Assembly (NCBI GenBank): GCA_017554145.1
Contig: JAFZIZ010000011.1
Coordinates: 1-64,000 of the forward strand
DNA: 64,000 bases
From: Prevotella sp.
Lineage (GTDB): Bacteria > Bacteroidota > Bacteroidia > Bacteroidales > Bacteroidaceae
Direction of reading: 5' to 3'
The translations under genes were made by a program, and so were the position numbers. Below are positions 1 through 64,000 of this stretch, in pieces (positions within the stretch are counted from its first letter, which is position 1; each line of letters begins with the position of its first letter). The notes under the pieces were generated by a model. The model was given only the letters and a program-made list of their open reading frames with translations. It ran no database searches and was not told the origin of the DNA.

Positions 1-573
1 GGGCAGACGATCTGCGAAGCTGACATGCTCTGCCTCCCATGCCTCTGTCTGCTGTGTGGACTGCATCTGAATTTGTTTCACCCAGTCACTTAATAGCGGT
101 TCAAGCTGCATTCTTCCTAAAAGGAAGCCGCCAATCATACCAAGCAGGATGCCGCTAACGACATAGATGGCTGTGACCTTCACGCCGAACGAGCCGAGAA
201 ACATGGCTACGGCTACTTCGTTGACCAACGGTGAGGTAATGAGGAAGGCGAAAGTTACACCCAGCGGTATGCCGCCTTTGACAAAGCCGATGAACAAGGG
301 GATTGACGAACAGGAGCAGAACGGGGTAATGGCTCCGAAGACAGAGGCCAACAGGTATTGCAGTCCATAGAGCCGATGCGTCATGAGATAGTTGCGCAGC
401 CGCTCAATGGGGAAATAGGCATTAACCACTCCCATCAACGCGCTGATGACAAAGAGCAGCAGCAGTATCTTCACCGAGTCATAGATGAAGAAGTTGAGGG
501 CAGAGCCGAGACCCGATGTGGCATCGAGTCCCAGCAATCCATAAGTAAGCCAGTCGGCCATTTGCTGTATCAT
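1..573 (-). CDS. ArsP/SO_0444-type permease, C-terminus beyond the window edge
   Basis: Inner-membrane permease of the predicted-permease family (PF03773) that contains ArsP, an exporter of trivalent organoarsenicals; related members are annotated as Cu/Zn exporters. The 191 visible residues hold several hydrophobic segments and the conserved cysteine-rich motif FCSCSSIPLF after the second or third segment, followed by a Gly-rich helix and a charged loop. The ATG at 573 overlaps the stop of the thioredoxin-like gene as ATGA, so the two are translationally coupled. It is the last visible gene of the ars-type operon. The 3' end is cut by the window, so total length and later membrane segments cannot be judged. 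Family assignment is firm; the arsenical substrate is inferred from neighbours. Confidence 0.85.
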   Translation of the reverse strand, partial: MIQQMADWLTYGLLGLDATSGLGSALNFFIYDSVKILLLLFVISALMGVVNAYFPIERLRNYLMTHRLYGLQYLLASVFGAITPFCSCSSIPLFIGFVKGGIPLGVTFAFLITSPLVNEVAVAMFLGSFGVKVTAIYVVSGILLGMIGGFLLGRMQLEPLLSDWVKQIQMQSTQQTEAWEAEHVSFADRLP

Positions 574-803
574 AAGCCAAGTGCCTTTCTGACATCAGCC
601 TCCGTCGGCACGCTGCCCTTGATTTTCACTTCGCCGTCAACGACAACAGCAGGAGTGCCCATGACGTTATACTCCATCACACGCATGATGTCAGTAACAT
701 ACTCTACGTTGGCATCAATGCCACTTTCGCTAACTACCTTGTTTACTACTTCGAGTGCCTTCTTGCAACGGCTACACCCTGAGCCCAAAACCTTGATTTC
801 CAT
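570..803 (-). CDS. Small thioredoxin-like redox protein (77 aa) of the ars operon
   Basis: A 77-residue protein of the small glutaredoxin/thioredoxin-like family (redox-active disulfide type). The active-site motif is CSRC at residues 10-13, and a cis-proline segment GTPAVV lies near residue 50. There is no signal peptide, so it is cytoplasmic. It lies 20 bp after the ArsG-like gene and overlaps the permease start by 4 bp. Such small thiol proteins commonly accompany PF03773 permeases and may deliver reducing equivalents or the metalloid. It could be the counterpart of ArsE of the arsEFG system, but I cannot confirm that orthology from sequence alone. Confidence 0.85.
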   Translation of the reverse strand: MEIKVLGSGCSRCKKALEVVNKVVSESGIDANVEYVTDIMRVMEYNVMGTPAVVVDGEVKIKGSVPTEADVRKALGL

Positions 804-823
804 AATTCTTGATCTTTAATTTG

Positions 824-1534
824 TTATAAATAAATGATGTAACATTCGTATAATCCTATCAGAATGAACAACACACCTACGATGATAGTTGCCCACCGTT
901 CAATGCCTTTCAGCCAGCCGTAGAATTTGCCTACCTTCTGCATGCTGAAAGCCAACAGCCAAGCGACAACAAGCACGGGCAAGGCGGTGGCAATGGCAAA
1001 GACCGCTGGCAGCAGGTAGCCCATCGTGGCTGTCGCTGACATGGGGATGAGCATTCCGAAATAGAACATGCCGCTCGTAGGACAGAAGGCCATGGCAAAC
1101 AACACGCCCAAAAGGAATGCTCCCCAGCCGCCACGCCGTTTCAAGCCATCGGCATGGCTGCCGTTGAAACCAAACTGAGGAAGGTTAAGTTTATCGCAAA
1201 AAAGCATTAGCAACCCTATTAGAATCAACGCAGGGCCAAGCAACATCTCTCCCCATGTACCAATGAATTTCTGAATGCCGAACATGGATGCGCCCTGTCG
1301 GATAATCAGTATCAGCAAAAGGCCCAAAACTGTATATGCTACTATGCGTCCTGCTGTATAGAGCAATCCGTTTAGGAACACATGGCGGCGGCTTTCCATA
1401 TCCTTGCCGATATAGCCGATGGCGGCGATATTTGTTGCCAGCGGACAGGGCGATATAGCCGTCAGCAGACCTAATATGAATGCTGTCAGCACGGGTGTCG
1501 AACTATTGTCGAGCAATGCCTGTAACCATTCCAT
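824..1534 (-). CDS. ArsG-like/CcdA-type membrane transporter (aromatic arsenical efflux family)
   Basis: A 236-aa polytopic inner-membrane protein with about six hydrophobic segments, related to the CcdA/DsbD membrane core. Two cysteine-proline motifs inside predicted helices are visible: SPCPLATN near residue 30 and AFCPTSGMFYF near residue 150. In CcdA relatives such cysteines pass electrons across the membrane. In the ArsG family they belong to an exporter linked to reduced aromatic arsenicals. It starts 4 bp after the upstream ArsF-like gene. The gene order arsF-like, arsG-like, thioredoxin, PF03773 permease supports ArsG rather than cytochrome c biogenesis. Substrate remains an inference. 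Confidence 0.8.
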   Translation of the reverse strand: MEWLQALLDNSSTPVLTAFILGLLTAISPCPLATNIAAIGYIGKDMESRRHVFLNGLLYTAGRIVAYTVLGLLLILIIRQGASMFGIQKFIGTWGEMLLGPALILIGLLMLFCDKLNLPQFGFNGSHADGLKRRGGWGAFLLGVLFAMAFCPTSGMFYFGMLIPMSATATMGYLLPAVFAIATALPVLVVAWLLAFSMQKVGKFYGWLKGIERWATIIVGVLFILIGLYECYIIYL

Positions 1535-1538
1535 AGCC

Positions 1539-1973
1539 TTACTTCAATGCTTGATTGACCTTCTCTGCTAAGCCTTTCTTGAAAACTTCTGGCTGAGTGC
1601 GTGAATGTCCGAAGGCAAACTCCGTCAGGTTCTCAGCCTTCTCCTTGCCACTTTTGTGCTGAACAAGGAATAACGACGACCACGTTACCTCGTATTTCTC
1701 CGCTATCCGGGCATTCTCCTTCTTTGAGATGTCTATCACGCGATAGACAACTTTTCCTTCCTTCATTTGCCTTTGGAACTTAGACTCCACCAGTTCTTTC
1801 GTGTTCTGCTCGATGGATCGGCACGTCACGCAACGCTGCTTGCCGTGGAAATAGAGTACTTCCACGAAATCCCTCACTTGTCCCGACTGTTCCTTAACGG
1901 TCACGGCGTTCGATTTCTCACCACAGGCCAGCAATATGAGGCTGACCATCATTAAAACTAATGTTCTTTTCAT
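1539..1973 (-). CDS. ArsF-family thiol lipoprotein (nitroreductase subunit-like)
   Basis: 144-aa exported protein. A hydrophobic N-terminus ends in a lipobox-like LLACGEKS, so it is probably lipid-anchored at the cell surface or periplasmic face. The mature part keeps a CVTC redox motif (RCVTCRSIE, near residues 53-61) in a thioredoxin-like context. This matches the family annotated as ArsF, a subunit implicated in reduction of nitrophenyl arsenicals such as roxarsone. It is the first structural gene after arsR and is tightly packed with the ArsG-like gene (4 bp). The family call rests on remembered motif and context; the enzymatic role is inference. Confidence 0.75.
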   Translation of the reverse strand: MKRTLVLMMVSLILLACGEKSNAVTVKEQSGQVRDFVEVLYFHGKQRCVTCRSIEQNTKELVESKFQRQMKEGKVVYRVIDISKKENARIAEKYEVTWSSLFLVQHKSGKEKAENLTEFAFGHSRTQPEVFKKGLAEKVNQALK

Positions 1974-2080
1974 TTTAAGCTACATTTATTGTTTGTTGTT
2001 TGTAGAACTACGAACATATAATATACAATAATCCCCTATAATGATATTATTTGATACTACTTCACTTATGTATTATAGGA

Positions 2081-2413
2081 TTACTTATTGCAACCGCAAT
2101 CTGATTTCGCCATTTCCTGGTTGAAGAACTCTTGAAAGAGCATCTTGGCCAACATCCAATTGTCACGGTTGATACAATACTTCACCTTAGGTATTTCTAT
2201 GGTTCCTTGTATCAGCCCAGCATCTTTCAATTCCGTCAGATGTTGTGAGACTGTAGCTTTGGCAATGGGCAGTTCTTCGTGTATGTCACCAAAATAGCAT
2301 TGTTCCTGCTTCGCGAGAAACTGCATAATAGCAATACGTGCAGGATGTCCCAAAGCTTTGGCAAATCGGGCTATCCGCTCCTGTTTCTCTGTATATACTT
2401 TCTTGTTCTCCAT
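2081..2413 (-). CDS. arsR: ArsR/SmtB-family transcriptional repressor of the ars operon
   Basis: A winged-helix regulator of about 110 residues starting at the Met before ENKKVYTEK. An in-frame upstream start at 2500 would place the N-terminus inside the promoter and operators, so the internal start is chosen. Helix-turn-helix: LPIAKATVSQHLTELKDAGLI; wing: GTIEIPKVKYCIN. Candidate thiol ligands are the Cys in KQEQCYFGDI and the terminal CGCNK; the classical ELCVCDL ligand motif is not present, so the metalloid-sensing site differs from E. coli ArsR. It leads the operon, and two 20-bp inverted repeats lie just upstream, consistent with autorepression. Confidence 0.9.
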   Translation of the reverse strand: MENKKVYTEKQERIARFAKALGHPARIAIMQFLAKQEQCYFGDIHEELPIAKATVSQHLTELKDAGLIQGTIEIPKVKYCINRDNWMLAKMLFQEFFNQEMAKSDCGCNK

Positions 2414-2430
2414 ACTGAAATGTCTGAATT

Positions 2431-2450
2431 TGTTCGCAAAGTTACGAACA
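2431..2450. promoter_or_regulatory. Proximal ArsR-type operator
   Basis: Imperfect palindrome TGTTCGCAAAGTTACGAACA just upstream of arsR. It contains the -7 box of the arsR promoter (TAACTTTG on the minus strand, plus coordinates 2437-2444), so occupancy would block transcription. Confidence 0.7.
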
Positions 2451-2468
2451 ATAATTCGAATACGCAAA
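2437..2468 (-). promoter_or_regulatory. arsR operon promoter
   Basis: Minus-strand Bacteroidota promoter: -7 box TAACTTTG (2437-2444), 20-bp spacer, -33 box TTTG (2465-2468). It lies between and within the two inverted repeats. Confidence 0.65.
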
Positions 2469-2472
2469 CATT

Positions 2473-2492
2473 TGTTCGTAAATTTGCGAATG
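2473..2492. promoter_or_regulatory. Distal ArsR-type operator
   Basis: Near-perfect palindrome TGTTCGTAAATTTGCGAATG with the same TTCGyAAA/TTrCGAA half-sites as the proximal copy. The two centres lie 42 bp apart, close to four helical turns. It sits just upstream of the -33 box. Confidence 0.65.
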
Positions 2493-2617
2493 ATTAACAT
2501 AATTTTTCAACAAACTAATATTTTTACTCTAAAAAGGATGAAATAACTTTATGTCATTTCAATAAAGTAAGCAATTAAAAAAAATGCATCTTTGTATATA
2601 CACCAATAATTCTCTTA

Positions 2618-4081
2618 TCACTCCAATAATCTCTGATACAACCGAACCTGCTTCTTGTCGAGATTCGTAATCCTTATCTGAACCTTGGTTGGACGTTCTA
2701 TATTCTCAGACAAAGACGAAAGGAGTGACGTTGTAACCTGTTCGACGTTTGTAAATCCAGAGTCCTCAATTACAAATATGCATTCACCGCTGATGAACGC
2801 CTCTCCGCGGATAAGATTATACTTCGACATCCTCTCAAAGGATTTACCGGAATCTTCGCGTTTGGTTATATCCTCGTTACTAAAGAAAATATAGTCAATA
2901 ACTTTTTCGTTTAATTCCCATGCCGGAGAGTAATCTATCTTGGTATATACTCTTGCCATCTTGTATGTAGAGTGGTTGAGTGCAAAGTCAATGTCACCAA
3001 GGGACGCACCGCATCCGTTCTGTGCTATCGTTGCCCATGAATGACGGAAGGAATACAGGCTGGCATGGAAGTCTGGCGAGACTTTCTTACAGATTTGGCT
3101 GATGCCTGCATTTACATTGGCATTGAATGAGTCTGATGTGCTTAGACGGTCTTGAAAGTCAAACAGCCAAGGAGATTCCATATCTTTGGACAAGTACTTC
3201 TCGAATGTGGGCTTTATAAATTGTGGCACCCTTATCTCAAAGTATGCATTATCTGAACGGGATTTACTTGTTTTTCTTCTGTTATAGTGGAAGATGCCAT
3301 TGTGATACTGACTCTTCTTCGCAAAGAATAAATCAATGCTATTGATACCACACATGCAGAAACTTATCAGCGCAACATCCTGCCCAAGTTCCTGAAGAGG
3401 ATGCGTAAATCTACTGAAGTCGGGAACAACGGCGAAGAACCTGCGAAGCATATTGGGGCTTATTGCTCTCTTGTTTGGTGTATCTTCCTTGGGGATTGTA
3501 ATCTTGGGCCAAGGGTTTGTGATTAACTGAATACCTCTTTCTTCATCGTTGTATTCCAACATAGCAGTTTTGTGAATCTGTCTGATGTTGATTGGGTATT
3601 TGTTTTTAGACCTTGCCGTCTGGGAAAGAGAGTCTATCCATCGGGAAAGGAATGAGTAAGTCAACTGTGAGAACATGATTTCATCACCACCTGCAAATTT
3701 CTCCAAACTATAAAGTGCCCACTTGTAATCACGTGAAGTCCTTTCCTGGCCTCTAGCTTTCATCTTCTCTATATGCTTACGAGCGTACATTGAGAACGAT
3801 ATACCATCTTTCCCTTTCTGAATATAGTCCACAATTTCCTTAACCGTCCAGTTCTGCGTGTCAATTCTATTCAGGATGTTGTAGTATCTAGCAATAACTT
3901 TGGAAGTCTGTTCCGCTACAAAAGGATCAATTACATCTTGTTTGTCCTTGCTCAGTCCCATGTCATCAACAATCCATGAAGTCCTGATGTATCGACTTTT
4001 GCGGTTTTGTGTAACTCGTATGTATACCACATACATTCCGTCCTTTCTTTGACGTAATACCTTTGCTTTGAAAAATGCCAT
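2618..4081 (-). CDS. Tyrosine recombinase (phage/conjugative-element integrase family)
   Basis: 487-aa site-specific recombinase. Residues about 1-75 resemble the N-terminal arm-type domain, 95-185 the SAM-like core-binding domain, and 215-400 the catalytic domain. Visible catalytic residues are Lys270 (RRKTSK), Arg346 in the YSFRHSW box, His370 (NHS) and the nucleophile Tyr379 (VYTK). The position of the first catalytic arginine is Cys244 (FCMCGINS); IntDOT of CTnDOT also lacks this arginine. About 85 residues follow the catalytic domain with no recognised family. The gene lies between the ars operon and ppdK, so it probably marks the end of an integrated element extending left. No relaxase or mobilisation gene is visible here. 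Confidence 0.85.
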   Translation of the reverse strand: MAFFKAKVLRQRKDGMYVVYIRVTQNRKSRYIRTSWIVDDMGLSKDKQDVIDPFVAEQTSKVIARYYNILNRIDTQNWTVKEIVDYIQKGKDGISFSMYARKHIEKMKARGQERTSRDYKWALYSLEKFAGGDEIMFSQLTYSFLSRWIDSLSQTARSKNKYPINIRQIHKTAMLEYNDEERGIQLITNPWPKITIPKEDTPNKRAISPNMLRRFFAVVPDFSRFTHPLQELGQDVALISFCMCGINSIDLFFAKKSQYHNGIFHYNRRKTSKSRSDNAYFEIRVPQFIKPTFEKYLSKDMESPWLFDFQDRLSTSDSFNANVNAGISQICKKVSPDFHASLYSFRHSWATIAQNGCGASLGDIDFALNHSTYKMARVYTKIDYSPAWELNEKVIDYIFFSNEDITKREDSGKSFERMSKYNLIRGEAFISGECIFVIEDSGFTNVEQVTTSLLSSLSENIERPTKVQIRITNLDKKQVRLYQRLLE

Positions 4082-4158
4082 AAATCTGTTTTATTAAAGT
4101 TAAACCTTATAATATATAATAACAAAAACAGATAAACGGCAGTATTCTTTTACCTATT

Positions 4159-4170
4159 GGCACACGGAAT
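4159..4170. repeat. 12-bp direct repeat also found in the ppdK 3' end
   Basis: GGCACACGGAAT occurs here, upstream of the integrase gene, and again at 4381-4392 inside the last codons of ppdK. It could be a remnant of an integration core site or chance; see findings. Confidence 0.35.
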
Positions 4171-4190
4171 AGACAAGCACATTTTGCGTA

Positions 4191-4239
4191 AAACACGTGC
4201 AGAATGTGTTAAACAAATGTTGATTTTCTGCACGTTTTT
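4191..4239. other. 14-bp inverted repeat between integrase and ppdK
   Basis: Arms 4191-4204 and 4226-4239 (AAACACGTGCAGAA against its complement, 13 of 14 matching) with a 21-nt loop. It could be a secondary terminator for ppdK or a binding site for the neighbouring integrase. Confidence 0.45.
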
Positions 4240-4271
4240 GCCTATTTTTGTATAATTGGAAAAACAAACAA

Positions 4272-4312
4272 AATTGGGATAAATCTTTAATTATAAAAGA
4301 CTTACCCCAATT
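4272..4312 (-). terminator. Rho-independent terminator of ppdK
   Basis: A stem of about 17 bp in the minus-strand transcript (arms 4295-4312 and 4272-4288). The only mismatches at DNA level become G-U pairs in RNA. It is followed on the minus strand by a T-rich tract (TTTTGTTTGTTTTT). It sits 25 bp downstream of the ppdK stop. Confidence 0.8.
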
Positions 4313-4337
4313 AACTAAAGTATCATTTCACCTTGTC

Positions 4338-7058
4338 TTATTCCTCCAGAGCGCCCTGTGCGGCAGCCAGACGTGCGATGGGCACACGGAATGGCGAGCA
4401 AGAAGCGTAGTTCATGCCAACCTTGGCACAGAACTTAACTGAACTGGGCTCACCACCATGCTCACCACAAATACCACAGCGGAGTTCAGGACGTACCTCA
4501 CGACCTTCCTTCACAGCGAACTTGATGAGACGACCAACACCTGTCTGGTCGAGAACCTGGAATGGGTCAACCTTCAGAATCTTCTTGTCGAGGTATACAG
4601 GCAGGAACGAAGCGATATCGTCGCGGCTGTAACCGAAGGTCATCTGAGTCAGGTCGTTCGTACCGAATGAGAAGTACTGAGCCTCTGAAGCAATCAGGTC
4701 GGCTGTCAGGGCAGCACGTGGAATCTCAATCATCGTACCAATCTCGAACTCAACTTCAAGACCGTACTCCTGGAATGTTTCCTTAGCAGCATACTGGATA
4801 ATCTCCTTCTGCTGCTTGAGCTCATTGATAGTACCAATCAGAGGAACCATAATCTCTGGCATCGGGTTCTTACCCTCCTTCTTCAGTTCGCAAGCAGCAG
4901 AGAGGATAGCCTTAGTCTGCATAGCGGTAATCTCGGGGAAGGTGATACCCAGACGGCAACCACGGTGTCCGAGCATTGGGTTGTTCTCAGCGAGTGAGTC
5001 AACACGACGCTTGATTTCCTCCAAACTTACGCCCATCTCCTTAGCCATCGTCTCCTGACCAGCCAGATCGTGGGGAACGAACTCATGAAGAGGAGGATCG
5101 AGCAGACGGATGTTCACGGGCAGACCGTCCATAGCCTCGAGGATGCCCTTGAAGTCAGCCTTCTGATAAGGCAGCAACTTAGCAAGAGCCTTTTCACGAC
5201 CTGCAACGCTGTCAGCGAGAATCATCTCACGCATAGCAACAATCTTCTGATCTTCGAAGAACATGTGCTCAGTACGTGTCAGACCGATACCCTTGGCACC
5301 GAAAGCGCGAGCCACCTGTGCATCGTGTGGAGTATCAGCATTGGTACGAACTTGCAACTTGGTGTACTTGTCGCAGAGGTCCATCAACTCCTTGAAGTCA
5401 CCACTCAGTTCAGCAGCCTTGGTAGGAACCTCACCTGCATAAACCTGACCTGTGGTACCATTCAGAGAGATGTAGTCACCCTCCTTATATGTTACACCGT
5501 CGATCTCGACAGTCTTATCCTTATAGCTTACGTTCAGAGCACCTACACCCGATACGCAGCACTTACCCATACCACGAGCCACAACGGCAGCGTGAGAGGT
5601 CATACCACCACGAGCAGTCAGGATACCCTCGGCAGCGGCCATACCAGCCAGATCCTCAGGAGAGGTCTCGATACGAACCAGAACTACCTTATGACCATTC
5701 TCGTGCCACTCCTTAGCGTCGTCAGCGTGGAATACAATCTGACCACAAGCAGCACCAGGAGAAGCAGGCAGACCCTGGGCAATAACCTTGGCAGATGCCA
5801 AAGCCTTCTTATCGAAGATGGGGTGCAACAGTTCGTCGAGTTTCTGAGGCTCGCAACGCATGATAGCAGTCTTCTCGTCAATCATACCCTCGTGAAGCAG
5901 GTCGATAGCAATCTTCACCATAGCAGCACCTGTGCGCTTACCGTTACGTGTCTGCAAGAACCAGAGTTTACCTTCCTGAACGGTGAACTCCATATCCTGC
6001 ATATCATGATAGTGGTGCTCCAGTTTGTCCTGAATACCATTCAGTTCAGCATAAATCTCAGGCATGGCCTCTTCCATAGAAGGATACTTGGCTACGCGCT
6101 CTTCTTCAGAGATACCAGCGCGCTCAGCCCAGCGCTGAGAACCAATCTTTGTAATCTGCTGTGGGGTACGGATACCAGCCACAACGTCCTCACCCTGAGC
6201 ATTCACTAGATACTCACCATTGAACAAGTTCTCACCATTGGCAGCATCACGACTGAAGCATACACCAGTAGCAGAGGTATCGCCCATGTTACCGAATACC
6301 ATAGCCATTACTGATACGGCTGTACCCCACTCGTCAGGAATACCTTCCATCTTACGATAGAGGATAGCGCGCTCGTTCATCCAAGAACGGAACACAGCGC
6401 AGATAGCGCCCCAGAGCTGTTCGATAGGATCATCGGGGAACTCCTTACCAGTGCGCTCCTTGATGGCTGCCTTGAACAGTTTTACCAACTTCTTCAGGTC
6501 GTCGACAGAGAGATCCTTGTCAAGAACAACACCACTCTCCTTCTTTACACCCTCGATAATTTCCTCAAATGGATCGATATCGGTCTTGTTGACGGGTTTC
6601 ATCTCGAGCACCACGTCACCGTACATCTGTACGAAACGACGATAAGAGTCGTAAACGAAGTGAGGATTGTTGGTCTTCTTCACCATACCCTCGGCCACCT
6701 CATCGTTCAAACCAAGGTTCAGGATGGTATCCATCATACCAGGCATAGAAGCACGGGCACCAGAACGAACGGAAACGAGCAGTGGATTCTCCTTGTCGCC
6801 GAACTTCGAGTTCATCAGCACCTCAATGTGCTTTACGGCTGCCATCACGTCGTCGTTCAGCAACTCCATAATCTTCTGCTGACCAACCTGATAGTACTCG
6901 TTACAACAGTCTGTTGTGATTGTGAAACCTGGAGGAACGGGAACCCCAATCAGGTTCATCTCGGCAAGGTTAGCACCCTTACCACCCAGTTCCTCACGCA
7001 TTTTTGCATTACCTTCGGCTTTACCATTACCGAAGAGATAAACTCTTTTTTGGCTCAT
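4338..7058 (-). CDS. ppdK: Pyruvate, phosphate dikinase
   Basis: 906-aa enzyme interconverting pyruvate + ATP + Pi and PEP + AMP + PPi, a glycolytic/gluconeogenic step in anaerobic Bacteroidota. Order: N-terminal ATP-grasp domain with GGKGANLAEMN near residue 27; central phosphohistidine swivel domain with GGMTSHAAVVARG; C-terminal TIM-barrel PEP/pyruvate domain with GHRGCRLGI and the catalytic-Cys segment CGICGEHGGEP near the end. Length is usual for the family. It is monocistronic, with its own promoter upstream and a strong terminator downstream. The 3' end carries one copy of a 12-bp repeat shared with the integrase side. Confidence 0.98.
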   Translation of the reverse strand: MSQKRVYLFGNGKAEGNAKMREELGGKGANLAEMNLIGVPVPPGFTITTDCCNEYYQVGQQKIMELLNDDVMAAVKHIEVLMNSKFGDKENPLLVSVRSGARASMPGMMDTILNLGLNDEVAEGMVKKTNNPHFVYDSYRRFVQMYGDVVLEMKPVNKTDIDPFEEIIEGVKKESGVVLDKDLSVDDLKKLVKLFKAAIKERTGKEFPDDPIEQLWGAICAVFRSWMNERAILYRKMEGIPDEWGTAVSVMAMVFGNMGDTSATGVCFSRDAANGENLFNGEYLVNAQGEDVVAGIRTPQQITKIGSQRWAERAGISEEERVAKYPSMEEAMPEIYAELNGIQDKLEHHYHDMQDMEFTVQEGKLWFLQTRNGKRTGAAMVKIAIDLLHEGMIDEKTAIMRCEPQKLDELLHPIFDKKALASAKVIAQGLPASPGAACGQIVFHADDAKEWHENGHKVVLVRIETSPEDLAGMAAAEGILTARGGMTSHAAVVARGMGKCCVSGVGALNVSYKDKTVEIDGVTYKEGDYISLNGTTGQVYAGEVPTKAAELSGDFKELMDLCDKYTKLQVRTNADTPHDAQVARAFGAKGIGLTRTEHMFFEDQKIVAMREMILADSVAGREKALAKLLPYQKADFKGILEAMDGLPVNIRLLDPPLHEFVPHDLAGQETMAKEMGVSLEEIKRRVDSLAENNPMLGHRGCRLGITFPEITAMQTKAILSAACELKKEGKNPMPEIMVPLIGTINELKQQKEIIQYAAKETFQEYGLEVEFEIGTMIEIPRAALTADLIASEAQYFSFGTNDLTQMTFGYSRDDIASFLPVYLDKKILKVDPFQVLDQTGVGRLIKFAVKEGREVRPELRCGICGEHGGEPSSVKFCAKVGMNYASCSPFRVPIARLAAAQGALEE

Positions 7059-7109
7059 ACGTTAGAAATGTATTATTATTAAATATTAAATTGAATTTCA
7101 ATAGTCCTG

Positions 7110-7141
7110 CAAAGATAATACAAAAAATTGAGTCATGCAAA
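7110..7141 (-). promoter_or_regulatory. ppdK promoter
   Basis: Minus-strand -7 box TATCTTTG (7110-7117), 20-bp spacer, -33 TTTG (7138-7141). Confidence 0.75.
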
Positions 7142-7154
7142 TTTTTAACCATAT

Positions 7155-7186
7155 TTTGGTTGAAAGAAAAAAAACAATTACCTTTG
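7155..7186 (+). promoter_or_regulatory. uxaB promoter
   Basis: -33 TTTG (7155-7158), 20-bp spacer, -7 TACCTTTG (7179-7186), 37 bp before the uxaB start. It is divergent from the ppdK promoter. Confidence 0.75.
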
Positions 7187-7223
7187 CACGACATAAAATG
7201 AACTATTTCATATAAAAAGAAAG

Positions 7224-8663
7224 ATGAAACCATTAAATAAGCAATTTGCTCCTAAGAGTGTTATGCCAGAGAAAGTGATTCAGTTTGGTGAAGGGAATTT
7301 CCTTCGCGCTTTCGTTGACTGGATTATCTGGAATATGAATCAAAAGACAGACTTCAATGGTAGTGTTGTCGTTGTACAACCTATCGAACACGGAATGATT
7401 GACTGGCTCAACGCCCAAGACGGACTCTACCATGTCAACCTACAAGGCCGGGAAAACGGGAAAGCAGTCAACACCATAGAGCGTATCGACGTAATCAGTC
7501 GTGCCCTGAACCCATATACCCAGAACGAGGCTTATATGGCATTGGCAGAACTTCCAGATGTGCGTTTCGTGATTTCCAACACGACAGAAGCCGGTATTGC
7601 CTTCGACCCTTCCTGCAAACTCGATGACAAACCTGCCAGTTCATATCCTGGAAAACTGGTACAATTGCTCTATCGGCGCTGGCAGGTGTTCAACGGCGAC
7701 CTTACAAAAGGACTGATTATCTTCCCTTGTGAACTAATCTTCCTGAATGGGCACGTACTGAAAGACTGTATCTATAAATATATCGAGTTATGGCAGTTAG
7801 GCGATAACTTCAAACAATGGTTTGATGAGGCATGCGGTGTCTATGCTACCCTTGTCGACCGTATCGTTCCTGGTTTCCCACGTAACGAGATCAAAGAGAT
7901 TCAAGAAAGAATATGCTATCGTGACAACATGGTAGTACAGGCAGAAAACTTCCATCTCTGGGTAATTGAAGCCCCAATAGAAGTAGCCAAGGAGTTTCCT
8001 GCCAACAAAGCAGGACTGCACGTATTGTTCGTTCCTTCAGAAGAGCCTTACCACAAACGCAAGGTGACGCTGCTCAACGGTCCGCACACCGTGCTCTCAC
8101 CTGTAGCGTTCCTCAGTGGTATCGATATCGTTCGCGATGCCTGCAATGATGAGATTGTCGGCAAATATATCCATAAAGTACAGTTCGACGAACTGATGCA
8201 GACACTCGACCTGCCTATTGAGGAATTAGAGAAATTCGCCTATGATGTACTGGAACGTTTTGACAATCCGTATGTAGACCATCAGGTAACAAGTATCATG
8301 CTTAACTCATTCCCCAAATTCCAGACACGAGACCTTCCAGGACTGAAAACATACTTGGAGCGTAAAGGTGAACTGCCTATGGGATTAGTATTCGGTCTCG
8401 CTGCTATCATTACCTATTATAAGGGGGGTAAACGTGCTGACGGCGTAGAGATCACACCGAATGACGACCCGAAGATTATAGAACTCTTAAAGGAACTCTG
8501 GGCAACGGGTGATACTCAGCATGTGGCTGACGGCGTTCTAGGTGCTGAGTTCATTTGGGGAGAGAATCTGAACAAGATTCCCGGACTGAATGCAATGGTG
8601 AAACTGTTCCTCGACCTCATCCAAGAGAAAGGGATGATAGAGGCCGTTCAGACCATCCTCTAA
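7224..8663 (+). CDS. uxaB: Tagaturonate reductase (altronate oxidoreductase)
   Basis: 479-aa NAD-dependent enzyme of the mannitol dehydrogenase-like family that reduces D-tagaturonate to D-altronate in galacturonate (pectin) catabolism; cytoplasmic. The N-terminal Rossmann segment reads KVIQFGEGNFLRAFVDW. The C-terminal domain has the family region LLNGPHTVLSPVAFLSG with the conserved Lys/Asn-His environment just before it (HKRKVTLLNGPH). Length is typical. Other uronate genes (uxaA, uxaC, kdgK) are not adjacent, so the pathway is dispersed. uvrA follows after 23 bp and probably shares the transcript. Confidence 0.93.
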   Translation: MKPLNKQFAPKSVMPEKVIQFGEGNFLRAFVDWIIWNMNQKTDFNGSVVVVQPIEHGMIDWLNAQDGLYHVNLQGRENGKAVNTIERIDVISRALNPYTQNEAYMALAELPDVRFVISNTTEAGIAFDPSCKLDDKPASSYPGKLVQLLYRRWQVFNGDLTKGLIIFPCELIFLNGHVLKDCIYKYIELWQLGDNFKQWFDEACGVYATLVDRIVPGFPRNEIKEIQERICYRDNMVVQAENFHLWVIEAPIEVAKEFPANKAGLHVLFVPSEEPYHKRKVTLLNGPHTVLSPVAFLSGIDIVRDACNDEIVGKYIHKVQFDELMQTLDLPIEELEKFAYDVLERFDNPYVDHQVTSIMLNSFPKFQTRDLPGLKTYLERKGELPMGLVFGLAAIITYYKGGKRADGVEITPNDDPKIIELLKELWATGDTQHVADGVLGAEFIWGENLNKIPGLNAMVKLFLDLIQEKGMIEAVQTIL

Positions 8664-8686
8664 GGCAATTATATCAAACTAGCAGC

Positions 8687-11491
8687 ATGAGCGACTACAT
8701 AGAGATCAAAGGTGCACGGGTCAACAACCTGAAGAATGTCAGTGTGAAGATTCCACGCGACAAATTGGTGGTTGTGGCTGGTGTGAGTGGAAGCGGCAAA
8801 TCATCGCTTGCCTTTGATACACTCTATGCCGAAGGACAACGTCGTTATGTGGAAAGTCTGTCTTCCTATGCCCGCCAGTTCTTGGGGCGTATGAATAAGC
8901 CAGAGTGCGATTTTATTAAAGGAATTCCTCCAGCCATCGCCATCGAGCAAAGAGTCATCTCACGCAACCCCCGCTCTACTGTTGGCACAACTACTGAGAT
9001 CTATGAGTATCTTCGTTTACTCTATGCGCGTATCGGCCGTACCTATTCGCCTATCAGCGGACAGGAGGTAAAAAAGCATTCAACGGAAGACATCATTGAC
9101 TGCACCAAGCAATATACCCCAGGAACAAAGTTTGTGGTGATGGCACCTGTCGTCATCCCTGAAGGACGAACACTTGAGCAACAATTGAAGATGTATGTGC
9201 TTAATGGTTACGCTCGTATGTTTGTCAACAGCGACTTCATCAGGATAGATGATTTCCTTGCTAACAGCCAAAAGCCAATAGCCAACAGCAACCCCTTCCT
9301 TGTTATCGACCGCCTGACCGTTGATGATGCGAAGGATGCTGTCTCTCGTCTGGTAGACTCTGCCGAGACTGCTTTCTATGAAGGTAACGGCGAATGTCGC
9401 CTGATGTTCCTGCCTTCGATGATCAGTTACGACTTCTCGATGAGGTTTGAGGCTGACGGCATGAAGTTTGAGGAACCATCAGACAATCTCTTCTCCTTTA
9501 ACTCGCCCGTTGGTGCCTGCCCGGAATGTCAGGGCTTTGGGAAGATTATTGGCATAGATGAACATCTGGTAATCCCCAACACGACGTTATCGGTCTATGA
9601 TGGCTGTGTCGTTTGCTGGCATGGTGAGAAGATGAAGATGTGGAAAGAAGAGTTCTGTCGACGTGCAGTTAAAGACGATTTTCCAATCTTCGAACCTTAC
9701 TATAACCTGACACAGAAACAGAAAGACATGCTGTGGCACGGGTTGCCTTCAGACAAGAACCGCGACAAGTACGACCAAGTATCTATTGATTCCTTCTTCC
9801 AGATGCTGAGGGAGAACCAATATAAGATACAATACCGCGTGATGCTTGCACGCTATCGGGGTAAGACGACCTGTCCGAAATGTCATGGTACACGACTGAA
9901 GCCCGAAGCCGATTATGTGAAGATTGGCGGACGAAGCATCAGCGACTTGGTACAGATGCCTGTTGTCCGACTGAAACAGTGGTTCGACCAACTGCAACTG
10001 ACAGAACAGGAACAGGAAATTGGTAAGCGGTTGCTTACTGAAATTAACTCACGATTGCAATACCTATTAGATGTAGGACTCGGTTACCTGACACTCAACC
10101 GCATGTCTAATTCCCTTAGCGGAGGTGAGAGTCAGCGCATCAACCTCACCACGTCGTTAGGTTCCTCGCTCGTGGGATCCTTATATATATTAGATGAACC
10201 CAGCATCGGACTACATAGTCGTGATACCGACCGTCTCATCAAAGTTTTGAAAGAACTGCAGGCTTTAGGTAATACCGTTGTCGTAGTAGAACACGATGAA
10301 GAGATGATGCGTGCTGCCGACTATCTGATAGACGTGGGTCCTGATGCAGGACGATTGGGCGGCGAGATTGTCTTCGAAGGCAATGCAGCCGACATCACTG
10401 AGAAAGCATTAAAGAAGTTTCCCAAGAGTTACACCGTAAAATACCTCTTGCACCAAGAAGAGATACCCGTTCCCAAGAGTCATCGACCATGGAACAGGAA
10501 GATAGACATCAAAGGAGCCCGCATGAACAACCTGCGAGGCATCGATGTATCAATCCCCTTGAATGTGATGACAGTAGTTACTGGTGTCAGTGGCAGCGGT
10601 AAGTCAAGCCTCATCAAAGGTATCCTCTACCCTGCCCTCAAGCGATTGCTTGGCGAAGTCTACGATGCCCCAGGTGAATATATGGGAATGGGAGGCGATT
10701 ATGAAGCCATCAAACATATCGAGTTCGTCGACCAGAACCCCATTGGTAAGTCCACACGCTCGAACCCTGCCACCTATGTCAAGGCGTATGATGCCATCCG
10801 CGACTTGTTTGCCGATCAGCCATTGGCAAAGCAATTAGGCTTCACTTCCCAATATTTCTCTTTCAACGCAGACGGCGGTCGTTGTGACGAATGTAAGGGT
10901 GCTGGTGTTATTACGGTAGAGATGCAGTTTATGGCAGACCTGGTCCTTGAATGCGAGGCATGTCATGGACATCGTTTCAAACACGATATCCTCGATGTGA
11001 GATATAAAGGAAAGAATATTGACGACGTGCTGAACATGACCATCTCTGAAGCCATTCAGTTCTTTGAAGGACAGAAGGCCATCGTTTCCCGCTTGCAAAC
11101 ACTGGAAGATGTAGGACTCGGTTATATCAAACTCGGGCAGAACTCATCAACACTCTCTGGTGGTGAGAACCAACGTGTCAAACTCGCATACTTCATCGGA
11201 CAGGAGCGACAGGACCCCACCTTATTTATATTTGACGAGCCGACAACAGGATTGCACTTCCATGACATCCAACGACTGCTCAAGTCTTTCGATGCACTGA
11301 TTGAGCGCGGACATACCATCATAGTGATTGAACATAATATGGAAGTCATCAAGTGTGCCGACTATGTTATCGACTTAGGTCCAGACGGTGGAGACCGTGG
11401 TGGTAACCTCGTTGCTTGCGGAACACCAAAAGAGATTGCCGCCTGCGAAGAGAGTATCACAGGAAAATTCCTGCGTGAAAAACTTTGTTAG
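8687..11491 (+). CDS. uvrA: Excinuclease ABC subunit A
   Basis: 934-aa DNA-damage recognition ATPase of nucleotide excision repair. Start chosen at [15 protein letters not shown], 23 bp after uxaB; upstream in-frame codons lie inside uxaB. Two ABC modules are visible: Walker [15 protein letters not shown] near residue 32 and [14 protein letters not shown] near residue 630, with signatures [10 protein letters not shown] and [10 protein letters not shown]. Zinc-finger cysteines are CPECQGFG...CPKCHG and CDECKGAG...CEACHG. A 28-bp stretch of four 7-nt units (9261-9288) adds an Asn/Ser/Gln/Pro-rich segment around [13 protein letters not shown]. Many Bacteroidota carry two uvrA copies; this may be one of a pair. 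uvrB is at 57.9 kb. Confidence 0.97.
9261..9288 (+). repeat. Four degenerate heptamer units inside uvrA
   Basis: CTAACAG CCAAAAG CCAATAG CCAACAG in tandem, consensus CCAANAG, read in frame as an Asn/Ser-rich loop. Confidence 0.7.
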
Positions 11492-11500
11492 ATAAAAATT

Positions 11501-11530
11501 TTGTCGAACCGATTTTTTATATTACCTTTG
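11501..11530 (+). promoter_or_regulatory. Promoter of the tRNA cluster
   Basis: -33 TTG (11501-11503), 19-bp spacer, -7 TACCTTTG (11523-11530), about 107 bp upstream of tRNA-Thr. The leader carries dispersed repeat copy 1. Confidence 0.7.
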
Positions 11531-11549
11531 CAAAAGTTTTGCGAAAACA

Positions 11550-11628
11550 GGCTGCGTCTCAGCATAGAGTAAACTCTCTGCATTCGACTTGCATTGTCTT
11601 TGCAGTCGCTTTCGAGCAATGAGATCTT
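11550..11628. repeat. Dispersed GGCTGCG repeat, copy 1
   Basis: Begins GGCTGCGTCTCAGCATAG, continues TCTGCATTCGACTTGCA and ends near ATGAGATC. The same arrangement is found at 26344-26427, in both cases a few tens of bases after a TAnnTTTG box. Confidence 0.6.
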
Positions 11629-11636
11629 TTATAGTT

Positions 11637-11709
<73 letters not shown>

Positions 11710-11753
11710 CTTAAAGGTAAAAGAGAGTCAGAACTGTCTGGCTCTTTCTTTTT

Positions 11754-11826
11754 GCGGTAGTGGCTCAGTTGGTAGAGCATTGGCTTCCCAAGCCGAGGGT
11801 CGCGGGTTCGAGTCCCGTCTACCGCT
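11754..11826 (+). tRNA. tRNA-Gly(CCC)
   Basis: 73-nt cloverleaf: acceptor GCGGTAG/CTACCGC, anticodon CCC at 11787-11789 in loop TTCCCAA, T-arm GCGGGTTCGAGTCCCGT. It lies 44 bp after tRNA-Thr. Confidence 0.95.
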
Positions 11827-11951
11827 CCTTCTGATAAATAACAAGAGAAAAGAAAAAAGTCTCGGAAAAATTTGCAGGAGTGAAATAAAAGCATTACCTT
11901 TGCACCGCGTTTGAGAGAAAACGCCAAGGTTTTGACAAGAACCACCGGTTA

Positions 11952-12038
11952 GGAAGTTTGGGTGAGTGGCTGAAACCAGCAGTTTGCTAAACTGCCGTGC
12001 GGGTTACCGTACCGGGGGTTCGAATCCCCCAGCTTCCG
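11952..12038 (+). tRNA. tRNA-Ser(GCT)
   Basis: 87-nt type II tRNA with a long variable arm: acceptor GGAAGTT/AGCTTCC, anticodon GCT at 11986-11988 in loop TTGCTAA, T-arm GGGGGTTCGAATCCCCC. A TTACCTTTGC promoter-like box occurs upstream at about 11893-11902, so it may have its own promoter. Confidence 0.95.
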
Positions 12039-12074
12039 CTGGGATGTCAAAACAAACAAATATAATGGTCGATT

Positions 12075-12123
12075 GACATTAATGTCCATCACCCTCGCGA
12101 CTCGGTCATTCAAATATATTTGA
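12075..12123. repeat. Two palindromes and repeated tRNA-5'-like motif between tRNA-Ser and tRNA-Glu
   Basis: GACATTAATGTC (12075-12086) and TCAAATATATTTGA (12110-12123) are perfect palindromes. The motif CTCGCNACTCGGTC occurs twice, the second copy running into the 5' end of tRNA-Glu. Confidence 0.55.
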
Positions 12124-12138
12124 TGACTCTCGCTACTC

Positions 12139-12210
12139 GGTCGATTCATCTAATGGTTAGGATACAAGATTCTCAATCTTGGCATAGGGGTTCGATTCCC
12201 CTATCGACTA
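12139..12210 (+). tRNA. tRNA-Glu(CTC)
   Basis: 72-nt cloverleaf: acceptor GGTCGAT/ATCGACT with a G-U first pair, anticodon CTC at 12172-12174 in loop TTCTCAA, T-arm AGGGGTTCGATTCCCCT. Confidence 0.92.
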
Positions 12211-12212
12211 CA

Positions 12213-12249
12213 AACAATCCCTTGCAAATATTATTTGCAAGGGATTGTT
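12213..12249 (+). terminator. Terminator of the tRNA cluster
   Basis: Perfect 16-bp hairpin (12213-12228 with 12234-12249, loop TATTA) immediately after tRNA-Glu, followed by a T-rich stretch. Confidence 0.85.
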
Positions 12250-12302
12250 GTTATTTCGAGGTGTACTTATCGTTCTCTCGTTCGAGAAAACTCAAGAAAT
12301 TC

Positions 12303-12333
12303 TTGGTTTTCTGCTCTCTTTTTTGTATATTTG
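12303..12333 (+). promoter_or_regulatory. Promoter of the secreted 183-aa protein gene
   Basis: -33 TTG (12303-12305), 20-bp spacer, -7 TATATTTG (12326-12333), 39 bp before the start codon. Confidence 0.7.
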
Positions 12334-12372
12334 CAACCAGTAACTATAAATACTAACTAAAAATATTAGATT

Positions 12373-12924
12373 ATGAAGACAATTTCGAGGATGATGATGA
12401 CTGCAGTGCTGCTGGTAGTGGCACTGACAGCGAATGCGCAGAAACTGAGTAAGCAACAACAAGAAGACGCGATGCTTAACCTTTTTGCACGTGCCACGTT
12501 GGTTAACAACAAGTTTGCTATCACACGTGAGCCGATTACCTATTACGACTATTGGGCTGCTACTGGAGAGAAGGCTCACGGCCCCAATACGAGTGTGACA
12601 AATGCTGCTATCGTCAGCGATGGCAAAAAGCAAAAGATGGTGAACTGCATCAACAACTATTTCGGAGAGCATGTAGTATCACTTGCTACCAATGCACAGA
12701 TTGATGAGGCGCACAAGAAGATCGGTCTGCATCGTGAATTAAGCGAGAACAGTATTGCTGGTTCTGGTTTCTTTCTCACCATGACAGCCGCCCAGTATCG
12801 CAAATTCAAATCACAGTACGACAATCACAATCAGAGAATGACAAGCCCAACCAAATCTAAGAAGGCAAAACAGAAGAAAACAACCAAGAAACAAGGAAAC
12901 AACGAACTGAGATTCAATTTCTAA
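12373..12924 (+). CDS. Secreted protein of unknown function, Lys-rich tail
   Basis: 183-aa protein not recognised as a named family. It has a clear signal peptide (SRMMMTAVLLVVALTANAQ, cleavage after residue 23). A globular central part (about residues 25-145) follows, then a strongly basic tail (PTKSKKAKQKKTTKKQ) ending in a phenylalanine-terminated NELRFNF. The basic tail could bind nucleic acid, lipopolysaccharide or peptidoglycan, but nothing in the sequence proves this. It is a single-gene unit with its own promoter and terminator. Confidence 0.75.
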   Translation: MKTISRMMMTAVLLVVALTANAQKLSKQQQEDAMLNLFARATLVNNKFAITREPITYYDYWAATGEKAHGPNTSVTNAAIVSDGKKQKMVNCINNYFGEHVVSLATNAQIDEAHKKIGLHRELSENSIAGSGFFLTMTAAQYRKFKSQYDNHNQRMTSPTKSKKAKQKKTTKKQGNNELRFNF

Positions 12925-12943
12925 ACCTTCCTGTAAGATCAAT

Positions 12944-12973
12944 ATAAAGCCTGAGCGAGTGCTCAGGCTTTAT
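12944..12973. terminator. Bidirectional terminator
   Basis: 13-bp perfect hairpin (12944-12956 and 12961-12973, loop GAGT) between the secreted protein gene and the convergent Crp/Fnr gene. Confidence 0.85.
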
Positions 12974-13005
12974 AGTTATTCCATTGTATATCCTTTCTTT
13001 ATGCC

Positions 13006-13611
13006 CTACTCCTTATCCTCCAACAACGCAGAGGTGCGAACGCGGCTGAGCGTCTCGGGTGTCATTTGTAGATAACTGGCGATATACACCAGCGGGGCAC
13101 GCAAAACCAACTGAGGATTACGTTTGACTAACTTGGCATAACGGTCCTGTGCTGACTCGAAACGAAGCATATCGGCATGAATCTGCGAGAAGATCAACGA
13201 CTCTTCCAGAATCTTACGATAGAGCATCTGGATGTTCACATTCTTGATAGCCTCCTGCTCTAACGCCACTTTGGGAAGGGCATAGATGATCGTAGGCTCC
13301 AAAGCCACAATCTGCAAGTTGGTGGGTTTCTCTCTGAAGAGGCTCTCAATACACATGCAGATAGTATTCTCCGTAGCCATATACTCTGTGAGGTCCTTGC
13401 CGTTCTTGTAGTAGAACTGGCGCACCAGTCCTTTCACTACCCAATAGATATTCTTACATACCTCCCCTTCCTTGATGATAAACTCACCCTTCTGGAATTT
13501 CATGGGTACGAGAATACTCTCCAGCACGTCGAGTTCGTCGTGTGTCATCGTGCTGTAACGTCTTGCCAGTTCACGTGCAACATCTCTTGGTGTCAGTCCG
13601 ATTGTTGTCAT
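13006..13611 (-). CDS. Crp/Fnr-family transcriptional regulator
   Basis: 201-aa regulator. The N-terminal cyclic-nucleotide-binding-like beta barrel covers residues about 20-120 (KFQKGEFIIKEGEVCKNIYWVVKGLVRQFY). A C-terminal helix-turn-helix covers about 165-195 (APLVYIASYLQMTPETLSRVR). No FNR-type four-cysteine iron-sulfur motif is present, so direct O2 sensing is unlikely. The effector is unknown; in Bacteroidota this subgroup often controls stress or redox genes. It is 39 bp downstream of lepA on the same strand and may be cotranscribed. Confidence 0.88.
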   Translation of the reverse strand: MTTIGLTPRDVARELARRYSTMTHDELDVLESILVPMKFQKGEFIIKEGEVCKNIYWVVKGLVRQFYYKNGKDLTEYMATENTICMCIESLFREKPTNLQIVALEPTIIYALPKVALEQEAIKNVNIQMLYRKILEESLIFSQIHADMLRFESAQDRYAKLVKRNPQLVLRAPLVYIASYLQMTPETLSRVRTSALLEDKE

Positions 13612-13650
13612 TGTCTTGATGGATTTTCAGTTTGTTTTGTCTATGTTGTC

Positions 13651-15432
13651 TTAGTCTAACTTCAATACAGCGAGGAAGGCTTTCTGGGGCACTTCCACAT
13701 TACCGATCTGCTTCATGCGTTTCTTTCCGCGTTTCTGCTTCTCGAGGAGTTTACGCTTACGGCTTACGTCACCACCATAACACTTGGCAGTCACGTCCTT
13801 GCGTACCTGTTTCACCGTCTCACGGGCGATAATCTTAGCACCGATGGCAGCCTGAATAGCGATATCGAACTGCTGTCTCGGTATCAGTTCCTTCAGTTTC
13901 TCACACATCCGACGACCAAACGTCACGGCATTGTCCTGATGCGTCAGTGTAGAGAGGGCATCCACCGACTCACCATTGAGCAGGATATCCAACTTCGCCA
14001 ACTTAGAGGGGCGGAAGCAGTCGACGTGATAATCGAACGACGCATAGCCCTTAGAGATAGACTTTAACTTGTCGTAGAAGTCAATCACGATCTCGCCCAA
14101 CGGCAGCATGAAGCGCAATTCCACACGGTTACCACTGACATACTGCTGGTCAATCAACTCACCACGCTTGTCCAAACACAGTGTCATGATAGGTCCGATA
14201 TAGTCGGCTGCCGTAATGATACTTGCCTTGATATACGGTTCCTCGATATGGTCGATGAGTGTCGGGTCAGGCAATCCCGAAGGATTATGCACTTCCTTCA
14301 CCTCCCCCTGCTTAGTATAACACATATAGGTAACGTTGGGCACAGTGGTAATCACGTCCATATCAAACTCACGGTCGAGGCGCTCCTGCACAATCTCCAT
14401 ATGCAACAGTCCGAGGAATCCGCAACGGAAACCGAAGCCCAAAGCCACAGACGTCTCAGGAACAAACGTCAGTGAGGCATCATTCAACTGTAACTTCTCT
14501 AAAGAGGCACGCAGGTTCTCGTAGTCAGTAGGATCAATAGGATAGACACCTGCGAACACCATCGGCTTCACTTCCTGGAAACCCTCGATGGCTTTGTTAC
14601 AAGGCTTAGCCACACTGGTGATGGTATCGCCCACCTTCACCTCCTTCGAGTCCTTGATACCGCTGATGATATAGCCCACATCACCCGTCTTTAGTTCCTG
14701 ACGGGGAATCATATCCATCTTCAGTACGCCTACCTCGTCGGCATCATATTCCATACCCGTATTGAAGAACTTCACCTTCTCGCCCTTGCGGATGGTGCCG
14801 TTCACAATCTTAAAGTAGGCAATGATGCCACGGAACGAGTTGAATACCGAGTCGAAGATCAGTGCCTGCAAGGGTGCTTTCTCATCGCCTACAGGATGAG
14901 GAATACGCTCCACTACGGCATCGAGAATATGTTCCACACCCTCGCCCGTCTTACCACTGGCACGGATAATGTCCTCAGGGTCACATCCTATCAGGTCGAC
15001 GATCTCATCTTCCACCTCATCAGGCATCGCACTCGGCATGTCAATCTTATTGATGACGGGGATAATCTCCAGATTATGGTCGATGGCAAGATAGAGGTTC
15101 GATATCGTCTGTGCCTGTACTCCCTGTGTGGCATCCACGACAAGCAAGGCGCCCTCACAAGCGGCTATAGAACGAGACACCTCGTATGAGAAGTCAACGT
15201 GTCCCGGCGTATCAATCAAGTTCAGGATATACTTCTCGCCCTTGTACATATACTCCATCTGGATGGCATGACTCTTAATCGTGATGCCACGTTCCTTCTC
15301 CAGATCCATATCGTCCAACATCTGCCCTTCCGTTACCTGAATCGTCTTGGTGAATTCAAGCATACGGTCAGCAAGCGTCGACTTTCCGTGGTCGATATGT
15401 GCAATGATACAGAAGTTTCTGATATGTTCCAT
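13651..15432 (-). CDS. lepA: Elongation factor 4 (ribosome back-translocase)
   Basis: 593-aa GTPase that acts on the 70S ribosome under stress. The start at [18 protein letters not shown] is preferred because a -7 box lies at 15458-15465; the alternative Met 18 bp upstream would fall at the expected transcription start. G-domain motifs are [17 protein letters not shown] and NKIDMP. EF-2 domains II/III follow, then the LepA-specific C-terminal domain ending [23 protein letters not shown]. Length is canonical. It is divergent from the FNT gene. Confidence 0.97.
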
Positions 15433-15457
15433 CAGTTCGTATATGTACAATTTTGTG

Positions 15458-15465
15458 CAAAAATA
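15458..15465 (-). promoter_or_regulatory. lepA -7 box
   Basis: TATTTTTG on the minus strand, 26 bp before the chosen start. No clear -33 match was found. Confidence 0.5.
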
Positions 15466-15511
15466 CGAAAAAAAAATGAGATACTTGCCTTTCTATCCGA
15501 TTTTATTTTAG

Positions 15512-15519
15512 TAATTTTG
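15512..15519 (+). promoter_or_regulatory. -7 box of the FNT channel gene
   Basis: TAATTTTG 21 bp upstream of the start codon. The nearest TTG is 24 bp upstream, longer than usual, so strength is doubtful. Confidence 0.45.
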
Positions 15520-15540
15520 CAGAAATTATAAAAACCGAAT

Positions 15541-16149
15541 ATGAAAGAAACCTTTAGAACCCATTTTCCTTTAGCCATCCTCGCAGGCATCTGTATCGCC
15601 ATTGGTGGCACTGTTAACCTACGTGTAGGCGGTGTGGCTGGTGCCGTACTCTTTGCCTTCGGACTGACCACTGTCGTCTATTACGGACTGAAACTCTATA
15701 CGGGTACAGCAGGCTTTATCCGCCGTCATGGTGACTGGGGCATGCTCCTCATCGTACTGATTGGTAATATCGTAGGCTGTCTGTTGTCTGCCCTGATGAT
15801 ACGTTATGTCCAACCAGACTGTGTAGAGAAGGCTGGTGCCATCCTTGCAGGCAGGCTCGATAAGGGGGCATGGGCGTGTTTTTTGCTTGCCATCGGTTGC
15901 GGATTCATCATGACTACTGCCGTAGAGTTTGCCCGCAAAGGGAAGATGTTGCCTTTGGTATTAGGTGTCCCCGTCTTCATCCTCTGTGGTTTTGCCCATA
16001 GCATCGCCGATGCATTCTATTTCCTTACGGCACCTTGGGAACAGTTAGCCCAACCGATGGTTGGTGTCGTCTATATCGCTGAAGTATTAGGTAATTTCGT
16101 AGGCTGTAATCTTTATCGTTGGATAGCCCCACAAGACATGAGAATATGA
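15541..16149 (+). CDS. Formate/nitrite-type (FNT) channel family protein, short form
   Basis: 202-aa inner-membrane protein with six hydrophobic segments. FNT-like features are an early Gly-rich GICIAIGGTVNL loop, a YYGLKLYTG segment and a repeat of the same topology ending in GFAHSIADAFYF. Canonical FocA/NirC are about 260-280 aa, so this is a compact variant with short termini. It may export formate or lactate, or take up small anions, but substrate cannot be read here. It overlaps the following lipoprotein gene by 4 bp (ATGA). Confidence 0.8.
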   Translation: MKETFRTHFPLAILAGICIAIGGTVNLRVGGVAGAVLFAFGLTTVVYYGLKLYTGTAGFIRRHGDWGMLLIVLIGNIVGCLLSALMIRYVQPDCVEKAGAILAGRLDKGAWACFLLAIGCGFIMTTAVEFARKGKMLPLVLGVPVFILCGFAHSIADAFYFLTAPWEQLAQPMVGVVYIAEVLGNFVGCNLYRWIAPQDMRI

Positions 16150-16535
16150 AAAAGTTAGTATGGATATTCGTAGGCATGCTCCTGATGACTGCCTGCCAAG
16201 AGACGTTGGAAGAACGCTGTGCCCGTGAGGCAAAGGAATATTCTAAGAAAAACTGTCCTGCACCTCTTACCAAGGATGTCACGATTGACAGTATGAGTTT
16301 CGATATAGCCACTCATACGCTGACCTACTCTTATACCGTCAGCGGTGTGATTGACGATACTGCCGTCATCAATAGGAACAATCCCAAAGAACAACTGCTT
16401 CGGAATCTGAAGAACGCTACCAGTATGAAGCCCTATCGGGATGCCGGCTACAACTTCCAATATATCTACTACTCCACCAAACAAAAAGGAACGCGACTAT
16501 ATGAAGCCACGTTCCGTCAATCTGATTATCAGTAA
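16146..16535 (+). CDS. Small lipoprotein of unknown function
   Basis: 129-aa protein starting at MKKLVWIFVGMLLMTACQE, whose ATG overlaps the FNT stop. The lipobox MTAC predicts a lipid-anchored mature protein of about 112 residues. A Cys pair is visible (RCAREAKEYSKKNC). The rest is a beta-rich domain with alternating hydrophobic strands (ITHTLTYSYTVSG-like pattern). No family is recognised. Coupling to the channel gene suggests coexpression, not necessarily shared function. Confidence 0.75.
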   Translation: MKKLVWIFVGMLLMTACQETLEERCAREAKEYSKKNCPAPLTKDVTIDSMSFDIATHTLTYSYTVSGVIDDTAVINRNNPKEQLLRNLKNATSMKPYRDAGYNFQYIYYSTKQKGTRLYEATFRQSDYQ

Positions 16536-16540
16536 GATGG

Positions 16541-17278
16541 TTATTCTTCAATAGCCTCTGGCTTCATGTTGGTGTACACCGTCTGTACATCATCGAAGTC
16601 CTCGAGCTTCTCCACCATCTTATCGATGGTCTCACGCTCCTCAGGCGTAACGTCCTTCAGGTCGTTGGGGATACGCGTGAACTCAGCACCAGTAACCTCG
16701 AAGCCGTTCTCCTCCAGATGTTTCTGGATGGCACCGAATGACTGTGGGTCACCATAAATGGTGATGCTGTTCTCCTCCTCGTCCTCGTCGAACTCGTCCT
16801 CTACACCGTAGTCAATCAAGTCGAGAATCAGTTCGTCCATGTCCAGACCGTCCTTCTTCTTGAAGGTGAACACTGCCTTGTGGTCGAACAGGAACGACAG
16901 ACTGCCCTGTGTACCCAGATTACCATTGAACTTGTTAAACACTGAGCGGACATCACCCACGGTACGGGTAGTATTGTCAGTCAGCGTATCTACGAAGATA
17001 GCAACACCGTGAGGACCATATCCCTCATAGGTCACTTCCTTATAGTCGCTCTGATCCTTACCCATCGCGTTCTTGATGGCACGCTCGATATTGTCCTTCG
17101 GCATGTTCTCACGCTTTGCGTTGGCAATGATAGCGCGCAATGCGGGGTTCATGTCGGGCTCTGGACCACCAGCCTTCACGGCGATAGCAATCTGCTTACC
17201 AATCTTGGTAAACGTCTTTGCCATGTGGCCCCATCTCTTCAGTTTCGCTGCTTTGCGATATTCAAATGCTCTTCCCAT
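16541..17278 (-). CDS. YebC/PmpR-family protein
   Basis: 245-aa protein of the YebC/TACO1 family, long annotated as a transcriptional regulator and more recently linked to translation of difficult motifs. N-terminal signature: MGRAFEYRKAAKLKRWGHMA. Central motifs: NIERAIKNAMGK and YEGYGPHGVAIFVD. A strongly acidic segment (DEFDEDEEENS) interrupts domain II. Length is normal. It follows pheT after 51 bp that contain an octamer repeat. Confidence 0.93.
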   Translation of the reverse strand: MGRAFEYRKAAKLKRWGHMAKTFTKIGKQIAIAVKAGGPEPDMNPALRAIIANAKRENMPKDNIERAIKNAMGKDQSDYKEVTYEGYGPHGVAIFVDTLTDNTTRTVGDVRSVFNKFNGNLGTQGSLSFLFDHKAVFTFKKKDGLDMDELILDLIDYGVEDEFDEDEEENSITIYGDPQSFGAIQKHLEENGFEVTGAEFTRIPNDLKDVTPEERETIDKMVEKLEDFDDVQTVYTNMKPEAIEE

Positions 17279-17292
17279 TGTATTTATTTTTT

Positions 17293-17324
17293 CATTATTA
17301 CATTATATCGTTATCACGTTATTA
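17293..17324. repeat. Four degenerate octamer units between pheT and yebC
   Basis: CATTATTA CATTATAT CGTTATCA CGTTATTA in tandem, consensus CRTTATNA, filling most of the 51-bp gap. Confidence 0.65.
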
Positions 17325-17329
17325 CGCTT

Positions 17330-19780
17330 TTAGCGCAACTCGGCACCGAGTTTCTGCTTGAGGTTGGCGATGAGTTTATTCATAATCGCCTCAATCTGTT
17401 TGTCACCCATCGTCTTCTCTGCATCTTGCAGGATGAAGTTGACAGCATACGACTTCTTGCCGGCAGGCAGGTTCTTACCCTCATAGACATCGAAGAGTTC
17501 TACTTTCTTCAGTAGTTTCTTCTCCGTCTGACGGGCAATCTCTTCAATCTGTGCAAACTCCACATTCTGGTCGATGAGCAGAGCAAGGTCACGACTGACA
17601 GCAGGATACTTGGCAATCTCCGTATATAGCACCTTCTGGTTGCGAATCAGTTTCATCAGTGCCGTCCAGTTCATCTCACAGAAATAAACGGTCGTATCGA
17701 TATCGGCAGTCTTCTGCACCTTCTTCGAAAGGATACCCATCTCGATGAGTTGCTTACCACCACGGTTCTCGATCGTCATACCAGCAGAGAAGATATCGTT
17801 CTGCGACTTCTTACGTACCAGCATACCTTGCTGCACACCGATACGGGCAAGGATATTCTCTACATAAGCACTCAACTCTGCATACGAGCTATCCTCGTTA
17901 GCATGAGCCCATGAGCCTTCTACACGCTTACCCGTCAGCCACAAGCCGAGGTGATACTCTTCTTTGTATGCCTGCATGGGATTCTCGTCGTTCTGTTTCT
18001 CTGGTGAGAAGAAATACACATTACCGAACTCGAAGAAGCGACAATTGCCGTTCTTGCGCTTCGCATTGTGCTCAATACTCTCCAAACCGCCATAGAGCAA
18101 TGTCTGACGCATCACGTTCAAATCACTGCTGAGGGGGTTCATGATCTTCACGAGCCCGTCTTGTTTGTCGCCATAGTACGACGACTTACTTAACGAGTTG
18201 TTCAATATTTCATTGAAGCCAGCACCAACCAACTGCTCACTGACGAGGTTGGCGAGTTTATGCTTCTGGTCCTCCTCACCCTTGATGACGAGCGAGCTCT
18301 TCAACTGAGTGGGAATCTCCACATTATTATATCCATAGATACGCAGGATATCCTCTACCACGTCACAAGGACGCTGTACGTCTACACGATAGGCAGGTAC
18401 TTTCAGGATAAGACCCTCAGCGTTCTCCTGCTGTATCTCCATCTCCAGCGACTGACAGATAGACTTGATAGTCTCTGCGTCAATCTCCTTTCCGATGAGC
18501 GTATTCACATAGTCGTATTTCAGATCGACGATGGGGTCTTCTATCTTCTCAGGATACTCATCCACAATCTCCATCGACACCTTACCACCTGCCAACTCCT
18601 TACAGAGAATGGCAGCATATTTCAGTGCCTCGATAGTGCCATTGGGATCTACACCACGCTCGAAACGGAACGAGGCATCGGTGCTCAAACCATGACGACG
18701 TGCCGACTTACGAATCCATGTGGGATGGAAATAAGCACTCTCCAGTACCACGTTCTTCGTTGTCTCGTAGGTACCACTACCTTTTCCACCAAAGACACCA
18801 GCAATACACATCGGCTCCTCAGCATTACAGATAGCCAGATCATGGTCTGAGAGTTTATGCTCTACACCGTCGAGTGTCTGGAAAGGTGTACCCTCAGGCA
18901 TCGTCTTCACCACGATCTTGTGACCCGTCACCATATCTGCATCAAAACAGTGCAGTGGTTGTCCGAGTGCCATCATCACGTAGTTCGTGATATCCACGAT
19001 ATTATTGATAGGACGCAGTCCGATAGTCGTCAACTTATTCTTCAACCACTCAGGACTCTCCTTCACTTCACAATCCGTCACACTGACACAGGCATAACGC
19101 TTACAAGCCTCCGTATTCTCAATCTTCACCTCAATAGGCAGATCGTGATTATCAACACTGAATGTTGATACACTGGGTTTGTGCGTGGCTGTCTTGTAGC
19201 CATTCTGCTTCAACCATGCATACAAATCGCGGGCAACACCCCAGTGACTTAGTGCGTCTGCACGGTTAGCCGTGATATCCACCTCGATAAGCCAGTCGCT
19301 TTCTAAATGATAGTATTCTGCGGCAGGGGTACCTACTACAGCATCCTCAGGCAGTACGATGATACCATCGTGACTGGTGCCGATACCAATCTCGTCTTCG
19401 GCACAAATCATACCGTTAGACTCTACGCCACGCAGTTTCGACTTCTTAATCTGAAACTCCTGGTCACCGTCATACAGTACACAACCCAAGTCTGCTACGA
19501 TTACCTTCTGACCAGCGGCTACATTGGGGGCACCACATACAATCTGTGAAGGCTCGCCCTTGCCCAAGTCAACAGTCGTCACGTGCAGGTGGTCTGAGCT
19601 CGGGTGCATCTCACAGGTCAGCACCTTGCCGACGTACAGACCTTTCAGTCCTCCTTTGATACTCTGTACTTCTTCGAGTGCGTCGACTTCCAAGCCTGTT
19701 GATGTCAAGGCATCACACACCTCTTGTGGGGTGAGGTCGAAATCCACGTACTCTTTCAACCATTTATAAGATATATTCAT
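17330..19780 (-). CDS. pheT: Phenylalanine-tRNA ligase beta subunit
   Basis: 816-aa subunit of the alpha2-beta2 synthetase. Domains: N-terminal tRNA-binding (EMAP-like) fold near 40-150 with CGAPNVAAGQKV; B3/B4 editing region about 200-390; B5 about 410-480; synthetase core-like domain about 490-700; C-terminal anticodon-binding FDX-ACB domain about 720-816 (KYPAVSRDLALLIDQNV). Length fits bacterial PheT. pheS is not adjacent, as is common in Bacteroidota. It has its own upstream promoter. Confidence 0.98.
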   Translation of the reverse strand: MNISYKWLKEYVDFDLTPQEVCDALTSTGLEVDALEEVQSIKGGLKGLYVGKVLTCEMHPSSDHLHVTTVDLGKGEPSQIVCGAPNVAAGQKVIVADLGCVLYDGDQEFQIKKSKLRGVESNGMICAEDEIGIGTSHDGIIVLPEDAVVGTPAAEYYHLESDWLIEVDITANRADALSHWGVARDLYAWLKQNGYKTATHKPSVSTFSVDNHDLPIEVKIENTEACKRYACVSVTDCEVKESPEWLKNKLTTIGLRPINNIVDITNYVMMALGQPLHCFDADMVTGHKIVVKTMPEGTPFQTLDGVEHKLSDHDLAICNAEEPMCIAGVFGGKGSGTYETTKNVVLESAYFHPTWIRKSARRHGLSTDASFRFERGVDPNGTIEALKYAAILCKELAGGKVSMEIVDEYPEKIEDPIVDLKYDYVNTLIGKEIDAETIKSICQSLEMEIQQENAEGLILKVPAYRVDVQRPCDVVEDILRIYGYNNVEIPTQLKSSLVIKGEEDQKHKLANLVSEQLVGAGFNEILNNSLSKSSYYGDKQDGLVKIMNPLSSDLNVMRQTLLYGGLESIEHNAKRKNGNCRFFEFGNVYFFSPEKQNDENPMQAYKEEYHLGLWLTGKRVEGSWAHANEDSSYAELSAYVENILARIGVQQGMLVRKKSQNDIFSAGMTIENRGGKQLIEMGILSKKVQKTADIDTTVYFCEMNWTALMKLIRNQKVLYTEIAKYPAVSRDLALLIDQNVEFAQIEEIARQTEKKLLKKVELFDVYEGKNLPAGKKSYAVNFILQDAEKTMGDKQIEAIMNKLIANLKQKLGAELR

Positions 19781-19811
19781 TGCAATGATGTGTTATTTCT
19801 GAAATCGGATG

Positions 19812-19843
19812 CAAAGGTACGAATAAGTGAGTAAAATACCAAA
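19812..19843 (-). promoter_or_regulatory. pheT promoter
   Basis: Minus-strand -7 TACCTTTG (19812-19819), 20-bp spacer, -33 TTTG (19840-19843). Confidence 0.7.
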
Positions 19844-19861
19844 TTATTTGAGTATTTTCTC

Positions 19862-19897
19862 GAAAGGCTACGGGTAGGCGAACGAAGTTCGGGAATG
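19862..19897. repeat. Dispersed GGCTACGGGTAGGCG repeat, copy 1
   Basis: GAAAGGCTACGGGTAGGCG followed by AACGAAGTTCGGGAATG. The second copy at 26520-26573 has the same two blocks with 15 extra bases between them. The 273-bp gap here otherwise holds only promoters. Confidence 0.65.
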
Positions 19898-20013
19898 CGA
19901 GAGTACTTTCGACGAAGTCAAAGGTAGTGCAATTTTTCGAGAAATCCGAACGAAAACGCAATTTTATTTGTAAAATTTCCATAGGAAAGTATAGATTATT
20001 TCAAAGAAAACCT

Positions 20014-20021
20014 TATATTTG
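20014..20021 (+). promoter_or_regulatory. -7 box of the BACON lipoprotein gene
   Basis: TATATTTG 32 bp upstream of the start codon. A convincing -33 box was not seen. Confidence 0.45.
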
Positions 20022-20053
20022 CAACCGATAAGTATAATTAAAATCCCATAGTT

Positions 20054-22093
20054 ATGAAAAAGTACGGTATTTATTTGATCACCCTGCTCATGACGGTCTT
20101 GGCATTTGCTGCTTGCGGAGGTGACGACACGTCAGGTGGAGGCAAAGGTGGAAACGACCCAGGAGGCGGAGGCCAAGGCGGAGGCGGAAACGATGAGCCT
20201 GCTCCTTTGGAATTAAACGTCTATCTGCAACAAGGAGAGCAAGTCGGCAAAGACGTTTATGCTCGCTTTGTCGGTGTTGCCGGAAGGCAGATACTGGCTG
20301 AAATCAGTGACCCCAAGCATCCTGAACTGATGATGATCAACTATGCTGACGAGAGCAGCAGTCATGATGCGACGATGCTCGTCTCTCAACACAATATCTT
20401 CATCATGAAGCATAATCCCTACAGCAACACTGACTTCCCTCAGGACGCATTGGTTGTCGGCGACCACGATAACTACTCCTCTATCTCGGTTTGTCATGTG
20501 AACTGGGAAACACGGGAAATTGAGATTCTTGAGAATGCTACCGTTTCCTTCGGAAAGTCCATCTTCACGCCAAGTGCCGCTTCAAGGAGAGGAGCCATAG
20601 AAGAGGCTATCAAACGCCAGTTTTTGGATTTTGCCCATAATCTGGGCGACGTCTTGGGCGAGAAAAACGGAAAACTGGAGGAGATTGGACAAATTACGAA
20701 AGGCCTGGGACTTGGAGACATTACCGAAGGAGGTAGAAAACTGATAAAACGTTACAATTCCTTGGTAATACCCTCTATGGAGTACATACTGTCCTCCGAC
20801 GAAGAGATAGCCAACCGCAATGAAGTTCTCTCCCAGTTAGTCAGCAACAATCTGGAGTCAGCACTCACCGACGATATTCTGGATGCAGTAAAATCCTATA
20901 TGCTGCGGTATGTTCCAGTGTCAGAGGACGACCTTGACTATGCACTGTGGGTTTATAAGATGTCCCATAGAGACATCACCGACGAAGAGGCAGCAAATCT
21001 TATTGCGAATCCATCACTCTTAGGTGATTACATCGGAAAGGGTGAAGAACAGAAGTCCCATATCAGTAATACGTTGGATAAGGTCTCAGGTGTCGTCAAC
21101 AGCAACATCGGTAATTCTGGAAAGAACGAAGGAGTGACGCTGACAGTAACGGCAGACAACATTACGGAGCAGAGTATTCAACTCTCAGGAACCATAAATA
21201 TCACAGAGAGCACCTACCTCTCCTATAGTGATGTCGGATTCAATTGTAAGAACGAAACAAAGAGTCAGAAGGTGTCGACCACATTAAATGGCAACACCCT
21301 TGCTCCTGCTACAATTACAGGGTTAGAACCTGCTACCGACTATATTGTATCGGCCTTCTACATACCAACCGCATCAAGCAAGACATTCTACAGTCCTCAA
21401 CAAAGTGTAGTGACCCGAGGTATGGTATTCGAGCCCTCAGCCACCAGTATCGATTTTGAAGAAGACGGGGGACAGAAGACCATCGATTTCAAGTTAGGTT
21501 ACGGCACATCATGGAGCATTGTCTCCGCTCCCGAGTGGTGCACTTGTAGCGTAAGCGGAAACAGCCTCTCCGTCAAGGCATCCAGTTCGGAGAACGGACG
21601 CAATGGAAAGATAGAGCTACAGGCCACCAACTACTATCAGGAAAAGGCCACCCGTTCAATAGGTGTCGCGCAGCAAGGCAGTGGTGGCGGTGAGGGCGAC
21701 ATCACCACATGGGCAGGAACGAAATGGGAGCTAAACGGCACTGTCACTTCAGAAGGTGAGACAGACCCATTAACGGTGCACTTCGACTTCACCGGTCTTG
21801 GCAAGGGGAGTATCAAAGTTTATCTGGACGGCGAGACTCCTCCCAATGCCACATACAGTTATACGGTTAACAGTGATGGAAACATAGAGGTCAATATGAC
21901 TTTCAAGATCTACAGTAATCATGGTGATGTCACTACAGACAACCTAACCTTCAAGCTTATCCGGACGGGTACAAATACATGTACTGGCGAATTGAACGGC
22001 ACTGAATCTATACATTATCCACCGGAATCTGGTTACCAAGACTATTCCTATGCCATTACCGGTTCTTTCCCTAACGGGAAACGAATACAATAA
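20054..22093 (+). CDS. Large surface lipoprotein with fibronectin-III-like and BACON domains
   Basis: 679-aa lipoprotein. The signal peptide ends in lipobox FAAC at residues 18-21, followed by GGDD and a Gly-rich linker (SGGGKGGNDPGGGGQGG), the arrangement of surface-exported Bacteroidota lipoproteins. A predicted helical domain spans about 150-350. An Ig/FN3-like repeat follows (about 360-455, TVTADNITEQSIQLSGTI). A BACON domain lies at about 460-550 (TSWSIVSAPEWCTCSVSGN), then a C-terminal beta domain. BACON domains often bind glycans or mucin, but the ligand here is unknown. It may be monocistronic and ends at a strong terminator. Confidence 0.82.
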   Translation: MKKYGIYLITLLMTVLAFAACGGDDTSGGGKGGNDPGGGGQGGGGNDEPAPLELNVYLQQGEQVGKDVYARFVGVAGRQILAEISDPKHPELMMINYADESSSHDATMLVSQHNIFIMKHNPYSNTDFPQDALVVGDHDNYSSISVCHVNWETREIEILENATVSFGKSIFTPSAASRRGAIEEAIKRQFLDFAHNLGDVLGEKNGKLEEIGQITKGLGLGDITEGGRKLIKRYNSLVIPSMEYILSSDEEIANRNEVLSQLVSNNLESALTDDILDAVKSYMLRYVPVSEDDLDYALWVYKMSHRDITDEEAANLIANPSLLGDYIGKGEEQKSHISNTLDKVSGVVNSNIGNSGKNEGVTLTVTADNITEQSIQLSGTINITESTYLSYSDVGFNCKNETKSQKVSTTLNGNTLAPATITGLEPATDYIVSAFYIPTASSKTFYSPQQSVVTRGMVFEPSATSIDFEEDGGQKTIDFKLGYGTSWSIVSAPEWCTCSVSGNSLSVKASSSENGRNGKIELQATNYYQEKATRSIGVAQQGSGGGEGDITTWAGTKWELNGTVTSEGETDPLTVHFDFTGLGKGSIKVYLDGETPPNATYSYTVNSDGNIEVNMTFKIYSNHGDVTTDNLTFKLIRTGTNTCTGELNGTESIHYPPESGYQDYSYAITGSFPNGKRIQ

Positions 22094-22108
22094 ATCAAAC
22101 CCAACACA

Positions 22109-22146
22109 ATGAGTCCCTGCCAGTGTCATTGCCAGCAGGGACTCAT
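22109..22146. terminator. Bidirectional terminator before the caspase cluster
   Basis: 12-bp perfect stem (ATGAGTCCCTGC at 22109-22120 and its complement at 22135-22146) between two convergent genes. Confidence 0.8.
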
Positions 22147-22162
22147 CATATATTACGAGATC

Positions 22163-23539
22163 TTATCTCAGTTTCATGTCTTTCCAACTATCTATCATCG
22201 TCTGTGAGGGTATCACCGTTGGCGTTTGTTTTTTGTCATAATCTGCAAACGCCTGACGCTTCACTTCCGTTGTCAGATAGTCACTAAGTTCTCCTAAAGT
22301 GGTATCCCCCTTCGTTTCCTGCAACTTCTTCAGCAGGTAGTAGGTGAACATACCATGTTTCTGATTTTGATAGGCGTATGCCGTCTCGTCATTCTGAGAG
22401 GCAGAGAAGACGATGATATGACCCTGGGGCGCTGTAGGCTTCACCTTAATGGCGACACCACGCGCGGAGGCAAGCATCTTCCCTTCACGCTTAGCACCAT
22501 TGAAACAAGCATCGAGGAACACTGTGATGCGCTCGGCAGGGATGCTTCCCAATTCCTGATACAAGCGTTCCAAAGGATAGGCTGACTCTATATCGTTACT
22601 ATAACCGTCGACAGGCAACAGATAGGCTGTCTTACTCGCCTCATCAGGAATACCGTGACCTGCGAAATAGAAAATAGCCCTACCCTTTCCGCCAGTGACC
22701 TCCATTGCCTTTGCCAACCATCGTACTGACGTCCGTATCTTGTTCAGTCCTGCATTGGTGACATAGTTAATCTGATTCTCTGGTACCCCAAAGGTTCTCT
22801 GAACATACTCCTTGAAGATTTTCGCATCGTTCTCCGCATAGAGCACGGCATCATCTTCCGCATACTTCTCGTTGCCGATAATCACGGCAAAGGTATTCAT
22901 ATCGTACTGAGCAGCCACAGGGATGCCTACATCGACATTCGTTGTTGTTGCCGCCATCGACTGCTTCTGTTCCTCCAGCTTTTTATTGATGCGTTGCAGA
23001 GAGGTTTTGGCATTTTTAGAATCAGGATTTTTCTCCAGCACTTTTTCATATAATTCCTTTGCTTTTTGATAGTCTTGAGGCACACCACTTCCTGAGTAAT
23101 AGCAAACTGCTAACTGCATAATTCCATCGACATAGTCCTGCGACGCAGCCTTCTGAAACCATTCTACTGCCGTCTTCTCATCAATAGTTCCTCCCCATCC
23201 CATTTTATAGCTTCTCCCCATATTACATTGGGCGGGGGCATAACCTTGATCTGCAGCCTTGCGATACCACTCTATAGCCTTCACCTCGTCTTGGTAGACT
23301 CCGATACCTTTCTCGTAACAATATCCTACCTTGTTTTGGGCAGAGTCGAGTCCCATTTCTGCTGCCTGAAGATACAGTTTGATTGCCATTTCGGGATTCT
23401 TGTCAACCCCCGTTCCTTTCTCATAGTTCTTTCCCTTTTGGTACAGTTTGACGGCCTCTGTATTTTGGGCATAGGCATACGGTGAAACCAGTGCTACAAG
23501 GAGGACTGCAAACAGAAATATGTATCTATTTTGTTTCAT
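22163..23539 (-). CDS. Exported Sel1-repeat caspase-family protease (copy 1)
   Basis: 458-aa predicted cysteine peptidase of the caspase/metacaspase clan (C14). A signal peptide (MKQNRYIFLFAVLLVALVSP..YAQ, about 25 residues) sends it out of the cytoplasm. Residues about 28-172 form four Sel1 repeats (KGKNYEKGTGV, YEKGIGVYQD, CYYSGSGVPQD). The caspase domain, about 215-456, has catalytic His295 in FYFAGHGIPDE and Cys345 in LDACFNG. The C-terminal block HGMFTYYLLKKLQETKG is shared by all paralogues here. It lies 8 bp downstream of copy 2 in the same operon. Target and activation trigger are unknown; a Lys/Arg preference as in metacaspases is possible but not shown. Confidence 0.88.
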   Translation of the reverse strand: MKQNRYIFLFAVLLVALVSPYAYAQNTEAVKLYQKGKNYEKGTGVDKNPEMAIKLYLQAAEMGLDSAQNKVGYCYEKGIGVYQDEVKAIEWYRKAADQGYAPAQCNMGRSYKMGWGGTIDEKTAVEWFQKAASQDYVDGIMQLAVCYYSGSGVPQDYQKAKELYEKVLEKNPDSKNAKTSLQRINKKLEEQKQSMAATTTNVDVGIPVAAQYDMNTFAVIIGNEKYAEDDAVLYAENDAKIFKEYVQRTFGVPENQINYVTNAGLNKIRTSVRWLAKAMEVTGGKGRAIFYFAGHGIPDEASKTAYLLPVDGYSNDIESAYPLERLYQELGSIPAERITVFLDACFNGAKREGKMLASARGVAIKVKPTAPQGHIIVFSASQNDETAYAYQNQKHGMFTYYLLKKLQETKGDTTLGELSDYLTTEVKRQAFADYDKKQTPTVIPSQTMIDSWKDMKLR

Positions 23540-23547
23540 ACCAACTC

Positions 23548-25182
23548 TTATTTAATCATCAAATCACGCCACTTGTCCTGCATGCCAGAAGAAGGAACAA
23601 TCGATGGCGTCTGCACTTTATTGTTTTCTACAAACGACTGACGTTTTACTTCTGCTGTCAGATAGTCACCAAGCTCTCCCAAAGTCGTATTGCCTTTCGT
23701 CTCTTGCAACTTCTTCAAAAGATAATAAGTAAACATACCATGCTTTTGAGCCGTATAAGGATAGGCTGTTTCGTCACCCTGAGCAGCTGTAAAGACAATC
23801 ATCTTGCCTTGTGGAGCCTCCTCCTTAACCTTAATAGCCACACCACGAGCAGACGCCATCATGTCGCCTTCTCGTTTGGCTCCGCTGAAACAGGCATCCA
23901 AAAATACGGTGATACGTTCTGCTGGCAATGCACCCAGTTCCTTGTATAGACGAGTCAGCGAATAAGCCGACTCCACATCACTGCCAATGCCGTCCACAGG
24001 CAACAGATAAGCATTTTTATTAGCTTCGTCTGGGATTCCGTGACCCGCATAGTAGACAATCACCTTCCCTTGTCCGCCTGTTGCATCCATCGCCTCCTTC
24101 AACCAGCGTACGGCACCTCGAATCCTGTTCAGTCCTGCATTGGCAATGAGGCGTATGTTTTTCTCTGGAACACCCAATGTCTTCTTCACATATTCTGCAA
24201 ACACTTGGGCATCATGTTCTGCAAAGGGTACCGCTGCCTCATTCTCGTACTGCTCGTTGCCAATGATGACAGCATAGGTGGTGCTAGCCTGCTGTGATAC
24301 TTGTGGGATATTTTCATCAACATTCGTCACATCCTTTATAGGCATTACGGGCAACTTTTCCTCTACAGGTGCAACCTTCTGTTGACTGGCTAAAAGAGCC
24401 TCTTGCTGTTTCTTCTTAGCCCTTTCTAACCAAGGTCCTGAAAGCTTTATATCATTTTCTTTCGATGCTTTCTCTAGCCAATAGACAGCTTTGTCATAGT
24501 CTGTCTTAGTACCTTGTCCATTGTAATAGCACAACCCTAAAAAATGATGTGTGGGTCCGTTTAACTCACCTTTCCCCTCATGCTCTACACTCTTACTTAA
24601 CCAGTAAAAAGCCTGGTCATCGTCCTGCTCTACGTCACAATATCCGTTCATATAATAGCAACCTAGCAGGCCTTCTATAATGGCAAGATCTTCTATTTCA
24701 TCAGGATGAGGTTGTTCCATCACTTTGCGTATAAGCGACAACGCTTTCTTTTCGTCTGCAGGTACATTGATTCCCGAGAAATATATTTGAATCAACTGGA
24801 CGGCTAACTTAACACTACCCTTGCCTTCTTCAATCAATTTTGTACTTTTGTCCAACCAGTATTGCAGTTCCTGTTTGTTAGCATATTGGATATAGTCTTT
24901 CGCGAAACCACTATGTATTGCAAGCAATAGACGAAGATACCAGTCATGCCCTTGTTCTGCTACTTTACGCATCCAGTAAAACCCATAATCAATATCTTTC
25001 GCATCCGTAACGTCCATTATCTTGAGCTGTGCATCCAGATTGCCCTTTCTTGCCGCCTCGATATACTGATCATAAACCTCTTGATTGACAGGAGGATATT
25101 TCGGTTTGGGTTCCATTTCCTGCGCCATCGCCATCAATGTCACAGCCCATAGCGCAATTATCAAGAAAAGCCTTGTTTTCAT
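23548..25182 (-). CDS. Exported Sel1-repeat caspase-family protease (copy 2)
   Basis: 544-aa paralogue of copy 1. Signal peptide MKTRLFLIIALWAVTLMAMAQ. Longer helical repeat region, about residues 35-255, with Sel1-like units (YYMNGYCDVEQDDDQAFYWL, YYNGQGTKTDYDKAVYWLEK). Caspase domain about 300-544 with His381 in YYAGHGIPDE and Cys431 in LDACFSG. Its ATG overlaps the stop of the upstream membrane protein gene by 4 bp, so the two are coupled. It diverges from copy 1 in the repeat region but is close in the protease domain, as expected if the repeats set partner specificity. Confidence 0.88.
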   Translation of the reverse strand: MKTRLFLIIALWAVTLMAMAQEMEPKPKYPPVNQEVYDQYIEAARKGNLDAQLKIMDVTDAKDIDYGFYWMRKVAEQGHDWYLRLLLAIHSGFAKDYIQYANKQELQYWLDKSTKLIEEGKGSVKLAVQLIQIYFSGINVPADEKKALSLIRKVMEQPHPDEIEDLAIIEGLLGCYYMNGYCDVEQDDDQAFYWLSKSVEHEGKGELNGPTHHFLGLCYYNGQGTKTDYDKAVYWLEKASKENDIKLSGPWLERAKKKQQEALLASQQKVAPVEEKLPVMPIKDVTNVDENIPQVSQQASTTYAVIIGNEQYENEAAVPFAEHDAQVFAEYVKKTLGVPEKNIRLIANAGLNRIRGAVRWLKEAMDATGGQGKVIVYYAGHGIPDEANKNAYLLPVDGIGSDVESAYSLTRLYKELGALPAERITVFLDACFSGAKREGDMMASARGVAIKVKEEAPQGKMIVFTAAQGDETAYPYTAQKHGMFTYYLLKKLQETKGNTTLGELGDYLTAEVKRQSFVENNKVQTPSIVPSSGMQDKWRDLMIK

Positions 25183-25661
25183 ACGTTGTCAGTATTTTCT
25201 TTTTTCAGATTCTTGGTATATATCCAGAGGGCGATGCCCAAAAGGATGATAATAGCATAGAGGATGAGATAGCGCATCTTATTGTCTGCCTCGAAAGAGA
25301 AATAAAACCAACCGAGGTTCAAAAGGAAGATGACAAGACCGCCACAGATACAAACGATGCTCGCCTGAATAGTGCGACTCAGTGGTGTCTCTGGGGTATG
25401 GTGCTTAAATACCTCTTTGAAAATAAAAACAGTGGTGGTGAGCGAGATGAAGGCACACACGGCAAAGGCTATCGTCCATTTCTGTTGTCGTTGCTCTTCC
25501 TGCTCAGCCAGTTGCTGCTGCAACTGCTCCTGTTTTTCAAGCAGCGCCAGTTCCTTATCCGTGAGATTCGAACGATACACACTGTCCCAGTTGACATCCT
25601 GTGCCATCGCCGCCAATGAAACAGTCAACAGTACCGTCATTAATAATAGCCTTGTCCTCAT
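25179..25661 (-). CDS. Membrane protein with coiled coil, coupled to caspase copy 2
   Basis: 160-aa protein of no recognised family. N-terminal signal peptide or anchor (RLLLMTVLLTVSLAAMAQ), then DVNWDSVYRSNLTDKE, a Gln/Glu-rich coiled coil (about 36-60) and three membrane segments (about 62-82, 95-118, 128-147), ending in a basic tail. It is first in an operon with two caspases and overlaps copy 2 by ATGA. Its first 50 residues are almost duplicated in the chimeric pseudogene at 29.5 kb. It may anchor or signal for the caspases; that is inference from position. Confidence 0.72.
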   Translation of the reverse strand: MRTRLLLMTVLLTVSLAAMAQDVNWDSVYRSNLTDKELALLEKQEQLQQQLAEQEEQRQQKWTIAFAVCAFISLTTTVFIFKEVFKHHTPETPLSRTIQASIVCICGGLVIFLLNLGWFYFSFEADNKMRYLILYAIIILLGIALWIYTKNLKKENTDNV

Positions 25662-25680
25662 ACGTTATCAGATTTTGGGA

Positions 25681-25688
25681 CAAAGATA
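25681..25688 (-). promoter_or_regulatory. -7 box of the membrane protein/caspase operon
   Basis: TATCTTTG on the minus strand, 19 bp before the start codon. No clear -33 box. Confidence 0.5.
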
Positions 25689-25793
25689 AAGAAAAAAATT
25701 AAAAGGAACCACTTTGGGCTCCTTTTTTTCACGGATTCAACAATTTCCAACCGATATCACGCTTAACGACTACAATGCCTCCTATGTCTCACT

Positions 25794-25870
25794 CCAGTAT
25801 CTTGCACCCCTCGTTCCAATATCTGTTATACCTCCATCGGAGATACTGGAATACCCCCATAACAGATATT
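25794..25870. repeat. Interleaved inverted repeats (A-B-A'-B' order)
   Basis: A CCAGTATCT (25794-25802) pairs with A' AGATACTGG (25841-25849). B AATATCTGTTAT (25818-25829) pairs with B' (25859-25870). The arms interleave, which would give a pseudoknot topology in RNA. It lies in the 959-bp gene-free stretch 25662-26620. Confidence 0.55.
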
Positions 25871-25942
25871 AGGATAAGAGATAGAAGGTGCTAGTGTCAG
25901 AAATAGGCTATATTTACAGGGCGCTAGCAGGTATTGAGTATT

Positions 25943-25974
25943 CTTGCATCCTTGCATCCTTGCATTCTTTCATT
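25943..25974. repeat. Four octamer units
   Basis: CTTGCATC CTTGCATC CTTGCATT CTTTCATT. A loose inverted counterpart (GAATGCAAGAATGGCAGGAT) lies at about 26121-26145, so the two flank an AT-only core. Confidence 0.65.
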
Positions 25975-26019
25975 TGGATTTTTCCATGTTAGTTTTCGTG
26001 CCGAAATTTCTCTTATTAA

Positions 26020-26049
26020 AATTATTATATATTATAATATATAATAATT
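26020..26049. repeat. 30-bp perfect AT palindrome
   Basis: Perfectly self-complementary stretch of only A and T, centred between 26034 and 26035, inside a region of about 70 bp that is nearly all A/T (further TATATATA follows). Confidence 0.7.
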
Positions 26050-26343
26050 AATAGATAATATATATATATACTATTTTATATGTTCATCTCATTTGTGGCA
26101 GCAATATCGGTTGATGAAATGGCAGAATGCAAGAATGGCAGGATGCATTTTACAGTGTATTCCTATAGTTAGTTTAACGCTAAGAACTCGCTAAGAGCAG
26201 ATGAAATTAGTCTAAGTTACTGATAATATGCGACTTGCATTTTTAACAATTGAAATAAAACACGGACAAGTCTTGCAATCTCTTGTTTCGTGCCTGTATA
26301 ATTAGTAATTTTGCCGTTGCAATGAAGATGTAACGGCGATTGT

Positions 26344-26427
26344 GGGCTGCGGCTCAGCATAGCTCGAGCGAGATCAGTTCTGCATTCACCTTGCACCACA
26401 ATTGCACTGTCAATCGAGAGACATGAG
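26344..26427. repeat. Dispersed GGCTGCG repeat, copy 2
   Basis: Begins GGCTGCGGCTCAGCATAG and contains TCTGCATTCACCTTGCA, matching the tRNA leader repeat at 11550. A TAATTTTG box occurs about 30 bp upstream. A possible remnant ORF of 10 codons (MSQKFIKNKK) follows at 26487; no intact gene is present. Confidence 0.6.
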
Positions 26428-26432
26428 GAACA

Positions 26433-26460
26433 GGCTAACTGCTAACGGCCAATAGCCACA
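26433..26460. repeat. Four degenerate heptamer units
   Basis: GGCTAAC TGCTAAC GGCCAAT AGCCACA, the same GCYAAY type as the units inside uvrA and the DUF5715 gene. Confidence 0.6.
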
Positions 26461-26519
26461 TTTGTTAACCCTTAAACTAAACAACTATGAGTCAGAAATT
26501 CATTAAAAACAAGAAGTGA

Positions 26520-26573
26520 GAAAGGCTACGGGTAGGCGCGTCAGCGGGAATGGGCGAACGAAGTTCGGGAATG
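26520..26573. repeat. Dispersed GGCTACGGGTAGGCG repeat, copy 2
   Basis: GAAAGGCTACGGGTAGGCG, then an inserted CGTCAGCGGGAATGG block, then CGAACGAAGTTCGGGAATG. Compare copy 1 at 19862. Confidence 0.65.
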
Positions 26574-26582
26574 GTAAGAAGA

Positions 26583-26612
26583 AATCCCTGCACTTTGTGA
26601 GCGTAGGGACTT
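26583..26612 (-). terminator. Probable terminator of caspase copy 3
   Basis: On the minus strand AAGTCCCT and AGGGATTT flank a loop of about 14 nt, followed by CTTCTT. It sits just downstream of the copy 3 stop. Confidence 0.5.
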
Positions 26613-26620
26613 CGTATCTT

Positions 26621-27988
26621 TTATTTAAATTTCCAATTCTTCCAGTCTTTTACTTCGTTGGACGGAGAGACTAAAGGCGTCTGCATCTTACCATTGACGA
26701 CAACACTCTGCTTCATTACCTCTGATGTCACATAATCTGCCAGTTCTCCGAAAGTCACATCACCTTTAGTATCTTTCAACTTCTTCAGTAGATAATAAGT
26801 GAACATGCCATGACCTTTCTCTTTATAAGGATATGCCGTCTCGTCGCCTTGTGCAGCCGAAAGTACTACCAAATTTCCTTGAGGGGTATTCTGCTTAGCC
26901 TTGATGGCGACTCCACGTGCAGAGGCAAGCATCTCACCATCGCGATTGGCACCACTGAAACAGGCATCAAGCAATACAACGACAGACTTTGCCTTTTTAC
27001 TGGTAAGTTCCTCATATATCTTATCCAGACTATAACCCGTAGAAACATCAGAGCCATAGCCGTCGACGGGAAGAAGATAAGCAGATTTGCTACTCTCGTC
27101 AGGTATTCCATGTCCCGCATAATAGAAGATGATATTTGCCTCACCCTTATACGCCTGCATCACCTGCGTAATCCAACTCAACTGACGCCTCATCTTGTTC
27201 AATGTGGCATCGGTAACATATCTGACATTGCTTTGCGGCAATCCTAACGTCTTCTGACAATACTCGGCAAACACCTTTCCGTCATTCAGCGCATTCGGGA
27301 CATTGGCAACTTCCATATAGTTCTCGTTTGCAATGATAAGAGCAAAGGTTTGCAAACGTGTCTGCTTGCCCACAGGAATATTCATGTCAACATCCGATTT
27401 CTTCACAGGAGCTAAAGGTTGACTGGCAGGCTGAGATTTCGGAGTGATGATCGTGATGGGCTTGGCTTGAACCAAAACAGGAGTTTGAACACCTTTTTCC
27501 TGAGCTGTTAGACCAGATGATTGTCCACTGGGATTATTCGGATTAAGGGCATAGTTCTCTTGATGTTGTAACCCCTCATTATAGATTGGAATAATGTCAG
27601 GCAACAGGAATGCCCCTCCTTTTTGGTTGAAGCGTTGCAGCCATTCCTTCTCACGAATAGCATCCTGTGAGACAACTATACCTTCTTTGTAAAAAGAGGC
27701 AAAATGAAACATAGCATCCGGAAGCCCCCTTTCCGCAGCTTTGCGATACATCTTAAAAGCGTCCGTCTCACTCTTATCTACGCCGATACCATATTTATAG
27801 CAAACGGCAATATAGAATTGGGCAGCCAATTCATTAGTAGCTGCAGCTTTTTTTAGTTCCTCAAAACCGTATTGCATATATCCCATTCGGATATACTCCA
27901 AGGCTACCAACGTTTTTTTATCAATATCTATGGCGATAGCATAGAAACTTACCAGCAAGAGGATTATTGAAAATAATGTTCGCATCAT
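26621..27988 (-). CDS. Exported Sel1-repeat caspase-family protease (copy 3)
   Basis: 455-aa paralogue. Signal peptide RTLFSIILLLVSFYAIAI. Two or three Sel1-like units (about residues 40-115, CYKYGIGVDKSETDAFKMYR), then a Pro/Gln/Lys-rich linker (about 150-205), then the caspase domain, about 210-453. Catalytic His293 in FYYAGHGIPDE and Cys343 in LDACFSG. The conserved tail block HGMFTYYLLKKLKDTKG is present. It follows the 355-aa exported protein by 6 bp, so these two form an operon separate from copies 1 and 2. Confidence 0.88.
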   Translation of the reverse strand: MMRTLFSIILLLVSFYAIAIDIDKKTLVALEYIRMGYMQYGFEELKKAAATNELAAQFYIAVCYKYGIGVDKSETDAFKMYRKAAERGLPDAMFHFASFYKEGIVVSQDAIREKEWLQRFNQKGGAFLLPDIIPIYNEGLQHQENYALNPNNPSGQSSGLTAQEKGVQTPVLVQAKPITIITPKSQPASQPLAPVKKSDVDMNIPVGKQTRLQTFALIIANENYMEVANVPNALNDGKVFAEYCQKTLGLPQSNVRYVTDATLNKMRRQLSWITQVMQAYKGEANIIFYYAGHGIPDESSKSAYLLPVDGYGSDVSTGYSLDKIYEELTSKKAKSVVVLLDACFSGANRDGEMLASARGVAIKAKQNTPQGNLVVLSAAQGDETAYPYKEKGHGMFTYYLLKKLKDTKGDVTFGELADYVTSEVMKQSVVVNGKMQTPLVSPSNEVKDWKNWKFK

Positions 27989-27994
27989 ATCGTT

Positions 27995-29062
27995 TTATTC
28001 GTTGGAATCATCTTCTCCATCTTGTTTTGTCTTCATGATGTCTGAAACATATGAGAGTTTCCCCCAGTTAGTGGTAATGCCATCAAAGTGGATAATCTTC
28101 TTATATGAAGTCTCTTTTAATGAACCTGATAAGGTAGCACCATATGTAAATACAGCCCCAATAACGGCTAGGACGGAAGGGCCTTTCTTTTTGGAAATCC
28201 ATGTACTACCTAATGTAAAAGTTCCTTTCTTATAATTGCCTTCCCAGTCACAGACGATGATAGGAGATTTGTCCTCATCAAATTCAAAGGGACTATTAGC
28301 CCTGACATGTATAACTGCAGGTGCCGTTTCCTTGACACCAAATCCACGCTTGTCTTTTTTCTTCAAGTCGGTCGGCATCTCCACATAATACGGAGCAAAA
28401 ATGACGTCACTCACCCAAGTAGATAATGCCACATTAGTCCATTCTTCTGCATTCTTATTGAAAGCATAGGCAATAGAAGCTCCGATGTTGTTGATACTCT
28501 CGTCCTCTGTCAGATGACGAGACACTGAACCAACGTAATTTTTACCCTTAACATCTTGGGTTTTTGATTCTTCTTGTAATTCATCAACGATTTCCAACAA
28601 TCGCTTATCATAGTCCGTAAAATCACCAGAAGGAGACTCCGAAGTAGTATAAGTTCCATAAATATGCATAGACATATTACATATATAAGTCTCATTTTGT
28701 TTAGTTCCTATATTAGGAGCAATCGTAATATACACATCATCTTTGGAGCTTACACCCTTTTTCGATGCCTTTTTGTCACCTTGTTTTTTCTCTGAAGAAT
28801 CAAATAAAGGAGTCGATGATCCATTGTGAAAAGCGAAACACTGAGCTAAGTCGATAAAAATAGTCTTTTTCGTCTTGTTGGTAGCCCACAACTGTTCATC
28901 ATAAAATTCCAACTTGATATTATCGTCTTCATAGACGCTATTAGCCTGCGAATAGGCAAAAATCAATGCGTTTCGATAGTCGGTCTTGATTCCACTGGCT
29001 GATGCATCCATTGTCATCAGACAGAGAGTAACAAATAGGAATAATACTTTTTTCATAATCAT
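27995..29062 (-). CDS. Exported protein of unknown function upstream of caspase copy 3
   Basis: 355-aa protein with a signal peptide (KKVLFLFVTLCLMTMDASA). Translation may start at Met1 or at Met3, six bases later. The mature protein looks beta-rich with a Lys-rich insert (EKKQGDKKASKKGVSSKDD, about residues 85-105), a Lys-rich loop near 235 (DLKKKDKRGF), and one hydrophobic stretch near 300 (VLAVIGAVFTYGATL). No family is recognised. Its position directly before caspase copy 3 suggests a partner, substrate or regulator. The upstream chimeric pseudogene and its promoter may provide the transcript. Confidence 0.72.
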   Translation of the reverse strand: MIMKKVLFLFVTLCLMTMDASASGIKTDYRNALIFAYSQANSVYEDDNIKLEFYDEQLWATNKTKKTIFIDLAQCFAFHNGSSTPLFDSSEKKQGDKKASKKGVSSKDDVYITIAPNIGTKQNETYICNMSMHIYGTYTTSESPSGDFTDYDKRLLEIVDELQEESKTQDVKGKNYVGSVSRHLTEDESINNIGASIAYAFNKNAEEWTNVALSTWVSDVIFAPYYVEMPTDLKKKDKRGFGVKETAPAVIHVRANSPFEFDEDKSPIIVCDWEGNYKKGTFTLGSTWISKKKGPSVLAVIGAVFTYGATLSGSLKETSYKKIIHFDGITTNWGKLSYVSDIMKTKQDGEDDSNE

Positions 29063-29089
29063 AGGGTTTTAGTGAATTATTATTGAAAA

Positions 29090-29531
29090 TTATTTCTTAA
29101 TAGTTATGGGGATACGACGCAGGTTCTTTTCTTTGTCGTGCTTACGACATTTGGCAAGCCACTTTTGGAAGTCGTCGTAAGAGAGTTCGCGAGGCAAGAG
29201 TTCACTCGTTATGCTCCGTCGAGCGCTCACACGTCATATTGTACTCATCCACAAAAGGACGCTCCTCCTGGGATGCTTCCTTGATGCTAAAGAACAGGTA
29301 ACGGTTGTCGACCACGTTAGCCTTCATGTAGAGTTTGTTCATGAAACGTCTGGCTGCCTGAAGGGCACGCTGCTGCAACTGTTCCTGCTTTTCAATCAAC
29401 ACCCGCTCCTTATCCGTGAGATTCGAACGATACACACTGTCCCAGTTGACATCCTGTGCCATCGTCACCAATGAAACAGTCAACAGCGCTGTCAACATGA
29501 TTACCCTCCTCATCGTCTTCATTGTTTTCAA
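29090..29531 (-). pseudogene. Chimeric remnant: membrane-protein N-terminus joined to DUF4384 C-terminus
   Basis: The reading frame from 29531 begins like the 160-aa membrane protein at 25.2-25.7 kb (MAQDVNWDSVYRSNLTDKE then KQEQLQQ). It then switches to the C-terminal part of the DUF4384 protein at 32.7-33.6 kb (RYLFF.IKEA..ER.FVDEY.MTCERS.EHN). It stops at 29202. The remaining DUF4384 tail (LPRELSYDDFQKWLAKCRKHD to TIKK) continues at 29090-29198 in a shifted frame, with the segment in between deleted. A 109-aa protein could still be made from the first frame. The structure shows recombination between two genes of this cluster. Confidence 0.75.
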
Positions 29532-29545
29532 TTAGTAATCTTTTG

Positions 29546-29577
29546 CAAAGATATATATTATTTCTTATACTTCCAAA
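29546..29577 (-). promoter_or_regulatory. Promoter upstream of the chimeric remnant
   Basis: Minus-strand -7 TATCTTTG (29546-29553), 20-bp spacer, -33 TTTG (29574-29577). It could drive the 355-aa gene and caspase copy 3. Confidence 0.65.
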
Positions 29578-29594
29578 TCTTTTGTAGAATAAAC

Positions 29595-29933
29595 ATGAAA
29601 GTGTTAAAAAAAGACTCCTCCGAAGAGGAGAACTTTTTCCTCCGAAGAGCAGTAAAATCTCCTCCGAAGAGGAGAAATGCCGTTTTTCTCACAGAGATAT
29701 GCCGTATTGGGACGGCATTCCCTTATCAAGAGAAGGGTCATGGCATGTTCACCTATTTCCTCCTGAAGAAACTACGTGAGAGCAAGGGCAACTGTACGTT
29801 AGGTGAATTAAGCGATTATATCACAACCAAGGTACAACAGCAGTCAGTAGTCGTGAATCGCAAGTCACAAACTCCCACCATCAATGTAGCCACTGCCCTA
29901 CAAGACAGTTGGAAAGACATGAAACTGAAATAA
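29595..29933 (+). pseudogene. Fragment of a fourth caspase gene (C-terminal about 75 residues)
   Basis: A plus-strand open frame of 112 codons. From about 29706 on it matches the tail of the caspases (TAFPYQEKGHGMFTYFLLKK, then LGELSDYITTKVQQQSVVV and DSWKDMKLK). The His and Cys catalytic segments, Sel1 repeats and signal peptide are all missing. The first 35 codons are translated repeat sequence, not protein homology. It lies on the opposite strand from the other caspases, so an inversion or insertion broke an ancestral copy. Confidence 0.8.
29610..29673. repeat. Three CTCCGAAGAG palindromes
   Basis: CTCCTCCGAAGAGGAG occurs twice as a perfect palindrome, with a broken copy (TTCCTCCGAAGAGCAG) between. 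The same CCGAAGAGGA core reappears at 46817-46844. Confidence 0.65.
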
Positions 29934-29955
29934 AAGATATACCCGTTACTTCGAG

Positions 29956-31590
29956 TCACTCCACCAAGATGACTTTGGCCGTTGCATTATCCATATTCGG
30001 CATCGTCATTCCTACGGAGGCATTGATATACGTGGGGTCGCAAACGACGTATTTCTTGCCGTCGAGCATGATATAATCGCCCTTCACATCCTCCGTAAAG
30101 CCGACAGCCATTGCCAGATGACCAGGATAATAGATCAGGAGACACTTCAACCCTAACAGGTCACGAACCAAACGGGAGAGTAGCACGGATCGGTCTTCAC
30201 AGTCGCAATAGGGATAGTAGAGCGATTCTTCCGCGAAGAAAGGACGGTCGTAACCCCATACCTTTTCATCAAACTCATAGACGAAGGCCGTCTGTACCCA
30301 GTTCAGCAGTCGCTCTATGGCATCCTTCTCTGTGAGTCCCTTGAGTTTCTCACGCAGCTGCGGATACAGCTTCTCTTGCACACCCTTCTCCATCGGCATA
30401 TTGGCAAGCATCGCCCAACGGGTCAGCATATTGTCCCAGATGCATGACGAAGGATAATCGTTGCAGAAAGCTATCAAGTTCTTATTCACACACGATGTGA
30501 CATCCATATCCGGATAACGGCTCGACTTCAGATGACGCACCTCAGAGGAGTCGTAGTCGAACAACTGTTCCTTGGGGATATAGAGTGACATCTGCTGCTC
30601 CTTGGGGAAGGCGACATCACAGATCTTCATGCTGAACTCTTCGCTATTGAACACATAATAGCGATCGCTGCCGATAGTGAAATAATACTGGTTGAACACT
30701 ACATGCTCCGTAGCATAGAGCAGGTAGAGTTTGCCTTGGGTAGTGCCGAGACGTACCTGATAGCCCGACTGACAATAGATATAGGCCGTCAACAGCGTTG
30801 CCTCGTTGCTTTCTCCCAGACAAGCCTTCGCGAACTTATCAAGCATCTGCAGATAAGCCCAGTCGCCCAGTTGTTTGGTGATACGCAATGCGAGACAATC
30901 TCTGATGGTATTATTATAGTCTTTGCCCGACAGTTTCTTCCAGGCATCCGAGACAGAAGCCTCACTACAATCAGTCAGTTTGAAACGCTGGGCATCAGTA
31001 AAACGAATCGTCATCTTGGTACCATAGACGGAGAAGGTGACACCAGCCTCCTCTACCACCACAGGCTGCTCCCTGATAGGAGCCACAGGCACAGGTTGCG
31101 GTTTAAGAGCAGGCAACTGCACAACTTCCTCTTCTATTGGCAACGGCTTGTTCTCTACAGGTTTCTGACGATCTTCCTCCTTAATGACAACAGGTGGTTT
31201 CTCTTTCTCTACAGGACGTGGGACACCAGGCATCGCCTTGAACTCGCTCCAAGCCCGTTTCAGGAATTCAGCATACTCCTGATTCGCCTTATCGCGGAAG
31301 TTCTCATAGTCAGTCGTGGCCTGCTGCTTAAACGACTCATAGGCAGCACGCATCGGGTCTTGCGGAGCTTCGACAGCGACGGAGACGGAGTCCTTCTCAC
31401 GAGTCACCGTAGCAGGATCGCTCGAACGCTTCTGGGCAGTCTTCTCCTTGCCCTGTGCCTTGTCTTTGACATACTTGGCATACTGCTTCGATGCCTTTGT
31501 CGCCGACTTCTTTTTCTGCTGCGTCTGAGCATCCATGCTCACACCTGTCAGCAACAGTGCCAACAGCACGATAAACCATCTATTTGCCAT
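29956..31590 (-). CDS. Exported transglutaminase-like (papain-fold) protein
   Basis: 544-aa protein. The start at MANRWFIVLLALLLTGVS gives a good signal peptide; an upstream in-frame start would add 35 residues coded inside the CHASE2 gene. A Lys-rich and Pro-rich low-complexity region spans about 25-185, with a mixed domain at about 190-400. The C-terminal transglutaminase-like core has Cys464 (CDCEDRS), His491 (YPGHLAMAV) and Asp518 (CDPTY), a full catalytic triad. Members of this superfamily act as proteases, amidases or crosslinkers. It overlaps the CHASE2 gene by 11 bp and closes the four-gene operon 34280-29956. Confidence 0.8.
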   Translation of the reverse strand: MANRWFIVLLALLLTGVSMDAQTQQKKKSATKASKQYAKYVKDKAQGKEKTAQKRSSDPATVTREKDSVSVAVEAPQDPMRAAYESFKQQATTDYENFRDKANQEYAEFLKRAWSEFKAMPGVPRPVEKEKPPVVIKEEDRQKPVENKPLPIEEEVVQLPALKPQPVPVAPIREQPVVVEEAGVTFSVYGTKMTIRFTDAQRFKLTDCSEASVSDAWKKLSGKDYNNTIRDCLALRITKQLGDWAYLQMLDKFAKACLGESNEATLLTAYIYCQSGYQVRLGTTQGKLYLLYATEHVVFNQYYFTIGSDRYYVFNSEEFSMKICDVAFPKEQQMSLYIPKEQLFDYDSSEVRHLKSSRYPDMDVTSCVNKNLIAFCNDYPSSCIWDNMLTRWAMLANMPMEKGVQEKLYPQLREKLKGLTEKDAIERLLNWVQTAFVYEFDEKVWGYDRPFFAEESLYYPYCDCEDRSVLLSRLVRDLLGLKCLLIYYPGHLAMAVGFTEDVKGDYIMLDGKKYVVCDPTYINASVGMTMPNMDNATAKVILVE

Positions 31591-32692
31591 TTTTCTGCGA
31601 ATTGATTGCGTCCTTAAACTCATTATAAATATTTTGTGCCAATACCAGGAAAGCCATTGCCGACAATGCCCAACCCATATCGAATGCGATATCATATAAA
31701 TAGAAGACCATAAAGGCCACCCACATCCATATCGCTATCCAGAAGAACATCAGGTAGCCACTGATAAGAGAGGTAGACATCAGGAAACGCAGGGCTCTGT
31801 TCTTGAGTTTCTTGGCTTGGGCTCTGAACGATGATAACATCACCTGCGTAAGCAAGACCAACAAGAAGGTAACAATAACTGTCACCCATCCGCTGGGCTT
31901 CTTGATTTCACTCTGCTCCAACAGAGTCTCTATCGAATAGGCCAACAGCTCCACGCCTGCCATCTTACCCAGCGGCGTATAGTGCATGTCGTACTCGTCT
32001 TTCATCGCACCAAAGAGCACCAACTTGTCTTTGATATATTCCGGATGAAGGGCGATAAAATCAGGATGCACCACCCGATAATGACGAGGAATGAAGTTGA
32101 TGCTCACATCATCTTCTACCACCCTACCCGTCTCTTTTCCTGCATAGAGGTTGGAAACCATCGTGATAAAGGATGGGACAAGCTTTCCCTCGGCTTTGCC
32201 ACCTAAGCTCAGATTACGCTTGATGCCTCCATACAGGTTACGTGGCATATTGGTAAAACCTTCCTTTACCGCTCCTTCCTCATCAGCAAAGAAAGAGTGG
32301 ACAGTCGTCTCATGACCTATCGAGTCGTTGACATAATCTAATAGTTTATAAGAGAAAACGATATTATCGTTCGACAAAGCGACCTCTGCCAACATCTCGT
32401 CGCCAATGGAGTCTTCTTTCAGTCCTTCGAACACCACATCGACACCTACCACTTTCGGATGCTGCGCCTCGATGTCCTGTATACCCTTTGCCAGTTCCCT
32501 CCTACTATACAGCTCCGACATATCGACAATCGTCACCACATCACTCACCTCCTCACCATCGTCCGTATCCTGCAGAATCTGACAATAGACATCCGTCATC
32601 TCAAACTCCTTGATAGCCTCCGCCACAGGACTCATAAATGGAAGGTTAAAGGCGATAAGGGCGAATGTGATAACCAACACAAACGCCAGCAT
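31580..32692 (-). CDS. CHASE2-domain membrane sensor protein
   Basis: 370-aa protein: one N-terminal membrane segment (residues 1-20), an extracytoplasmic CHASE2 domain of about 240 residues (VTIVDMSELYSRRELAKGI, KVVGVDVVFEG, LVLFGAMKDEYDMHYTPLGKMAGVELLAYSIETLL), then three membrane segments (about 274-296, 308-330, 335-357) and a short cytoplasmic tail. No kinase, cyclase or phosphatase follows, so output must pass through a partner. CHASE2 is fused to CHAT/caspase-like proteases in some cyanobacteria, which makes its presence here meaningful. The start lacks an obvious ribosome site and an alternative non-ATG start a few codons upstream is possible. Confidence 0.85.
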   Translation of the reverse strand: MLAFVLVITFALIAFNLPFMSPVAEAIKEFEMTDVYCQILQDTDDGEEVSDVVTIVDMSELYSRRELAKGIQDIEAQHPKVVGVDVVFEGLKEDSIGDEMLAEVALSNDNIVFSYKLLDYVNDSIGHETTVHSFFADEEGAVKEGFTNMPRNLYGGIKRNLSLGGKAEGKLVPSFITMVSNLYAGKETGRVVEDDVSINFIPRHYRVVHPDFIALHPEYIKDKLVLFGAMKDEYDMHYTPLGKMAGVELLAYSIETLLEQSEIKKPSGWVTVIVTFLLVLLTQVMLSSFRAQAKKLKNRALRFLMSTSLISGYLMFFWIAIWMWVAFMVFYLYDIAFDMGWALSAMAFLVLAQNIYNEFKDAINSQKNGK

Positions 32693-32745
32693 CGTAATGA
32701 TGATATGTCGGAACAGCGTTTTCAGTTTTAAGTCTTATTTGATTA

Positions 32746-33609
32746 TTATTTCTTGATAGTGATGGGGAAGCGACGCAGGTTCATGTCCTTGTCGTGCTTA
32801 CGACATTTGGCAAGCCACTTCTGGAAGTCCTCGTACGAGAGTTCGCGAGGCAGACGGTCATCAGACGTATTGTCAGCAGCCTTGACAAACTGATTAGGCG
32901 AGAAGACAACATAGATCTGGTTGTGCTCAGGAGAACGCTCACACGTCATCACATACTCATCGACAAAGGCACGCTCCTGCTGGGGAGCTTCCTTGATATG
33001 GAAGAACAGGTAGCGACGGTTGGCCTCGATGGGATAGATACCATCCGTCTGCGAGCGATACGGTAGCAGGCAGTAGGCATTATCGTCTGCATCGATGAGA
33101 TAAACGGCCAGATAGCCGTTGACAGGAGAACGGAACGAGAGATAAAGATCGTCGCCGTTCTTGAAGTCGTCATCCTCAAACTTATCGTCTGTACCATTAC
33201 GAAGCACACGAGCCAGAAAGTCAATCTGCGCTGTGACAATCTCACGCGCCTTACCCTTTACCCTGCATGTGACCACAAGCATATTCTGATCGTAGCTGAT
33301 GGCGTATTCAGGCTTGTCAATATCCTCTATCCACTCTCCTTTCACGTCACTACCACCGATACTAAAGAAGTCGGTCTTCGACTCCCCACCCTCGTTTTGG
33401 ATGCGTGTGGTATTCTGCTGTTGTACAATGGTACCAAACTCGTCGGCGATGGCCTGGATCCTTGCACGATCCAAAGCCGTTCGACGCGCCTGTTCCACTG
33501 TCACGTTCTCAGGAGCGTGATAGGTGTACTCTCCCTCCACCGTTTTTACTTTCTGTGCAATGACAGGGAGAGAGAGAAACGTAAGTATGATGATAATCGT
33601 TTTTCGCAT
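32746..33609 (-). CDS. Exported DUF4384-domain protein
   Basis: 287-aa protein starting at MRKTIIIILTFLSLPVIAQ; this ATG overlaps the preceding stop by 1 nt (TAATG), so I prefer it to a TTG two codons earlier. Signal peptide of about 19 residues. An N-terminal segment (ARRTALDRARIQAIADEFG) resembles the LPP20/FlgO-like flank. The DUF4384 domain covers about 140-230 (GDDLYLSFRSPVNGYLAVYL, then CLLPYRSQTDG). DUF4384 is often found fused to or beside caspase-family proteases. The C-terminal part exists a second time in the pseudogene at 29.1-29.5 kb. Confidence 0.85.
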   Translation of the reverse strand: MRKTIIIILTFLSLPVIAQKVKTVEGEYTYHAPENVTVEQARRTALDRARIQAIADEFGTIVQQQNTTRIQNEGGESKTDFFSIGGSDVKGEWIEDIDKPEYAISYDQNMLVVTCRVKGKAREIVTAQIDFLARVLRNGTDDKFEDDDFKNGDDLYLSFRSPVNGYLAVYLIDADDNAYCLLPYRSQTDGIYPIEANRRYLFFHIKEAPQQERAFVDEYVMTCERSPEHNQIYVVFSPNQFVKAADNTSDDRLPRELSYEDFQKWLAKCRKHDKDMNLRRFPITIKK

Positions 33610-34280
33610 TACCAACCAAGGATATCATCCAGTTTCTTCTGCACTTCTTCACCTTGCTTTGCCAACTCATCTGCAGCGGCCTTCTTGGCAGCAGCCTTTG
33701 CCATCTTACTATTGTAAGCAATGCAGACACGCACCTCATAACCAGTAGGTTTCTCACGGTAGATTTCCAAGAGAGGTATCGTGCGACCGATGCTTTGGAC
33801 AATCAGATTCTTGTTGGCCATAATTGACTTAGAAAGGGAGTTTGCTGTATCCTTGCCAATCTGTTCGTTGACTACCGTATTCTCAATAAGTGCCGTTATC
33901 TCCGTCTGTATCTGTCCTGCAAGATTCTGCTTGGCAAGTTCTGTGGCCTGCAACTTTGCAGCATCATAAACACTGCCAAAACTCATAGCATCACCAACAA
34001 TATATTTTTGGAACATGTCATCATCATATTCCAACTGCATGAGATACGAGCGGTCTAATTGTTTCTCCATGGGCAAAGCCCCAGGAGCAACTTTCCATCC
34101 CTCCTTGGCCAACTTCTTGGCCTCCTTACGGGAAGTCTTTGTAGCCTTCTCACTCAGTTCTTTCTTCGAGGCTTTCTTGAGTTCTTTACGTTCCTTGATT
34201 TGTTCATTGGTCAGCTGTGCATAACTGAACGTTGTTCCTGCCATCAGGCAGATGACAACAAGTAATAAACCCTTTTTCAT
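33609..34280 (-). CDS. Exported Lys-rich protein, first gene of the CHASE2 operon
   Basis: 223-aa protein with signal peptide KKGLLLVVICLMAGTTFSYA. A very basic amphipathic helix follows (residues about 25-65, KERKELKKASKKELSEKATK). A mixed domain spans about 70-200 with a repeated helix (KLQATELAKQNLAGQIQTEI), and an Ala/Lys-rich tail (KMAKAAAKKAAADELAKQGE). No family is recognised; the region near 105-185 resembles LPP20-like lipoproteins only loosely. It leads the four-gene operon and is coupled to the DUF4384 gene (TAATG). Confidence 0.75.
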   Translation of the reverse strand: MKKGLLLVVICLMAGTTFSYAQLTNEQIKERKELKKASKKELSEKATKTSRKEAKKLAKEGWKVAPGALPMEKQLDRSYLMQLEYDDDMFQKYIVGDAMSFGSVYDAAKLQATELAKQNLAGQIQTEITALIENTVVNEQIGKDTANSLSKSIMANKNLIVQSIGRTIPLLEIYREKPTGYEVRVCIAYNSKMAKAAAKKAAADELAKQGEEVQKKLDDILGW

Positions 34281-34318
34281 ATACTACATAGTTTTAGCTT
34301 TAGTATCTTTACTTTCTG

Positions 34319-34348
34319 CAAAGATAAAGAAAGTATTTGGAATAACAA
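34319..34348 (-). promoter_or_regulatory. Promoter of the CHASE2/DUF4384/transglutaminase-like operon
   Basis: Minus-strand -7 TATCTTTG (34319-34326), 19-bp spacer, -33 TTG (34346-34348). Confidence 0.65.
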
Positions 34349-34388
34349 TGAATAATTCAAAAAAAATAATAAAATTGCTGGTCAACCC

Positions 34389-34433
34389 AAGAAGAAGTCC
34401 CTGTAAATGCAATGCTTACAGGGACTTCTTCTT
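34389..34433 (-). terminator. Terminator of the DUF4890 gene
   Basis: 18-bp perfect stem (34389-34406 and 34416-34433, loop of 9 nt) just downstream of the stop. It separates this gene from the caspase neighbourhood. Confidence 0.8.
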
Positions 34434-34450
34434 TTAATTCTCCATCCATC

Positions 34451-34939
34451 TTACATCATTCTGGGGCCACCCATGTGAGGACCGCGAGGACCACCAGGGC
34501 CACGACGTCCGTGACTATGCTGCTTCTGGTACTTCTCATACTGGTTAGCATTGAGGATTTCCTTCAACTTCGTATCAAACTCACGGCGACGCTCCATCTG
34601 CTTCTGCATCTCGGCACGCTGCTCTTCAGTGAACTGCGGACGCTCAGGGCGCTGTTTCTGCTCGGTAGCACCTGTCTCTCCATCGGCTTTCTTACCCTCA
34701 GAACGAGGACCACCCATACGAGGACCGCGATGAGCTTTATGAATATCCTGATACTCTTTGTTCAATGCGAGAACCTTCGTCTTCTGCTCGTCAGTCAAAG
34801 AGAGATCCTTCGTCATCTTTTCCGTCATCTCTTCGGGAGTCAACTGTTTCGGAGCCTTACGCTCACTCTGTTCATCATTCTGTGCCATCATCGTTGTCAT
34901 TGAGAGGAGGGCAACCATTGTCAAAATAATCTTTTTCAT
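34451..34939 (-). CDS. Exported DUF4890/Spy-like helical protein
   Basis: 162-aa protein: signal peptide KKIILTMVALLSMTTMMAQ, then paired helices with Spy/CpxP-type LTPEEMTEKMTKDLSLTDEQ and FTEEQRAEMQKQMERRREFD, separated by a Gly/Pro-rich linker (RGPRMGGPRSEG). The Gly/Arg/Pro/Met/His-rich tail (HSHGRRGPGGPRG, HMGGPRMM) could bind metal ions. Periplasmic chaperone or metal-stress roles are plausible by family. Not coupled to neighbours. Confidence 0.78.
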   Translation of the reverse strand: MKKIILTMVALLSMTTMMAQNDEQSERKAPKQLTPEEMTEKMTKDLSLTDEQKTKVLALNKEYQDIHKAHRGPRMGGPRSEGKKADGETGATEQKQRPERPQFTEEQRAEMQKQMERRREFDTKLKEILNANQYEKYQKQHSHGRRGPGGPRGPHMGGPRMM

Positions 34940-35121
34940 TTTTGTCTGTTTTGTTTAGTGATTTATGTTCGTTTGTCTTACTGACATCATTATGACGATA
35001 CAAAACCGCTAAAAGTTTAAACGTCAGGGGGATTCTTTCAGCGAATTGGCAGTTTTCTTCAGCGGATCGGCATTACGGAATAATGGAGTAAAAATATTTT
35101 TTTCATTTAAACATAAAAAAC

Positions 35122-35146
35122 TGCACATTTTTTTTGCAAATGTGCA
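35122..35146. promoter_or_regulatory. Operator-like inverted repeat over the -33 box
   Basis: TGCACA (35122-35127), 13 bp, TGTGCA (35141-35146); extended arms CTGCACATTT/AAATGTGCAG. It encloses the -33 element. Confidence 0.65.
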
Positions 35147-35164
35147 GAAAAGGTATTACCTTTG
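35133..35164 (+). promoter_or_regulatory. Promoter of the acyl-CoA synthetase pair
   Basis: -33 TTTG (35133-35136), 20-bp spacer, -7 TACCTTTG (35157-35164), 23 bp before the start codon. Confidence 0.75.
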
Positions 35165-35187
35165 CACAAAATTTTGAAATTTGTGCA
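35163..35187. promoter_or_regulatory. Operator-like inverted repeat over the transcription start
   Basis: TGCACA (35163-35168), 13 bp, TGTGCA (35182-35187); extended arms TTGCACAAA/TTTGTGCAA, ending at the start codon. Same geometry as the upstream copy, centres 41 bp apart. Confidence 0.65.
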
Positions 35188-36846
35188 ATGAACGACATAC
35201 CAAGTTTTAATTCCTTAATCGTTCAATCAATTAAGGACAACTGGCTACTTGACGCGCTGACTGACTATAAGGGTTCTACGTTGCAATATCACGACGTGGC
35301 CCGCAAGATAGAGAAGTTGCATATCATGATGAAGGCCGCAGGCATAGAGAAAGGTGACCGCGTGGCCGTCTGTGGACGAAACTCTGCTCACTGGGCAGTG
35401 GTTTTCCTCGCCACACTGACCTATGGCGCCGTAGTCGTACCAATACTTCATGAATTTAATGCCGAGCAAATTCACAATATCGTCAACCATTCGGAATCGA
35501 AACTGCTATTTGTGGGCGACTATGTGGTGAATATCATCGACCCAAAAGAAATGCCTCATTTGGAAGGTATCCTTAATCTGCCAGACTTCTCGCTTCACAC
35601 CTGCCACAACGAACAACTAATGAATGCACGTGAGCACCTGAACCAATTGTTTGGCGAGAAATACCCCAGAGCCTTCCGTGCCACCGATATTCATTGGCAC
35701 GTGGACGAGCCAGAGGAATTGTGTATGCTGAACTATACCAGTGGAACAACAGGTTTCTCAAAAGGCGTAATGCTACCCTACCGTTCGTTGTGGGGCAATG
35801 TAGATTTCTGTATCACCCAATTGGGTCCGCTCCTGCCAAAGTACAGTAAGATGCTGAGTATCCTGCCGATGGCACACATGTACGGACAGGCAATTGAATT
35901 CCTTTTCCCTTTCTGTTCAGGCTATCATCTGTTCTTCCTCACCCGTCTGCCATCGCCCGCCATCATCGCAGAGGCTTTCAAGACGGTGAAACCCAGTTTG
36001 GTAGTTGCCGTTCCTCTGATTATCGAGAAGATTATCCGCAAACGTGTGTTCCCGAAGATTCAGAGCAATGCTATCAAGATACTGTTGCAGATGCCTGTAG
36101 TATCAAAGAAGGTAAAGGAGCGCATCTGTCAGGAGGTATATGCCGCATTTGGTGGTGAGGCATACGAGGTGATTGTGGGTGGTGCACCGCTGAACCAAGA
36201 GATAGAACATTTTTTGAGAGACATCGACTTCCCCATCACAACGGGTTATGGTACAACTGAATGCGCTCCGTTGATTAGTTACAGCGATTACCATGATTTT
36301 GTATCAGGCTCGTGTGGAACGCCTGTAAACCATATGGAGGTGAAGATCCTCTCGCCTGACCCTCAGCATATAGCTGGCGAGATCGTGACACGTGGTACGA
36401 ACGTGATGCTGGGTTACTACAAAAATGAGGAGGCTACCAATAAGGCGCTTGACAAGGATGGATGGTATCACACAGGAGACCTCGGCACAATGTCTGCAGA
36501 CGGGCATATTTTCATCCGCGGACGCTCGAAAAATATGTTACTGGGGGCCAATGGACAGAATGTATATCCTGAAGAGATAGAAGACAAGCTCAGTTCGATG
36601 ACGATGGTCAGCGAGTGTATTGTGGTGCAACGTGGCGATAACCTCGTGGCACTGGTCTACCCTGACATGGACGAAGTGAAAGAGATGGGCTTCACGAGCA
36701 CCGACCTGCTGAATATCATGGAGCAGAACCGTCAGCAACTCAATGACGTACTTCCTCCCTATAGTCGCATACAGGCTATTGAAGTGCGCAAGGAAGAATT
36801 TGAGAAGACACCTAAAAAGAGTATTAAACGCTACTTATATAAATAG
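35188..36846 (+). CDS. Long-chain acyl-CoA synthetase/AMP-dependent ligase (copy 1)
   Basis: 552-aa ANL-superfamily enzyme that activates a fatty acid with ATP to acyl-AMP, then acyl-CoA. The start at MNDIPSFNSLIVQ is chosen because the -7 box lies only 23 bp upstream; a longer in-frame start would precede the transcription start. Motifs: P-loop YTSGTTGFSKGVM near residue 190; GYGTTECAPLIS near 360; GWYHTGDLG near 435; C-terminal lysine region KTPKKSIKRYLYK. Acyl-chain preference is not readable. It pairs in tandem with copy 2 (6-bp gap) behind the dual operators. Confidence 0.9.
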   Translation: MNDIPSFNSLIVQSIKDNWLLDALTDYKGSTLQYHDVARKIEKLHIMMKAAGIEKGDRVAVCGRNSAHWAVVFLATLTYGAVVVPILHEFNAEQIHNIVNHSESKLLFVGDYVVNIIDPKEMPHLEGILNLPDFSLHTCHNEQLMNAREHLNQLFGEKYPRAFRATDIHWHVDEPEELCMLNYTSGTTGFSKGVMLPYRSLWGNVDFCITQLGPLLPKYSKMLSILPMAHMYGQAIEFLFPFCSGYHLFFLTRLPSPAIIAEAFKTVKPSLVVAVPLIIEKIIRKRVFPKIQSNAIKILLQMPVVSKKVKERICQEVYAAFGGEAYEVIVGGAPLNQEIEHFLRDIDFPITTGYGTTECAPLISYSDYHDFVSGSCGTPVNHMEVKILSPDPQHIAGEIVTRGTNVMLGYYKNEEATNKALDKDGWYHTGDLGTMSADGHIFIRGRSKNMLLGANGQNVYPEEIEDKLSSMTMVSECIVVQRGDNLVALVYPDMDEVKEMGFTSTDLLNIMEQNRQQLNDVLPPYSRIQAIEVRKEEFEKTPKKSIKRYLYK

Positions 36847-36852
36847 AAAGAT

Positions 36853-38514
36853 ATGGAAAACGTACCCAGTTTTAACCAGATCATCCAGCAGAGCATCATC
36901 GACCATTGGGATTTCGATGCACTGACAGACTACAAAGGAGCTACCCTACAATATCATGATGTGGCTCGTAAGATAGAGAAGTTACATATTCTCTTCGAGA
37001 ACTGCGGTGTAAAAAGGGGCGATAAAATTGCTCTCTGCGGACGAAACTCCAGCCAATGGGCAGTGGCTTTCCTCGCCACCCTCACCTATGGAGCCGTTGC
37101 CGTTCCTATTCTCCATGAGTTCATGGCAGACCAAATCCACAATATCGTCAACCACTCAGATGCCAAGTTACTCTTCGTGGGCGACCATGTAGCCACGCAG
37201 ATCGATCCTGTACAGATGCCTAATCTCGAAGGTATCATCAACAATCCCGACTACTCGCTGATGCTCTCACGAACTGATAAACTGACGTATGCCCGTGAGC
37301 ACCTGAACGAGTTGTATGGTAAGAAATACCCCAAATATTTCCGTAAGGAACACGTACATTATTATATAGAGGAGAGCGGCGAAGAGTTGGCACTCATTAA
37401 CTACACCTCAGGAACTACTGGTTTCTCGAAGGGTGTGATGGTGCCCTATCGTGCCTTGTGGTCGAACTACGATTTCGCCAATTATGAATTAGGCAAGATT
37501 ATCCAATCGGGTGACCGCGTCATTTCCATCCTGCCGATGGCTCACATGTACGGTATGGCCTTCGAATTTATTTTCGAATTCTTGCATGGTTGTCATGTGT
37601 ATTACCTGAACCGTATCCCTTCACCTGCTATCATTGCTCAAGCCTTTGCAGAGATTAAACCGAAAATCATCATTGCCGTACCACTGGTCATCGAGAAGAT
37701 CATTCGTAAGAAGGTATTCCCGAAGATACAGAACAACCGTATGCGCCTGCTACTCTCAATGCCTGTCATCTCGAAGAAGGTGAAGGAGCGCATCTGTCAG
37801 GAAGTGCTGAAAGCCTTCGGTGGCGAACTCTATGAGGTCATCATTGGTGGTGCTGCCTTCAACCAAGAGGTAGAGGCATTCCTGAGAAAGATAGAATTCC
37901 CCTATACAGTGGGTTACGGTGCTACAGAGTGTGCACCAATTATCTGCTATCGTGACTGGAATACCTTCGCACAAGGCTCATGCGGACGGGCTGCCTATCA
38001 CATGCAGGTAAAAATCAACTCTATCGACCCAGCCAATAAGCCCGGTGAGATTCTTACAAAAGGACTCAACGTGATGTTAGGTTATTATAAGAACGAGGAG
38101 GCTACCAACGAGACACTTGACAAAGACGGTTGGTATCATACAGGCGACCTCGGTACGATGGACTATGGTGGTAATGTGTATATCAACGGACGCTCAAAGA
38201 ACATGCTGTTAGGTCCTAACGGACAGAATATCTATCCAGAGGAAATTGAAGACAAGCTGAACTCTATGACAATGGTGGTGGAAAGTGTGGTCGTGCAACG
38301 TGACAATAAACTTATAGGACTGGTCTATCCCGACTACGACGAAGCCAAGAATATGAATTTTAACGAAAAGGACATCATAGGTATCATGGAACAAAACCGT
38401 ATTCAACTGAATGAGCAGTTGCCTGCCTATGAGAAAATCACAGAGATAGAAATCCGTAAGGATGAGTTTGCAAAAACACCTAAGCGAAGCATCAAACGAT
38501 ACTTATACACATAA
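36853..38514 (+). CDS. Long-chain acyl-CoA synthetase/AMP-dependent ligase (copy 2)
   Basis: 553-aa paralogue of the preceding gene, collinear throughout (MENVPSFNQIIQQSIIDHW against MNDIPSFNSLIVQSIKDNW). Motifs: YTSGTTGFSKGVMVPYRALW, GYGATECAPIICY, GWYHTGDLGTM, KTPKRSIKRYLYT. The nucleotide sequences are already diverged, so the duplication is not recent. Substrate differences would lie in the central region before the GYG motif. A strong terminator follows the stop directly. Confidence 0.9.
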   Translation: MENVPSFNQIIQQSIIDHWDFDALTDYKGATLQYHDVARKIEKLHILFENCGVKRGDKIALCGRNSSQWAVAFLATLTYGAVAVPILHEFMADQIHNIVNHSDAKLLFVGDHVATQIDPVQMPNLEGIINNPDYSLMLSRTDKLTYAREHLNELYGKKYPKYFRKEHVHYYIEESGEELALINYTSGTTGFSKGVMVPYRALWSNYDFANYELGKIIQSGDRVISILPMAHMYGMAFEFIFEFLHGCHVYYLNRIPSPAIIAQAFAEIKPKIIIAVPLVIEKIIRKKVFPKIQNNRMRLLLSMPVISKKVKERICQEVLKAFGGELYEVIIGGAAFNQEVEAFLRKIEFPYTVGYGATECAPIICYRDWNTFAQGSCGRAAYHMQVKINSIDPANKPGEILTKGLNVMLGYYKNEEATNETLDKDGWYHTGDLGTMDYGGNVYINGRSKNMLLGPNGQNIYPEEIEDKLNSMTMVVESVVVQRDNKLIGLVYPDYDEAKNMNFNEKDIIGIMEQNRIQLNEQLPAYEKITEIEIRKDEFAKTPKRSIKRYLYT

Positions 38515-38548
38515 AAAATGGACTGACTGTTTGGTCAGTCCATTTTTT
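38513..38548 (+). terminator. Terminator of the acyl-CoA synthetase operon
   Basis: 15-bp perfect stem (38513-38527 and 38534-38548) with loop TGTTTG and T8 tail. The stem starts inside the stop codon. Its loop supplies the -33 box of the thrA promoter. Confidence 0.88.
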
Positions 38549-38561
38549 TTACGTACCTTTG
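38530..38561 (+). promoter_or_regulatory. thrA promoter overlapping the upstream terminator
   Basis: -33 TTTG (38530-38533, in the terminator loop), 20-bp spacer, -7 TACCTTTG (38554-38561). The leader to thrA is about 60 nt; no obvious leader peptide rich in Thr/Ile codons was seen. Confidence 0.75.
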
Positions 38562-38627
38562 TCGCGCTGTTGGAGGAAGCCCCACTTGTTGAGGGGTACC
38601 GACGGGTAAGATAAATTGCATAGAAAT

Positions 38628-41069
38628 ATGAAAGTACTAAAATTCGGCGGAACGTCCGTAGGTTCCGCGAAAAGCATTTTAAGCTTGAAGAAAATTGTGG
38701 AGACAGAGGCTCGGACGCAACCTGTCGTAGTAGTAGTCAGCGCACTGGACGGCATCACGGATAAACTGATCGCGACGTCACAGATGGCAAAACAGGGCGA
38801 CGAGCATTATCGCGAGGAATTTGACGCGATGGTCAAGCGTCACCACCAACTGATTGACACCATCATCACTGATGACAAAAAGCGTGTAGACTTATTCAAT
38901 AACGTAGACCAACTCTTCGACCAGTTGAAGAGTATCTATTATGGTGTGTACCTCATTCATGATTTGAGTGAGAAGACTGCCGACACCATCGTCAGCTATG
39001 GTGAGCGTCTGTCGTCTCACATCGTGGCTGCTATGGTAAAGAATGGTGTTCGTATGAATTCTCGTGATTTCATCCGTACATGGGACAAACAGGGTATGCA
39101 CGTAATTGATGCCGACCTGACCACAGAGTTAGTGAAAGAAGCTTTCAAAGACATCAGCGAAAAGAATGTGTACGTAGTGCCTGGCTTTATTGCCAGAGAC
39201 AGAGACTCTCACGAAACGACTAACCTCGGTCGTGGCGGTTCCGACTATACCGCTGCTATCATCGCTGCTGTGCTGAATGCTGAAGTGCTGGAGATCTGGA
39301 CCGATGTAGACGGCTTCATGACCGCAGATCCGAAGGTCATCAAGAGTGCCTATACCATCAACGAACTCTCATACGTAGAGGCGATGGAACTCTGTAACTT
39401 CGGTGCGAAGGTAATCTATCCCCCGACAATCTATCCCGTTTGTGTCAAGAATATTCCTATTAAAGTCAAAAATACTTTCAACCCCGAACATCCTGGAACA
39501 CTCATCAAAGCCCAAATCGATGATGACCAGAAGCCTATCAAGGGTATCTCAAGCATCAAGGGTACTTCACTGATTACAGTAACGGGTCTCTCAATGGTGG
39601 GTGTGATAGGTGTGAACCGCCGTATTTTCACCACATTGGCCAATCAGGGTATCTCCGTCTTCATGGTATCACAGGCTTCTTCTGAAAACTCCACCTCTAT
39701 TGGTGTGCGCGACGAGGATGCTGCAGCTGCCGCCGAAGTATTGAATGCAGAGTTCGCCAAAGAGATTGAGACAGGTGCTATGTATCCGATGCTCGTGGAG
39801 AGTGGTCTTGCTACCATTGCTATCGTGGGTGAGAACATGAAACAGACACCAGGTATCGCAGGTAAACTGTTCGGCACATTAGGACGTTCAGGTATCAGTG
39901 TGATTGCTTGTGCTCAGGGTGCCTCTGAGACGAATATCTCATTCGTCGTAGATGGTAAGTTCCTGCGCAAGTCACTCAACGTACTGCACGACTCGTTCTT
40001 CCTATCAGAATACAAGGTGCTGAACCTCTTTATCTGTGGTATCGGAACGGTAGGTGGTATGTTGCTCGAACAGATCCGTACGCAGCAGCAATTCCTGATG
40101 CAGTCGCGTCGCCTGAAGTTGAATGTTGTCGGTATTTCTGACGTCGACAACTTCGTGCTAGACCGTGACGGTATCGACCTTGACAACTACGAGAAGATTC
40201 TGCGTGCAGGTTTTGCCGCCAATACAGAACATATGCGCGACGAAATCATAAAGATGAATATCTTTAACTCTGTCTTCGTCGACTGTACGGCAAGTAAGCA
40301 GATTGCAAGCCTCTATCAGACATTCTTAGAGCATAACATATCCGTAGTTGCAGCCAATAAGATTGCGGCTTCAAGCGACTACGACAGCTATATCAAACTC
40401 CGTCAGACAGCCCGCGACCGTGGTGTGTGGTTCCGCTATGAAACAAACGTAGGTGCTGGTCTGCCGATTATCGGTACTATCAATGACCTGTGTAATTCAG
40501 GTGATAAGATCTTGAAGATTGAGGCTATCCTGAGTGGTACGCTGAACTTCATCTTCAACGAGATAGCAGCTGATGTGCCCTTCTCTGAGACCGTTCGTCG
40601 TGCCAAGGAACAGCGTTACTCAGAGCCTGACCCACGCATCGACCTCAGTGGTACGGATGTCATCCGCAAACTGGTCATCCTGACCCGTGAGGCTGGTTAC
40701 AAGGTAGAACAAGACGATGTAGAGAAGCACCTCTTCGTACCCGACAGTTACTTTGAAGGAAGTCTTGACGACTTCTGGAAACGTCTGCCGGAACTCGATG
40801 CCGACTTTGAGGCGCGCCGTAAGGTATTGGAAGCAGAAGGTAAGCGTTGGCGCTTCGTGGCTACGATGGAGAACGGTAAGACGAGTGTTGCCTTGAAGGA
40901 AGTTCCTTCCGACCATCCGTTCTATCCATTGGAGGGTTCTAACAATATCGTGCTGCTCACCACTGAGCGTTATAAGGAGTATCCGATGCTTATTCAGGGT
41001 TATGGTGCCGGTGCAGCCGTTACTGCAGCAGGTGTATTTGCAAACATCATGTCTATCGCCAATATTTAA
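38628..41069 (+). CDS. thrA: Bifunctional aspartokinase / homoserine dehydrogenase
   Basis: 813-aa enzyme catalysing the first and third steps from aspartate to threonine/methionine. The start at MKVLKFGGTSVGS is chosen over a Met four codons upstream because KFGGTS opens the kinase fold. Aspartokinase about 1-290 (GRGGSDYTAA); two ACT regulatory domains about 310-455 (SSENSTSIGV, CAQGASETNISFVVD); homoserine dehydrogenase about 460-813 (ICGIGTVGGMLLEQ, ETNVGAGLPIIGT, ILSGTLNFI). ACT domains predict feedback inhibition, probably by threonine. First gene of thrA - homoserine kinase-like - thrC. Confidence 0.97.
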   Translation: MKVLKFGGTSVGSAKSILSLKKIVETEARTQPVVVVVSALDGITDKLIATSQMAKQGDEHYREEFDAMVKRHHQLIDTIITDDKKRVDLFNNVDQLFDQLKSIYYGVYLIHDLSEKTADTIVSYGERLSSHIVAAMVKNGVRMNSRDFIRTWDKQGMHVIDADLTTELVKEAFKDISEKNVYVVPGFIARDRDSHETTNLGRGGSDYTAAIIAAVLNAEVLEIWTDVDGFMTADPKVIKSAYTINELSYVEAMELCNFGAKVIYPPTIYPVCVKNIPIKVKNTFNPEHPGTLIKAQIDDDQKPIKGISSIKGTSLITVTGLSMVGVIGVNRRIFTTLANQGISVFMVSQASSENSTSIGVRDEDAAAAAEVLNAEFAKEIETGAMYPMLVESGLATIAIVGENMKQTPGIAGKLFGTLGRSGISVIACAQGASETNISFVVDGKFLRKSLNVLHDSFFLSEYKVLNLFICGIGTVGGMLLEQIRTQQQFLMQSRRLKLNVVGISDVDNFVLDRDGIDLDNYEKILRAGFAANTEHMRDEIIKMNIFNSVFVDCTASKQIASLYQTFLEHNISVVAANKIAASSDYDSYIKLRQTARDRGVWFRYETNVGAGLPIIGTINDLCNSGDKILKIEAILSGTLNFIFNEIAADVPFSETVRRAKEQRYSEPDPRIDLSGTDVIRKLVILTREAGYKVEQDDVEKHLFVPDSYFEGSLDDFWKRLPELDADFEARRKVLEAEGKRWRFVATMENGKTSVALKEVPSDHPFYPLEGSNNIVLLTTERYKEYPMLIQGYGAGAAVTAAGVFANIMSIANI

Positions 41070-41075
41070 TGTGTC

Positions 41076-42314
41076 ATGAAGCACATTATCATATTAGGCG
41101 ACGGTATGGCCGACCACAAGGTAGAACGCCTGGGTGGTAAGACTTTGCTGCAATATGCCCGTCCTGAATATATGGAGAAGTTGGCAAGAGAAGGCCGATG
41201 TGGTCGTCTCATTACTGTTCCTGAAGGATTTCCTCCAGGAAGTGAAGTTGCCAATACCGCTATCCTCGGCTATGACTTGAATAAAGTTTATGAGGGACGT
41301 GGTCCTTTGGAGGCTGCCAGCATCGGCTACGAGATGGCTGACGATGATTTCGCTATCCGCTGTAATATCATCACTATTGAGGACGGAAAGATTATCACAC
41401 ATAACGGTGGTAATTTAGAGACAAAAGATGCCGATGTACTGATTCAATATCTGAATGAGCACTTAGGCAACGACCGCGTGAAATTCATTACAGGTATCCA
41501 GTATCGTCATCTGTTAGTGATTAAAGGTGGCTCAAAGCACATCGTCTGCGCACCACCCCACGATCATCCTAATGAAGAGTGGCGCCCGTTGTTGATAAAA
41601 CCTGAGAACGGTCTTGTAGGCAGCGATTATATCGCTGCTCAAGATACAGCCAATCTCATTAACGACCTTATCATCAAGTCACAAGAACTTCTGGCCAAAC
41701 ACCCCTATAATATCGCCAAAGCCCAGCGTGGTGAGCGTCAGGCCAATAGTATCTGGCCTTGGAGTGGTGGCTATCGTCCTTCGATGCAGCCCTTGCAGGC
41801 ACAATATCCACAAATTAAGAGCGGTGCTGTGATTTCTGCTGTCGACCTTATTCGTGGCATCGGACATTATGCAGGTCTGCGTATCATTGAAGTGGAAGGT
41901 GCCACAGGATTGGCCAATACCAACTATGAGGGAAAGGCTCAGGCGGCCATCGATGCGTTGAAGACCGATGATTTCGTCTTCGTACATGTCGAGGCTACCG
42001 ATGAGGCAGGACACGATGGCGATTTGGAACAGAAACTGAAAGCCATCGATTATCTCGACAAGCGACTCATCAAACCCATCTTGGAAGCTATCGATGAGAT
42101 GCAGGAGGATGTCTGTGTTGCTATTCTGCCCGACCATCCTACTCCCGTAGAACTGCGTATCCACGTCAATGAACCCGTACCATTTATCATCTGGCACAAA
42201 GGCATTGAAGCCGACGATGTGCAGCACTACGACGAGGAGAGTTGTGTCTGTGGTAGTTACGGATTATTAAGACTCAATGAGTTTATGCAAGCCCTCATGG
42301 CCATAGGCCAATGA
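41076..42314 (+). CDS. Phosphoglycerate-mutase-like protein, probable homoserine kinase of the threonine operon
   Basis: 412-aa member of the archaeal-type cofactor-independent phosphoglycerate mutase family (COG3635, alkaline-phosphatase superfamily). Metal-site motifs: GDGMADHKV at 8-16, VHVEATDEAGHDGD and LPDHPTPVELR. At the position where mutases have the phosphoserine nucleophile (ANxS) this protein reads ANTAILGYD, i.e. Ala62. It sits 6 bp after thrA and before thrC, where a homoserine kinase is otherwise missing. SEED calls this group a functional analogue of homoserine kinase, and genetic data in related Bacteroides support it as far as I recall. Many databases still label it a mutase. 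Confidence 0.85.
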   Translation: MKHIIILGDGMADHKVERLGGKTLLQYARPEYMEKLAREGRCGRLITVPEGFPPGSEVANTAILGYDLNKVYEGRGPLEAASIGYEMADDDFAIRCNIITIEDGKIITHNGGNLETKDADVLIQYLNEHLGNDRVKFITGIQYRHLLVIKGGSKHIVCAPPHDHPNEEWRPLLIKPENGLVGSDYIAAQDTANLINDLIIKSQELLAKHPYNIAKAQRGERQANSIWPWSGGYRPSMQPLQAQYPQIKSGAVISAVDLIRGIGHYAGLRIIEVEGATGLANTNYEGKAQAAIDALKTDDFVFVHVEATDEAGHDGDLEQKLKAIDYLDKRLIKPILEAIDEMQEDVCVAILPDHPTPVELRIHVNEPVPFIIWHKGIEADDVQHYDEESCVCGSYGLLRLNEFMQALMAIGQ

Positions 42315-42381
42315 AAAATGTAAGAATGAAAAAATGCAATAATTATATAATTGTTACATTATCAATTTTTTAAATTACGTA
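42311..42381. repeat. Octamer-phased AT-rich stretch between the kinase-like gene and thrC
   Basis: From 42318: ATGTAAGA ATGAAAAA ATGCAATA ATTATATA ATTGTTAC ATTATCAA, each unit beginning AT and phased at 8 nt. It starts at the stop codon of the upstream gene. Confidence 0.5.
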
Positions 42382-42384
42382 AGT

Positions 42385-43710
42385 ATGAAGTACTATAGTA
42401 CGAATAATCAGGCCCCCATCGCCGACCTGCATAAAGCAGTAGTCAAAGGTCTTGCTGAAGACCGTGGACTCTATATGCCTGAACATATCAAGCAATTACC
42501 GAAGGAGTTCTTCGACACCATCGAGACCAAGAGTTTCCAAGAGATAGCCTATACGGTCGCTGATGCCTTCTTTGGCGAGGACGTAGAGGCAGAGGCATTA
42601 AAGAAAATTGTCTACGACACTCTGGCTTTTGACTGTCCTGTGGTAAAAGTCGAGGATAACATCTACTCGCTGGAACTCTTCCATGGTCCAACCCTTGCCT
42701 TCAAGGATGTAGGTGCGAGATTCATGGCCCGTTTGCTGCAATATTTTATTCGGAGTAATCAGAATACTCAGAATAATTTGGTTAATGTGCTTGTTGCCAC
42801 CAGTGGCGATACTGGTTCGGCAGTTGCCAACGGCTTCCTCGGTGTTGATGGCATCCATGTATATGTACTCTATCCAAAAGGTAAAGTGAGCCCCATTCAG
42901 GAGTGCCAATTTACTACCTTAGGCAAGAATATCACAGCCATCGAGGTTGATGGCGTGTTCGACGACTGTCAGGCACTCGTAAAGAATGCCTTCATGGATG
43001 CAGAACTCAATGCTCACATGAAACTCACCTCTGCCAACAGCATCAACGTGGCACGTTTCCTTCCTCAGGCATTTTACTATTTCAATGCCTATGCCCGCAT
43101 GAAGTCTCTCACCACTCACCTCTCACCTCTCACCTCTAACATTGTGATGTGCGTACCCAGCGGTAACTTTGGTAATATTTGTGCTGCCCTCTTCGGACAT
43201 GAGATGGGATTGCCTGTCAAGCGCTTCATCGCTGCCAACAATGCCAACGATATCTTCTATAAATATCTGCAGACAGGTAAGTATGAGCCCAAGCCAACCA
43301 TACCGACATTAGCCAATGCGATGGATGTAGGCGATCCCTCTAACTTCGCTCGTATCTACGACCTCTATGGTAAGAGTCATGAGCGTATTAGCGCCCTCAT
43401 CAGTGGTGCCACTTATAGCGACGACCAGATTCGCGAGACGATGCGTCAGTGTCATCAGGATACGGGATATATCCTCGATCCACATGGCGCCTGTGGTTAT
43501 CGCGCCCTGAAAGAAGGACTGAAAGACGGAGAGGTCGGTGTGTTCTGCGAGACCGCCCATCCTGCTAAGTTCAAAGAGAAAGTGGATGACATTCTCGGTA
43601 TTGATGTGGAGATACCTGAACGCCTTGCAGCTTTCATGAAGGGACAGAAACAGAGTGTTGAGATGACGAAAGACTTCCAGGACTTCAAGCGTTATATGAT
43701 GAGCCGTTAA
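42385..43710 (+). CDS. thrC: Threonine synthase
   Basis: 441-aa PLP-dependent enzyme converting O-phosphohomoserine to threonine. N-terminal TNNQAPIADLHKAVVKGLAEDRGLYMP; PLP lysine in GPTLAFKDVGARF (near residue 108); phosphate loop ATSGDTGSAVANGF; NSINVARFLPQ; PSGNFGNICA. A run of five 7-nt units (43106-43140) adds TTHLSPLTSN between helix YARMKS and strand NIVMCVPSGN, a segment I would not expect in the family. It ends 4 bp into the convergent DUF5715 gene. Confidence 0.96.
   Translation: MKYYSTNNQAPIADLHKAVVKGLAEDRGLYMPEHIKQLPKEFFDTIETKSFQEIAYTVADAFFGEDVEAEALKKIVYDTLAFDCPVVKVEDNIYSLELFHGPTLAFKDVGARFMARLLQYFIRSNQNTQNNLVNVLVATSGDTGSAVANGFLGVDGIHVYVLYPKGKVSPIQECQFTTLGKNITAIEVDGVFDDCQALVKNAFMDAELNAHMKLTSANSINVARFLPQAFYYFNAYARMKSLTTHLSPLTSNIVMCVPSGNFGNICAALFGHEMGLPVKRFIAANNANDIFYKYLQTGKYEPKPTIPTLANAMDVGDPSNFARIYDLYGKSHERISALISGATYSDDQIRETMRQCHQDTGYILDPHGACGYRALKEGLKDGEVGVFCETAHPAKFKEKVDDILGIDVEIPERLAAFMKGQKQSVEMTKDFQDFKRYMMSR
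43106..43140 (+). repeat. Five heptamer units inside thrC
   Basis: CTCTCAC CACTCAC CTCTCAC CTCTCAC CTCTAAC in tandem, 35 bp, reading frame kept. Confidence 0.8.
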
Positions 43711-44435
43711 CGAACGGTCATGTGGAAGCAACCCTGCTTCACCTCGTATTTAATATAACAACGATCCTGCTCACGCATATCACGCAGGACCTCGCATAAC
43801 ACCCACTTGAGCGTATCATTGCGAACTTCCTGTTCCACAGGGTGATAGCGATTATAGCAGATATCAAAAGTTGTGCCGAAGAGATGACAACTGCGTTCCG
43901 TCGCATTGCCGTTTCTTCGGCGCAGTCTTTCTACATCTTCTTCTGTACGCAGCACACTCGTCACGATAATCTGGTTCATGGGAACACCCTTCACATAGAG
44001 ACTATCATAAAACGCCTGTCCGATATCCTGCAAGAGAATGGCAGCACGAGGTACCAGATAAGGAATGCTGCTATACAGTGGATCAATATGGTAATACGGA
44101 TTGGCACCCACATACACCAGTTCCTTCTTACGCGCCTCTGCATCCTCACGATTCCTTACGGGAGTCACGCCCCACTCCTCAGCAGTCACAATCTGTACCG
44201 CCTGACTATCAGGAAATGACTCCTTATAATTGCGGACACCACGGATACGGTGCTTCTTGCCATTGAATATCGGCTGTTGGCTATTCGCTATTAGCTCTTC
44301 GCTGTTAATTGTCAACAGTTCATTCTCAACTGTCCCCGGTTCCCCGTTTACCCCTGGAAATATCGCCCTCACAATAGCAAGTATCACTACTACAATGGCA
44401 AAACCCAGTATAAATTTATTCTTTGTTATCTTCAT
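43707..44435 (-). CDS. Membrane-anchored DUF5715/peptidase-M15-like protein
   Basis: 242-aa protein: N-terminal membrane anchor (FILGFAIVVVILAIVRAIF), a linker made largely by a heptamer repeat (ELLTINSEELIANSQQP, residues about 40-57), then a domain with ERSCHLFGTTFDICY (about 185) and a terminal CFHMTVR. The S-x-H-x-x-G-x-x-x-D pattern plus a late H is that of zinc D-Ala-D-Ala carboxypeptidases/M15, so a peptidoglycan hydrolase role is likely. It overlaps thrC by 4 bp tail to tail. Activity is inferred. Confidence 0.82.
   Translation of the reverse strand: MKITKNKFILGFAIVVVILAIVRAIFPGVNGEPGTVENELLTINSEELIANSQQPIFNGKKHRIRGVRNYKESFPDSQAVQIVTAEEWGVTPVRNREDAEARKKELVYVGANPYYHIDPLYSSIPYLVPRAAILLQDIGQAFYDSLYVKGVPMNQIIVTSVLRTEEDVERLRRRNGNATERSCHLFGTTFDICYNRYHPVEQEVRNDTLKWVLCEVLRDMREQDRCYIKYEVKQGCFHMTVR
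44268..44316. repeat. Seven degenerate heptamer units inside the DUF5715 gene
   Basis: Plus-strand units TATCGGC TGTTGGC TATTCGC TATTAGC TCTTCGC TGTTAAT TGTCAAC, consensus TNTTNGC. Translated on the minus strand as an Asn/Ser/Glu-rich linker. Confidence 0.8.
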
Positions 44436-44457
44436 TTGAATACGAAGGTTCTATAAA

Positions 44458-45771
44458 CTAGTTGATAGTTCCAAGCTGTTCGCCCTGATAGATGTGGGCA
44501 TAGCCATTAGAATAGGATCCCTCACCACCCTTGGGGGCTGTGAGTTTGAAGGAGGCTGACTTCTGAAATAGCAGTACACAGTCGCTGCCACCAAAGAGGA
44601 AGTATCCAAGAGGAGCACCCTTGGCTGCCTTATAGCCAACTTTCACCTCTGGTTCCCAATTGACAGACGACACCTGTCCCATACCGATTGGAAGTACTGC
44701 CACAAGCCCGGAGCCCTCAGTCTCGATGATGACACAGCCACGCGTCTCGTAGGCCTGCCACGACAAACTGTTGCTCTCCAGTACATAGCGCTGCAACTTG
44801 TCGCTCCAATAGACCACACCACCCACGGAGTCATCGTGAGGAACGATATATACCGCTTTGACGGTGCCTGCCACTGGGAAGTGATAACGATGGTAGTCGT
44901 CGTAGTTGAGATAGGTATGCGTTAGTGTGCCCTCATGGAACAGAGGTGCATAGGCTGCACCCTCAGGGCCTAACAACTGCTCTACTGATACAAAGGTCTC
45001 CGATTTTAGCGTAACACCTTCCTCCGACATGATGGGATCTGCATAGAAACGACCGTCGGCCGATATATCCCAGACTCCCTGCGGCAATGCATCGGCAGGT
45101 GCACATACCACCGTTGCATCCTCAGGTGAGGCTATGGGGCGTGCACTGGCATCAGCCAATTTGCGACAGAAGAAATCGTTGAAACTATGCCAATTGCTCT
45201 TGTCCTCATACCATCCTTTGTCTAGACCGAATTTCTCTTCAGAGCGAATCATCTCATAGTAAGTGTCGTTCCACGATTCTTTAGAGTCAAGGAATACTGC
45301 CCATGCCTGACAATACTTGATAAGCCACTCCTTGACAGGCGACACGTATTCGACAGATGGGAAGAAAAGGCCCTTACCTTCCAACTCTTCCAGAGGCTGG
45401 TCTATCAACCAATATGGATAGAGGATGCTCTGGTCGGTCTTCTCAGCAAAACCATGAAAAAGGTTCTCGGGAAAGAAATCCCATGGCATGCGGGTAAGCG
45501 ACCAGTCAAGGAAGTCGTAGAACTCCGTCAGCGACTGTGCAGGATTTGTCACACGGCTAGGGTTGATTTCCTTCGCTTTTGCTATCGACTTCTCTACCAA
45601 CTGCTTGGTCTGTGGATTCGCATCAAGCGCATTCACCAGATGCTGAACGGTAATGCAGTACTCATGCTCAACGGGATTGTCACCATTGTCGTTTGAACAC
45701 GCTGTGAATACACATACACAATAAGTTAGGATAGCTACGAGCATCCATTGATTCTTTCTTGTTCTCATCAT
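44458..45771 (-). CDS. Phosphatidylserine-decarboxylase-like lipoprotein
   Basis: 437-aa protein starting at MMRTRKNQWMLVAILTYC, with lipobox FTAC at about residues 22-25. The C-terminal half matches the phosphatidylserine decarboxylase family: FNDFFCRKLADASARPI, FHEGTLTHTYLNYDDYHRYHFPVAGTV, VLPIGMGQVSSV and FGGSDCVLLF. In true decarboxylases the last motif is an LGST-type self-cleavage site that makes the pyruvoyl group; GGSD keeps the Gly-Ser. A lipid-anchored extracytoplasmic location is unusual, since housekeeping Psd is an inner-membrane cytosolic-facing enzyme. The substrate may be another amino acid or lipid. Confidence 0.82.
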   Translation of the reverse strand: MMRTRKNQWMLVAILTYCVCVFTACSNDNGDNPVEHEYCITVQHLVNALDANPQTKQLVEKSIAKAKEINPSRVTNPAQSLTEFYDFLDWSLTRMPWDFFPENLFHGFAEKTDQSILYPYWLIDQPLEELEGKGLFFPSVEYVSPVKEWLIKYCQAWAVFLDSKESWNDTYYEMIRSEEKFGLDKGWYEDKSNWHSFNDFFCRKLADASARPIASPEDATVVCAPADALPQGVWDISADGRFYADPIMSEEGVTLKSETFVSVEQLLGPEGAAYAPLFHEGTLTHTYLNYDDYHRYHFPVAGTVKAVYIVPHDDSVGGVVYWSDKLQRYVLESNSLSWQAYETRGCVIIETEGSGLVAVLPIGMGQVSSVNWEPEVKVGYKAAKGAPLGYFLFGGSDCVLLFQKSASFKLTAPKGGEGSYSNGYAHIYQGEQLGTIN

Positions 45772-45817
45772 CTTGTTGGTTTTAGAGTTTGTTATTTGCT
45801 GACGAAGATGAAGTAGT

Positions 45818-46090
45818 CTATTTGAACAGTTCACTATGACTACCAAGCCTTACAAGTTCAATGACATTTGTGTTTTTGTCAATCCATATCAATAGAAAGT
45901 CTCCATTGATATGACATTCTATACAACCTTTGTAGTTTCCATAAAGAGGGTGTGGGAAATAATCCTCCGGAATGGACTGTTCTTTCTGAAGCATATTGAG
46001 TACTTCTCGCAAGTATTCCAACTTTTGAGGGTTGTTCTTGTATCGTTTTAAATCTTTTTTGAACTGGGTGGTTGGATGTAACTTTTTCAT
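45818..46090 (-). CDS. YafQ-type mRNA interferase toxin
   Basis: 90-aa RelE/YafQ-family toxin. N-terminal HPTTQFKKDLKRYKNNPQKL, central LYGNYKGCIECHINGDFLLIWI and C-terminal ELVRLGSHSELFK, which carries the catalytic-type His of YafQ (RxGSHSELF). It would cut mRNA on the ribosome when free of antitoxin. It overlaps the antitoxin gene by 4 bp (ATGA). Confidence 0.92.
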   Translation of the reverse strand: MKKLHPTTQFKKDLKRYKNNPQKLEYLREVLNMLQKEQSIPEDYFPHPLYGNYKGCIECHINGDFLLIWIDKNTNVIELVRLGSHSELFK

Positions 46091-46341
46091 TCTTCGTTTA
46101 GAATGTCATTATACATATCATCTACCTTGCTGTAGACTTTGTTAGAGTTATGACCCGACATGGCTTCCTGTATTGCTGCCTTTGTAGTTTCGTTAGGTTC
46201 ATTAAAGATGTAATCAAGCAGCACACTCTCCACATAATTGTTGAGTGTTCTGTTTTCCCTAATTGCATTCCGTCTCAGCCTTTCTAACAAATCGGCTCTT
46301 AGACGAAATGACGCAGGTTTTCTAATTGTTGTTGTAGGCAT
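46087..46341 (-). CDS. Antitoxin of the YafQ-type module (ribbon-helix-helix)
   Basis: 84-aa protein. The N-terminal ribbon-helix-helix (RKPASFRLRADLLERLRRNA) should bind the operon promoter. The acidic C-terminal tail (YSKVDDMYNDILNEE) is of the kind that wraps and inhibits the toxin. It lies upstream of the toxin with coupled translation. A minus-strand TATCTTTG box at 46372-46379 and another at 46478-46485 are candidate promoters. Confidence 0.88.
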   Translation of the reverse strand: MPTTTIRKPASFRLRADLLERLRRNAIRENRTLNNYVESVLLDYIFNEPNETTKAAIQEAMSGHNSNKVYSKVDDMYNDILNEE

Positions 46342-46371
46342 AATTGTAATACATTAAATTACTTTCGGTTA

Positions 46372-46379
46372 CAAAGATA
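46372..46379 (-). promoter_or_regulatory. -7 box of the toxin-antitoxin operon
   Basis: TATCTTTG on the minus strand, 31 bp before the antitoxin start. No clear -33 box. Confidence 0.5.
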
Positions 46380-46595
46380 ATACTTTTCATTTATATTCAC
46401 ATACATTTTATATAAAATATTATCAATGTAGAGTAAATTAACATATTCGTCCATACGGTTTGTTCTAATATATATTGCAAAGATACGAAAAACTTTGGAA
46501 ATAATACTCTTTTGAGGATATTTTAAAATAATGAAAAAAAACTTGCAATCCCCTTTATAATTTTGCATCTTTGCACTTGCTTATCCAGGATAATC

Positions 46596-46710
46596 AATAC
46601 AGATACAGTAAATACAGTAATTTTCTAAGAAAAGCTTCCTGCGTACGTGCGCATATACGTACGCAGGGGACTTTTTCTATATTTTAGTGTATTTACTGTT
46701 TATCTGTATT
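46596..46710. other. Nested inverted repeats: long outer arms around a strong hairpin
   Basis: Outer arms 46596-46615 and 46689-46710 are complementary at 20 positions, with two extra bases in the right arm. Inside is an 11-bp perfect hairpin CCTGCGTACGT/ACGTACGCAGG (46638-46648, 46657-46667) followed by GGGACTTTTTC, which looks like a plus-strand terminator. No ORF is present. It may be a small RNA gene or a miniature mobile element. Confidence 0.5.
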
Positions 46711-46715
46711 ATTTA

Positions 46716-46803
46716 TAAACTATATATTAAGCAGATAAAAGTACTATACTTACGAGGCATAAACTGTATACTTAGCACTCGTAAACTATATACTTTTCTA
46801 AAG
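46716..46803. repeat. Four tandem 22-bp iteron-like repeats
   Basis: Units begin at 46716, 46738, 46760 and 46782 with consensus TAAACTATATACTTA followed by a more variable 7 bp. They directly follow the right outer arm at 46710. Confidence 0.65.
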
Positions 46804-46816
46804 CGTTTTTCCTAGA

Positions 46817-46844
46817 CCGAAGAGGAAAATTTTTTCCTCTTCGG
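46817..46844. repeat. CCGAAGAGGAAAA inverted repeat
   Basis: 13-bp arms 46817-46829 and 46832-46844, sharing the CCGAAGAGGA core with 29610-29673. A related TACTCCGAAAAGGAGG follows at about 46857. Confidence 0.65.
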
Positions 46845-46888
46845 AGAAAAAAGTTCTACTCCGAAAAGGAGGAAAAAATGCTAAATCA

Positions 46889-46920
46889 TTTGGTAGATTC
46901 TCGTTTTATTCCTAATTTTG
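46889..46920 (+). promoter_or_regulatory. nth promoter
   Basis: -33 TTTG (46889-46892), 20-bp spacer, -7 TAATTTTG (46913-46920), 19 bp before the start codon. Confidence 0.7.
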
Positions 46921-46939
46921 TCCTCAAACAACTAAAAGT

Positions 46940-47596
46940 ATGACGAGAAAGGAACGATATGACTTTATTCTGAGGTATTTCAGGGAGCAGATGCCTGAGG
47001 TACAGACGGAATTGGAGTTCGGCAGCGTGTTTCAGTTACTGGTGGCAGTGATACTGAGTGCACAATGTACGGACAAGCGTATTAACCAGGTAACACCAGA
47101 ATTGTTCCGTCATTATCCTGATGCGAAGGCGATGGCAAAGGCGGAAGCGGAGGATGTGCTGGAGTATATCAGCAGCGTGTCCTACCCTAACGCAAAGGCT
47201 GAGCATCTGGTGAAGATGGCAAGAATGCTGGTGGAACGGCACAACGGTGAGGTGCCTGCGGATATGAATGCCTTGCTTGACCTGCCTGGTGTAGGGAGAA
47301 AGACGGCAAATGTGATTCAGAGCGTTGCCTTTGGCAAGTCGACAATGGCAGTAGATACGCACGTGTTTCGCGTGAGTCATCGCTTAGGACTGGTATCACC
47401 GAAGGACGATACGCCGTATAAGGTAGAACTGACATTGGTAAAAAATATACCCGCGGAAGATATTCCACGGGCTCATCATTGGCTGTTACTTCACGGACGG
47501 TATGTCTGTACGTCACGGAAGCCTCATTGCGAGAAATGCGACCTTAAGACTATTTGCCCTTCTGCGGCTGTTGCTGTCGATGCCAACCACCTCTAG
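46940..47596 (+). CDS. nth: Endonuclease III
   Basis: 218-aa DNA glycosylase/AP lyase of base excision repair. Helix-hairpin-helix LPGVGRKTANVIQ with the catalytic Lys near residue 120; catalytic Asp in MAVDTHVFRVSHRLGL; C-terminal iron-sulfur cluster cysteines CTSRKPHCEKCDLKTIC. Length is canonical. Its last 47 bp overlap the 3' end of the convergent Spy-like gene. Confidence 0.97.
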   Translation: MTRKERYDFILRYFREQMPEVQTELEFGSVFQLLVAVILSAQCTDKRINQVTPELFRHYPDAKAMAKAEAEDVLEYISSVSYPNAKAEHLVKMARMLVERHNGEVPADMNALLDLPGVGRKTANVIQSVAFGKSTMAVDTHVFRVSHRLGLVSPKDDTPYKVELTLVKNIPAEDIPRAHHWLLLHGRYVCTSRKPHCEKCDLKTICPSAAVAVDANHL

Positions 47597-48035
47597 GAGG
47601 TGCCTGCCAACCGCTGCGCGGCATCTGCCAGCCTTTCATCATCTGACGATGGAAACCATTCTCTGCATTGATGACATCATAGAGTTTTGAGGCGGGAATG
47701 ACCTGCAACATCTTCTTATGATAACTCTGTGCCAACTGGCGTAACTCGATGTCGAGCTTGTCGCGCTCTTGAATAGCGGCTGCACACTTCTTCTCGTCTG
47801 CAGGCTTTCCTATTCCCACTTTTTGCATGCGGGAATAGATACCACGCTGCTTTTGGTGCATCTCACGATACAAGGGGAAGAACCTTTTAGCCTCTTCATC
47901 CGTCAGTTTAGCCTCTTTGGTGATATATGCCTCCAAGTTCGCCTGAAACTTCTCAGGAGAAAACTTCTGGTTTGGCTGTGCCATTGTCACCGTTGCCACC
48001 AAAAGACAAATAAATAAAGCTATCGTTTTCTTCAT
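47550..48035 (-). CDS. Spy/CpxP-like periplasmic protein, last gene of the sigma operon
   Basis: 161-aa protein with signal peptide KKTIALFICLLVATVTMAQ and helices in the Spy/CnrX style (LTDEEAKRFFPLYREMHQKQRG, KLDIELRQLAQSYHKKML), then a Trp/Arg/Gln-rich tail (GWQAPPRGGWHRQQQPQ). It lies 15 bp after the anti-sigma gene. In comparable operons such proteins sense or buffer envelope or metal stress and feed back on the anti-sigma factor. That role is inferred. Confidence 0.8.
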   Translation of the reverse strand: MKKTIALFICLLVATVTMAQPNQKFSPEKFQANLEAYITKEAKLTDEEAKRFFPLYREMHQKQRGIYSRMQKVGIGKPADEKKCAAAIQERDKLDIELRQLAQSYHKKMLQVIPASKLYDVINAENGFHRQMMKGWQMPRSGWQAPPRGGWHRQQQPQKGK

Positions 48036-48050
48036 ATTGTGTTGGATTTT

Positions 48051-48404
48051 TTAATTCTCTACAAAATAGGCATATATCTCCGCATTGTCGATCATCGCAT
48101 AATCGGCTGCGGCATCCATATAGGCATCAGAGACTGTAGCAGATGCCTGTTGGGGCTGCTCCTGCTGACCTCCCACATGGGTGAAATAGACAGCTACACT
48201 AAAGATGGCAACCACGAGACTTGCTGCAACCGCCATCCAAGGACGGAGGAAGGACACGCGCTTAGCAACTACGGGCTGGGACTCACGCTCGGGTAACTTC
48301 GCCATCACCTGAGTGGCAAAATCGTCAAAGTATCCCTCAGGAACCCTGAAGGGATTCTGCTTCGACATCCGTTCATTGAGATACTTTTCTTCGTTCATAT
48401 CCAT
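48051..48404 (-). CDS. Putative anti-sigma factor, single membrane span
   Basis: 117-aa protein: cytoplasmic N-terminus with NPFRVPEGYFDDFATQVMAK, a motif seen in Bacteroidota proteins encoded beside ECF sigma factors; one membrane segment (WMAVAASLVVAIFSVAVYF, about 60-78); short periplasmic tail. It lies 37 bp downstream of the ECF sigma gene. It should hold the sigma factor at the membrane until a signal releases it. Confidence 0.78.
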   Translation of the reverse strand: MDMNEEKYLNERMSKQNPFRVPEGYFDDFATQVMAKLPERESQPVVAKRVSFLRPWMAVAASLVVAIFSVAVYFTHVGGQQEQPQQASATVSDAYMDAAADYAMIDNAEIYAYFVEN

Positions 48405-48441
48405 CTTGTTTGTTGTTTTGACGTTTTAGTAGTAAAATAGT

Positions 48442-48990
48442 TTAATCGCGTTGCTTAAAAAAGTCTGAAATCTTCTTAACAGCAATATGATACGATGCTT
48501 TCAAGGCACCTTCGGAGGTGTTGAGGACCTTGCTCATCTCACCGTATTTCATGTTATCGTAATAACGGAGATTGAACACCGTACGCTGTACATCGGGCAA
48601 CTGGGCGATGGCTTCCTGCAACTGCGCTTCCGTCTCGTCGCCATCGAAATATTCGTCCGCCATCAGCGTGTTGGCAATACCTGCATCATCGTCGGCACTC
48701 ATCATAGAAGTTGTCTTCTGATGACGCACAAAATCGAGACTCTCGTTGATGGCAATACGATAGAGCCACGTAGAGAGTTTGGATGCCTGACGGAAGGAGT
48801 CGAGATTGGTCCATGCCTTCAGCATCACATTCTGCATCACATCGTTGGCATCCTCGTGGGTCAATACGATACGACGTACCTGCCAATACAGTTGTTCACT
48901 ATACTGGCGTACCACGAGCTCAAAAGCCTTACGCTGAGTGGCAGGATTAGAGAGCATCTCCATCAATTGCTTCTCGTCAGAAGATGCCAT
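48442..48990 (-). CDS. ECF-family RNA polymerase sigma factor
   Basis: 182-aa sigma-70 factor of the extracytoplasmic-function type. Region 2 about 20-90 (LTHEDANDVMQNVMLKAWTNL, LSTWLYRIAINESLDF) and region 4 about 125-175 (AQLPDVQRTVFNLRYYDNMKYGEMSKVLNTSEGALKAS). Its ATG overlaps the L,D-transpeptidase stop by one base (TGATG). The next genes are a candidate anti-sigma and a periplasmic protein. Confidence 0.93.
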   Translation of the reverse strand: MASSDEKQLMEMLSNPATQRKAFELVVRQYSEQLYWQVRRIVLTHEDANDVMQNVMLKAWTNLDSFRQASKLSTWLYRIAINESLDFVRHQKTTSMMSADDDAGIANTLMADEYFDGDETEAQLQEAIAQLPDVQRTVFNLRYYDNMKYGEMSKVLNTSEGALKASYHIAVKKISDFFKQRD

Positions 48991-50546
48991 CAGATAAATT
49001 TCTTTAAGTGACTCCAGATAGTCTGGTCGTAACCATAAACATCAGGATATGACTGAATGCGGCCCGACAAATCCGGATAAAGTGTATAATATGTAATATA
49101 AAGAGGTACGTGAGGAGTTACCTGCAGAGTGCTGACCAGTCGGTAAGGAAGTTTCCTCCCGTTTTCATTCTCAGCAGGACGGTGCGTACGCACATACTCA
49201 CTACCCTGTTCCGTCACAGGTGGGATATCCATTGAGATACGTATCTTGTCGAGCGTCCACTCATCAACAGTATTGCCTAAGAGGAAACATGCGAGGTCGA
49301 AAGGACGCTGCACACGGACACAGCCGTGAGAAACGCCACGCCATGCGTTCTGGAAGAAGCCAGGAGTGGAGGTATCATGCAAATAGACTGAGAAATTGTT
49401 CTTGAAACGGAAAACGATACGTCCCAATGAATTACCACGACCACCATCCTGCGCCACACGATACTTGCCACTGGCAAGCATCGAACTGGAAACACTGCCG
49501 ACGGCTACTTTCTTTCCTGTGGCACGCTCTGCAATATAATAGCGATGACGAGCGAAATAGCCACTGTCACCAGCATGGTGAAGCACGTCATTGTCCACGA
49601 TACTCTGAGGAATACTCCATTCAGGGTTCACCTGCATATATTCTATCGCACTGCTCAACAAAGGGGTCTTGGTGGCTACTTTTCCGCAACCGATGCGCAT
49701 CTCCGTCGAAGAGTTAGTGTCGTAGGCATAAAGCATAAAGGCTGGGATATTCACTACAATGCGCTTGCCCGTAGACGGCATAGGTTTCTTATCACGCCAA
49801 CGACAACGCTCCATATTGATTAATATCCGACGACGACTCGCATCAGAGGTGGAATCAACAAGCTGTCGCTTAAGCTGACTATACATGGAAGTCTGCGGTT
49901 CTGCTGCTCTCAAGAACTCGCCTACACTATCCGTCAATACCTTACTGAAAGCTGATTGATAGAAGGCTTCATTAGGACGCTCAATAGCTACATCATACAT
50001 ACCTCCTATCGCCGCTCTGGGATTCACAAAACCATAACGCTGACCTGCCGCATATTGCAGATAGGCACGCGTGAGATTATACTCCAAACGGGCTGTCACA
50101 TCGTCAGCAGAATGTTGCTGGTCAAAATCCAATGCGTGATAACGCTGCAAATCCTCCTCTATCTCTTTTACCTTGAAGTAGGTCTCTGACAAACCAATAC
50201 TACTCAGTTGATGCAGACACTGAACTAACGTGTCTGCCATAGGATTAATACCCTGGCGATCTACCCACAAGAGACCATGACCCTGACGATAATACAAGGC
50301 GGCACGACTATCGGGTGACAAAGAGTCGCGACCAACATTCCCCATTTTACTGATGGCTGTCTGGACTTCATTGGGACTCAATTCAAAAACAGGCGTCTTC
50401 AAAGATGAAAACGCCTCCATTGTTATGTCCTTCTTCTGTTGAAACGCTTCACTACTACATCCTGTAATGATAAAAGCCAACAGAACTAAAAGATTCGTCA
50501 GATAACTATCTTTCTGACAACCTTTCCTACCTTGATTATATAACAC
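48990..50546 (-). CDS. L,D-transpeptidase (YcbB/LdtD-like) lipoprotein
   Basis: 518-aa cell-wall enzyme that forms meso-DAP cross-links or attaches proteins to peptidoglycan. A GTG start at 50546 gives a basic N-terminus and a lipobox-like FIITGCSS near residue 30; it overlaps the preceding small gene by 49 bp. A peptidoglycan-binding-like helical region spans about 60-240. The YkuD domain is about 260-440 with YLHDTSTP and catalytic Cys409 in SHGCVRV. Cotranscription with an ECF sigma/anti-sigma pair suggests control by envelope stress. Confidence 0.88.
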   Translation of the reverse strand: MLYNQGRKGCQKDSYLTNLLVLLAFIITGCSSEAFQQKKDITMEAFSSLKTPVFELSPNEVQTAISKMGNVGRDSLSPDSRAALYYRQGHGLLWVDRQGINPMADTLVQCLHQLSSIGLSETYFKVKEIEEDLQRYHALDFDQQHSADDVTARLEYNLTRAYLQYAAGQRYGFVNPRAAIGGMYDVAIERPNEAFYQSAFSKVLTDSVGEFLRAAEPQTSMYSQLKRQLVDSTSDASRRRILINMERCRWRDKKPMPSTGKRIVVNIPAFMLYAYDTNSSTEMRIGCGKVATKTPLLSSAIEYMQVNPEWSIPQSIVDNDVLHHAGDSGYFARHRYYIAERATGKKVAVGSVSSSMLASGKYRVAQDGGRGNSLGRIVFRFKNNFSVYLHDTSTPGFFQNAWRGVSHGCVRVQRPFDLACFLLGNTVDEWTLDKIRISMDIPPVTEQGSEYVRTHRPAENENGRKLPYRLVSTLQVTPHVPLYITYYTLYPDLSGRIQSYPDVYGYDQTIWSHLKKFI

Positions 50547-50818
50547 CCTTTAGGAATGTTTGTAAGTTCTACTTTCTGAGCCGGACTCTCTATACGTACA
50601 GACATCACATGACGGCCAGTGAGAGAAATAACCTCCATCACCTCACCTTCTGCACCTGTTACGCGAACTACTGACTTATTGACAGTAATCTGTATATCAT
50701 TCTTTGTATCATCATCCTGCTCAACACCAACAACCTCGACCTGCGAAGCCTGAACGCTTGCAGGAATCATGAACAGCATGGCTGCCATCAGTGTCAATCC
50801 AAGTAAATGTTTCTTCAT
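50498..50818 (-). CDS. Small exported protein resembling a stand-alone T9SS C-terminal domain
   Basis: 106-aa protein: signal peptide LLGLTLMAAMLFMIPASVQA, an acidic linker, and about 60 residues built like the type A sorting tail of type IX secretion substrates (VEVISLTGRHVMSVRIES, LTNIPKGCYIIKVGKVVRK). Normally this domain ends a large cargo protein; here no cargo precedes it. It overlaps the L,D-transpeptidase start by 49 bp. It could be a remnant, a decoy or a small cell-surface protein. Confidence 0.75.
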   Translation of the reverse strand: MKKHLLGLTLMAAMLFMIPASVQASQVEVVGVEQDDDTKNDIQITVNKSVVRVTGAEGEVMEVISLTGRHVMSVRIESPAQKVELTNIPKGCYIIKVGKVVRKIVI

Positions 50819-50839
50819 AAAATATACATATTACGAAGG

Positions 50840-50871
50840 CAAAAGTAAACAATTTATTTGAAACTACCAAA
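50840..50871 (-). promoter_or_regulatory. Promoter of the T9SS-tail/L,D-transpeptidase/sigma operon
   Basis: Minus-strand -7 TACTTTTG (50840-50847), 20-bp spacer, -33 TTTG (50868-50871). Confidence 0.7.
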
Positions 50872-50893
50872 TAATCTGAGAAAAAAATGCAGT

Positions 50894-51808
50894 TTAGAGG
50901 TCAAAAATCATCTGTTCGTCACTTAAACGGGTGTTCTCGAACACTTCTTTTGCCTCTTTTAAGAGTACATCCTCATCCTCATAACGGGAAGAATAATGTC
51001 CTAAAATCAAGAGTCCCGCGCCAGCATCTCGTGCTACCATTGCCGCCTGTCGGGCTGTTGAATGGCAGTACTTTTCTGCCCGTTGAAGATTGTCATCAGC
51101 ATAAGTACTTTCATGGTATAAGGCGGTTACTCCCCTTAACGACTCATACAACGTTGGCATATATCGGGTATCACTACAATAGGCATAACTGCGAGGAGGG
51201 TCGGCAGGCCCTACGAGTCGGCTATTCGGAATATACTCTCCTTCTTCTGTCGTCCAATCAGCACCCGCCTTGATATTATTGATCTGACTGATGGGAATAT
51301 GATAGAAATCTATCATGTCACGCTTGATATGCGGTTGAGTGGGTTTCTCCCTGAAAAGAAAGCCACAACACGGCATCCGATGCTCTAAGGGAATCGTCTC
51401 TACGGTCAGACTATGGTCCTCGTAAATCACCTGTTGACGGGTAGTGTCTATCGAATGAAATACCACCTCATACTCCAAGCCCCTACAAAACATCCTAATC
51501 TGCTCCTGAAGCATCGGTTCCAGTTCCGCCGGCGCATAAACAGTGAGTTTAGCAGTACGTCCTAATAAACCAAACGTACTGATCATCCCTATCAACCCGA
51601 AACAATGGTCACCATGCAGATGAGAGATAAAGACGGCAGAAAGTTTTGTGAAACGGATACGAGAGCGACGCAACTGCATTTGGGTGCCCTCCCCACAATC
51701 CACCATAAACTGCTTCCCTCGTATCTCTACAACCTGGGACGAAGCATGATGGTGAAGTGTGGGTAGCGCACTCCCACATCCTAATATATGAATCCTAAAC
51801 GGCTCCAA
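50894..51808 (-). CDS. rnz: Ribonuclease Z
   Basis: 304-aa tRNA 3'-processing endonuclease of the metallo-beta-lactamase fold. Motifs: LGCGSALPT near the N-terminus, SHLHGDHCFGLIG (zinc site), YCSDTRY, and LGHYSSRY near the C-terminus. The encoded tRNAs in this window lack CCA, which fits the need for RNase Z. It follows the 221-aa lipoprotein gene by 16 bp. Confidence 0.96.
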   Translation of the reverse strand: MEPFRIHILGCGSALPTLHHHASSQVVEIRGKQFMVDCGEGTQMQLRRSRIRFTKLSAVFISHLHGDHCFGLIGMISTFGLLGRTAKLTVYAPAELEPMLQEQIRMFCRGLEYEVVFHSIDTTRQQVIYEDHSLTVETIPLEHRMPCCGFLFREKPTQPHIKRDMIDFYHIPISQINNIKAGADWTTEEGEYIPNSRLVGPADPPRSYAYCSDTRYMPTLYESLRGVTALYHESTYADDNLQRAEKYCHSTARQAAMVARDAGAGLLILGHYSSRYEDEDVLLKEAKEVFENTRLSDEQMIFDL

Positions 51809-51824
51809 GATTATTACTCAAGCA

Positions 51825-52490
51825 TCAAATCTTATAGTCGTCGGCAGAAGCCTCTTCCAACTTGATATCAGAATCTGGCTTCTTCAACTGCTGACGTCCA
51901 TATTCGTAGGTATCCTCACTATCCTTCATAATCAGAGAGTCAGCACTTAAAGAGACAAGGTCATAAATATTTGTCTCTTCTTCCTCGCCACCACCTTCAC
52001 GAATAGACACCAGTTCCAACTTACCACGAACCAATCGCCATGTCTTGTAGGTAAGACTGCTCTGTTCGATACCTTCTACGATACCACCTTCCTTGATACG
52101 GAAACCTACCTCATCACTACCGTCAAGAGGATTAGGCATTACCCAGTTGCCTAACAAAGCAGATTGATTAATAACAATCAGTGCTTCTGTCTTCTTCTGG
52201 TTGGGAACAACAGCCAAACGATCGCCTGCCTGAAGTTTACCAAATACCTGATTATTATCACGGGCATAGGTGATATCTATCTGGATCGTATCACCCATAT
52301 CTGAGATGATTTGCAAGGTATTCTCAGCCGTATCATCTCCACATGTGCCATAGATCGTGGGATCTTGCAAAGCACTTAGGTCAGTAGAGTCACCATTATC
52401 AAAAGGAACCTGCTGTGTCTTACCACCACAACTACTCATTGCCATTACAATACAGACAATCATTGTTAGTACAATTGAAATCTTTTTCAT
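51825..52490 (-). CDS. Lipoprotein of unknown function between mazG and rnz
   Basis: 221-aa lipoprotein, lipobox MSSCGGK near residues 18-24. The mature part is a small beta barrel-like domain (DTIQIDITYARDNNQVFGKLQAGDRL) followed by a lipocalin-like segment (LLGNWVMPNPLDGSDEVGF, then WRLVRGKLELVSIREGG). It ends with acidic DSDIKLEEASADDYKI. No named family is recognised. It is cotranscribed with mazG and rnz, 12 and 16 bp gaps. Confidence 0.8.
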   Translation of the reverse strand: MKKISIVLTMIVCIVMAMSSCGGKTQQVPFDNGDSTDLSALQDPTIYGTCGDDTAENTLQIISDMGDTIQIDITYARDNNQVFGKLQAGDRLAVVPNQKKTEALIVINQSALLGNWVMPNPLDGSDEVGFRIKEGGIVEGIEQSSLTYKTWRLVRGKLELVSIREGGGEEEETNIYDLVSLSADSLIMKDSEDTYEYGRQQLKKPDSDIKLEEASADDYKI

Positions 52491-52502
52491 ATCAGTCTTT
52501 AT

Positions 52503-53300
52503 TTATTGATTTTCATTTCTTTTTGCCTCATTCCAAAGCGTATCCATCTCCTCAAGTGTCATCTCCGTCAAAGGTTTCCCAATTTTGATACTATGTTGCT
52601 CTATATAATTAAATCGGCGGATGAACTTTTGATTCGTCTCTTCCAACGCATTATCCGGATTCAGATGATAAAGACGAGCGGCATTAATAACAGAAAAGAG
52701 GAAGTCGCCCAATTCTTGCTCTGAGCGTTGCTTGTCCTCACGCTTTAACTCTGTTTCCAACTCGCCCAATTCTTCACGCACCTTTGCCCATACATCCTGT
52801 TTGTCTTCCCAGTCGAATCCGACATGACGGGCTTTGTCTTGTATACGATAAGCCTTAATCATGGAAGGAAGGGAAACGGGTACGCCCCCTAATACAGATT
52901 TATTGCCGTCTTTCTCTTTCTGCTTAATCTGTTCCCAATTATCAAGTACCTCTTCCGCACTCTTGGCAACAGTCTCTCCATAGACATGCGGATGGCGGAA
53001 TATCATCTTGTCGCACAGCTTATTACAAACATCAGCTATATCATAAAGTTTCTTCTCTTCTCCTATGCGACTGTAGAACACGATATGAAGCAGCACATCG
53101 CCTAACTCCTTGCATATTTCATGTGAGTCGTCCTTCATCAATGCATCGCTCAGTTCATACGCCTCTTCTATCGTGTTAGGACGCAAAGAGTCATTCGTCT
53201 GCTTGCGATCCCAAGGACATTCAACGCGTAAACGATCCATCACATCAAGCAGCCGTCCAAAGGCTGCCATTTTCTCTTCTTTGGTATGCATCTGTTCCAT
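52503..53300 (-). CDS. mazG: Nucleoside triphosphate pyrophosphohydrolase MazG
   Basis: 265-aa house-cleaning hydrolase with two MazG domains. Domain 1 has ECPWDRKQTNDSLRPNTIEEAYELSDAL and the EExxE-type metal site KELGDVLLHIVFY. Domain 2 has VREELGELETELKR and ELGDFLFSVINAAR. Length fits E. coli MazG. The -7 box lies 8 bp before the start codon, so the mRNA leader is very short or absent. Confidence 0.95.
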   Translation of the reverse strand: MEQMHTKEEKMAAFGRLLDVMDRLRVECPWDRKQTNDSLRPNTIEEAYELSDALMKDDSHEICKELGDVLLHIVFYSRIGEEKKLYDIADVCNKLCDKMIFRHPHVYGETVAKSAEEVLDNWEQIKQKEKDGNKSVLGGVPVSLPSMIKAYRIQDKARHVGFDWEDKQDVWAKVREELGELETELKREDKQRSEQELGDFLFSVINAARLYHLNPDNALEETNQKFIRRFNYIEQHSIKIGKPLTEMTLEEMDTLWNEAKRNENQ

Positions 53301-53308
53301 CGTAAATG

Positions 53309-53316
53309 CAAAGGTA
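53309..53316 (-). promoter_or_regulatory. mazG -7 box
   Basis: TACCTTTG on the minus strand only 8 bp from the start codon. Divergent from the valS promoter; no -33 match in the heptamer repeat behind it. Confidence 0.6.
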
Positions 53317-53323
53317 CTAAAAA

Positions 53324-53350
53324 ATTCTTAATTCTTAATTCTTAATTCAC
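53324..53350. repeat. Heptamer repeat between mazG and valS promoters
   Basis: ATTCTTA three times in perfect tandem, then ATTCACA; it occupies the upstream part of both divergent promoters. Confidence 0.8.
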
Positions 53351-53360
53351 ATTTATTTTG

Positions 53361-53368
53361 TACCTTTG
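53361..53368 (+). promoter_or_regulatory. valS -7 box
   Basis: TACCTTTG 20 bp upstream of the valS start. No convincing -33 box. Confidence 0.6.
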
Positions 53369-53388
53369 CACGTCATTAATAAAAAAGT

Positions 53389-56097
53389 ATGGAATTAGCG
53401 AGCAAATATGACCCAAAAGAGGTCGAATCGAAATGGTATCAGTACTGGCTGGATAACAAACTATTCGCCAGCAAACCTGATGGACGTCAACCCTACACTA
53501 TTGTGATCCCACCGCCAAACGTTACTGGTGTGCTGCACATGGGTCACATGCTGAATAACACGATTCAGGATATCCTGGTACGTAGAGCACGTATGGAGGG
53601 CAAGAACGCCTGCTGGGTACCTGGTACAGACCACGCATCTATCGCTACTGAGGCTAAGGTTGTGAAAAAACTCGCCAATGAGGGCATAAAGAAACATGAC
53701 CTCACCCGCGAGCAATTCCTTGAGCATGCCTGGGACTGGACACACGAGCATGGCGGCATCATCCTGAAGCAGTTGCGCCGCCTGGGTGCCAGCTGTGATT
53801 GGGATCGTACAGCATTCACTATGGACGAGACTCGCTCGAAGAGTGTTATCAAGGTATTTGTAGACCTCTATAACAAGGGACTTATCTATCGCGGTTTACG
53901 TATGGTAAACTGGGACCCCAAGGCGCTGACAGCTCTTTCAACTGAGGAGGTTATCTATAAAGAGGAGCAGAGTCATCTGTTCCATCTGAAATATTATGTA
54001 GACAGTCTAGAAAAACTAGATAATCTAGGGTCTCTAAAAAAAGAGGGCAATATCATTCACAAAGACGAGAAGGGCTATTATGCTGTAGTAGCTACCACTC
54101 GTCCTGAAACCATCATGGGTGATACTGCGATGTGCATCAATCCCAAAGACCCTAAGAACCAGTGGTTGAAGGGGCGCAAAGTAATCGTTCCTTTGGTGAA
54201 TCGTGTTATTCCTGTCATTGAGGACCGTTATGTTGACATCGAGTTTGGCACAGGTTGTTTGAAGGTGACCCCTGCTCACGATACTAACGACTATATGTTG
54301 GGTAAAACTCACAACCTTGAGACCATTGACATCTTTAATCCCGATGGTACCATCAGCGAGCAGAGTCCTATCTACGTAGGTATGGACCGTATGGACTGCC
54401 GTAAGCAGATCAGCATGGACCTGCAGGAAGCAGGACTCATGGAACGCATTGAGGACTATATTAATAAGGTAGGCTACTCTGAGCGTAACCCTGATACAGC
54501 GATTGAGCCACGTCTCTCACTGCAGTGGTTCCTCAAGATGCAACACTTTGCTGATATTGCTCTGCCACCAGTCATGAACGGTGAAATGAAGTTCTATCCC
54601 GAGAAGTACAAGAACACCTATAAGAACTGGTTGGAGAATATTCAGGACTGGTGTATCTCACGTCAGCTTTGGTGGGGACATCGTATTCCTGCCTATTATT
54701 ACAACGAAAATGACGATTATGTCGTAGCCGAGACACGCGAGGAGGCCTTAAAACTGGCTCAGCAAAAGGATCCAAAGGTTACGGATGCCGACCTACGTCA
54801 GGACGAGGATGCCCTCGATACATGGTTCTCATCATGGCTGTGGCCTGTATCACTCTTCGACGGCATCAACAACCCTGGCAACGAGGAAATTAAATACTAC
54901 TACCCCACTTCCGATTTGGTTACGGCTCCCGATATCATCTTCTTCTGGGTAGCCCGTATGATTATGGCTGGTGAGGAGTATATGGGCACCTTCCCCTTCA
55001 AAAACGTCTACTTCACAGGTATTGTCCGCGACAAACTGGGTCGTAAGATGTCAAAGTCTTTGGGAAACAGCCCCGATCCTATTGAATTGATTGAGAAGTT
55101 TGGTGCTGATGGCGTACGTATGGGTATGATGCTCAGTGCACCTGCCGGTAACGACATCCTCTTCGACGAGGCACTTTGTGAGCAGGGGCGTAACTTCAAC
55201 AATAAGATTTGGAATGCCTTCCGCTTGGTTAAAGGCTGGAAGGTTGCAGATATTGAACAGTCTGAGGCTGGTAAGATTGCTACCGCATGGTTTGAGGCTA
55301 AACTGCGCCAGACCAATGCCGAGGTTGACGATCTCTTCAAGAAATATCGTATCTCTGAAGCACTGATGGCTGTCTATAAGCTGTTCTGGGACGAGTTCTC
55401 AAGCTGGTATCTCGAGATGGTAAAGCCCGCCTATATCAATGGCGAGCCTCAACCTATTGATAAACAAACCTTCGACAAGACCCTCGAATTCTTCGAGATT
55501 CTACTGAAGATGCTACATCCGTTCATGCCATTCATCACGGAGGAACTGTGGCAGCACCTCTATGATCGCAAAGAAGGCGAAAGTATTATGCGCGACAAAC
55601 TGGAGTTGCCTGCTCCTACTAAGGCTGACGACAAACTGGCTAATGATATCGAACAAGTGAAGCAAATTGTATCAGGCGTCCGCATGGTTCGCAACCAGAA
55701 AAATATCGCGCCTAAAGAGCAGTTGGAGTTGCAGGTGGTTGGCCAGAACAACTACACCGAGTTTAATGCTGTCATCTCTAAGATGGCGAATCTGAGTGCT
55801 ATCAACGTTGTAGCCGAGAAGGATGCCACCGCATCAGCCTTCATGGTAGGCACCGACGAGTTTGCAGTACCTGTTGGCGACATGATTGACGTAGATGCAG
55901 AGATCCAGAAGATGGAGGCTCAGCTGCAGCATCTCGAAGGTTTCCTGGCAGGCGTCAAGAAGAAACTCAGCAATGAGCGTTTCGTAGCCAATGCACCAGA
56001 GCAGGTGGTTGCTTTAGAACGCAAGAAACAAAGCGACTCAGAAGAGAAGATTGCCGCATTGAAAGAATCAATCGCAGCACTGAAGTCACAAAAATAA
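53389..56097 (+). CDS. valS: Valine-tRNA ligase
   Basis: 902-aa class I synthetase. HIGH-type motif [13 protein letters not shown] near residue 45; editing (CP1) domain about 190-350 with [21 protein letters not shown] near residue 553; anticodon-binding domain about 620-780; C-terminal coiled coil ([20 protein letters not shown]) typical of ValRS. A 36-bp stretch of four 9-nt units (54005-54040) encodes [13 protein letters not shown] within the editing-domain entry loop. It has its own promoter and ends at a strong terminator. Confidence 0.98.
54005..54040 (+). repeat. Four degenerate 9-nt units inside valS
   Basis: GTCTAGAAA AACTAGATA ATCTAGGGT CTCTAAAAA, consensus NNCTAGNNN; as the period is a multiple of three it reads as a Leu-x-x repeat. 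Confidence 0.7.
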
Positions 56098-56107
56098 TAA
56101 AGACAAA

Positions 56108-56154
56108 TCAAATAAAGAAGGGATGCCCTATTCGGACATCCCTTCTTTATTTGA
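56108..56154. terminator. Bidirectional terminator between valS and the DUF4293 gene
   Basis: 18-bp perfect stem (56108-56125 and 56137-56154) with an 11-nt loop, between convergent genes. Confidence 0.88.
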
Positions 56155-56164
56155 TCATACTATT

Positions 56165-56617
56165 CTATCGGATTCTGTCTGCAGCCCTTACTAATTTTTC
56201 ATCAGCAAGAATCCCCTTGCGAGCCATAAAATTGAGAATAATCGAAACTGCAGGAAAAGCAGCAGCAATCTCTACGTGGAAATTAAGCGCATCAGGAGCT
56301 ATCTGCTTGCTGACAACAACCAAGGCGATATACCATAATAATCCTATCAGGATATTCACCATACACAAACGCGCCTGAAACGGACGACGCTTATATAAAA
56401 ATATGGTAAACACACTCAAAGTCGTTGAAATAAGCATTAATGCAAAAAGAGGACATGGCTCAAAAGAGCACGCCCCAGATTGTCCTATTGCCCACAAACT
56501 GAATACCCGATATACTGTCAAGCCTTCTGCTGTTACAGTTGCTAACTGCATACACAAAGCTAAGATACCGAAAACAGCAGCAAGAAATAAAAAGACTGAT
56601 TGTTTACGTTGTATCAT
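56165..56617 (-). CDS. DUF4293 membrane protein
   Basis: 150-aa inner-membrane protein of the Bacteroidota DUF4293 family, N-terminus MIQRKQSVFLFLAAVFGI, four membrane segments (about 8-25, 60-78, 88-105, 118-136). Function is unknown. It is the third gene of bamD - rpoZ - DUF4293, 3 bp after rpoZ. Confidence 0.85.
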   Translation of the reverse strand: MIQRKQSVFLFLAAVFGILALCMQLATVTAEGLTVYRVFSLWAIGQSGACSFEPCPLFALMLISTTLSVFTIFLYKRRPFQARLCMVNILIGLLWYIALVVVSKQIAPDALNFHVEIAAAFPAVSIILNFMARKGILADEKLVRAADRIR

Positions 56618-56620
56618 AAT

Positions 56621-56968
56621 TTACAAGCGCTCGTCTTGTGCTACTGCCTGCTCCTGAGCAGGATCACGCCAATAGATCTGATTCTCTACAAACTCCTCTG
56701 TAGCCAACAGAGAGGGTTTGGGAAGCTTCTCGTAATAACGGGAAATCTCTATCTGCTCACGGTTCTCGAACACTTCTTCTAAAGAATCATTATAAGAAGC
56801 AAACTCTGCCAACTTCTTGCTCAAGTCTTCTTTAATCTGAACACTAATCTGATTGGCACGTTTAGAAATGATTGATACGCTTTCATAAATATTACCTGTA
56901 TCCTCACAAAGATCCATGATGTTACGGGTAACTGTGTTTACTGGTGCTTTTGACTTCTTGTAATCCAT
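56621..56968 (-). CDS. RNA polymerase omega subunit (Rpb6 family, Bacteroidota type)
   Basis: 115-aa protein of the Rpb6/omega fold. MDYKKSKAPVNTVTRNIMDL, then the conserved helix NIYESVSIISKRANQISVQIKEDL that contacts the beta' C-terminus. The Bacteroidota omega has an extended C-terminal tail, seen here from about residue 60. It lies 4 bp after bamD and 3 bp before the DUF4293 gene. Confidence 0.88.
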   Translation of the reverse strand: MDYKKSKAPVNTVTRNIMDLCEDTGNIYESVSIISKRANQISVQIKEDLSKKLAEFASYNDSLEEVFENREQIEISRYYEKLPKPSLLATEEFVENQIYWRDPAQEQAVAQDERL

Positions 56969-56972
56969 TATA

Positions 56973-57800
56973 TTAATCTTTTGTTACTTTTTTACACTTG
57001 ACAATAAATTTCTCTGCCGTTGTACACTCCTTAGACTCTGGATACTCATTCAAGAATCCATAGCATTCGTCCTCTGCGTCACGGTAGCGCTCGAGCTTTC
57101 TTTCCTCAGAACTATTCTCTGCAAGATAGAACTTACTTTTCATGATTAATACAGAGAACTTCTCACGCATTCTAGAATACGGATAATTCTTCAGAGCATT
57201 CTGAGCCGTGATAATACATGCTTCGTAGTTACTTTCTGTATTGGAATTGATGTTTCCAAAATAGCCTCCAAGGTTATAATATAGTTCTGCTGACAAATAT
57301 TCTTTCTGAACCAGATTATCCTGCAAATCAAACAATCGCTGCTGAGCAACAGGTCTTAACTCTGAATCTGGAAAGAGATCAAGGAACTGCTGATATGCGT
57401 TGATTGCCCCTATTGTTGGAGTCTGATCCAAACGAGGCTCTGGTGCACCCTGATATAGAGACTGCCCTACATAAAAAGATGCCTGTTCTGCAAAATATCC
57501 TTTAGGATAACTGGTATAATACTTTTTGAAGGTAGCACTTGCAGACTCGTAGTCTCTATTGCAAAATTGAGACATAGCCAACAGATACAGACTTTCCTGT
57601 CCTGTATCTCTTCCCTTACGGAGCATGACTAAATCTTGAAGCAATGTACTGGCATGCTGAAACTCCCCCATCGCAAAACACTGCTTGGCATATTCGTATT
57701 TATAATCGTTATCCGTAGACTTATAAACCCGACTATACTCTGATGTACAACTGCTCAACAAAGCCGTCACACAGAGCATGATGATTGTCTTTTTCTTCAT
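56973..57800 (-). CDS. bamD: Outer-membrane assembly lipoprotein BamD
   Basis: 275-aa lipoprotein of the BAM complex that inserts beta-barrel proteins. Signal peptide with lipobox LSSCTS near residues 15-20. Five TPR-like helix pairs follow (YAKQCFAMGEFQHASTLLQDL, FCNRDYESASATFKKYYTSYP, GAINAYQQFLDLFPDSE, ITAQNALKNYPYSRMREKF, DAEDECYGFLNEYPESKE). Operon with rpoZ and the DUF4293 gene. Confidence 0.93.
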   Translation of the reverse strand: MKKKTIIMLCVTALLSSCTSEYSRVYKSTDNDYKYEYAKQCFAMGEFQHASTLLQDLVMLRKGRDTGQESLYLLAMSQFCNRDYESASATFKKYYTSYPKGYFAEQASFYVGQSLYQGAPEPRLDQTPTIGAINAYQQFLDLFPDSELRPVAQQRLFDLQDNLVQKEYLSAELYYNLGGYFGNINSNTESNYEACIITAQNALKNYPYSRMREKFSVLIMKSKFYLAENSSEERKLERYRDAEDECYGFLNEYPESKECTTAEKFIVKCKKVTKD

Positions 57801-57820
57801 CTTATATCAAATTTGACGTG

Positions 57821-57851
57821 CAAAATTAGTTATTTTTCTCCTAATTCCAAA
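57821..57851 (-). promoter_or_regulatory. bamD operon promoter
   Basis: Minus-strand -7 TAATTTTG (57821-57828), 19-bp spacer, -33 TTTG (57848-57851). Confidence 0.7.
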
Positions 57852-57931
57852 GGAAAACGAACGATTTTTAGCAATTAACGTTAGATTATAACGTTTGTTA
57901 CGAAGAAAATGTGTAAATTTGCAGCATCTTG

Positions 57932-59962
57932 ATGAACTTCCAACTGACATCCCAATACAAACCGACAGGTGACCAGCCTGAAGCCATTAGGCAACTGACT
58001 GACGGAATCAACCGAGGCGATAAAGCCCAGGTGCTCTTAGGTGTGACCGGTTCTGGAAAAACTTTTACAATGGCAAACGTCATAGCCAATGTTAACAAAC
58101 CAACATTGATTCTTTCTCATAACAAGACACTGGCAGCACAGTTGTATGAGGAGATGAAAGGTTTCTTTCCCAACAACGCCGTCGAATATTATGTCAGTTA
58201 TTATGATTATTATCAGCCAGAGGCTTATCTTCCTTTGACAGACACTTATATTGAAAAAGACCTTGCCATTAATGAAGAAATTGACAGACTTCGTCTCCGT
58301 GCCGTAAGTGCATTACTATCAGGAAGAAAAGATGTAATTGTTGTATCTTCTGTTAGTTGTATTTATGGTATGGGGAGTCCTGTAGCATTGCACGAGAATG
58401 TCATCGAGATACACAAAGGACAGATTCTTGATCGTAATATCTTGTTAAGAAAATTGGTAGCAGCACTCTATGTTCGAAATGACCTCGAACTGAAACGAGG
58501 ATGCTTCCGCGTGAAGGGCGACACCGTTGATATTGCCATGGCATATAATGAGGCGATTTTACGTATCACCTTCTGGGATGACGAAATAGACTTCATTGAG
58601 GAACTGGACAATGAGACCATGATGCGCATGGCGAGTTTCGAGGAGTATAAACTCTACCCTGCCAACCTATTTATGACCTCACAAGAACAGACTGATATCG
58701 CTATCCGACAGATACAAGACGACTTGGTGAAACAAATTGCTTTCTTTGAGGAAACAGGTGACGAAATCAAGGCACAACGCATCAAAGAGCGTGTGGAGTA
58801 CGACATGGAGATGATCAAGGAACTGGGACATTGTTCTGGTATTGAGAACTATTCTCGTTATTTTGACGGAAGGCAGGCAGGAGAACGCCCTTATTGCCTA
58901 CTCGATTTCTTCCCTGAAGATTATCTGATGATGATTGACGAAAGTCATGTCAGTGTACCACAGATTGGAGGTATGTATGGTGGCGACCGCGCCCGTAAGA
59001 CCAACTTGGTAGAGTTCGGATTCCGTCTGCCAGCTGCCTTCGATAATCGTCCTTTGACCTTTGAAGAATTCTCAGAAATGACGAATCAGGTGATATACGT
59101 CAGTGCCACACCTGCTGACTATGAACTCAACGAAGCAGAAGGAGTTGTTGTTGAGCAATTGATTCGTCCAACAGGATTGCTTGACCCAGAAATTGAAGTG
59201 CGCCCAACGGAAAATCAAATAGATGACTTGATGGACGAGATAGAGACTCGCGTTCATCGAAAAGAGCGCGTACTCGTCACTACTCTCACCAAACGTTTGG
59301 CTGAGGAACTTAGTGAATACCTACTGAACAATGGTATCCAAACTGCTTATATCCACAGTGAGGTTACTACACTCGACCGTGTGAAGATTCTGGAGAATCT
59401 GCGCAACGGCACTTATGATGTCTTGGTCGGTGTCAACCTGTTACGCGAGGGACTTGACTTACCAGAAGTATCACTGGTTGTCATTCTCGATGCCGACAAA
59501 GAGGGATTCCTTCGTTCCCACCGTTCACTGACACAGACAGCAGGACGTGCCGCACGAAATGTTAACGGTAAAGTCATTATGTACGCTGACAACATCACTG
59601 CTTCCATGCAACTCACCATCGACGAGACCACCCGCCGACGCATAAAACAGATGCGATACAATGAAGAACATGGTATTACTCCCAAACAAATAGAGAAAGC
59701 TATTAAACAAAGTAACTTGCGACAACTAACAGGAGAAGAGGAGAACGACAAACGGGCACAGAGCGTCTATATGAGTCCAATGGAACATGGTGCCTTTGCT
59801 GCTGATCCTATCATACAACAGATGACTCGTCCTCAATTGGAGAAGAGTATTGCTGAGACAACCCGTCTGATGAAAGAAGCTGCCAAAAAACTCGATTTCC
59901 TACAAGCCGCCCAATACCGTGATGAGATCATTCGATTACAGAAAGAACTCGAATTAAAATAA
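57932..59962 (+). CDS. uvrB: Excinuclease ABC subunit B
   Basis: 676-aa helicase-like damage-verification protein that works with UvrA (at 8.7 kb) and UvrC. The start is the ATG at 57932 (MNFQLTSQYKPTGDQPEAI); a TTG lies one codon earlier. Walker A GVTGSGKTFTM near residue 40; beta-hairpin YYDYYQPEAYLP; DExD-like DESHVSVPQIGGM; motif VI QTAGRAARN; C-terminal UVR domain (KEAAKKLDFLQAAQYRDEI) for UvrC. A TAAATTTG box lies at 57914-57921. Confidence 0.98.
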   Translation: MNFQLTSQYKPTGDQPEAIRQLTDGINRGDKAQVLLGVTGSGKTFTMANVIANVNKPTLILSHNKTLAAQLYEEMKGFFPNNAVEYYVSYYDYYQPEAYLPLTDTYIEKDLAINEEIDRLRLRAVSALLSGRKDVIVVSSVSCIYGMGSPVALHENVIEIHKGQILDRNILLRKLVAALYVRNDLELKRGCFRVKGDTVDIAMAYNEAILRITFWDDEIDFIEELDNETMMRMASFEEYKLYPANLFMTSQEQTDIAIRQIQDDLVKQIAFFEETGDEIKAQRIKERVEYDMEMIKELGHCSGIENYSRYFDGRQAGERPYCLLDFFPEDYLMMIDESHVSVPQIGGMYGGDRARKTNLVEFGFRLPAAFDNRPLTFEEFSEMTNQVIYVSATPADYELNEAEGVVVEQLIRPTGLLDPEIEVRPTENQIDDLMDEIETRVHRKERVLVTTLTKRLAEELSEYLLNNGIQTAYIHSEVTTLDRVKILENLRNGTYDVLVGVNLLREGLDLPEVSLVVILDADKEGFLRSHRSLTQTAGRAARNVNGKVIMYADNITASMQLTIDETTRRRIKQMRYNEEHGITPKQIEKAIKQSNLRQLTGEEENDKRAQSVYMSPMEHGAFAADPIIQQMTRPQLEKSIAETTRLMKEAAKKLDFLQAAQYRDEIIRLQKELELK

Positions 59963-60035
59963 ATTATCATAATTTATTAGGTGATTCCCCCGATAATTCG
60001 TACTTTTGCAGGCAATATAATCAAAACTACATAAG

Positions 60036-60644
60036 ATGGCTAGAAAATATCTATGGATGATGCTCATGATCAGCATGCCGATGATGAGTTATGCCCAGAA
60101 CACATGGGAAAACAATACTGTAAAGGAAGAAGTGGACGTCAATCCCAATCAGAAATATTTAGACGGTGCCATTCCTCTCGTTGATGGAAAGGTGGTATTT
60201 ACAAAGACCTTTGAGGCTCCAAACAAGACTGCTTTTCAGATATACAATATCATTGGCAAGTATTTTCAAGACATCACCAAAGAAGAAAACCAAATCAACA
60301 GTAGAATTGTTATAGCCGATACAACAACCTACGAGCTCGGTGCTTCTTACGAGGAATGGATGCAGTTCAAAAGCAATATAATCTCTTTAGACCGCACACG
60401 CTTTTACTACACTTTGAAAGCTGTATGCCAAAACGGTAAAGTATCAGTAGAGATGGCACACATCAGGTATCTGTATGATGAATTCCGCAAGCCTCAGCAC
60501 TTGAAAGCAGAGGAGTGGATTACTGATAAGGAAGCACTGAATAAGAAGAAGACAAAACTGATACCTATCACAGGTAAATTCCGTCGCAAGACCATAGACC
60601 GCAAAGACGAAATTTTCAAGAATTTAGAGAACTTGCTGAAATGA
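60036..60644 (+). CDS. Exported DUF4468 protein
   Basis: 202-aa protein with signal peptide YLWMMLMISMPMMSYAQ and a DUF4468 domain (VFTKTFEAPNKTAFQIYNII, then RTRFYYTLKAVCQNGKVSVEM), a TBP-like fold found in exported Bacteroidota proteins. Function unknown. A TACTTTTG box is at 60001-60008. It overlaps the next small gene by ATGA, starting a three-gene operon with the porin. Confidence 0.85.
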   Translation: MARKYLWMMLMISMPMMSYAQNTWENNTVKEEVDVNPNQKYLDGAIPLVDGKVVFTKTFEAPNKTAFQIYNIIGKYFQDITKEENQINSRIVIADTTTYELGASYEEWMQFKSNIISLDRTRFYYTLKAVCQNGKVSVEMAHIRYLYDEFRKPQHLKAEEWITDKEALNKKKTKLIPITGKFRRKTIDRKDEIFKNLENLLK

Positions 60645-60814
60645 GACTTCTTCGCAACATTCTCAACACCATCTTTATCATTGGTGCGCTGATAGGCATG
60701 TACCTTTATTATAAAGGAAACACTGATACAGGTACCATTGTTATCATTGTGGCTATGGCTTTCAAGTTTATTGAGGTTGTCATACGTCTGCTCAAATTAG
60801 AGGATAAGCATTGA
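60641..60814 (+). CDS. 57-aa two-span membrane protein
   Basis: Small gene between the DUF4468 and porin genes: MRLLRNILNTIFIIGALIGM, a short polar turn (KGNTDTG), a second hydrophobic helix (TIVIIVAMAFKFIEVVI), and a charged end (RLLKLEDKH). Its ATG overlaps the upstream stop and its stop overlaps the porin start (TTGA), so all three are coupled. The conserved-looking hairpin topology and tight packing argue that it is real. No family recognised. Confidence 0.82.
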   Translation: MRLLRNILNTIFIIGALIGMYLYYKGNTDTGTIVIIVAMAFKFIEVVIRLLKLEDKH

Positions 60815-63183
60815 AAAGAAAACTATCCATACTCCTGATAGTCCTGACAGGCATGGTTTCTGCTATGCAGGGACAGGTCTATAATGAAATCAACGAGGAT
60901 GGAATGATTACTCAGCGCGATGAACGTGGCGGAAATTTCAATCCCAACAGACGGGACTCTGTAGAAAACAAGGAGATTCCACGAGGTGTCCACGTATGGA
61001 CCGTTGACCGCAAGTTTGGAGATGTTATTCCTGCTGAAGTGGACACGATGCCTCACCTTTATCAGAACACCATCTTCAATACGGGTGTCTTTGGCGAATA
61101 TAACTCTATCGGCAATAACTATACCCCCCGACTGAACCGCATCGCTATTGACCGTCCGCTTATCAACGAATTCTTCTTTACACAACTTTACGACTATACG
61201 ACAAAAGAACCTGACCAGTTTCTGTTTGTCAACACGTTGTCGCCATATACAAATATCTCTTACGATAACTGCGGCAACAAGCAGAATGGTGAGGATCATA
61301 TCGATGCCAAGTTTGCTGTCAATGCAAACAAACGGTTAGGTTTCGGATTCGACCTCGATTATTATTATGCCCGAGGCTATTATCAGAATCAGAACATCTC
61401 CCACTTCCGTGCCTCTTTGTTTGGTTCTTATATAGGTGACCGCTACCAGATGCATACACTTTTCTCCACCTATCACCGAAAGGCATCAGAGAACGGGGGT
61501 ATCAGCAATGACAACTATATCACCCATCCCGAGAGTTTCGACGATGATTATAGCGAAGAAGAGATTCCCACTGAACTCAGTCAGAACTGGAACCGTAACA
61601 ATTCCATTCACTTATTCCTAACCCATCGCTATAATATCGGTTTCTACCGCAAGGTAAAAATGACGGAGGACGAAATCAAAGCCCGTCAGTTTGCTGCAGC
61701 ATCGGCGAAAGAGAAACGCGACCATGAGGAGAGAGATATGAATCAGGACGCTAATCGCAAAGGCAACAGGAAAGGCAATAGCAACAACGTTACGTTAGGA
61801 CGCCCTGATAATGCACGTATTGCCGGTGATCTTCCTGCTGACGGAAAGAAACCCGTGGTAACGGATTCCACTCGCATTCTGGTAGACTCTCAGCAGGAGA
61901 TGGACAGTTTGATTGCAGCCCAACAGCGACAAGACTCTATCGATGCGACCATGAAACGCGAATATGTACCTGTTACGAGTTTCATCCATACCCTTGACAT
62001 CAATAGTCATAGCCGTATCTATCAAGCCTATAATACGCCTGATGACTACTATTTGAATACATATTATAACTATAACGACGAAGGGAAATACGGCAACGAC
62101 TCCATCTACGACAAGACCAAACATCTGTCGATAAAGAATACGTTTGCCATTGCCTTGCTGGAAGGATTTAACAAATATGCTAAGGCTGGTCTGAAAGCCT
62201 TTATCAGTCATGAGTATCGCCGCTTTGAGATGCCCGACTTAATGGAAGGTTCTGAAGCATACTTCATGAACCGATGGACTGAAGGACATGTCAGTGTGGG
62301 CGGACAGTTGGCGAAGACACAAGGGCGCACACTACATTATAATCTCGGACTCGAGGCATGGGTTGTTGGACCAGATGCCGGTAGTCTGAACATTAATTTC
62401 AGCACCGATGTTAACTTCCCGTTGTTCGGCGATACCGTTCGAATGGCAGCGAAGGCGAACTTCCTCCGCAAACATCCTGTATTCTTCCAATCACAATACC
62501 ATTCCAAGCATCTCTGGTGGGATATCAGCGACCTAAGCAAAGAGACGCGCACACGCATTGAGGGACTTTTCTCCTACGACAAAACACACACTAAGTTGCG
62601 TGTGGCCGTTGAGGAAATACAGAACTACACATATTTCGGTATGAACTATACTGTTACGCCGCAGGATGTCATCACGACCAGTGGCCGTACGGGATTAACT
62701 GCCGGTGTCTATCAAGAGAGCGGTAATATCAACCTATTAACGGCACAGTTGCGTCAGGATTTCCGTCTAGGTATCCTGAACTGGGAGAACGTCATCACCT
62801 ACCAGAACTCCAGCAATCAGGATGTATTGCCAGTTCCTGCACTGAATATCTTCACGAACCTCTATCTGAAATTCAAGATTTCCAGAGTGCTCAGCGTGGA
62901 ACTGGGTGGTGATATGACCTTCTTTACCAAGTACTATGCACCCGACTATGTTCCACAGTTAGCGCAGTTTGCCGTGCAGAAGAATCCCGACAGCCGTGTG
63001 GAGTTAGGCAATTATCCCTTCATAGATGTCTATGCCAACTTCCATCTGAAGCGTGCCCGTTTCTTTGTGATGATGAGTCATGTGAATAATGCGTCGGGCA
63101 ATAAAATGATGTTCCTCACTCCACATTATCCTGTTAATGGCAACGTACTGCGTTTCGGTGTCTCTTGGAATTTCTACAATTGA
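60811..63183 (+). CDS. Putative outer-membrane porin (Bacteroidota putative porin family)
   Basis: 790-aa protein using a TTG start at 60811, supported by the 4-bp overlap with the preceding gene and by the signal peptide KRKLSILLIVLTGMVSAMQGQ. The N-terminal half has aromatic beta strands (LFVNTLSPYTNISYDN, GFGFDLDYYYARGYY, YQMHTLFSTYHRKAS). A charged low-complexity insert (about 285-380, DANRKGNRKGNSNN) follows, then strands to a terminal FGVSWNFYN with aromatic ending, as in outer-membrane barrels. It ends 10 bp into the convergent HD gene. Confidence 0.85.
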   Translation: MKRKLSILLIVLTGMVSAMQGQVYNEINEDGMITQRDERGGNFNPNRRDSVENKEIPRGVHVWTVDRKFGDVIPAEVDTMPHLYQNTIFNTGVFGEYNSIGNNYTPRLNRIAIDRPLINEFFFTQLYDYTTKEPDQFLFVNTLSPYTNISYDNCGNKQNGEDHIDAKFAVNANKRLGFGFDLDYYYARGYYQNQNISHFRASLFGSYIGDRYQMHTLFSTYHRKASENGGISNDNYITHPESFDDDYSEEEIPTELSQNWNRNNSIHLFLTHRYNIGFYRKVKMTEDEIKARQFAAASAKEKRDHEERDMNQDANRKGNRKGNSNNVTLGRPDNARIAGDLPADGKKPVVTDSTRILVDSQQEMDSLIAAQQRQDSIDATMKREYVPVTSFIHTLDINSHSRIYQAYNTPDDYYLNTYYNYNDEGKYGNDSIYDKTKHLSIKNTFAIALLEGFNKYAKAGLKAFISHEYRRFEMPDLMEGSEAYFMNRWTEGHVSVGGQLAKTQGRTLHYNLGLEAWVVGPDAGSLNINFSTDVNFPLFGDTVRMAAKANFLRKHPVFFQSQYHSKHLWWDISDLSKETRTRIEGLFSYDKTHTKLRVAVEEIQNYTYFGMNYTVTPQDVITTSGRTGLTAGVYQESGNINLLTAQLRQDFRLGILNWENVITYQNSSNQDVLPVPALNIFTNLYLKFKISRVLSVELGGDMTFFTKYYAPDYVPQLAQFAVQKNPDSRVELGNYPFIDVYANFHLKRARFFVMMSHVNNASGNKMMFLTPHYPVNGNVLRFGVSWNFYN

Positions 63184-63812
63184 TGTTCTTCTTGGAATAT
63201 CCTATCGAAAACTTCACGCATCTTTTGAGGATTAGTAATCAGTGATCGTAACGCGTTCAGGTTACGTTCATTCTCTGACCCTTGTATCCACAAGCGAATA
63301 TACCCGTTTACGGAATATTTCTCGTCCATGTGCTTGCAGAAACGACGCCAATGTCCTTCCTGATCGAAGTCGGGATAATTGGCGAGTCCAAACTGGATGG
63401 TACGACGAATGACGGTCTCTGGGTCGAGGTCACGGTCTGCCTCCGCCACAATCTTCCCATAGATACTGCGTGGCGTATGCGATGCAGAGGCACGATGATC
63501 CTCTACTGCCTCCTTCATCACTTTCAGTTGGTCTTGTGAGAACCAGCGTTTCAATCTTGCGTCCTGCATCAGTATCTTACCGCTGGTCACATGATGGATA
63601 GCACGTGGTCCGCTGAGTCCGAGGTCATGATAGGCAGCAACGACATACACCATATTAATATCGGCACCCGTCTGCTTCGCTAAATCCAACGAACGACGTA
63701 TGACACGTGTCACGTGACCGAGGTTATGCGCCTTGTCAAATTCCGCATATTGAGGCAGAATTTTCGTCTCCACAAACTCAACCAAATCAAGGCTGGCAGT
63801 ATTATTAATCAT
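63174..63812 (-). CDS. HD-domain hydrolase
   Basis: 212-aa cytoplasmic protein of the HD superfamily. The start at 63812 (MINNTASLDLVEF) is chosen; the upstream in-frame TTG at 63836 lies within the -7 box. Metal-binding residues: H in HNLGHVTRV, the HD pair in AAYHDLG, H in EAVEDHRAS, and D in VAEADRDLD. Members hydrolyse phosphate esters or nucleotides; the substrate is not readable. Divergent from menA. Confidence 0.85.
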   Translation of the reverse strand: MINNTASLDLVEFVETKILPQYAEFDKAHNLGHVTRVIRRSLDLAKQTGADINMVYVVAAYHDLGLSGPRAIHHVTSGKILMQDARLKRWFSQDQLKVMKEAVEDHRASASHTPRSIYGKIVAEADRDLDPETVIRRTIQFGLANYPDFDQEGHWRRFCKHMDEKYSVNGYIRLWIQGSENERNLNALRSLITNPQKMREVFDRIFQEEHQL

Positions 63813-63830
63813 AGAAAGTGGTGAAAATTT

Positions 63831-63861
63831 TTGCAAATATACACATTATTCCTTACTTTTG
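63831..63861 (+). promoter_or_regulatory. menA promoter
   Basis: -33 TTG (63831-63833), 20-bp spacer, -7 TACTTTTG (63854-63861), 25 bp before the menA start. Confidence 0.7.
63834..63841 (-). promoter_or_regulatory. -7 box of the HD-hydrolase gene
   Basis: TATATTTG on the minus strand, 22 bp before the start. It abuts and partly overlaps the menA -33 region. Confidence 0.6.
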
Positions 63862-63886
63862 CAAGAAGAATTAAGTAAAAAACAAG

Positions 63887-64000
63887 ATGAACGATACAAC
63901 AATCAAGCAGAACTCCCTCCGTGCATGGATATTGGCAGCGCGTCCCAAGACCCTGTCAGGTGCAGCAGTACCCGTACTTATCGGACTAGCACTCGCCTAT
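63887..64000 (+). CDS. menA: 1,4-dihydroxy-2-naphthoate polyprenyltransferase, N-terminus only
   Basis: 38 residues visible before the window ends: MNDTTIKQNSLRAWILAARP, then KTLSGAAVPVLIGLALAY. The RAWxxAARPKTL...APVLxGxAxA pattern is that of MenA, the UbiA-family enzyme that prenylates dihydroxynaphthoate in menaquinone synthesis. The rest, including the Asp-rich motifs, lies beyond the edge, so the call rests on the N-terminus alone. Confidence 0.75.
   Translation, partial: MNDTTIKQNSLRAWILAARPKTLSGAAVPVLIGLALAY

Follow-up and report, generated by a model that had tools for sequence, protein, structure and literature searches.

The window analysed here is a stretch of 64,000 nucleotides, and its positions 22163-34280 carry nine intact genes, all on the minus strand according to the open reading frame (ORF) calls and their translations (Table 1). 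These encode three caspases, a small membrane protein, protein X, a transglutaminase-like cysteine enzyme (TGL), a CHASE2 membrane protein, a DUF4384 protein and LPP. The host bacterium is a relative of rumen Prevotella. By a hydropathy proxy, which is not a signal-peptide predictor, the N-terminus is hydrophobic in each of the nine, and in the CHASE2 protein this segment is the first membrane helix; these N-termini support the predicted envelope or extracytoplasmic location of the locus proteins.

Table 1. Features of the caspase-TGL-CHASE2 locus (positions in the window).
Feature	Positions	Strand	Remarks
Caspase 1	22163..23539	-	Predicted signal peptide; four Sel1 repeats (E 2.8e-37); Pfam C14 E 3.7e-25; His/Cys
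Caspase 2	23548..25182	-	Predicted signal peptide; Sel1 repeats (E 1.9e-22); Pfam C14 E 4.3e-21; His/Cys
Small membrane protein (160 aa)	25179..25661	-	ORF; heads a unit that includes caspases 2 and 1
Stretch between caspase 3 and small membrane gene	25662..26620	.	959 bases; no internal ORF >60 aa
Promoter-like element TTTCTTTATCTTTG	25681..25694	-	Ahead of small membrane protein
Caspase 3	26621..27988	-	Predicted signal peptide; Sel1 repeat; Pfam C14 E 2.7e-23; His/Cys
Protein X (355 aa)	27995..29062	-	Hydrophobic N-terminus; ends 6 bases before caspase 3
Rearrangement scar	29083..29514	-	Directly upstream of X; repeats at 86%, 76% and 89% identity, and alignment
TGL	29956..31590	-	Predicted signal peptide; Cys465, His492, Asp519
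CHASE2 membrane protein	31580..32692	-	Pfam CHASE2 E 1.5e-21, residues 54-280 of 370
DUF4384 protein	32746..33609	-	Predicted signal peptide; Pfam 28.6 bits against a cut-off of 27
LPP	33609..34280	-	Predicted exported; mature N-terminus Lys/Arg-rich
Promoter-like element TTTCTTTATCTTTG	34319..34332	-	Ahead of LPP; same 14-mer as 25681..25694

An earlier note on this sequence had described three exported Sel1-repeat caspases with intact His and Cys, and the description was borne out: Pfam assigns both Sel1 and Peptidase_C14 (76-89 bits against a cut-off of 21.4), each of the three proteins carries intact AGHG and DAC motifs, and export is predicted. They are the sole C14 matches found in the host genome, which is 84% complete, and against NF047832 (EACC1-associated caspases) they score 75.5, 78.8 and 79.9 bits, under the curated cut-off of 140. 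When the window was aligned with the loci of relatives, His and Cys were kept in 58 of 63 distinct caspase domains, a set drawn from 75 rows by dropping four short ones and duplicates; a strict motif count gives 56/72, and the aligned count is preferred. Some dead-caspase calls (DATFGN, DGAFSG and DGVFSG) were dropped after alignment, which leaves five dead, and six proteins labelled as caspases (one each in loci L105, L109, L113 and L157, two in L124) were rejected, having no C14 profile match. The N-termini of these caspases are exchangeable among relatives (Sel1, WG, LRR_5, TPR or CARDB), and a locus holds between one and six C14 proteins, with dead paralogues in some arrays.

Sequence profiles gave no credible match to a solved structure (none at 0.01 for a three-sequence caspase-domain profile, Sel1 proteins alone for full-length caspase 3, and a best E of 0.79 for TGL), therefore folds were used for both TGL and the caspases. 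The window caspases are modelled closest to MALT1, in which the acidic S1 pocket consists of Asp365 on alpha-1 and Asp462 two residues before the Cys (PMC4357240). Both acidic pocket residues are present in 63/63 caspase domains, and Asp236 and Asp341, which were assigned to the pocket from secondary structure and motif rather than superposition, are also found in 31/31 sequences of a separate alignment. With acidic residues as in Arg/Lys cutters, the pocket is predicted to suit Arg or Lys. In their modelled fold, their His/Cys dyad and the placing of their acidic residues, on the first helix and two positions ahead of the Cys, the window caspases resemble the C14B ortho-, meta- and paracaspases, but they differ in predicted export and in the TGL and CHASE2 genes alongside, and window-type caspases also carry N-terminal Sel1, WG, LRR or TPR repeats. 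Possible signal peptides have been noted earlier in some bacterial caspase homologues (PMC3501461).

The neighbouring genes for LPP, DUF4384, CHASE2 and TGL, also named in the earlier note, are indeed there, with Pfam matches for CHASE2 and DUF4384 and with corrected starts. Most likely, the DUF4384 gene begins at ATG 33609 instead of TTG 33615 and the TGL gene at ATG 31590 and not at 31695, and the start of the CHASE2 gene could lie as far as about 39 bases upstream of 32692. LPP matches no Pfam family above cut-off; 4,554 homologues were found with E values up to 0.001, the 120 that were listed lack any Pfam domain, and the LPP profile aligns with that of the DUF4384 protein over the signal peptide only. 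No credible relative was found for the DUF4384 and CHASE2 profiles among solved structures by sequence. The CHASE2 domain sits between membrane helices, and after residue 280 the protein is largely hydrophobic (by eye, alignment A5). CHASE2 is the sole Pfam match in the 370 residues, with no cytoplasmic output domain (kinase, cyclase or similar) found.

TGL had been labelled a papain-fold protein, which is correct as a fold class, and the solved structure nearest to its model is that of LapG, a periplasmic protease. A transglutaminase-like fold class is predicted from the model, and Pfam transglutaminase-like families are matched below cut-off only (E 0.03). By Foldseek alone, the LapG-type match is weak (E 1.9e-3), and the BTLCP family is not matched in Pfam up to E 0.1; because of this missing sequence-family match, TGL is called LapG-like here and not a LapG. 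Its Cys, His and Asp (numbered on the 545-residue A2 numbering, in which one codon before the ATG is counted) are kept in 40/40 aligned sequences and in 84/99 by strict motif, and Asp464-Cys465-Glu466 is invariant in the 40 aligned. In the LapG-like DvhG, the calcium site was predicted to consist of Asp316 and Glu318, and activity was lost on substitution of these residues or of Cys317 (PMC13090378). TGL could also be a transglutaminase or amidase instead of a protease.

The coupling of a membrane protein to the caspases, a further claim of the earlier note, is confirmed by a 160-residue ORF that overlaps caspase 2 by 4 bases; caspase 2 in turn ends 8 bases from caspase 1. The Pfam matches of this small protein are all below cut-off and mostly to membrane proteins, and a relative of it is encoded in L105, the nearest relative found, in which ten genes form one run. 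Protein X matches no Pfam family above cut-off, and a relative of it stands directly ahead of a caspase in 3/80 TGL loci (the best 80 of at least 585). In the scar, a fragment from the 5' part of the small membrane gene is joined to fragments from the 3' part of the DUF4384 gene that come after it, which points to an earlier contiguous run, like that of L105, having been rearranged in the window; ORF 29202-29531 was rejected as a gene, being a scar. For TTTCTTTATCTTTG, 5 of 100 shuffles gave at least three matches at two or fewer mismatches. TAnnTTTG is a promoter motif of Bacteroidetes, and such an element lies ahead of LPP and of the small membrane gene, with another ahead of the scar. As it is too general to prove co-regulation, the joint control of the caspases and the CHASE2 operon that had been considered earlier is at most suggested by this generic element. 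A sigma-70 promoter scan was uninformative (27 found against 23.0 expected).

Judged by sequence comparison, much of the gene set recurs, in varying order, in many gut Bacteroidales. Cultured commensals are among the carriers of parts of it: caspase, LPP, DUF4384 and TGL occur in Xylanibacter rodentium PROD (locus L156) and Prevotella sp. P5-108 (L147), and a CHASE2-TGL pair in Prevotella sp. P5-50 (L115). That the genes belong together is supported by this conserved neighbourhood composition, the lack of which the earlier note had taken as speaking against the module. In a TGL-anchored sample (the best 80 of at least 585 confirmed relatives), a C14 caspase domain lies near TGL in 41/80 loci, in 38 of them in the same-strand run of TGL, while LPP is found in 55 including cluster members (52 by direct match), DUF4384 in 40 and CHASE2 in 20, where it directly precedes a TGL in 20/20. 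Similarity and profile both give 41 caspase loci and differ in one (L170 versus L175); the L175 caspase is small, and a full-size caspase is found by profile in 40 loci. Among the CHASE2 loci of the genus (20 of the 21 places in other genomes, the one omitted lying at a contig end), a same-strand caspase (9) or CHAT protein (6, Pfam having been run on that of L034 only) lies within 4 kb in 15/20. No clan CD protease was found in 5/20 of these loci and in 13/20 phylum CHASE2 loci, which were sampled as 20 high-scoring places. Many phylum loci combine CHASE2 with a FecR-like protein and none of the window-type proteases; the FecR-like domain lies beside CHASE2 in 17 of the 20, is fused to CHASE2 in one and to a caspase in one, and papain and DUF4384 are fused in three. 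A FecR-like domain is also fused to 21 TGL proteins. It should be noted that the profiles for clan CD and FecR-like proteins were themselves made from members found in these loci, so that distant members could have escaped detection and the seed proteins are bound to match, and that joint counts of TGL-anchored and genus loci contain some duplicates (L109 = L026, L119 = L028). The set is modular rather than fixed, since caspase and CHAT are both missing near TGL in 35/80 TGL loci (36 on adding L170, whose caspase-clustered protein has no C14 match), CHASE2 is missing in 60/80, and TGL is present in only 8/20 genus CHASE2 loci and absent from 12.

Of 45 caspase-bearing genomes (own excluded), 14 have a caspase no more than 10 kb away from TGL or CHASE2; uniform placement in genomes of 3 Mb, a rough null, would give about 0.46. 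This test drew on 81 caspase rows (own three out), 21 CHASE2 rows (own out) and 31 of 50 non-own TGL rows, FecR-like-only rows and extra pieces being left out and one kept row being a broken piece. Of eight genes that flank the window locus, not one was found in the retrieved stretches of 100 loci, so the linkage is not merely conserved chromosome order. A chance neighbourhood is rejected by this placement test together with the recurrence in TGL and CHASE2 loci.

Tentatively, and at somewhat less than an even chance, we read the locus proteins as one envelope protease relay in which CHASE2 holds or releases the proteases. CHASE2 would sense an envelope signal and act on TGL on the periplasmic side, by analogy with LapD acting on LapG. 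The caspases and TGL would act sequentially or activate one another, with candidate caspase sites in the basic linker of TGL (around residues 51-72), a region of low model confidence, and in the basic N-terminus of LPP. The choice of targets may lie with the exchangeable repeats at the caspase N-termini (Sel1, WG, leucine-rich or TPR), and the LPP and DUF4384 proteins could serve as envelope anchors, adaptors or substrates. Against this relay speak the modular make-up of the set, the lack of a LapG-type cleavage motif among the locus proteins, the weak Foldseek match and the other activities that TGL may have.

Extracytoplasmic defence is an unlikely alternative, in which the repeat-bearing caspases would detect an attack at the envelope, whether by phage or contact-dependent, and respond by killing the cell or by stopping the attack. 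The exchangeable N-termini, multiple C14 proteins, dead paralogues, patchy presence and non-shared chromosomal sites are defence-like traits and there is a partial match to a PADLOC caspase model; however, this match is confined to the first 158-191 of 453 positions of that one model, and among the PADLOC partner models the locus gave only one match, a weak one between the small membrane protein and a 2TM effector (E 0.0065). We would also give a low probability to Lap-like surface processing, with TGL and the caspases trimming outer-membrane or surface proteins and thereby releasing adhesins and altering attachment. LapD/LapG, in which an inner-membrane receptor holds a periplasmic BTLCP protease, controls adhesin release (PMC13090378). 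The likeness lies in the TGL model being closest to LapG, with Cys/His/Asp and Asp-Cys-Glu kept, and in the TGL gene adjoining that of a membrane receptor-like protein, and a beta-barrel family (c10, with Pfam OMP in the L129 member) occurs in 7/80 loci (the best 80 of at least 585). However, neither an adhesin nor a LapG-type [TAP]AAG cleavage motif was found among the locus proteins, Pfam found no c-di-GMP-binding domain on the CHASE2 protein, TGL has no BTLCP match, and the window locus adds caspases, LPP and DUF4384. Independent exported peptidases for envelope housekeeping or digestion, clustered through shared envelope expression and not as one pathway, are improbable: a hydrophobic N-terminus is indeed found in 24/24 genus caspases with a start inside the retrieved locus (29 loci tried), also in short ones that are not close to TGL or CHASE2, and the TGL loci that have no caspase fit this explanation, but the same composition appears across differing gene orders and chromosomal sites, with parts fused.

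To our knowledge, those bacterial caspase pathways that have been characterised act in the cytoplasm. A search of titles and abstract openings, with most subscription papers outside its coverage, found no published exported caspase-TGL-CHASE2 set, and the nearest systems each share a part of it. In Trichodesmium, a single protein with one plus three membrane helices joins a caspase to CHASE2, and its caspase is read as facing the cytoplasm (PMC3501461), whereas the window has separate genes and caspases predicted to lie outside the cytoplasm. The Burkholderia BiofilmReg operon comprises a FecR protein and a CHASE2 histidine kinase (PMC5192318); relatives of the window locus likewise pair CHASE2 with a FecR-like exported protein, but these loci have no kinase and in part have cysteine proteases, and the FecR-like part was not found in the window. 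In the CHASE2-CHAT pairs of the genus, a related CHASE2 stands beside a clan CD protease whose N-terminus is hydrophobic, but TPR-CHAT replaces the Sel1-caspase and the catalytic part of TGL is absent.

The envelope relay that we favour could be taken further, to a wholly extracytoplasmic caspase cascade in which a CHASE2 protein with no output domain directly switches periplasmic clan CA (TGL/papain) and clan CD (caspase/CHAT) proteases, with repeat-bearing caspase paralogues reading the targets and dead ones acting as brakes. We consider this extended version rather doubtful; if true, it would be a new kind of bacterial signalling, through envelope proteolysis and not cytoplasmic phosphorylation. 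The locus is a possible model of signalling by a receptor that has no output domain. Overall, this recurrent envelope caspase set, made up in part of unnamed families, would offer a testable route for the editing of envelope proteins in gut and rumen Bacteroidales.

The minus-strand locus at 22163-34280 contains nine intact genes by ORF search and translation, arranged in three units within which adjacent genes overlap or lie 6-53 bases apart. The set of caspase, CHASE2, DUF4384 and transglutaminase-like (TGL) genes described in the earlier note is borne out. Pfam backs the Peptidase_C14 (C14, caspase), Sel1, CHASE2 and DUF4384 domains; X, a 355-aa protein with a hydrophobic N-terminus, and LPP, a predicted exported Lys/Arg-rich protein, have no Pfam match above cut-off. 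In the assembly itself (83.5% complete), three C14 places were found, every one in this locus. Short hairpins with repeated CTCCTC/GAGGAG at 29610-29680, between TGL and a scar of gene remnants (29083-29514), may act as terminator for the LPP-TGL unit. Upstream of LPP and on the same strand, the protein encoded at 34451-34939 resembles by eye a Spy/CpxP envelope-stress chaperone. On the plus strand, two tandem genes (35134-36846 and 36853-38514) resemble by eye acyl-CoA synthetase genes and are closely related to each other (E 1.3e-259).

Genes of the window locus in reading direction
Feature	Position	Strand	Remark
LPP	34280-33609	-	first gene
DUF4384 protein	33609-32746	-	
CHASE2 protein	32692-31580	-	
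TGL	31590-29956	-	followed by the scar, then X
X	29062-27995	-	
Caspase 3	27988-26621	-	
Stretch between caspase 3 and small membrane protein	959 bases		no internal ORF >60 aa
Small membrane protein	25661-25179	-	
Caspase 2	25182-23548	-	
Caspase 1	23539-22163	-	last gene

A TGL alignment search of GTDB genomes gave at least 585 confirmed relatives, the best 80 of which were taken with flanks up to 10 kb; their record titles name Bacteroidales groups, except one titled Bacteroidia only. Of these 80 loci, 55 have LPP or a protein like it, 41 have a C14 profile match (40 of them with a full-size caspase), 40 have DUF4384 and 20 have CHASE2; in 38 a caspase lies in a same-strand run with TGL (gaps of at most 300 bases). 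The CHASE2 gene stands immediately ahead of a TGL in 20/20 CHASE2-bearing loci, 14 of which have a caspase. The earlier note had read the cluster as a sensor-linked protease system acting outside the cytoplasm; these counts support it as to composition and linkage, and the mode of action stays a proposal. No caspase, small caspase or CHAT protease was found in 35/80 loci, some of which hold other genes, such as those for an LPP20-NTF2 protein or a PEGA beta-barrel protein. Nine loci with TGL and no caspase (L130, L132, L137, L145, L146, L152, L154, L159, L168) have a near-constant order before TGL of small lipoprotein-like, LPP20-NTF2-like and PEGA beta-barrel proteins. Five others (L108, L138, L140, L148, L175) carry members of a small C14-like caspase cluster, with Pfam C14 in L140; in the first four, the caspase is followed by sigma-factor-like and anti-sigma-like genes (by eye; no Pfam sigma or anti-sigma match), LPP and TGL, and L175 has only the second gene of the pair. 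The gene set is modular. Eight genes that flank the locus in the window were looked for in the stretches fetched around 100 loci of relatives, and none turned up; it is the gene set that is conserved, not the chromosomal site.

The nearest relative found, L105 from a Prevotella sp. of yak reticulum (TGL identity 75%), has ten genes in one direction with gaps of at most 387 bases: LPP, DUF4384, X, caspase, small membrane protein, a protein of 322 residues that resembles the Sel1 part of a caspase and lacks a C14 match, two caspases, CHASE2 and TGL. Its middle caspase has lost both His and Cys. Upstream of X, the window scar carries remnants of two genes: 3' pieces from a DUF4384 gene, at 89% and 76% identity, and ahead of those, at 86%, a 5' piece from the gene for the small membrane protein. 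The simplest reading of these remnants is that an L105-like run was rearranged in the window and left the scar behind.

Across 150 genus genomes, including this one, CHASE2 was present in 19, C14 in 46 and TGL alignment matches in 32, some via the N-terminal FecR-like part only. Caspases were found in 16/25 genomes with TGL vs. 29/124 without (Fisher p 1.3e-4), and in 10/18 with CHASE2 vs. 35/131 without (Fisher p 0.016). Outside the window's genome there are 81 caspase places, 20 of which have TGL or CHASE2 no more than 10 kb away; all 20 belong to the 47 whose open frame reaches at least 400 aa (0/34 shorter ones). Of the caspase-bearing genomes, 14/45 have such a neighbor vs. 0.46 expected under a rough null of uniform placement in 3-Mb genomes. 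Caspases of ~234-269 aa with a hydrophobic N-terminus (L053, L055, L057, L058, L059, L061, L063, L068, L074), located away from TGL and CHASE2, make up a second, likely exported, group in the genus.

Among 20 fetched genus CHASE2 loci, 15 have a clan CD protease within 4 kb on the same strand (nine caspases and six CHAT, with a Pfam CHAT match in L034), and full TGL, LPP and DUF4384 occur in eight, seven and three, respectively. No such protease was found in L029, L030, L032, L033, or L037, of which L029, L032 and L033 come from genomes with caspases on other contigs. In the phylum, CHASE2 relatives occur in 81/296 genomes, many as longer open frames. Among 20 phylum loci taken from the high-scoring matches, 17 have a FecR-like protein adjoining CHASE2; this protein is fused to CHASE2 in one, is fused to a caspase in one and was not found in one; seven have a clan CD protease. 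Papain-family peptidase and DUF4384 domains are fused in L216, L217, and L226 (DUF4384 above cut-off only in L226), and nearer the window a FecR-like domain is fused to 21 TGL proteins, some records being counted twice. Taken together, these neighbors and fusions indicate that CHASE2 is accompanied by clan CA (TGL or papain) and clan CD cysteine proteases in several forms, not everywhere.

The available part of one survey describes a cyanobacterial caspase-CHASE2 fusion with the caspase read as cytoplasmic, some caspase homologues with possible signal peptides, caspase operons with OmpA domains, and multi-caspase operons in Bacteroidetes among other groups (PMC3501461). Neither the export of caspases nor their occurrence in arrays is therefore new in itself, at least by that part, in which no tie of either to TGL, LPP and CHASE2 was seen. 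Excerpts of other reports describe DUF4384 in some cyanobacterial caspase homologues (PMC7475262) and a biofilm-regulating operon pairing FecR with CHASE2, plus a kinase (PMC5192318). Matches of the locus proteins to NCBIfam and PADLOC models fall short, and among the papers listed by our literature search none describes the exported caspase-TGL-CHASE2 set.

The window CHASE2 protein starts with a hydrophobic stretch; its CHASE2 domain (residues 54-280) is followed by more hydrophobic stretches and a short tail (membrane helices judged by eye). No output domain was found, and any signal would have to pass on through the membrane or the periplasm, or through a partner not yet seen. Divergent CHASE2 proteins of CHAT/caspase loci (L034, L035, L036, L038-L044) share a KSIY-like C-terminal motif, spotted by eye in the CHASE2 alignment and missing from the window protein. 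By analogy with LapD, which holds or frees LapG (PMC13090378), CHASE2 may sense a signal and hold or free TGL in the periplasm. Ser or Pro replaces the catalytic Cys in caspase paralogues adjoining intact caspases (L026:1516-3270, L026:5719-7776, L105:5175-7223, L120:350-1771, L120:3373-4656), and these are possible brakes or decoys. If the caspases cut after Arg or Lys, two basic candidate targets would be the TGL linker (residues 51-72, of low pLDDT in the predicted structure) and the N-terminus of LPP, where Lys/Arg make up 18-33% of residues 21-65 (median 29%, 30 homologues).
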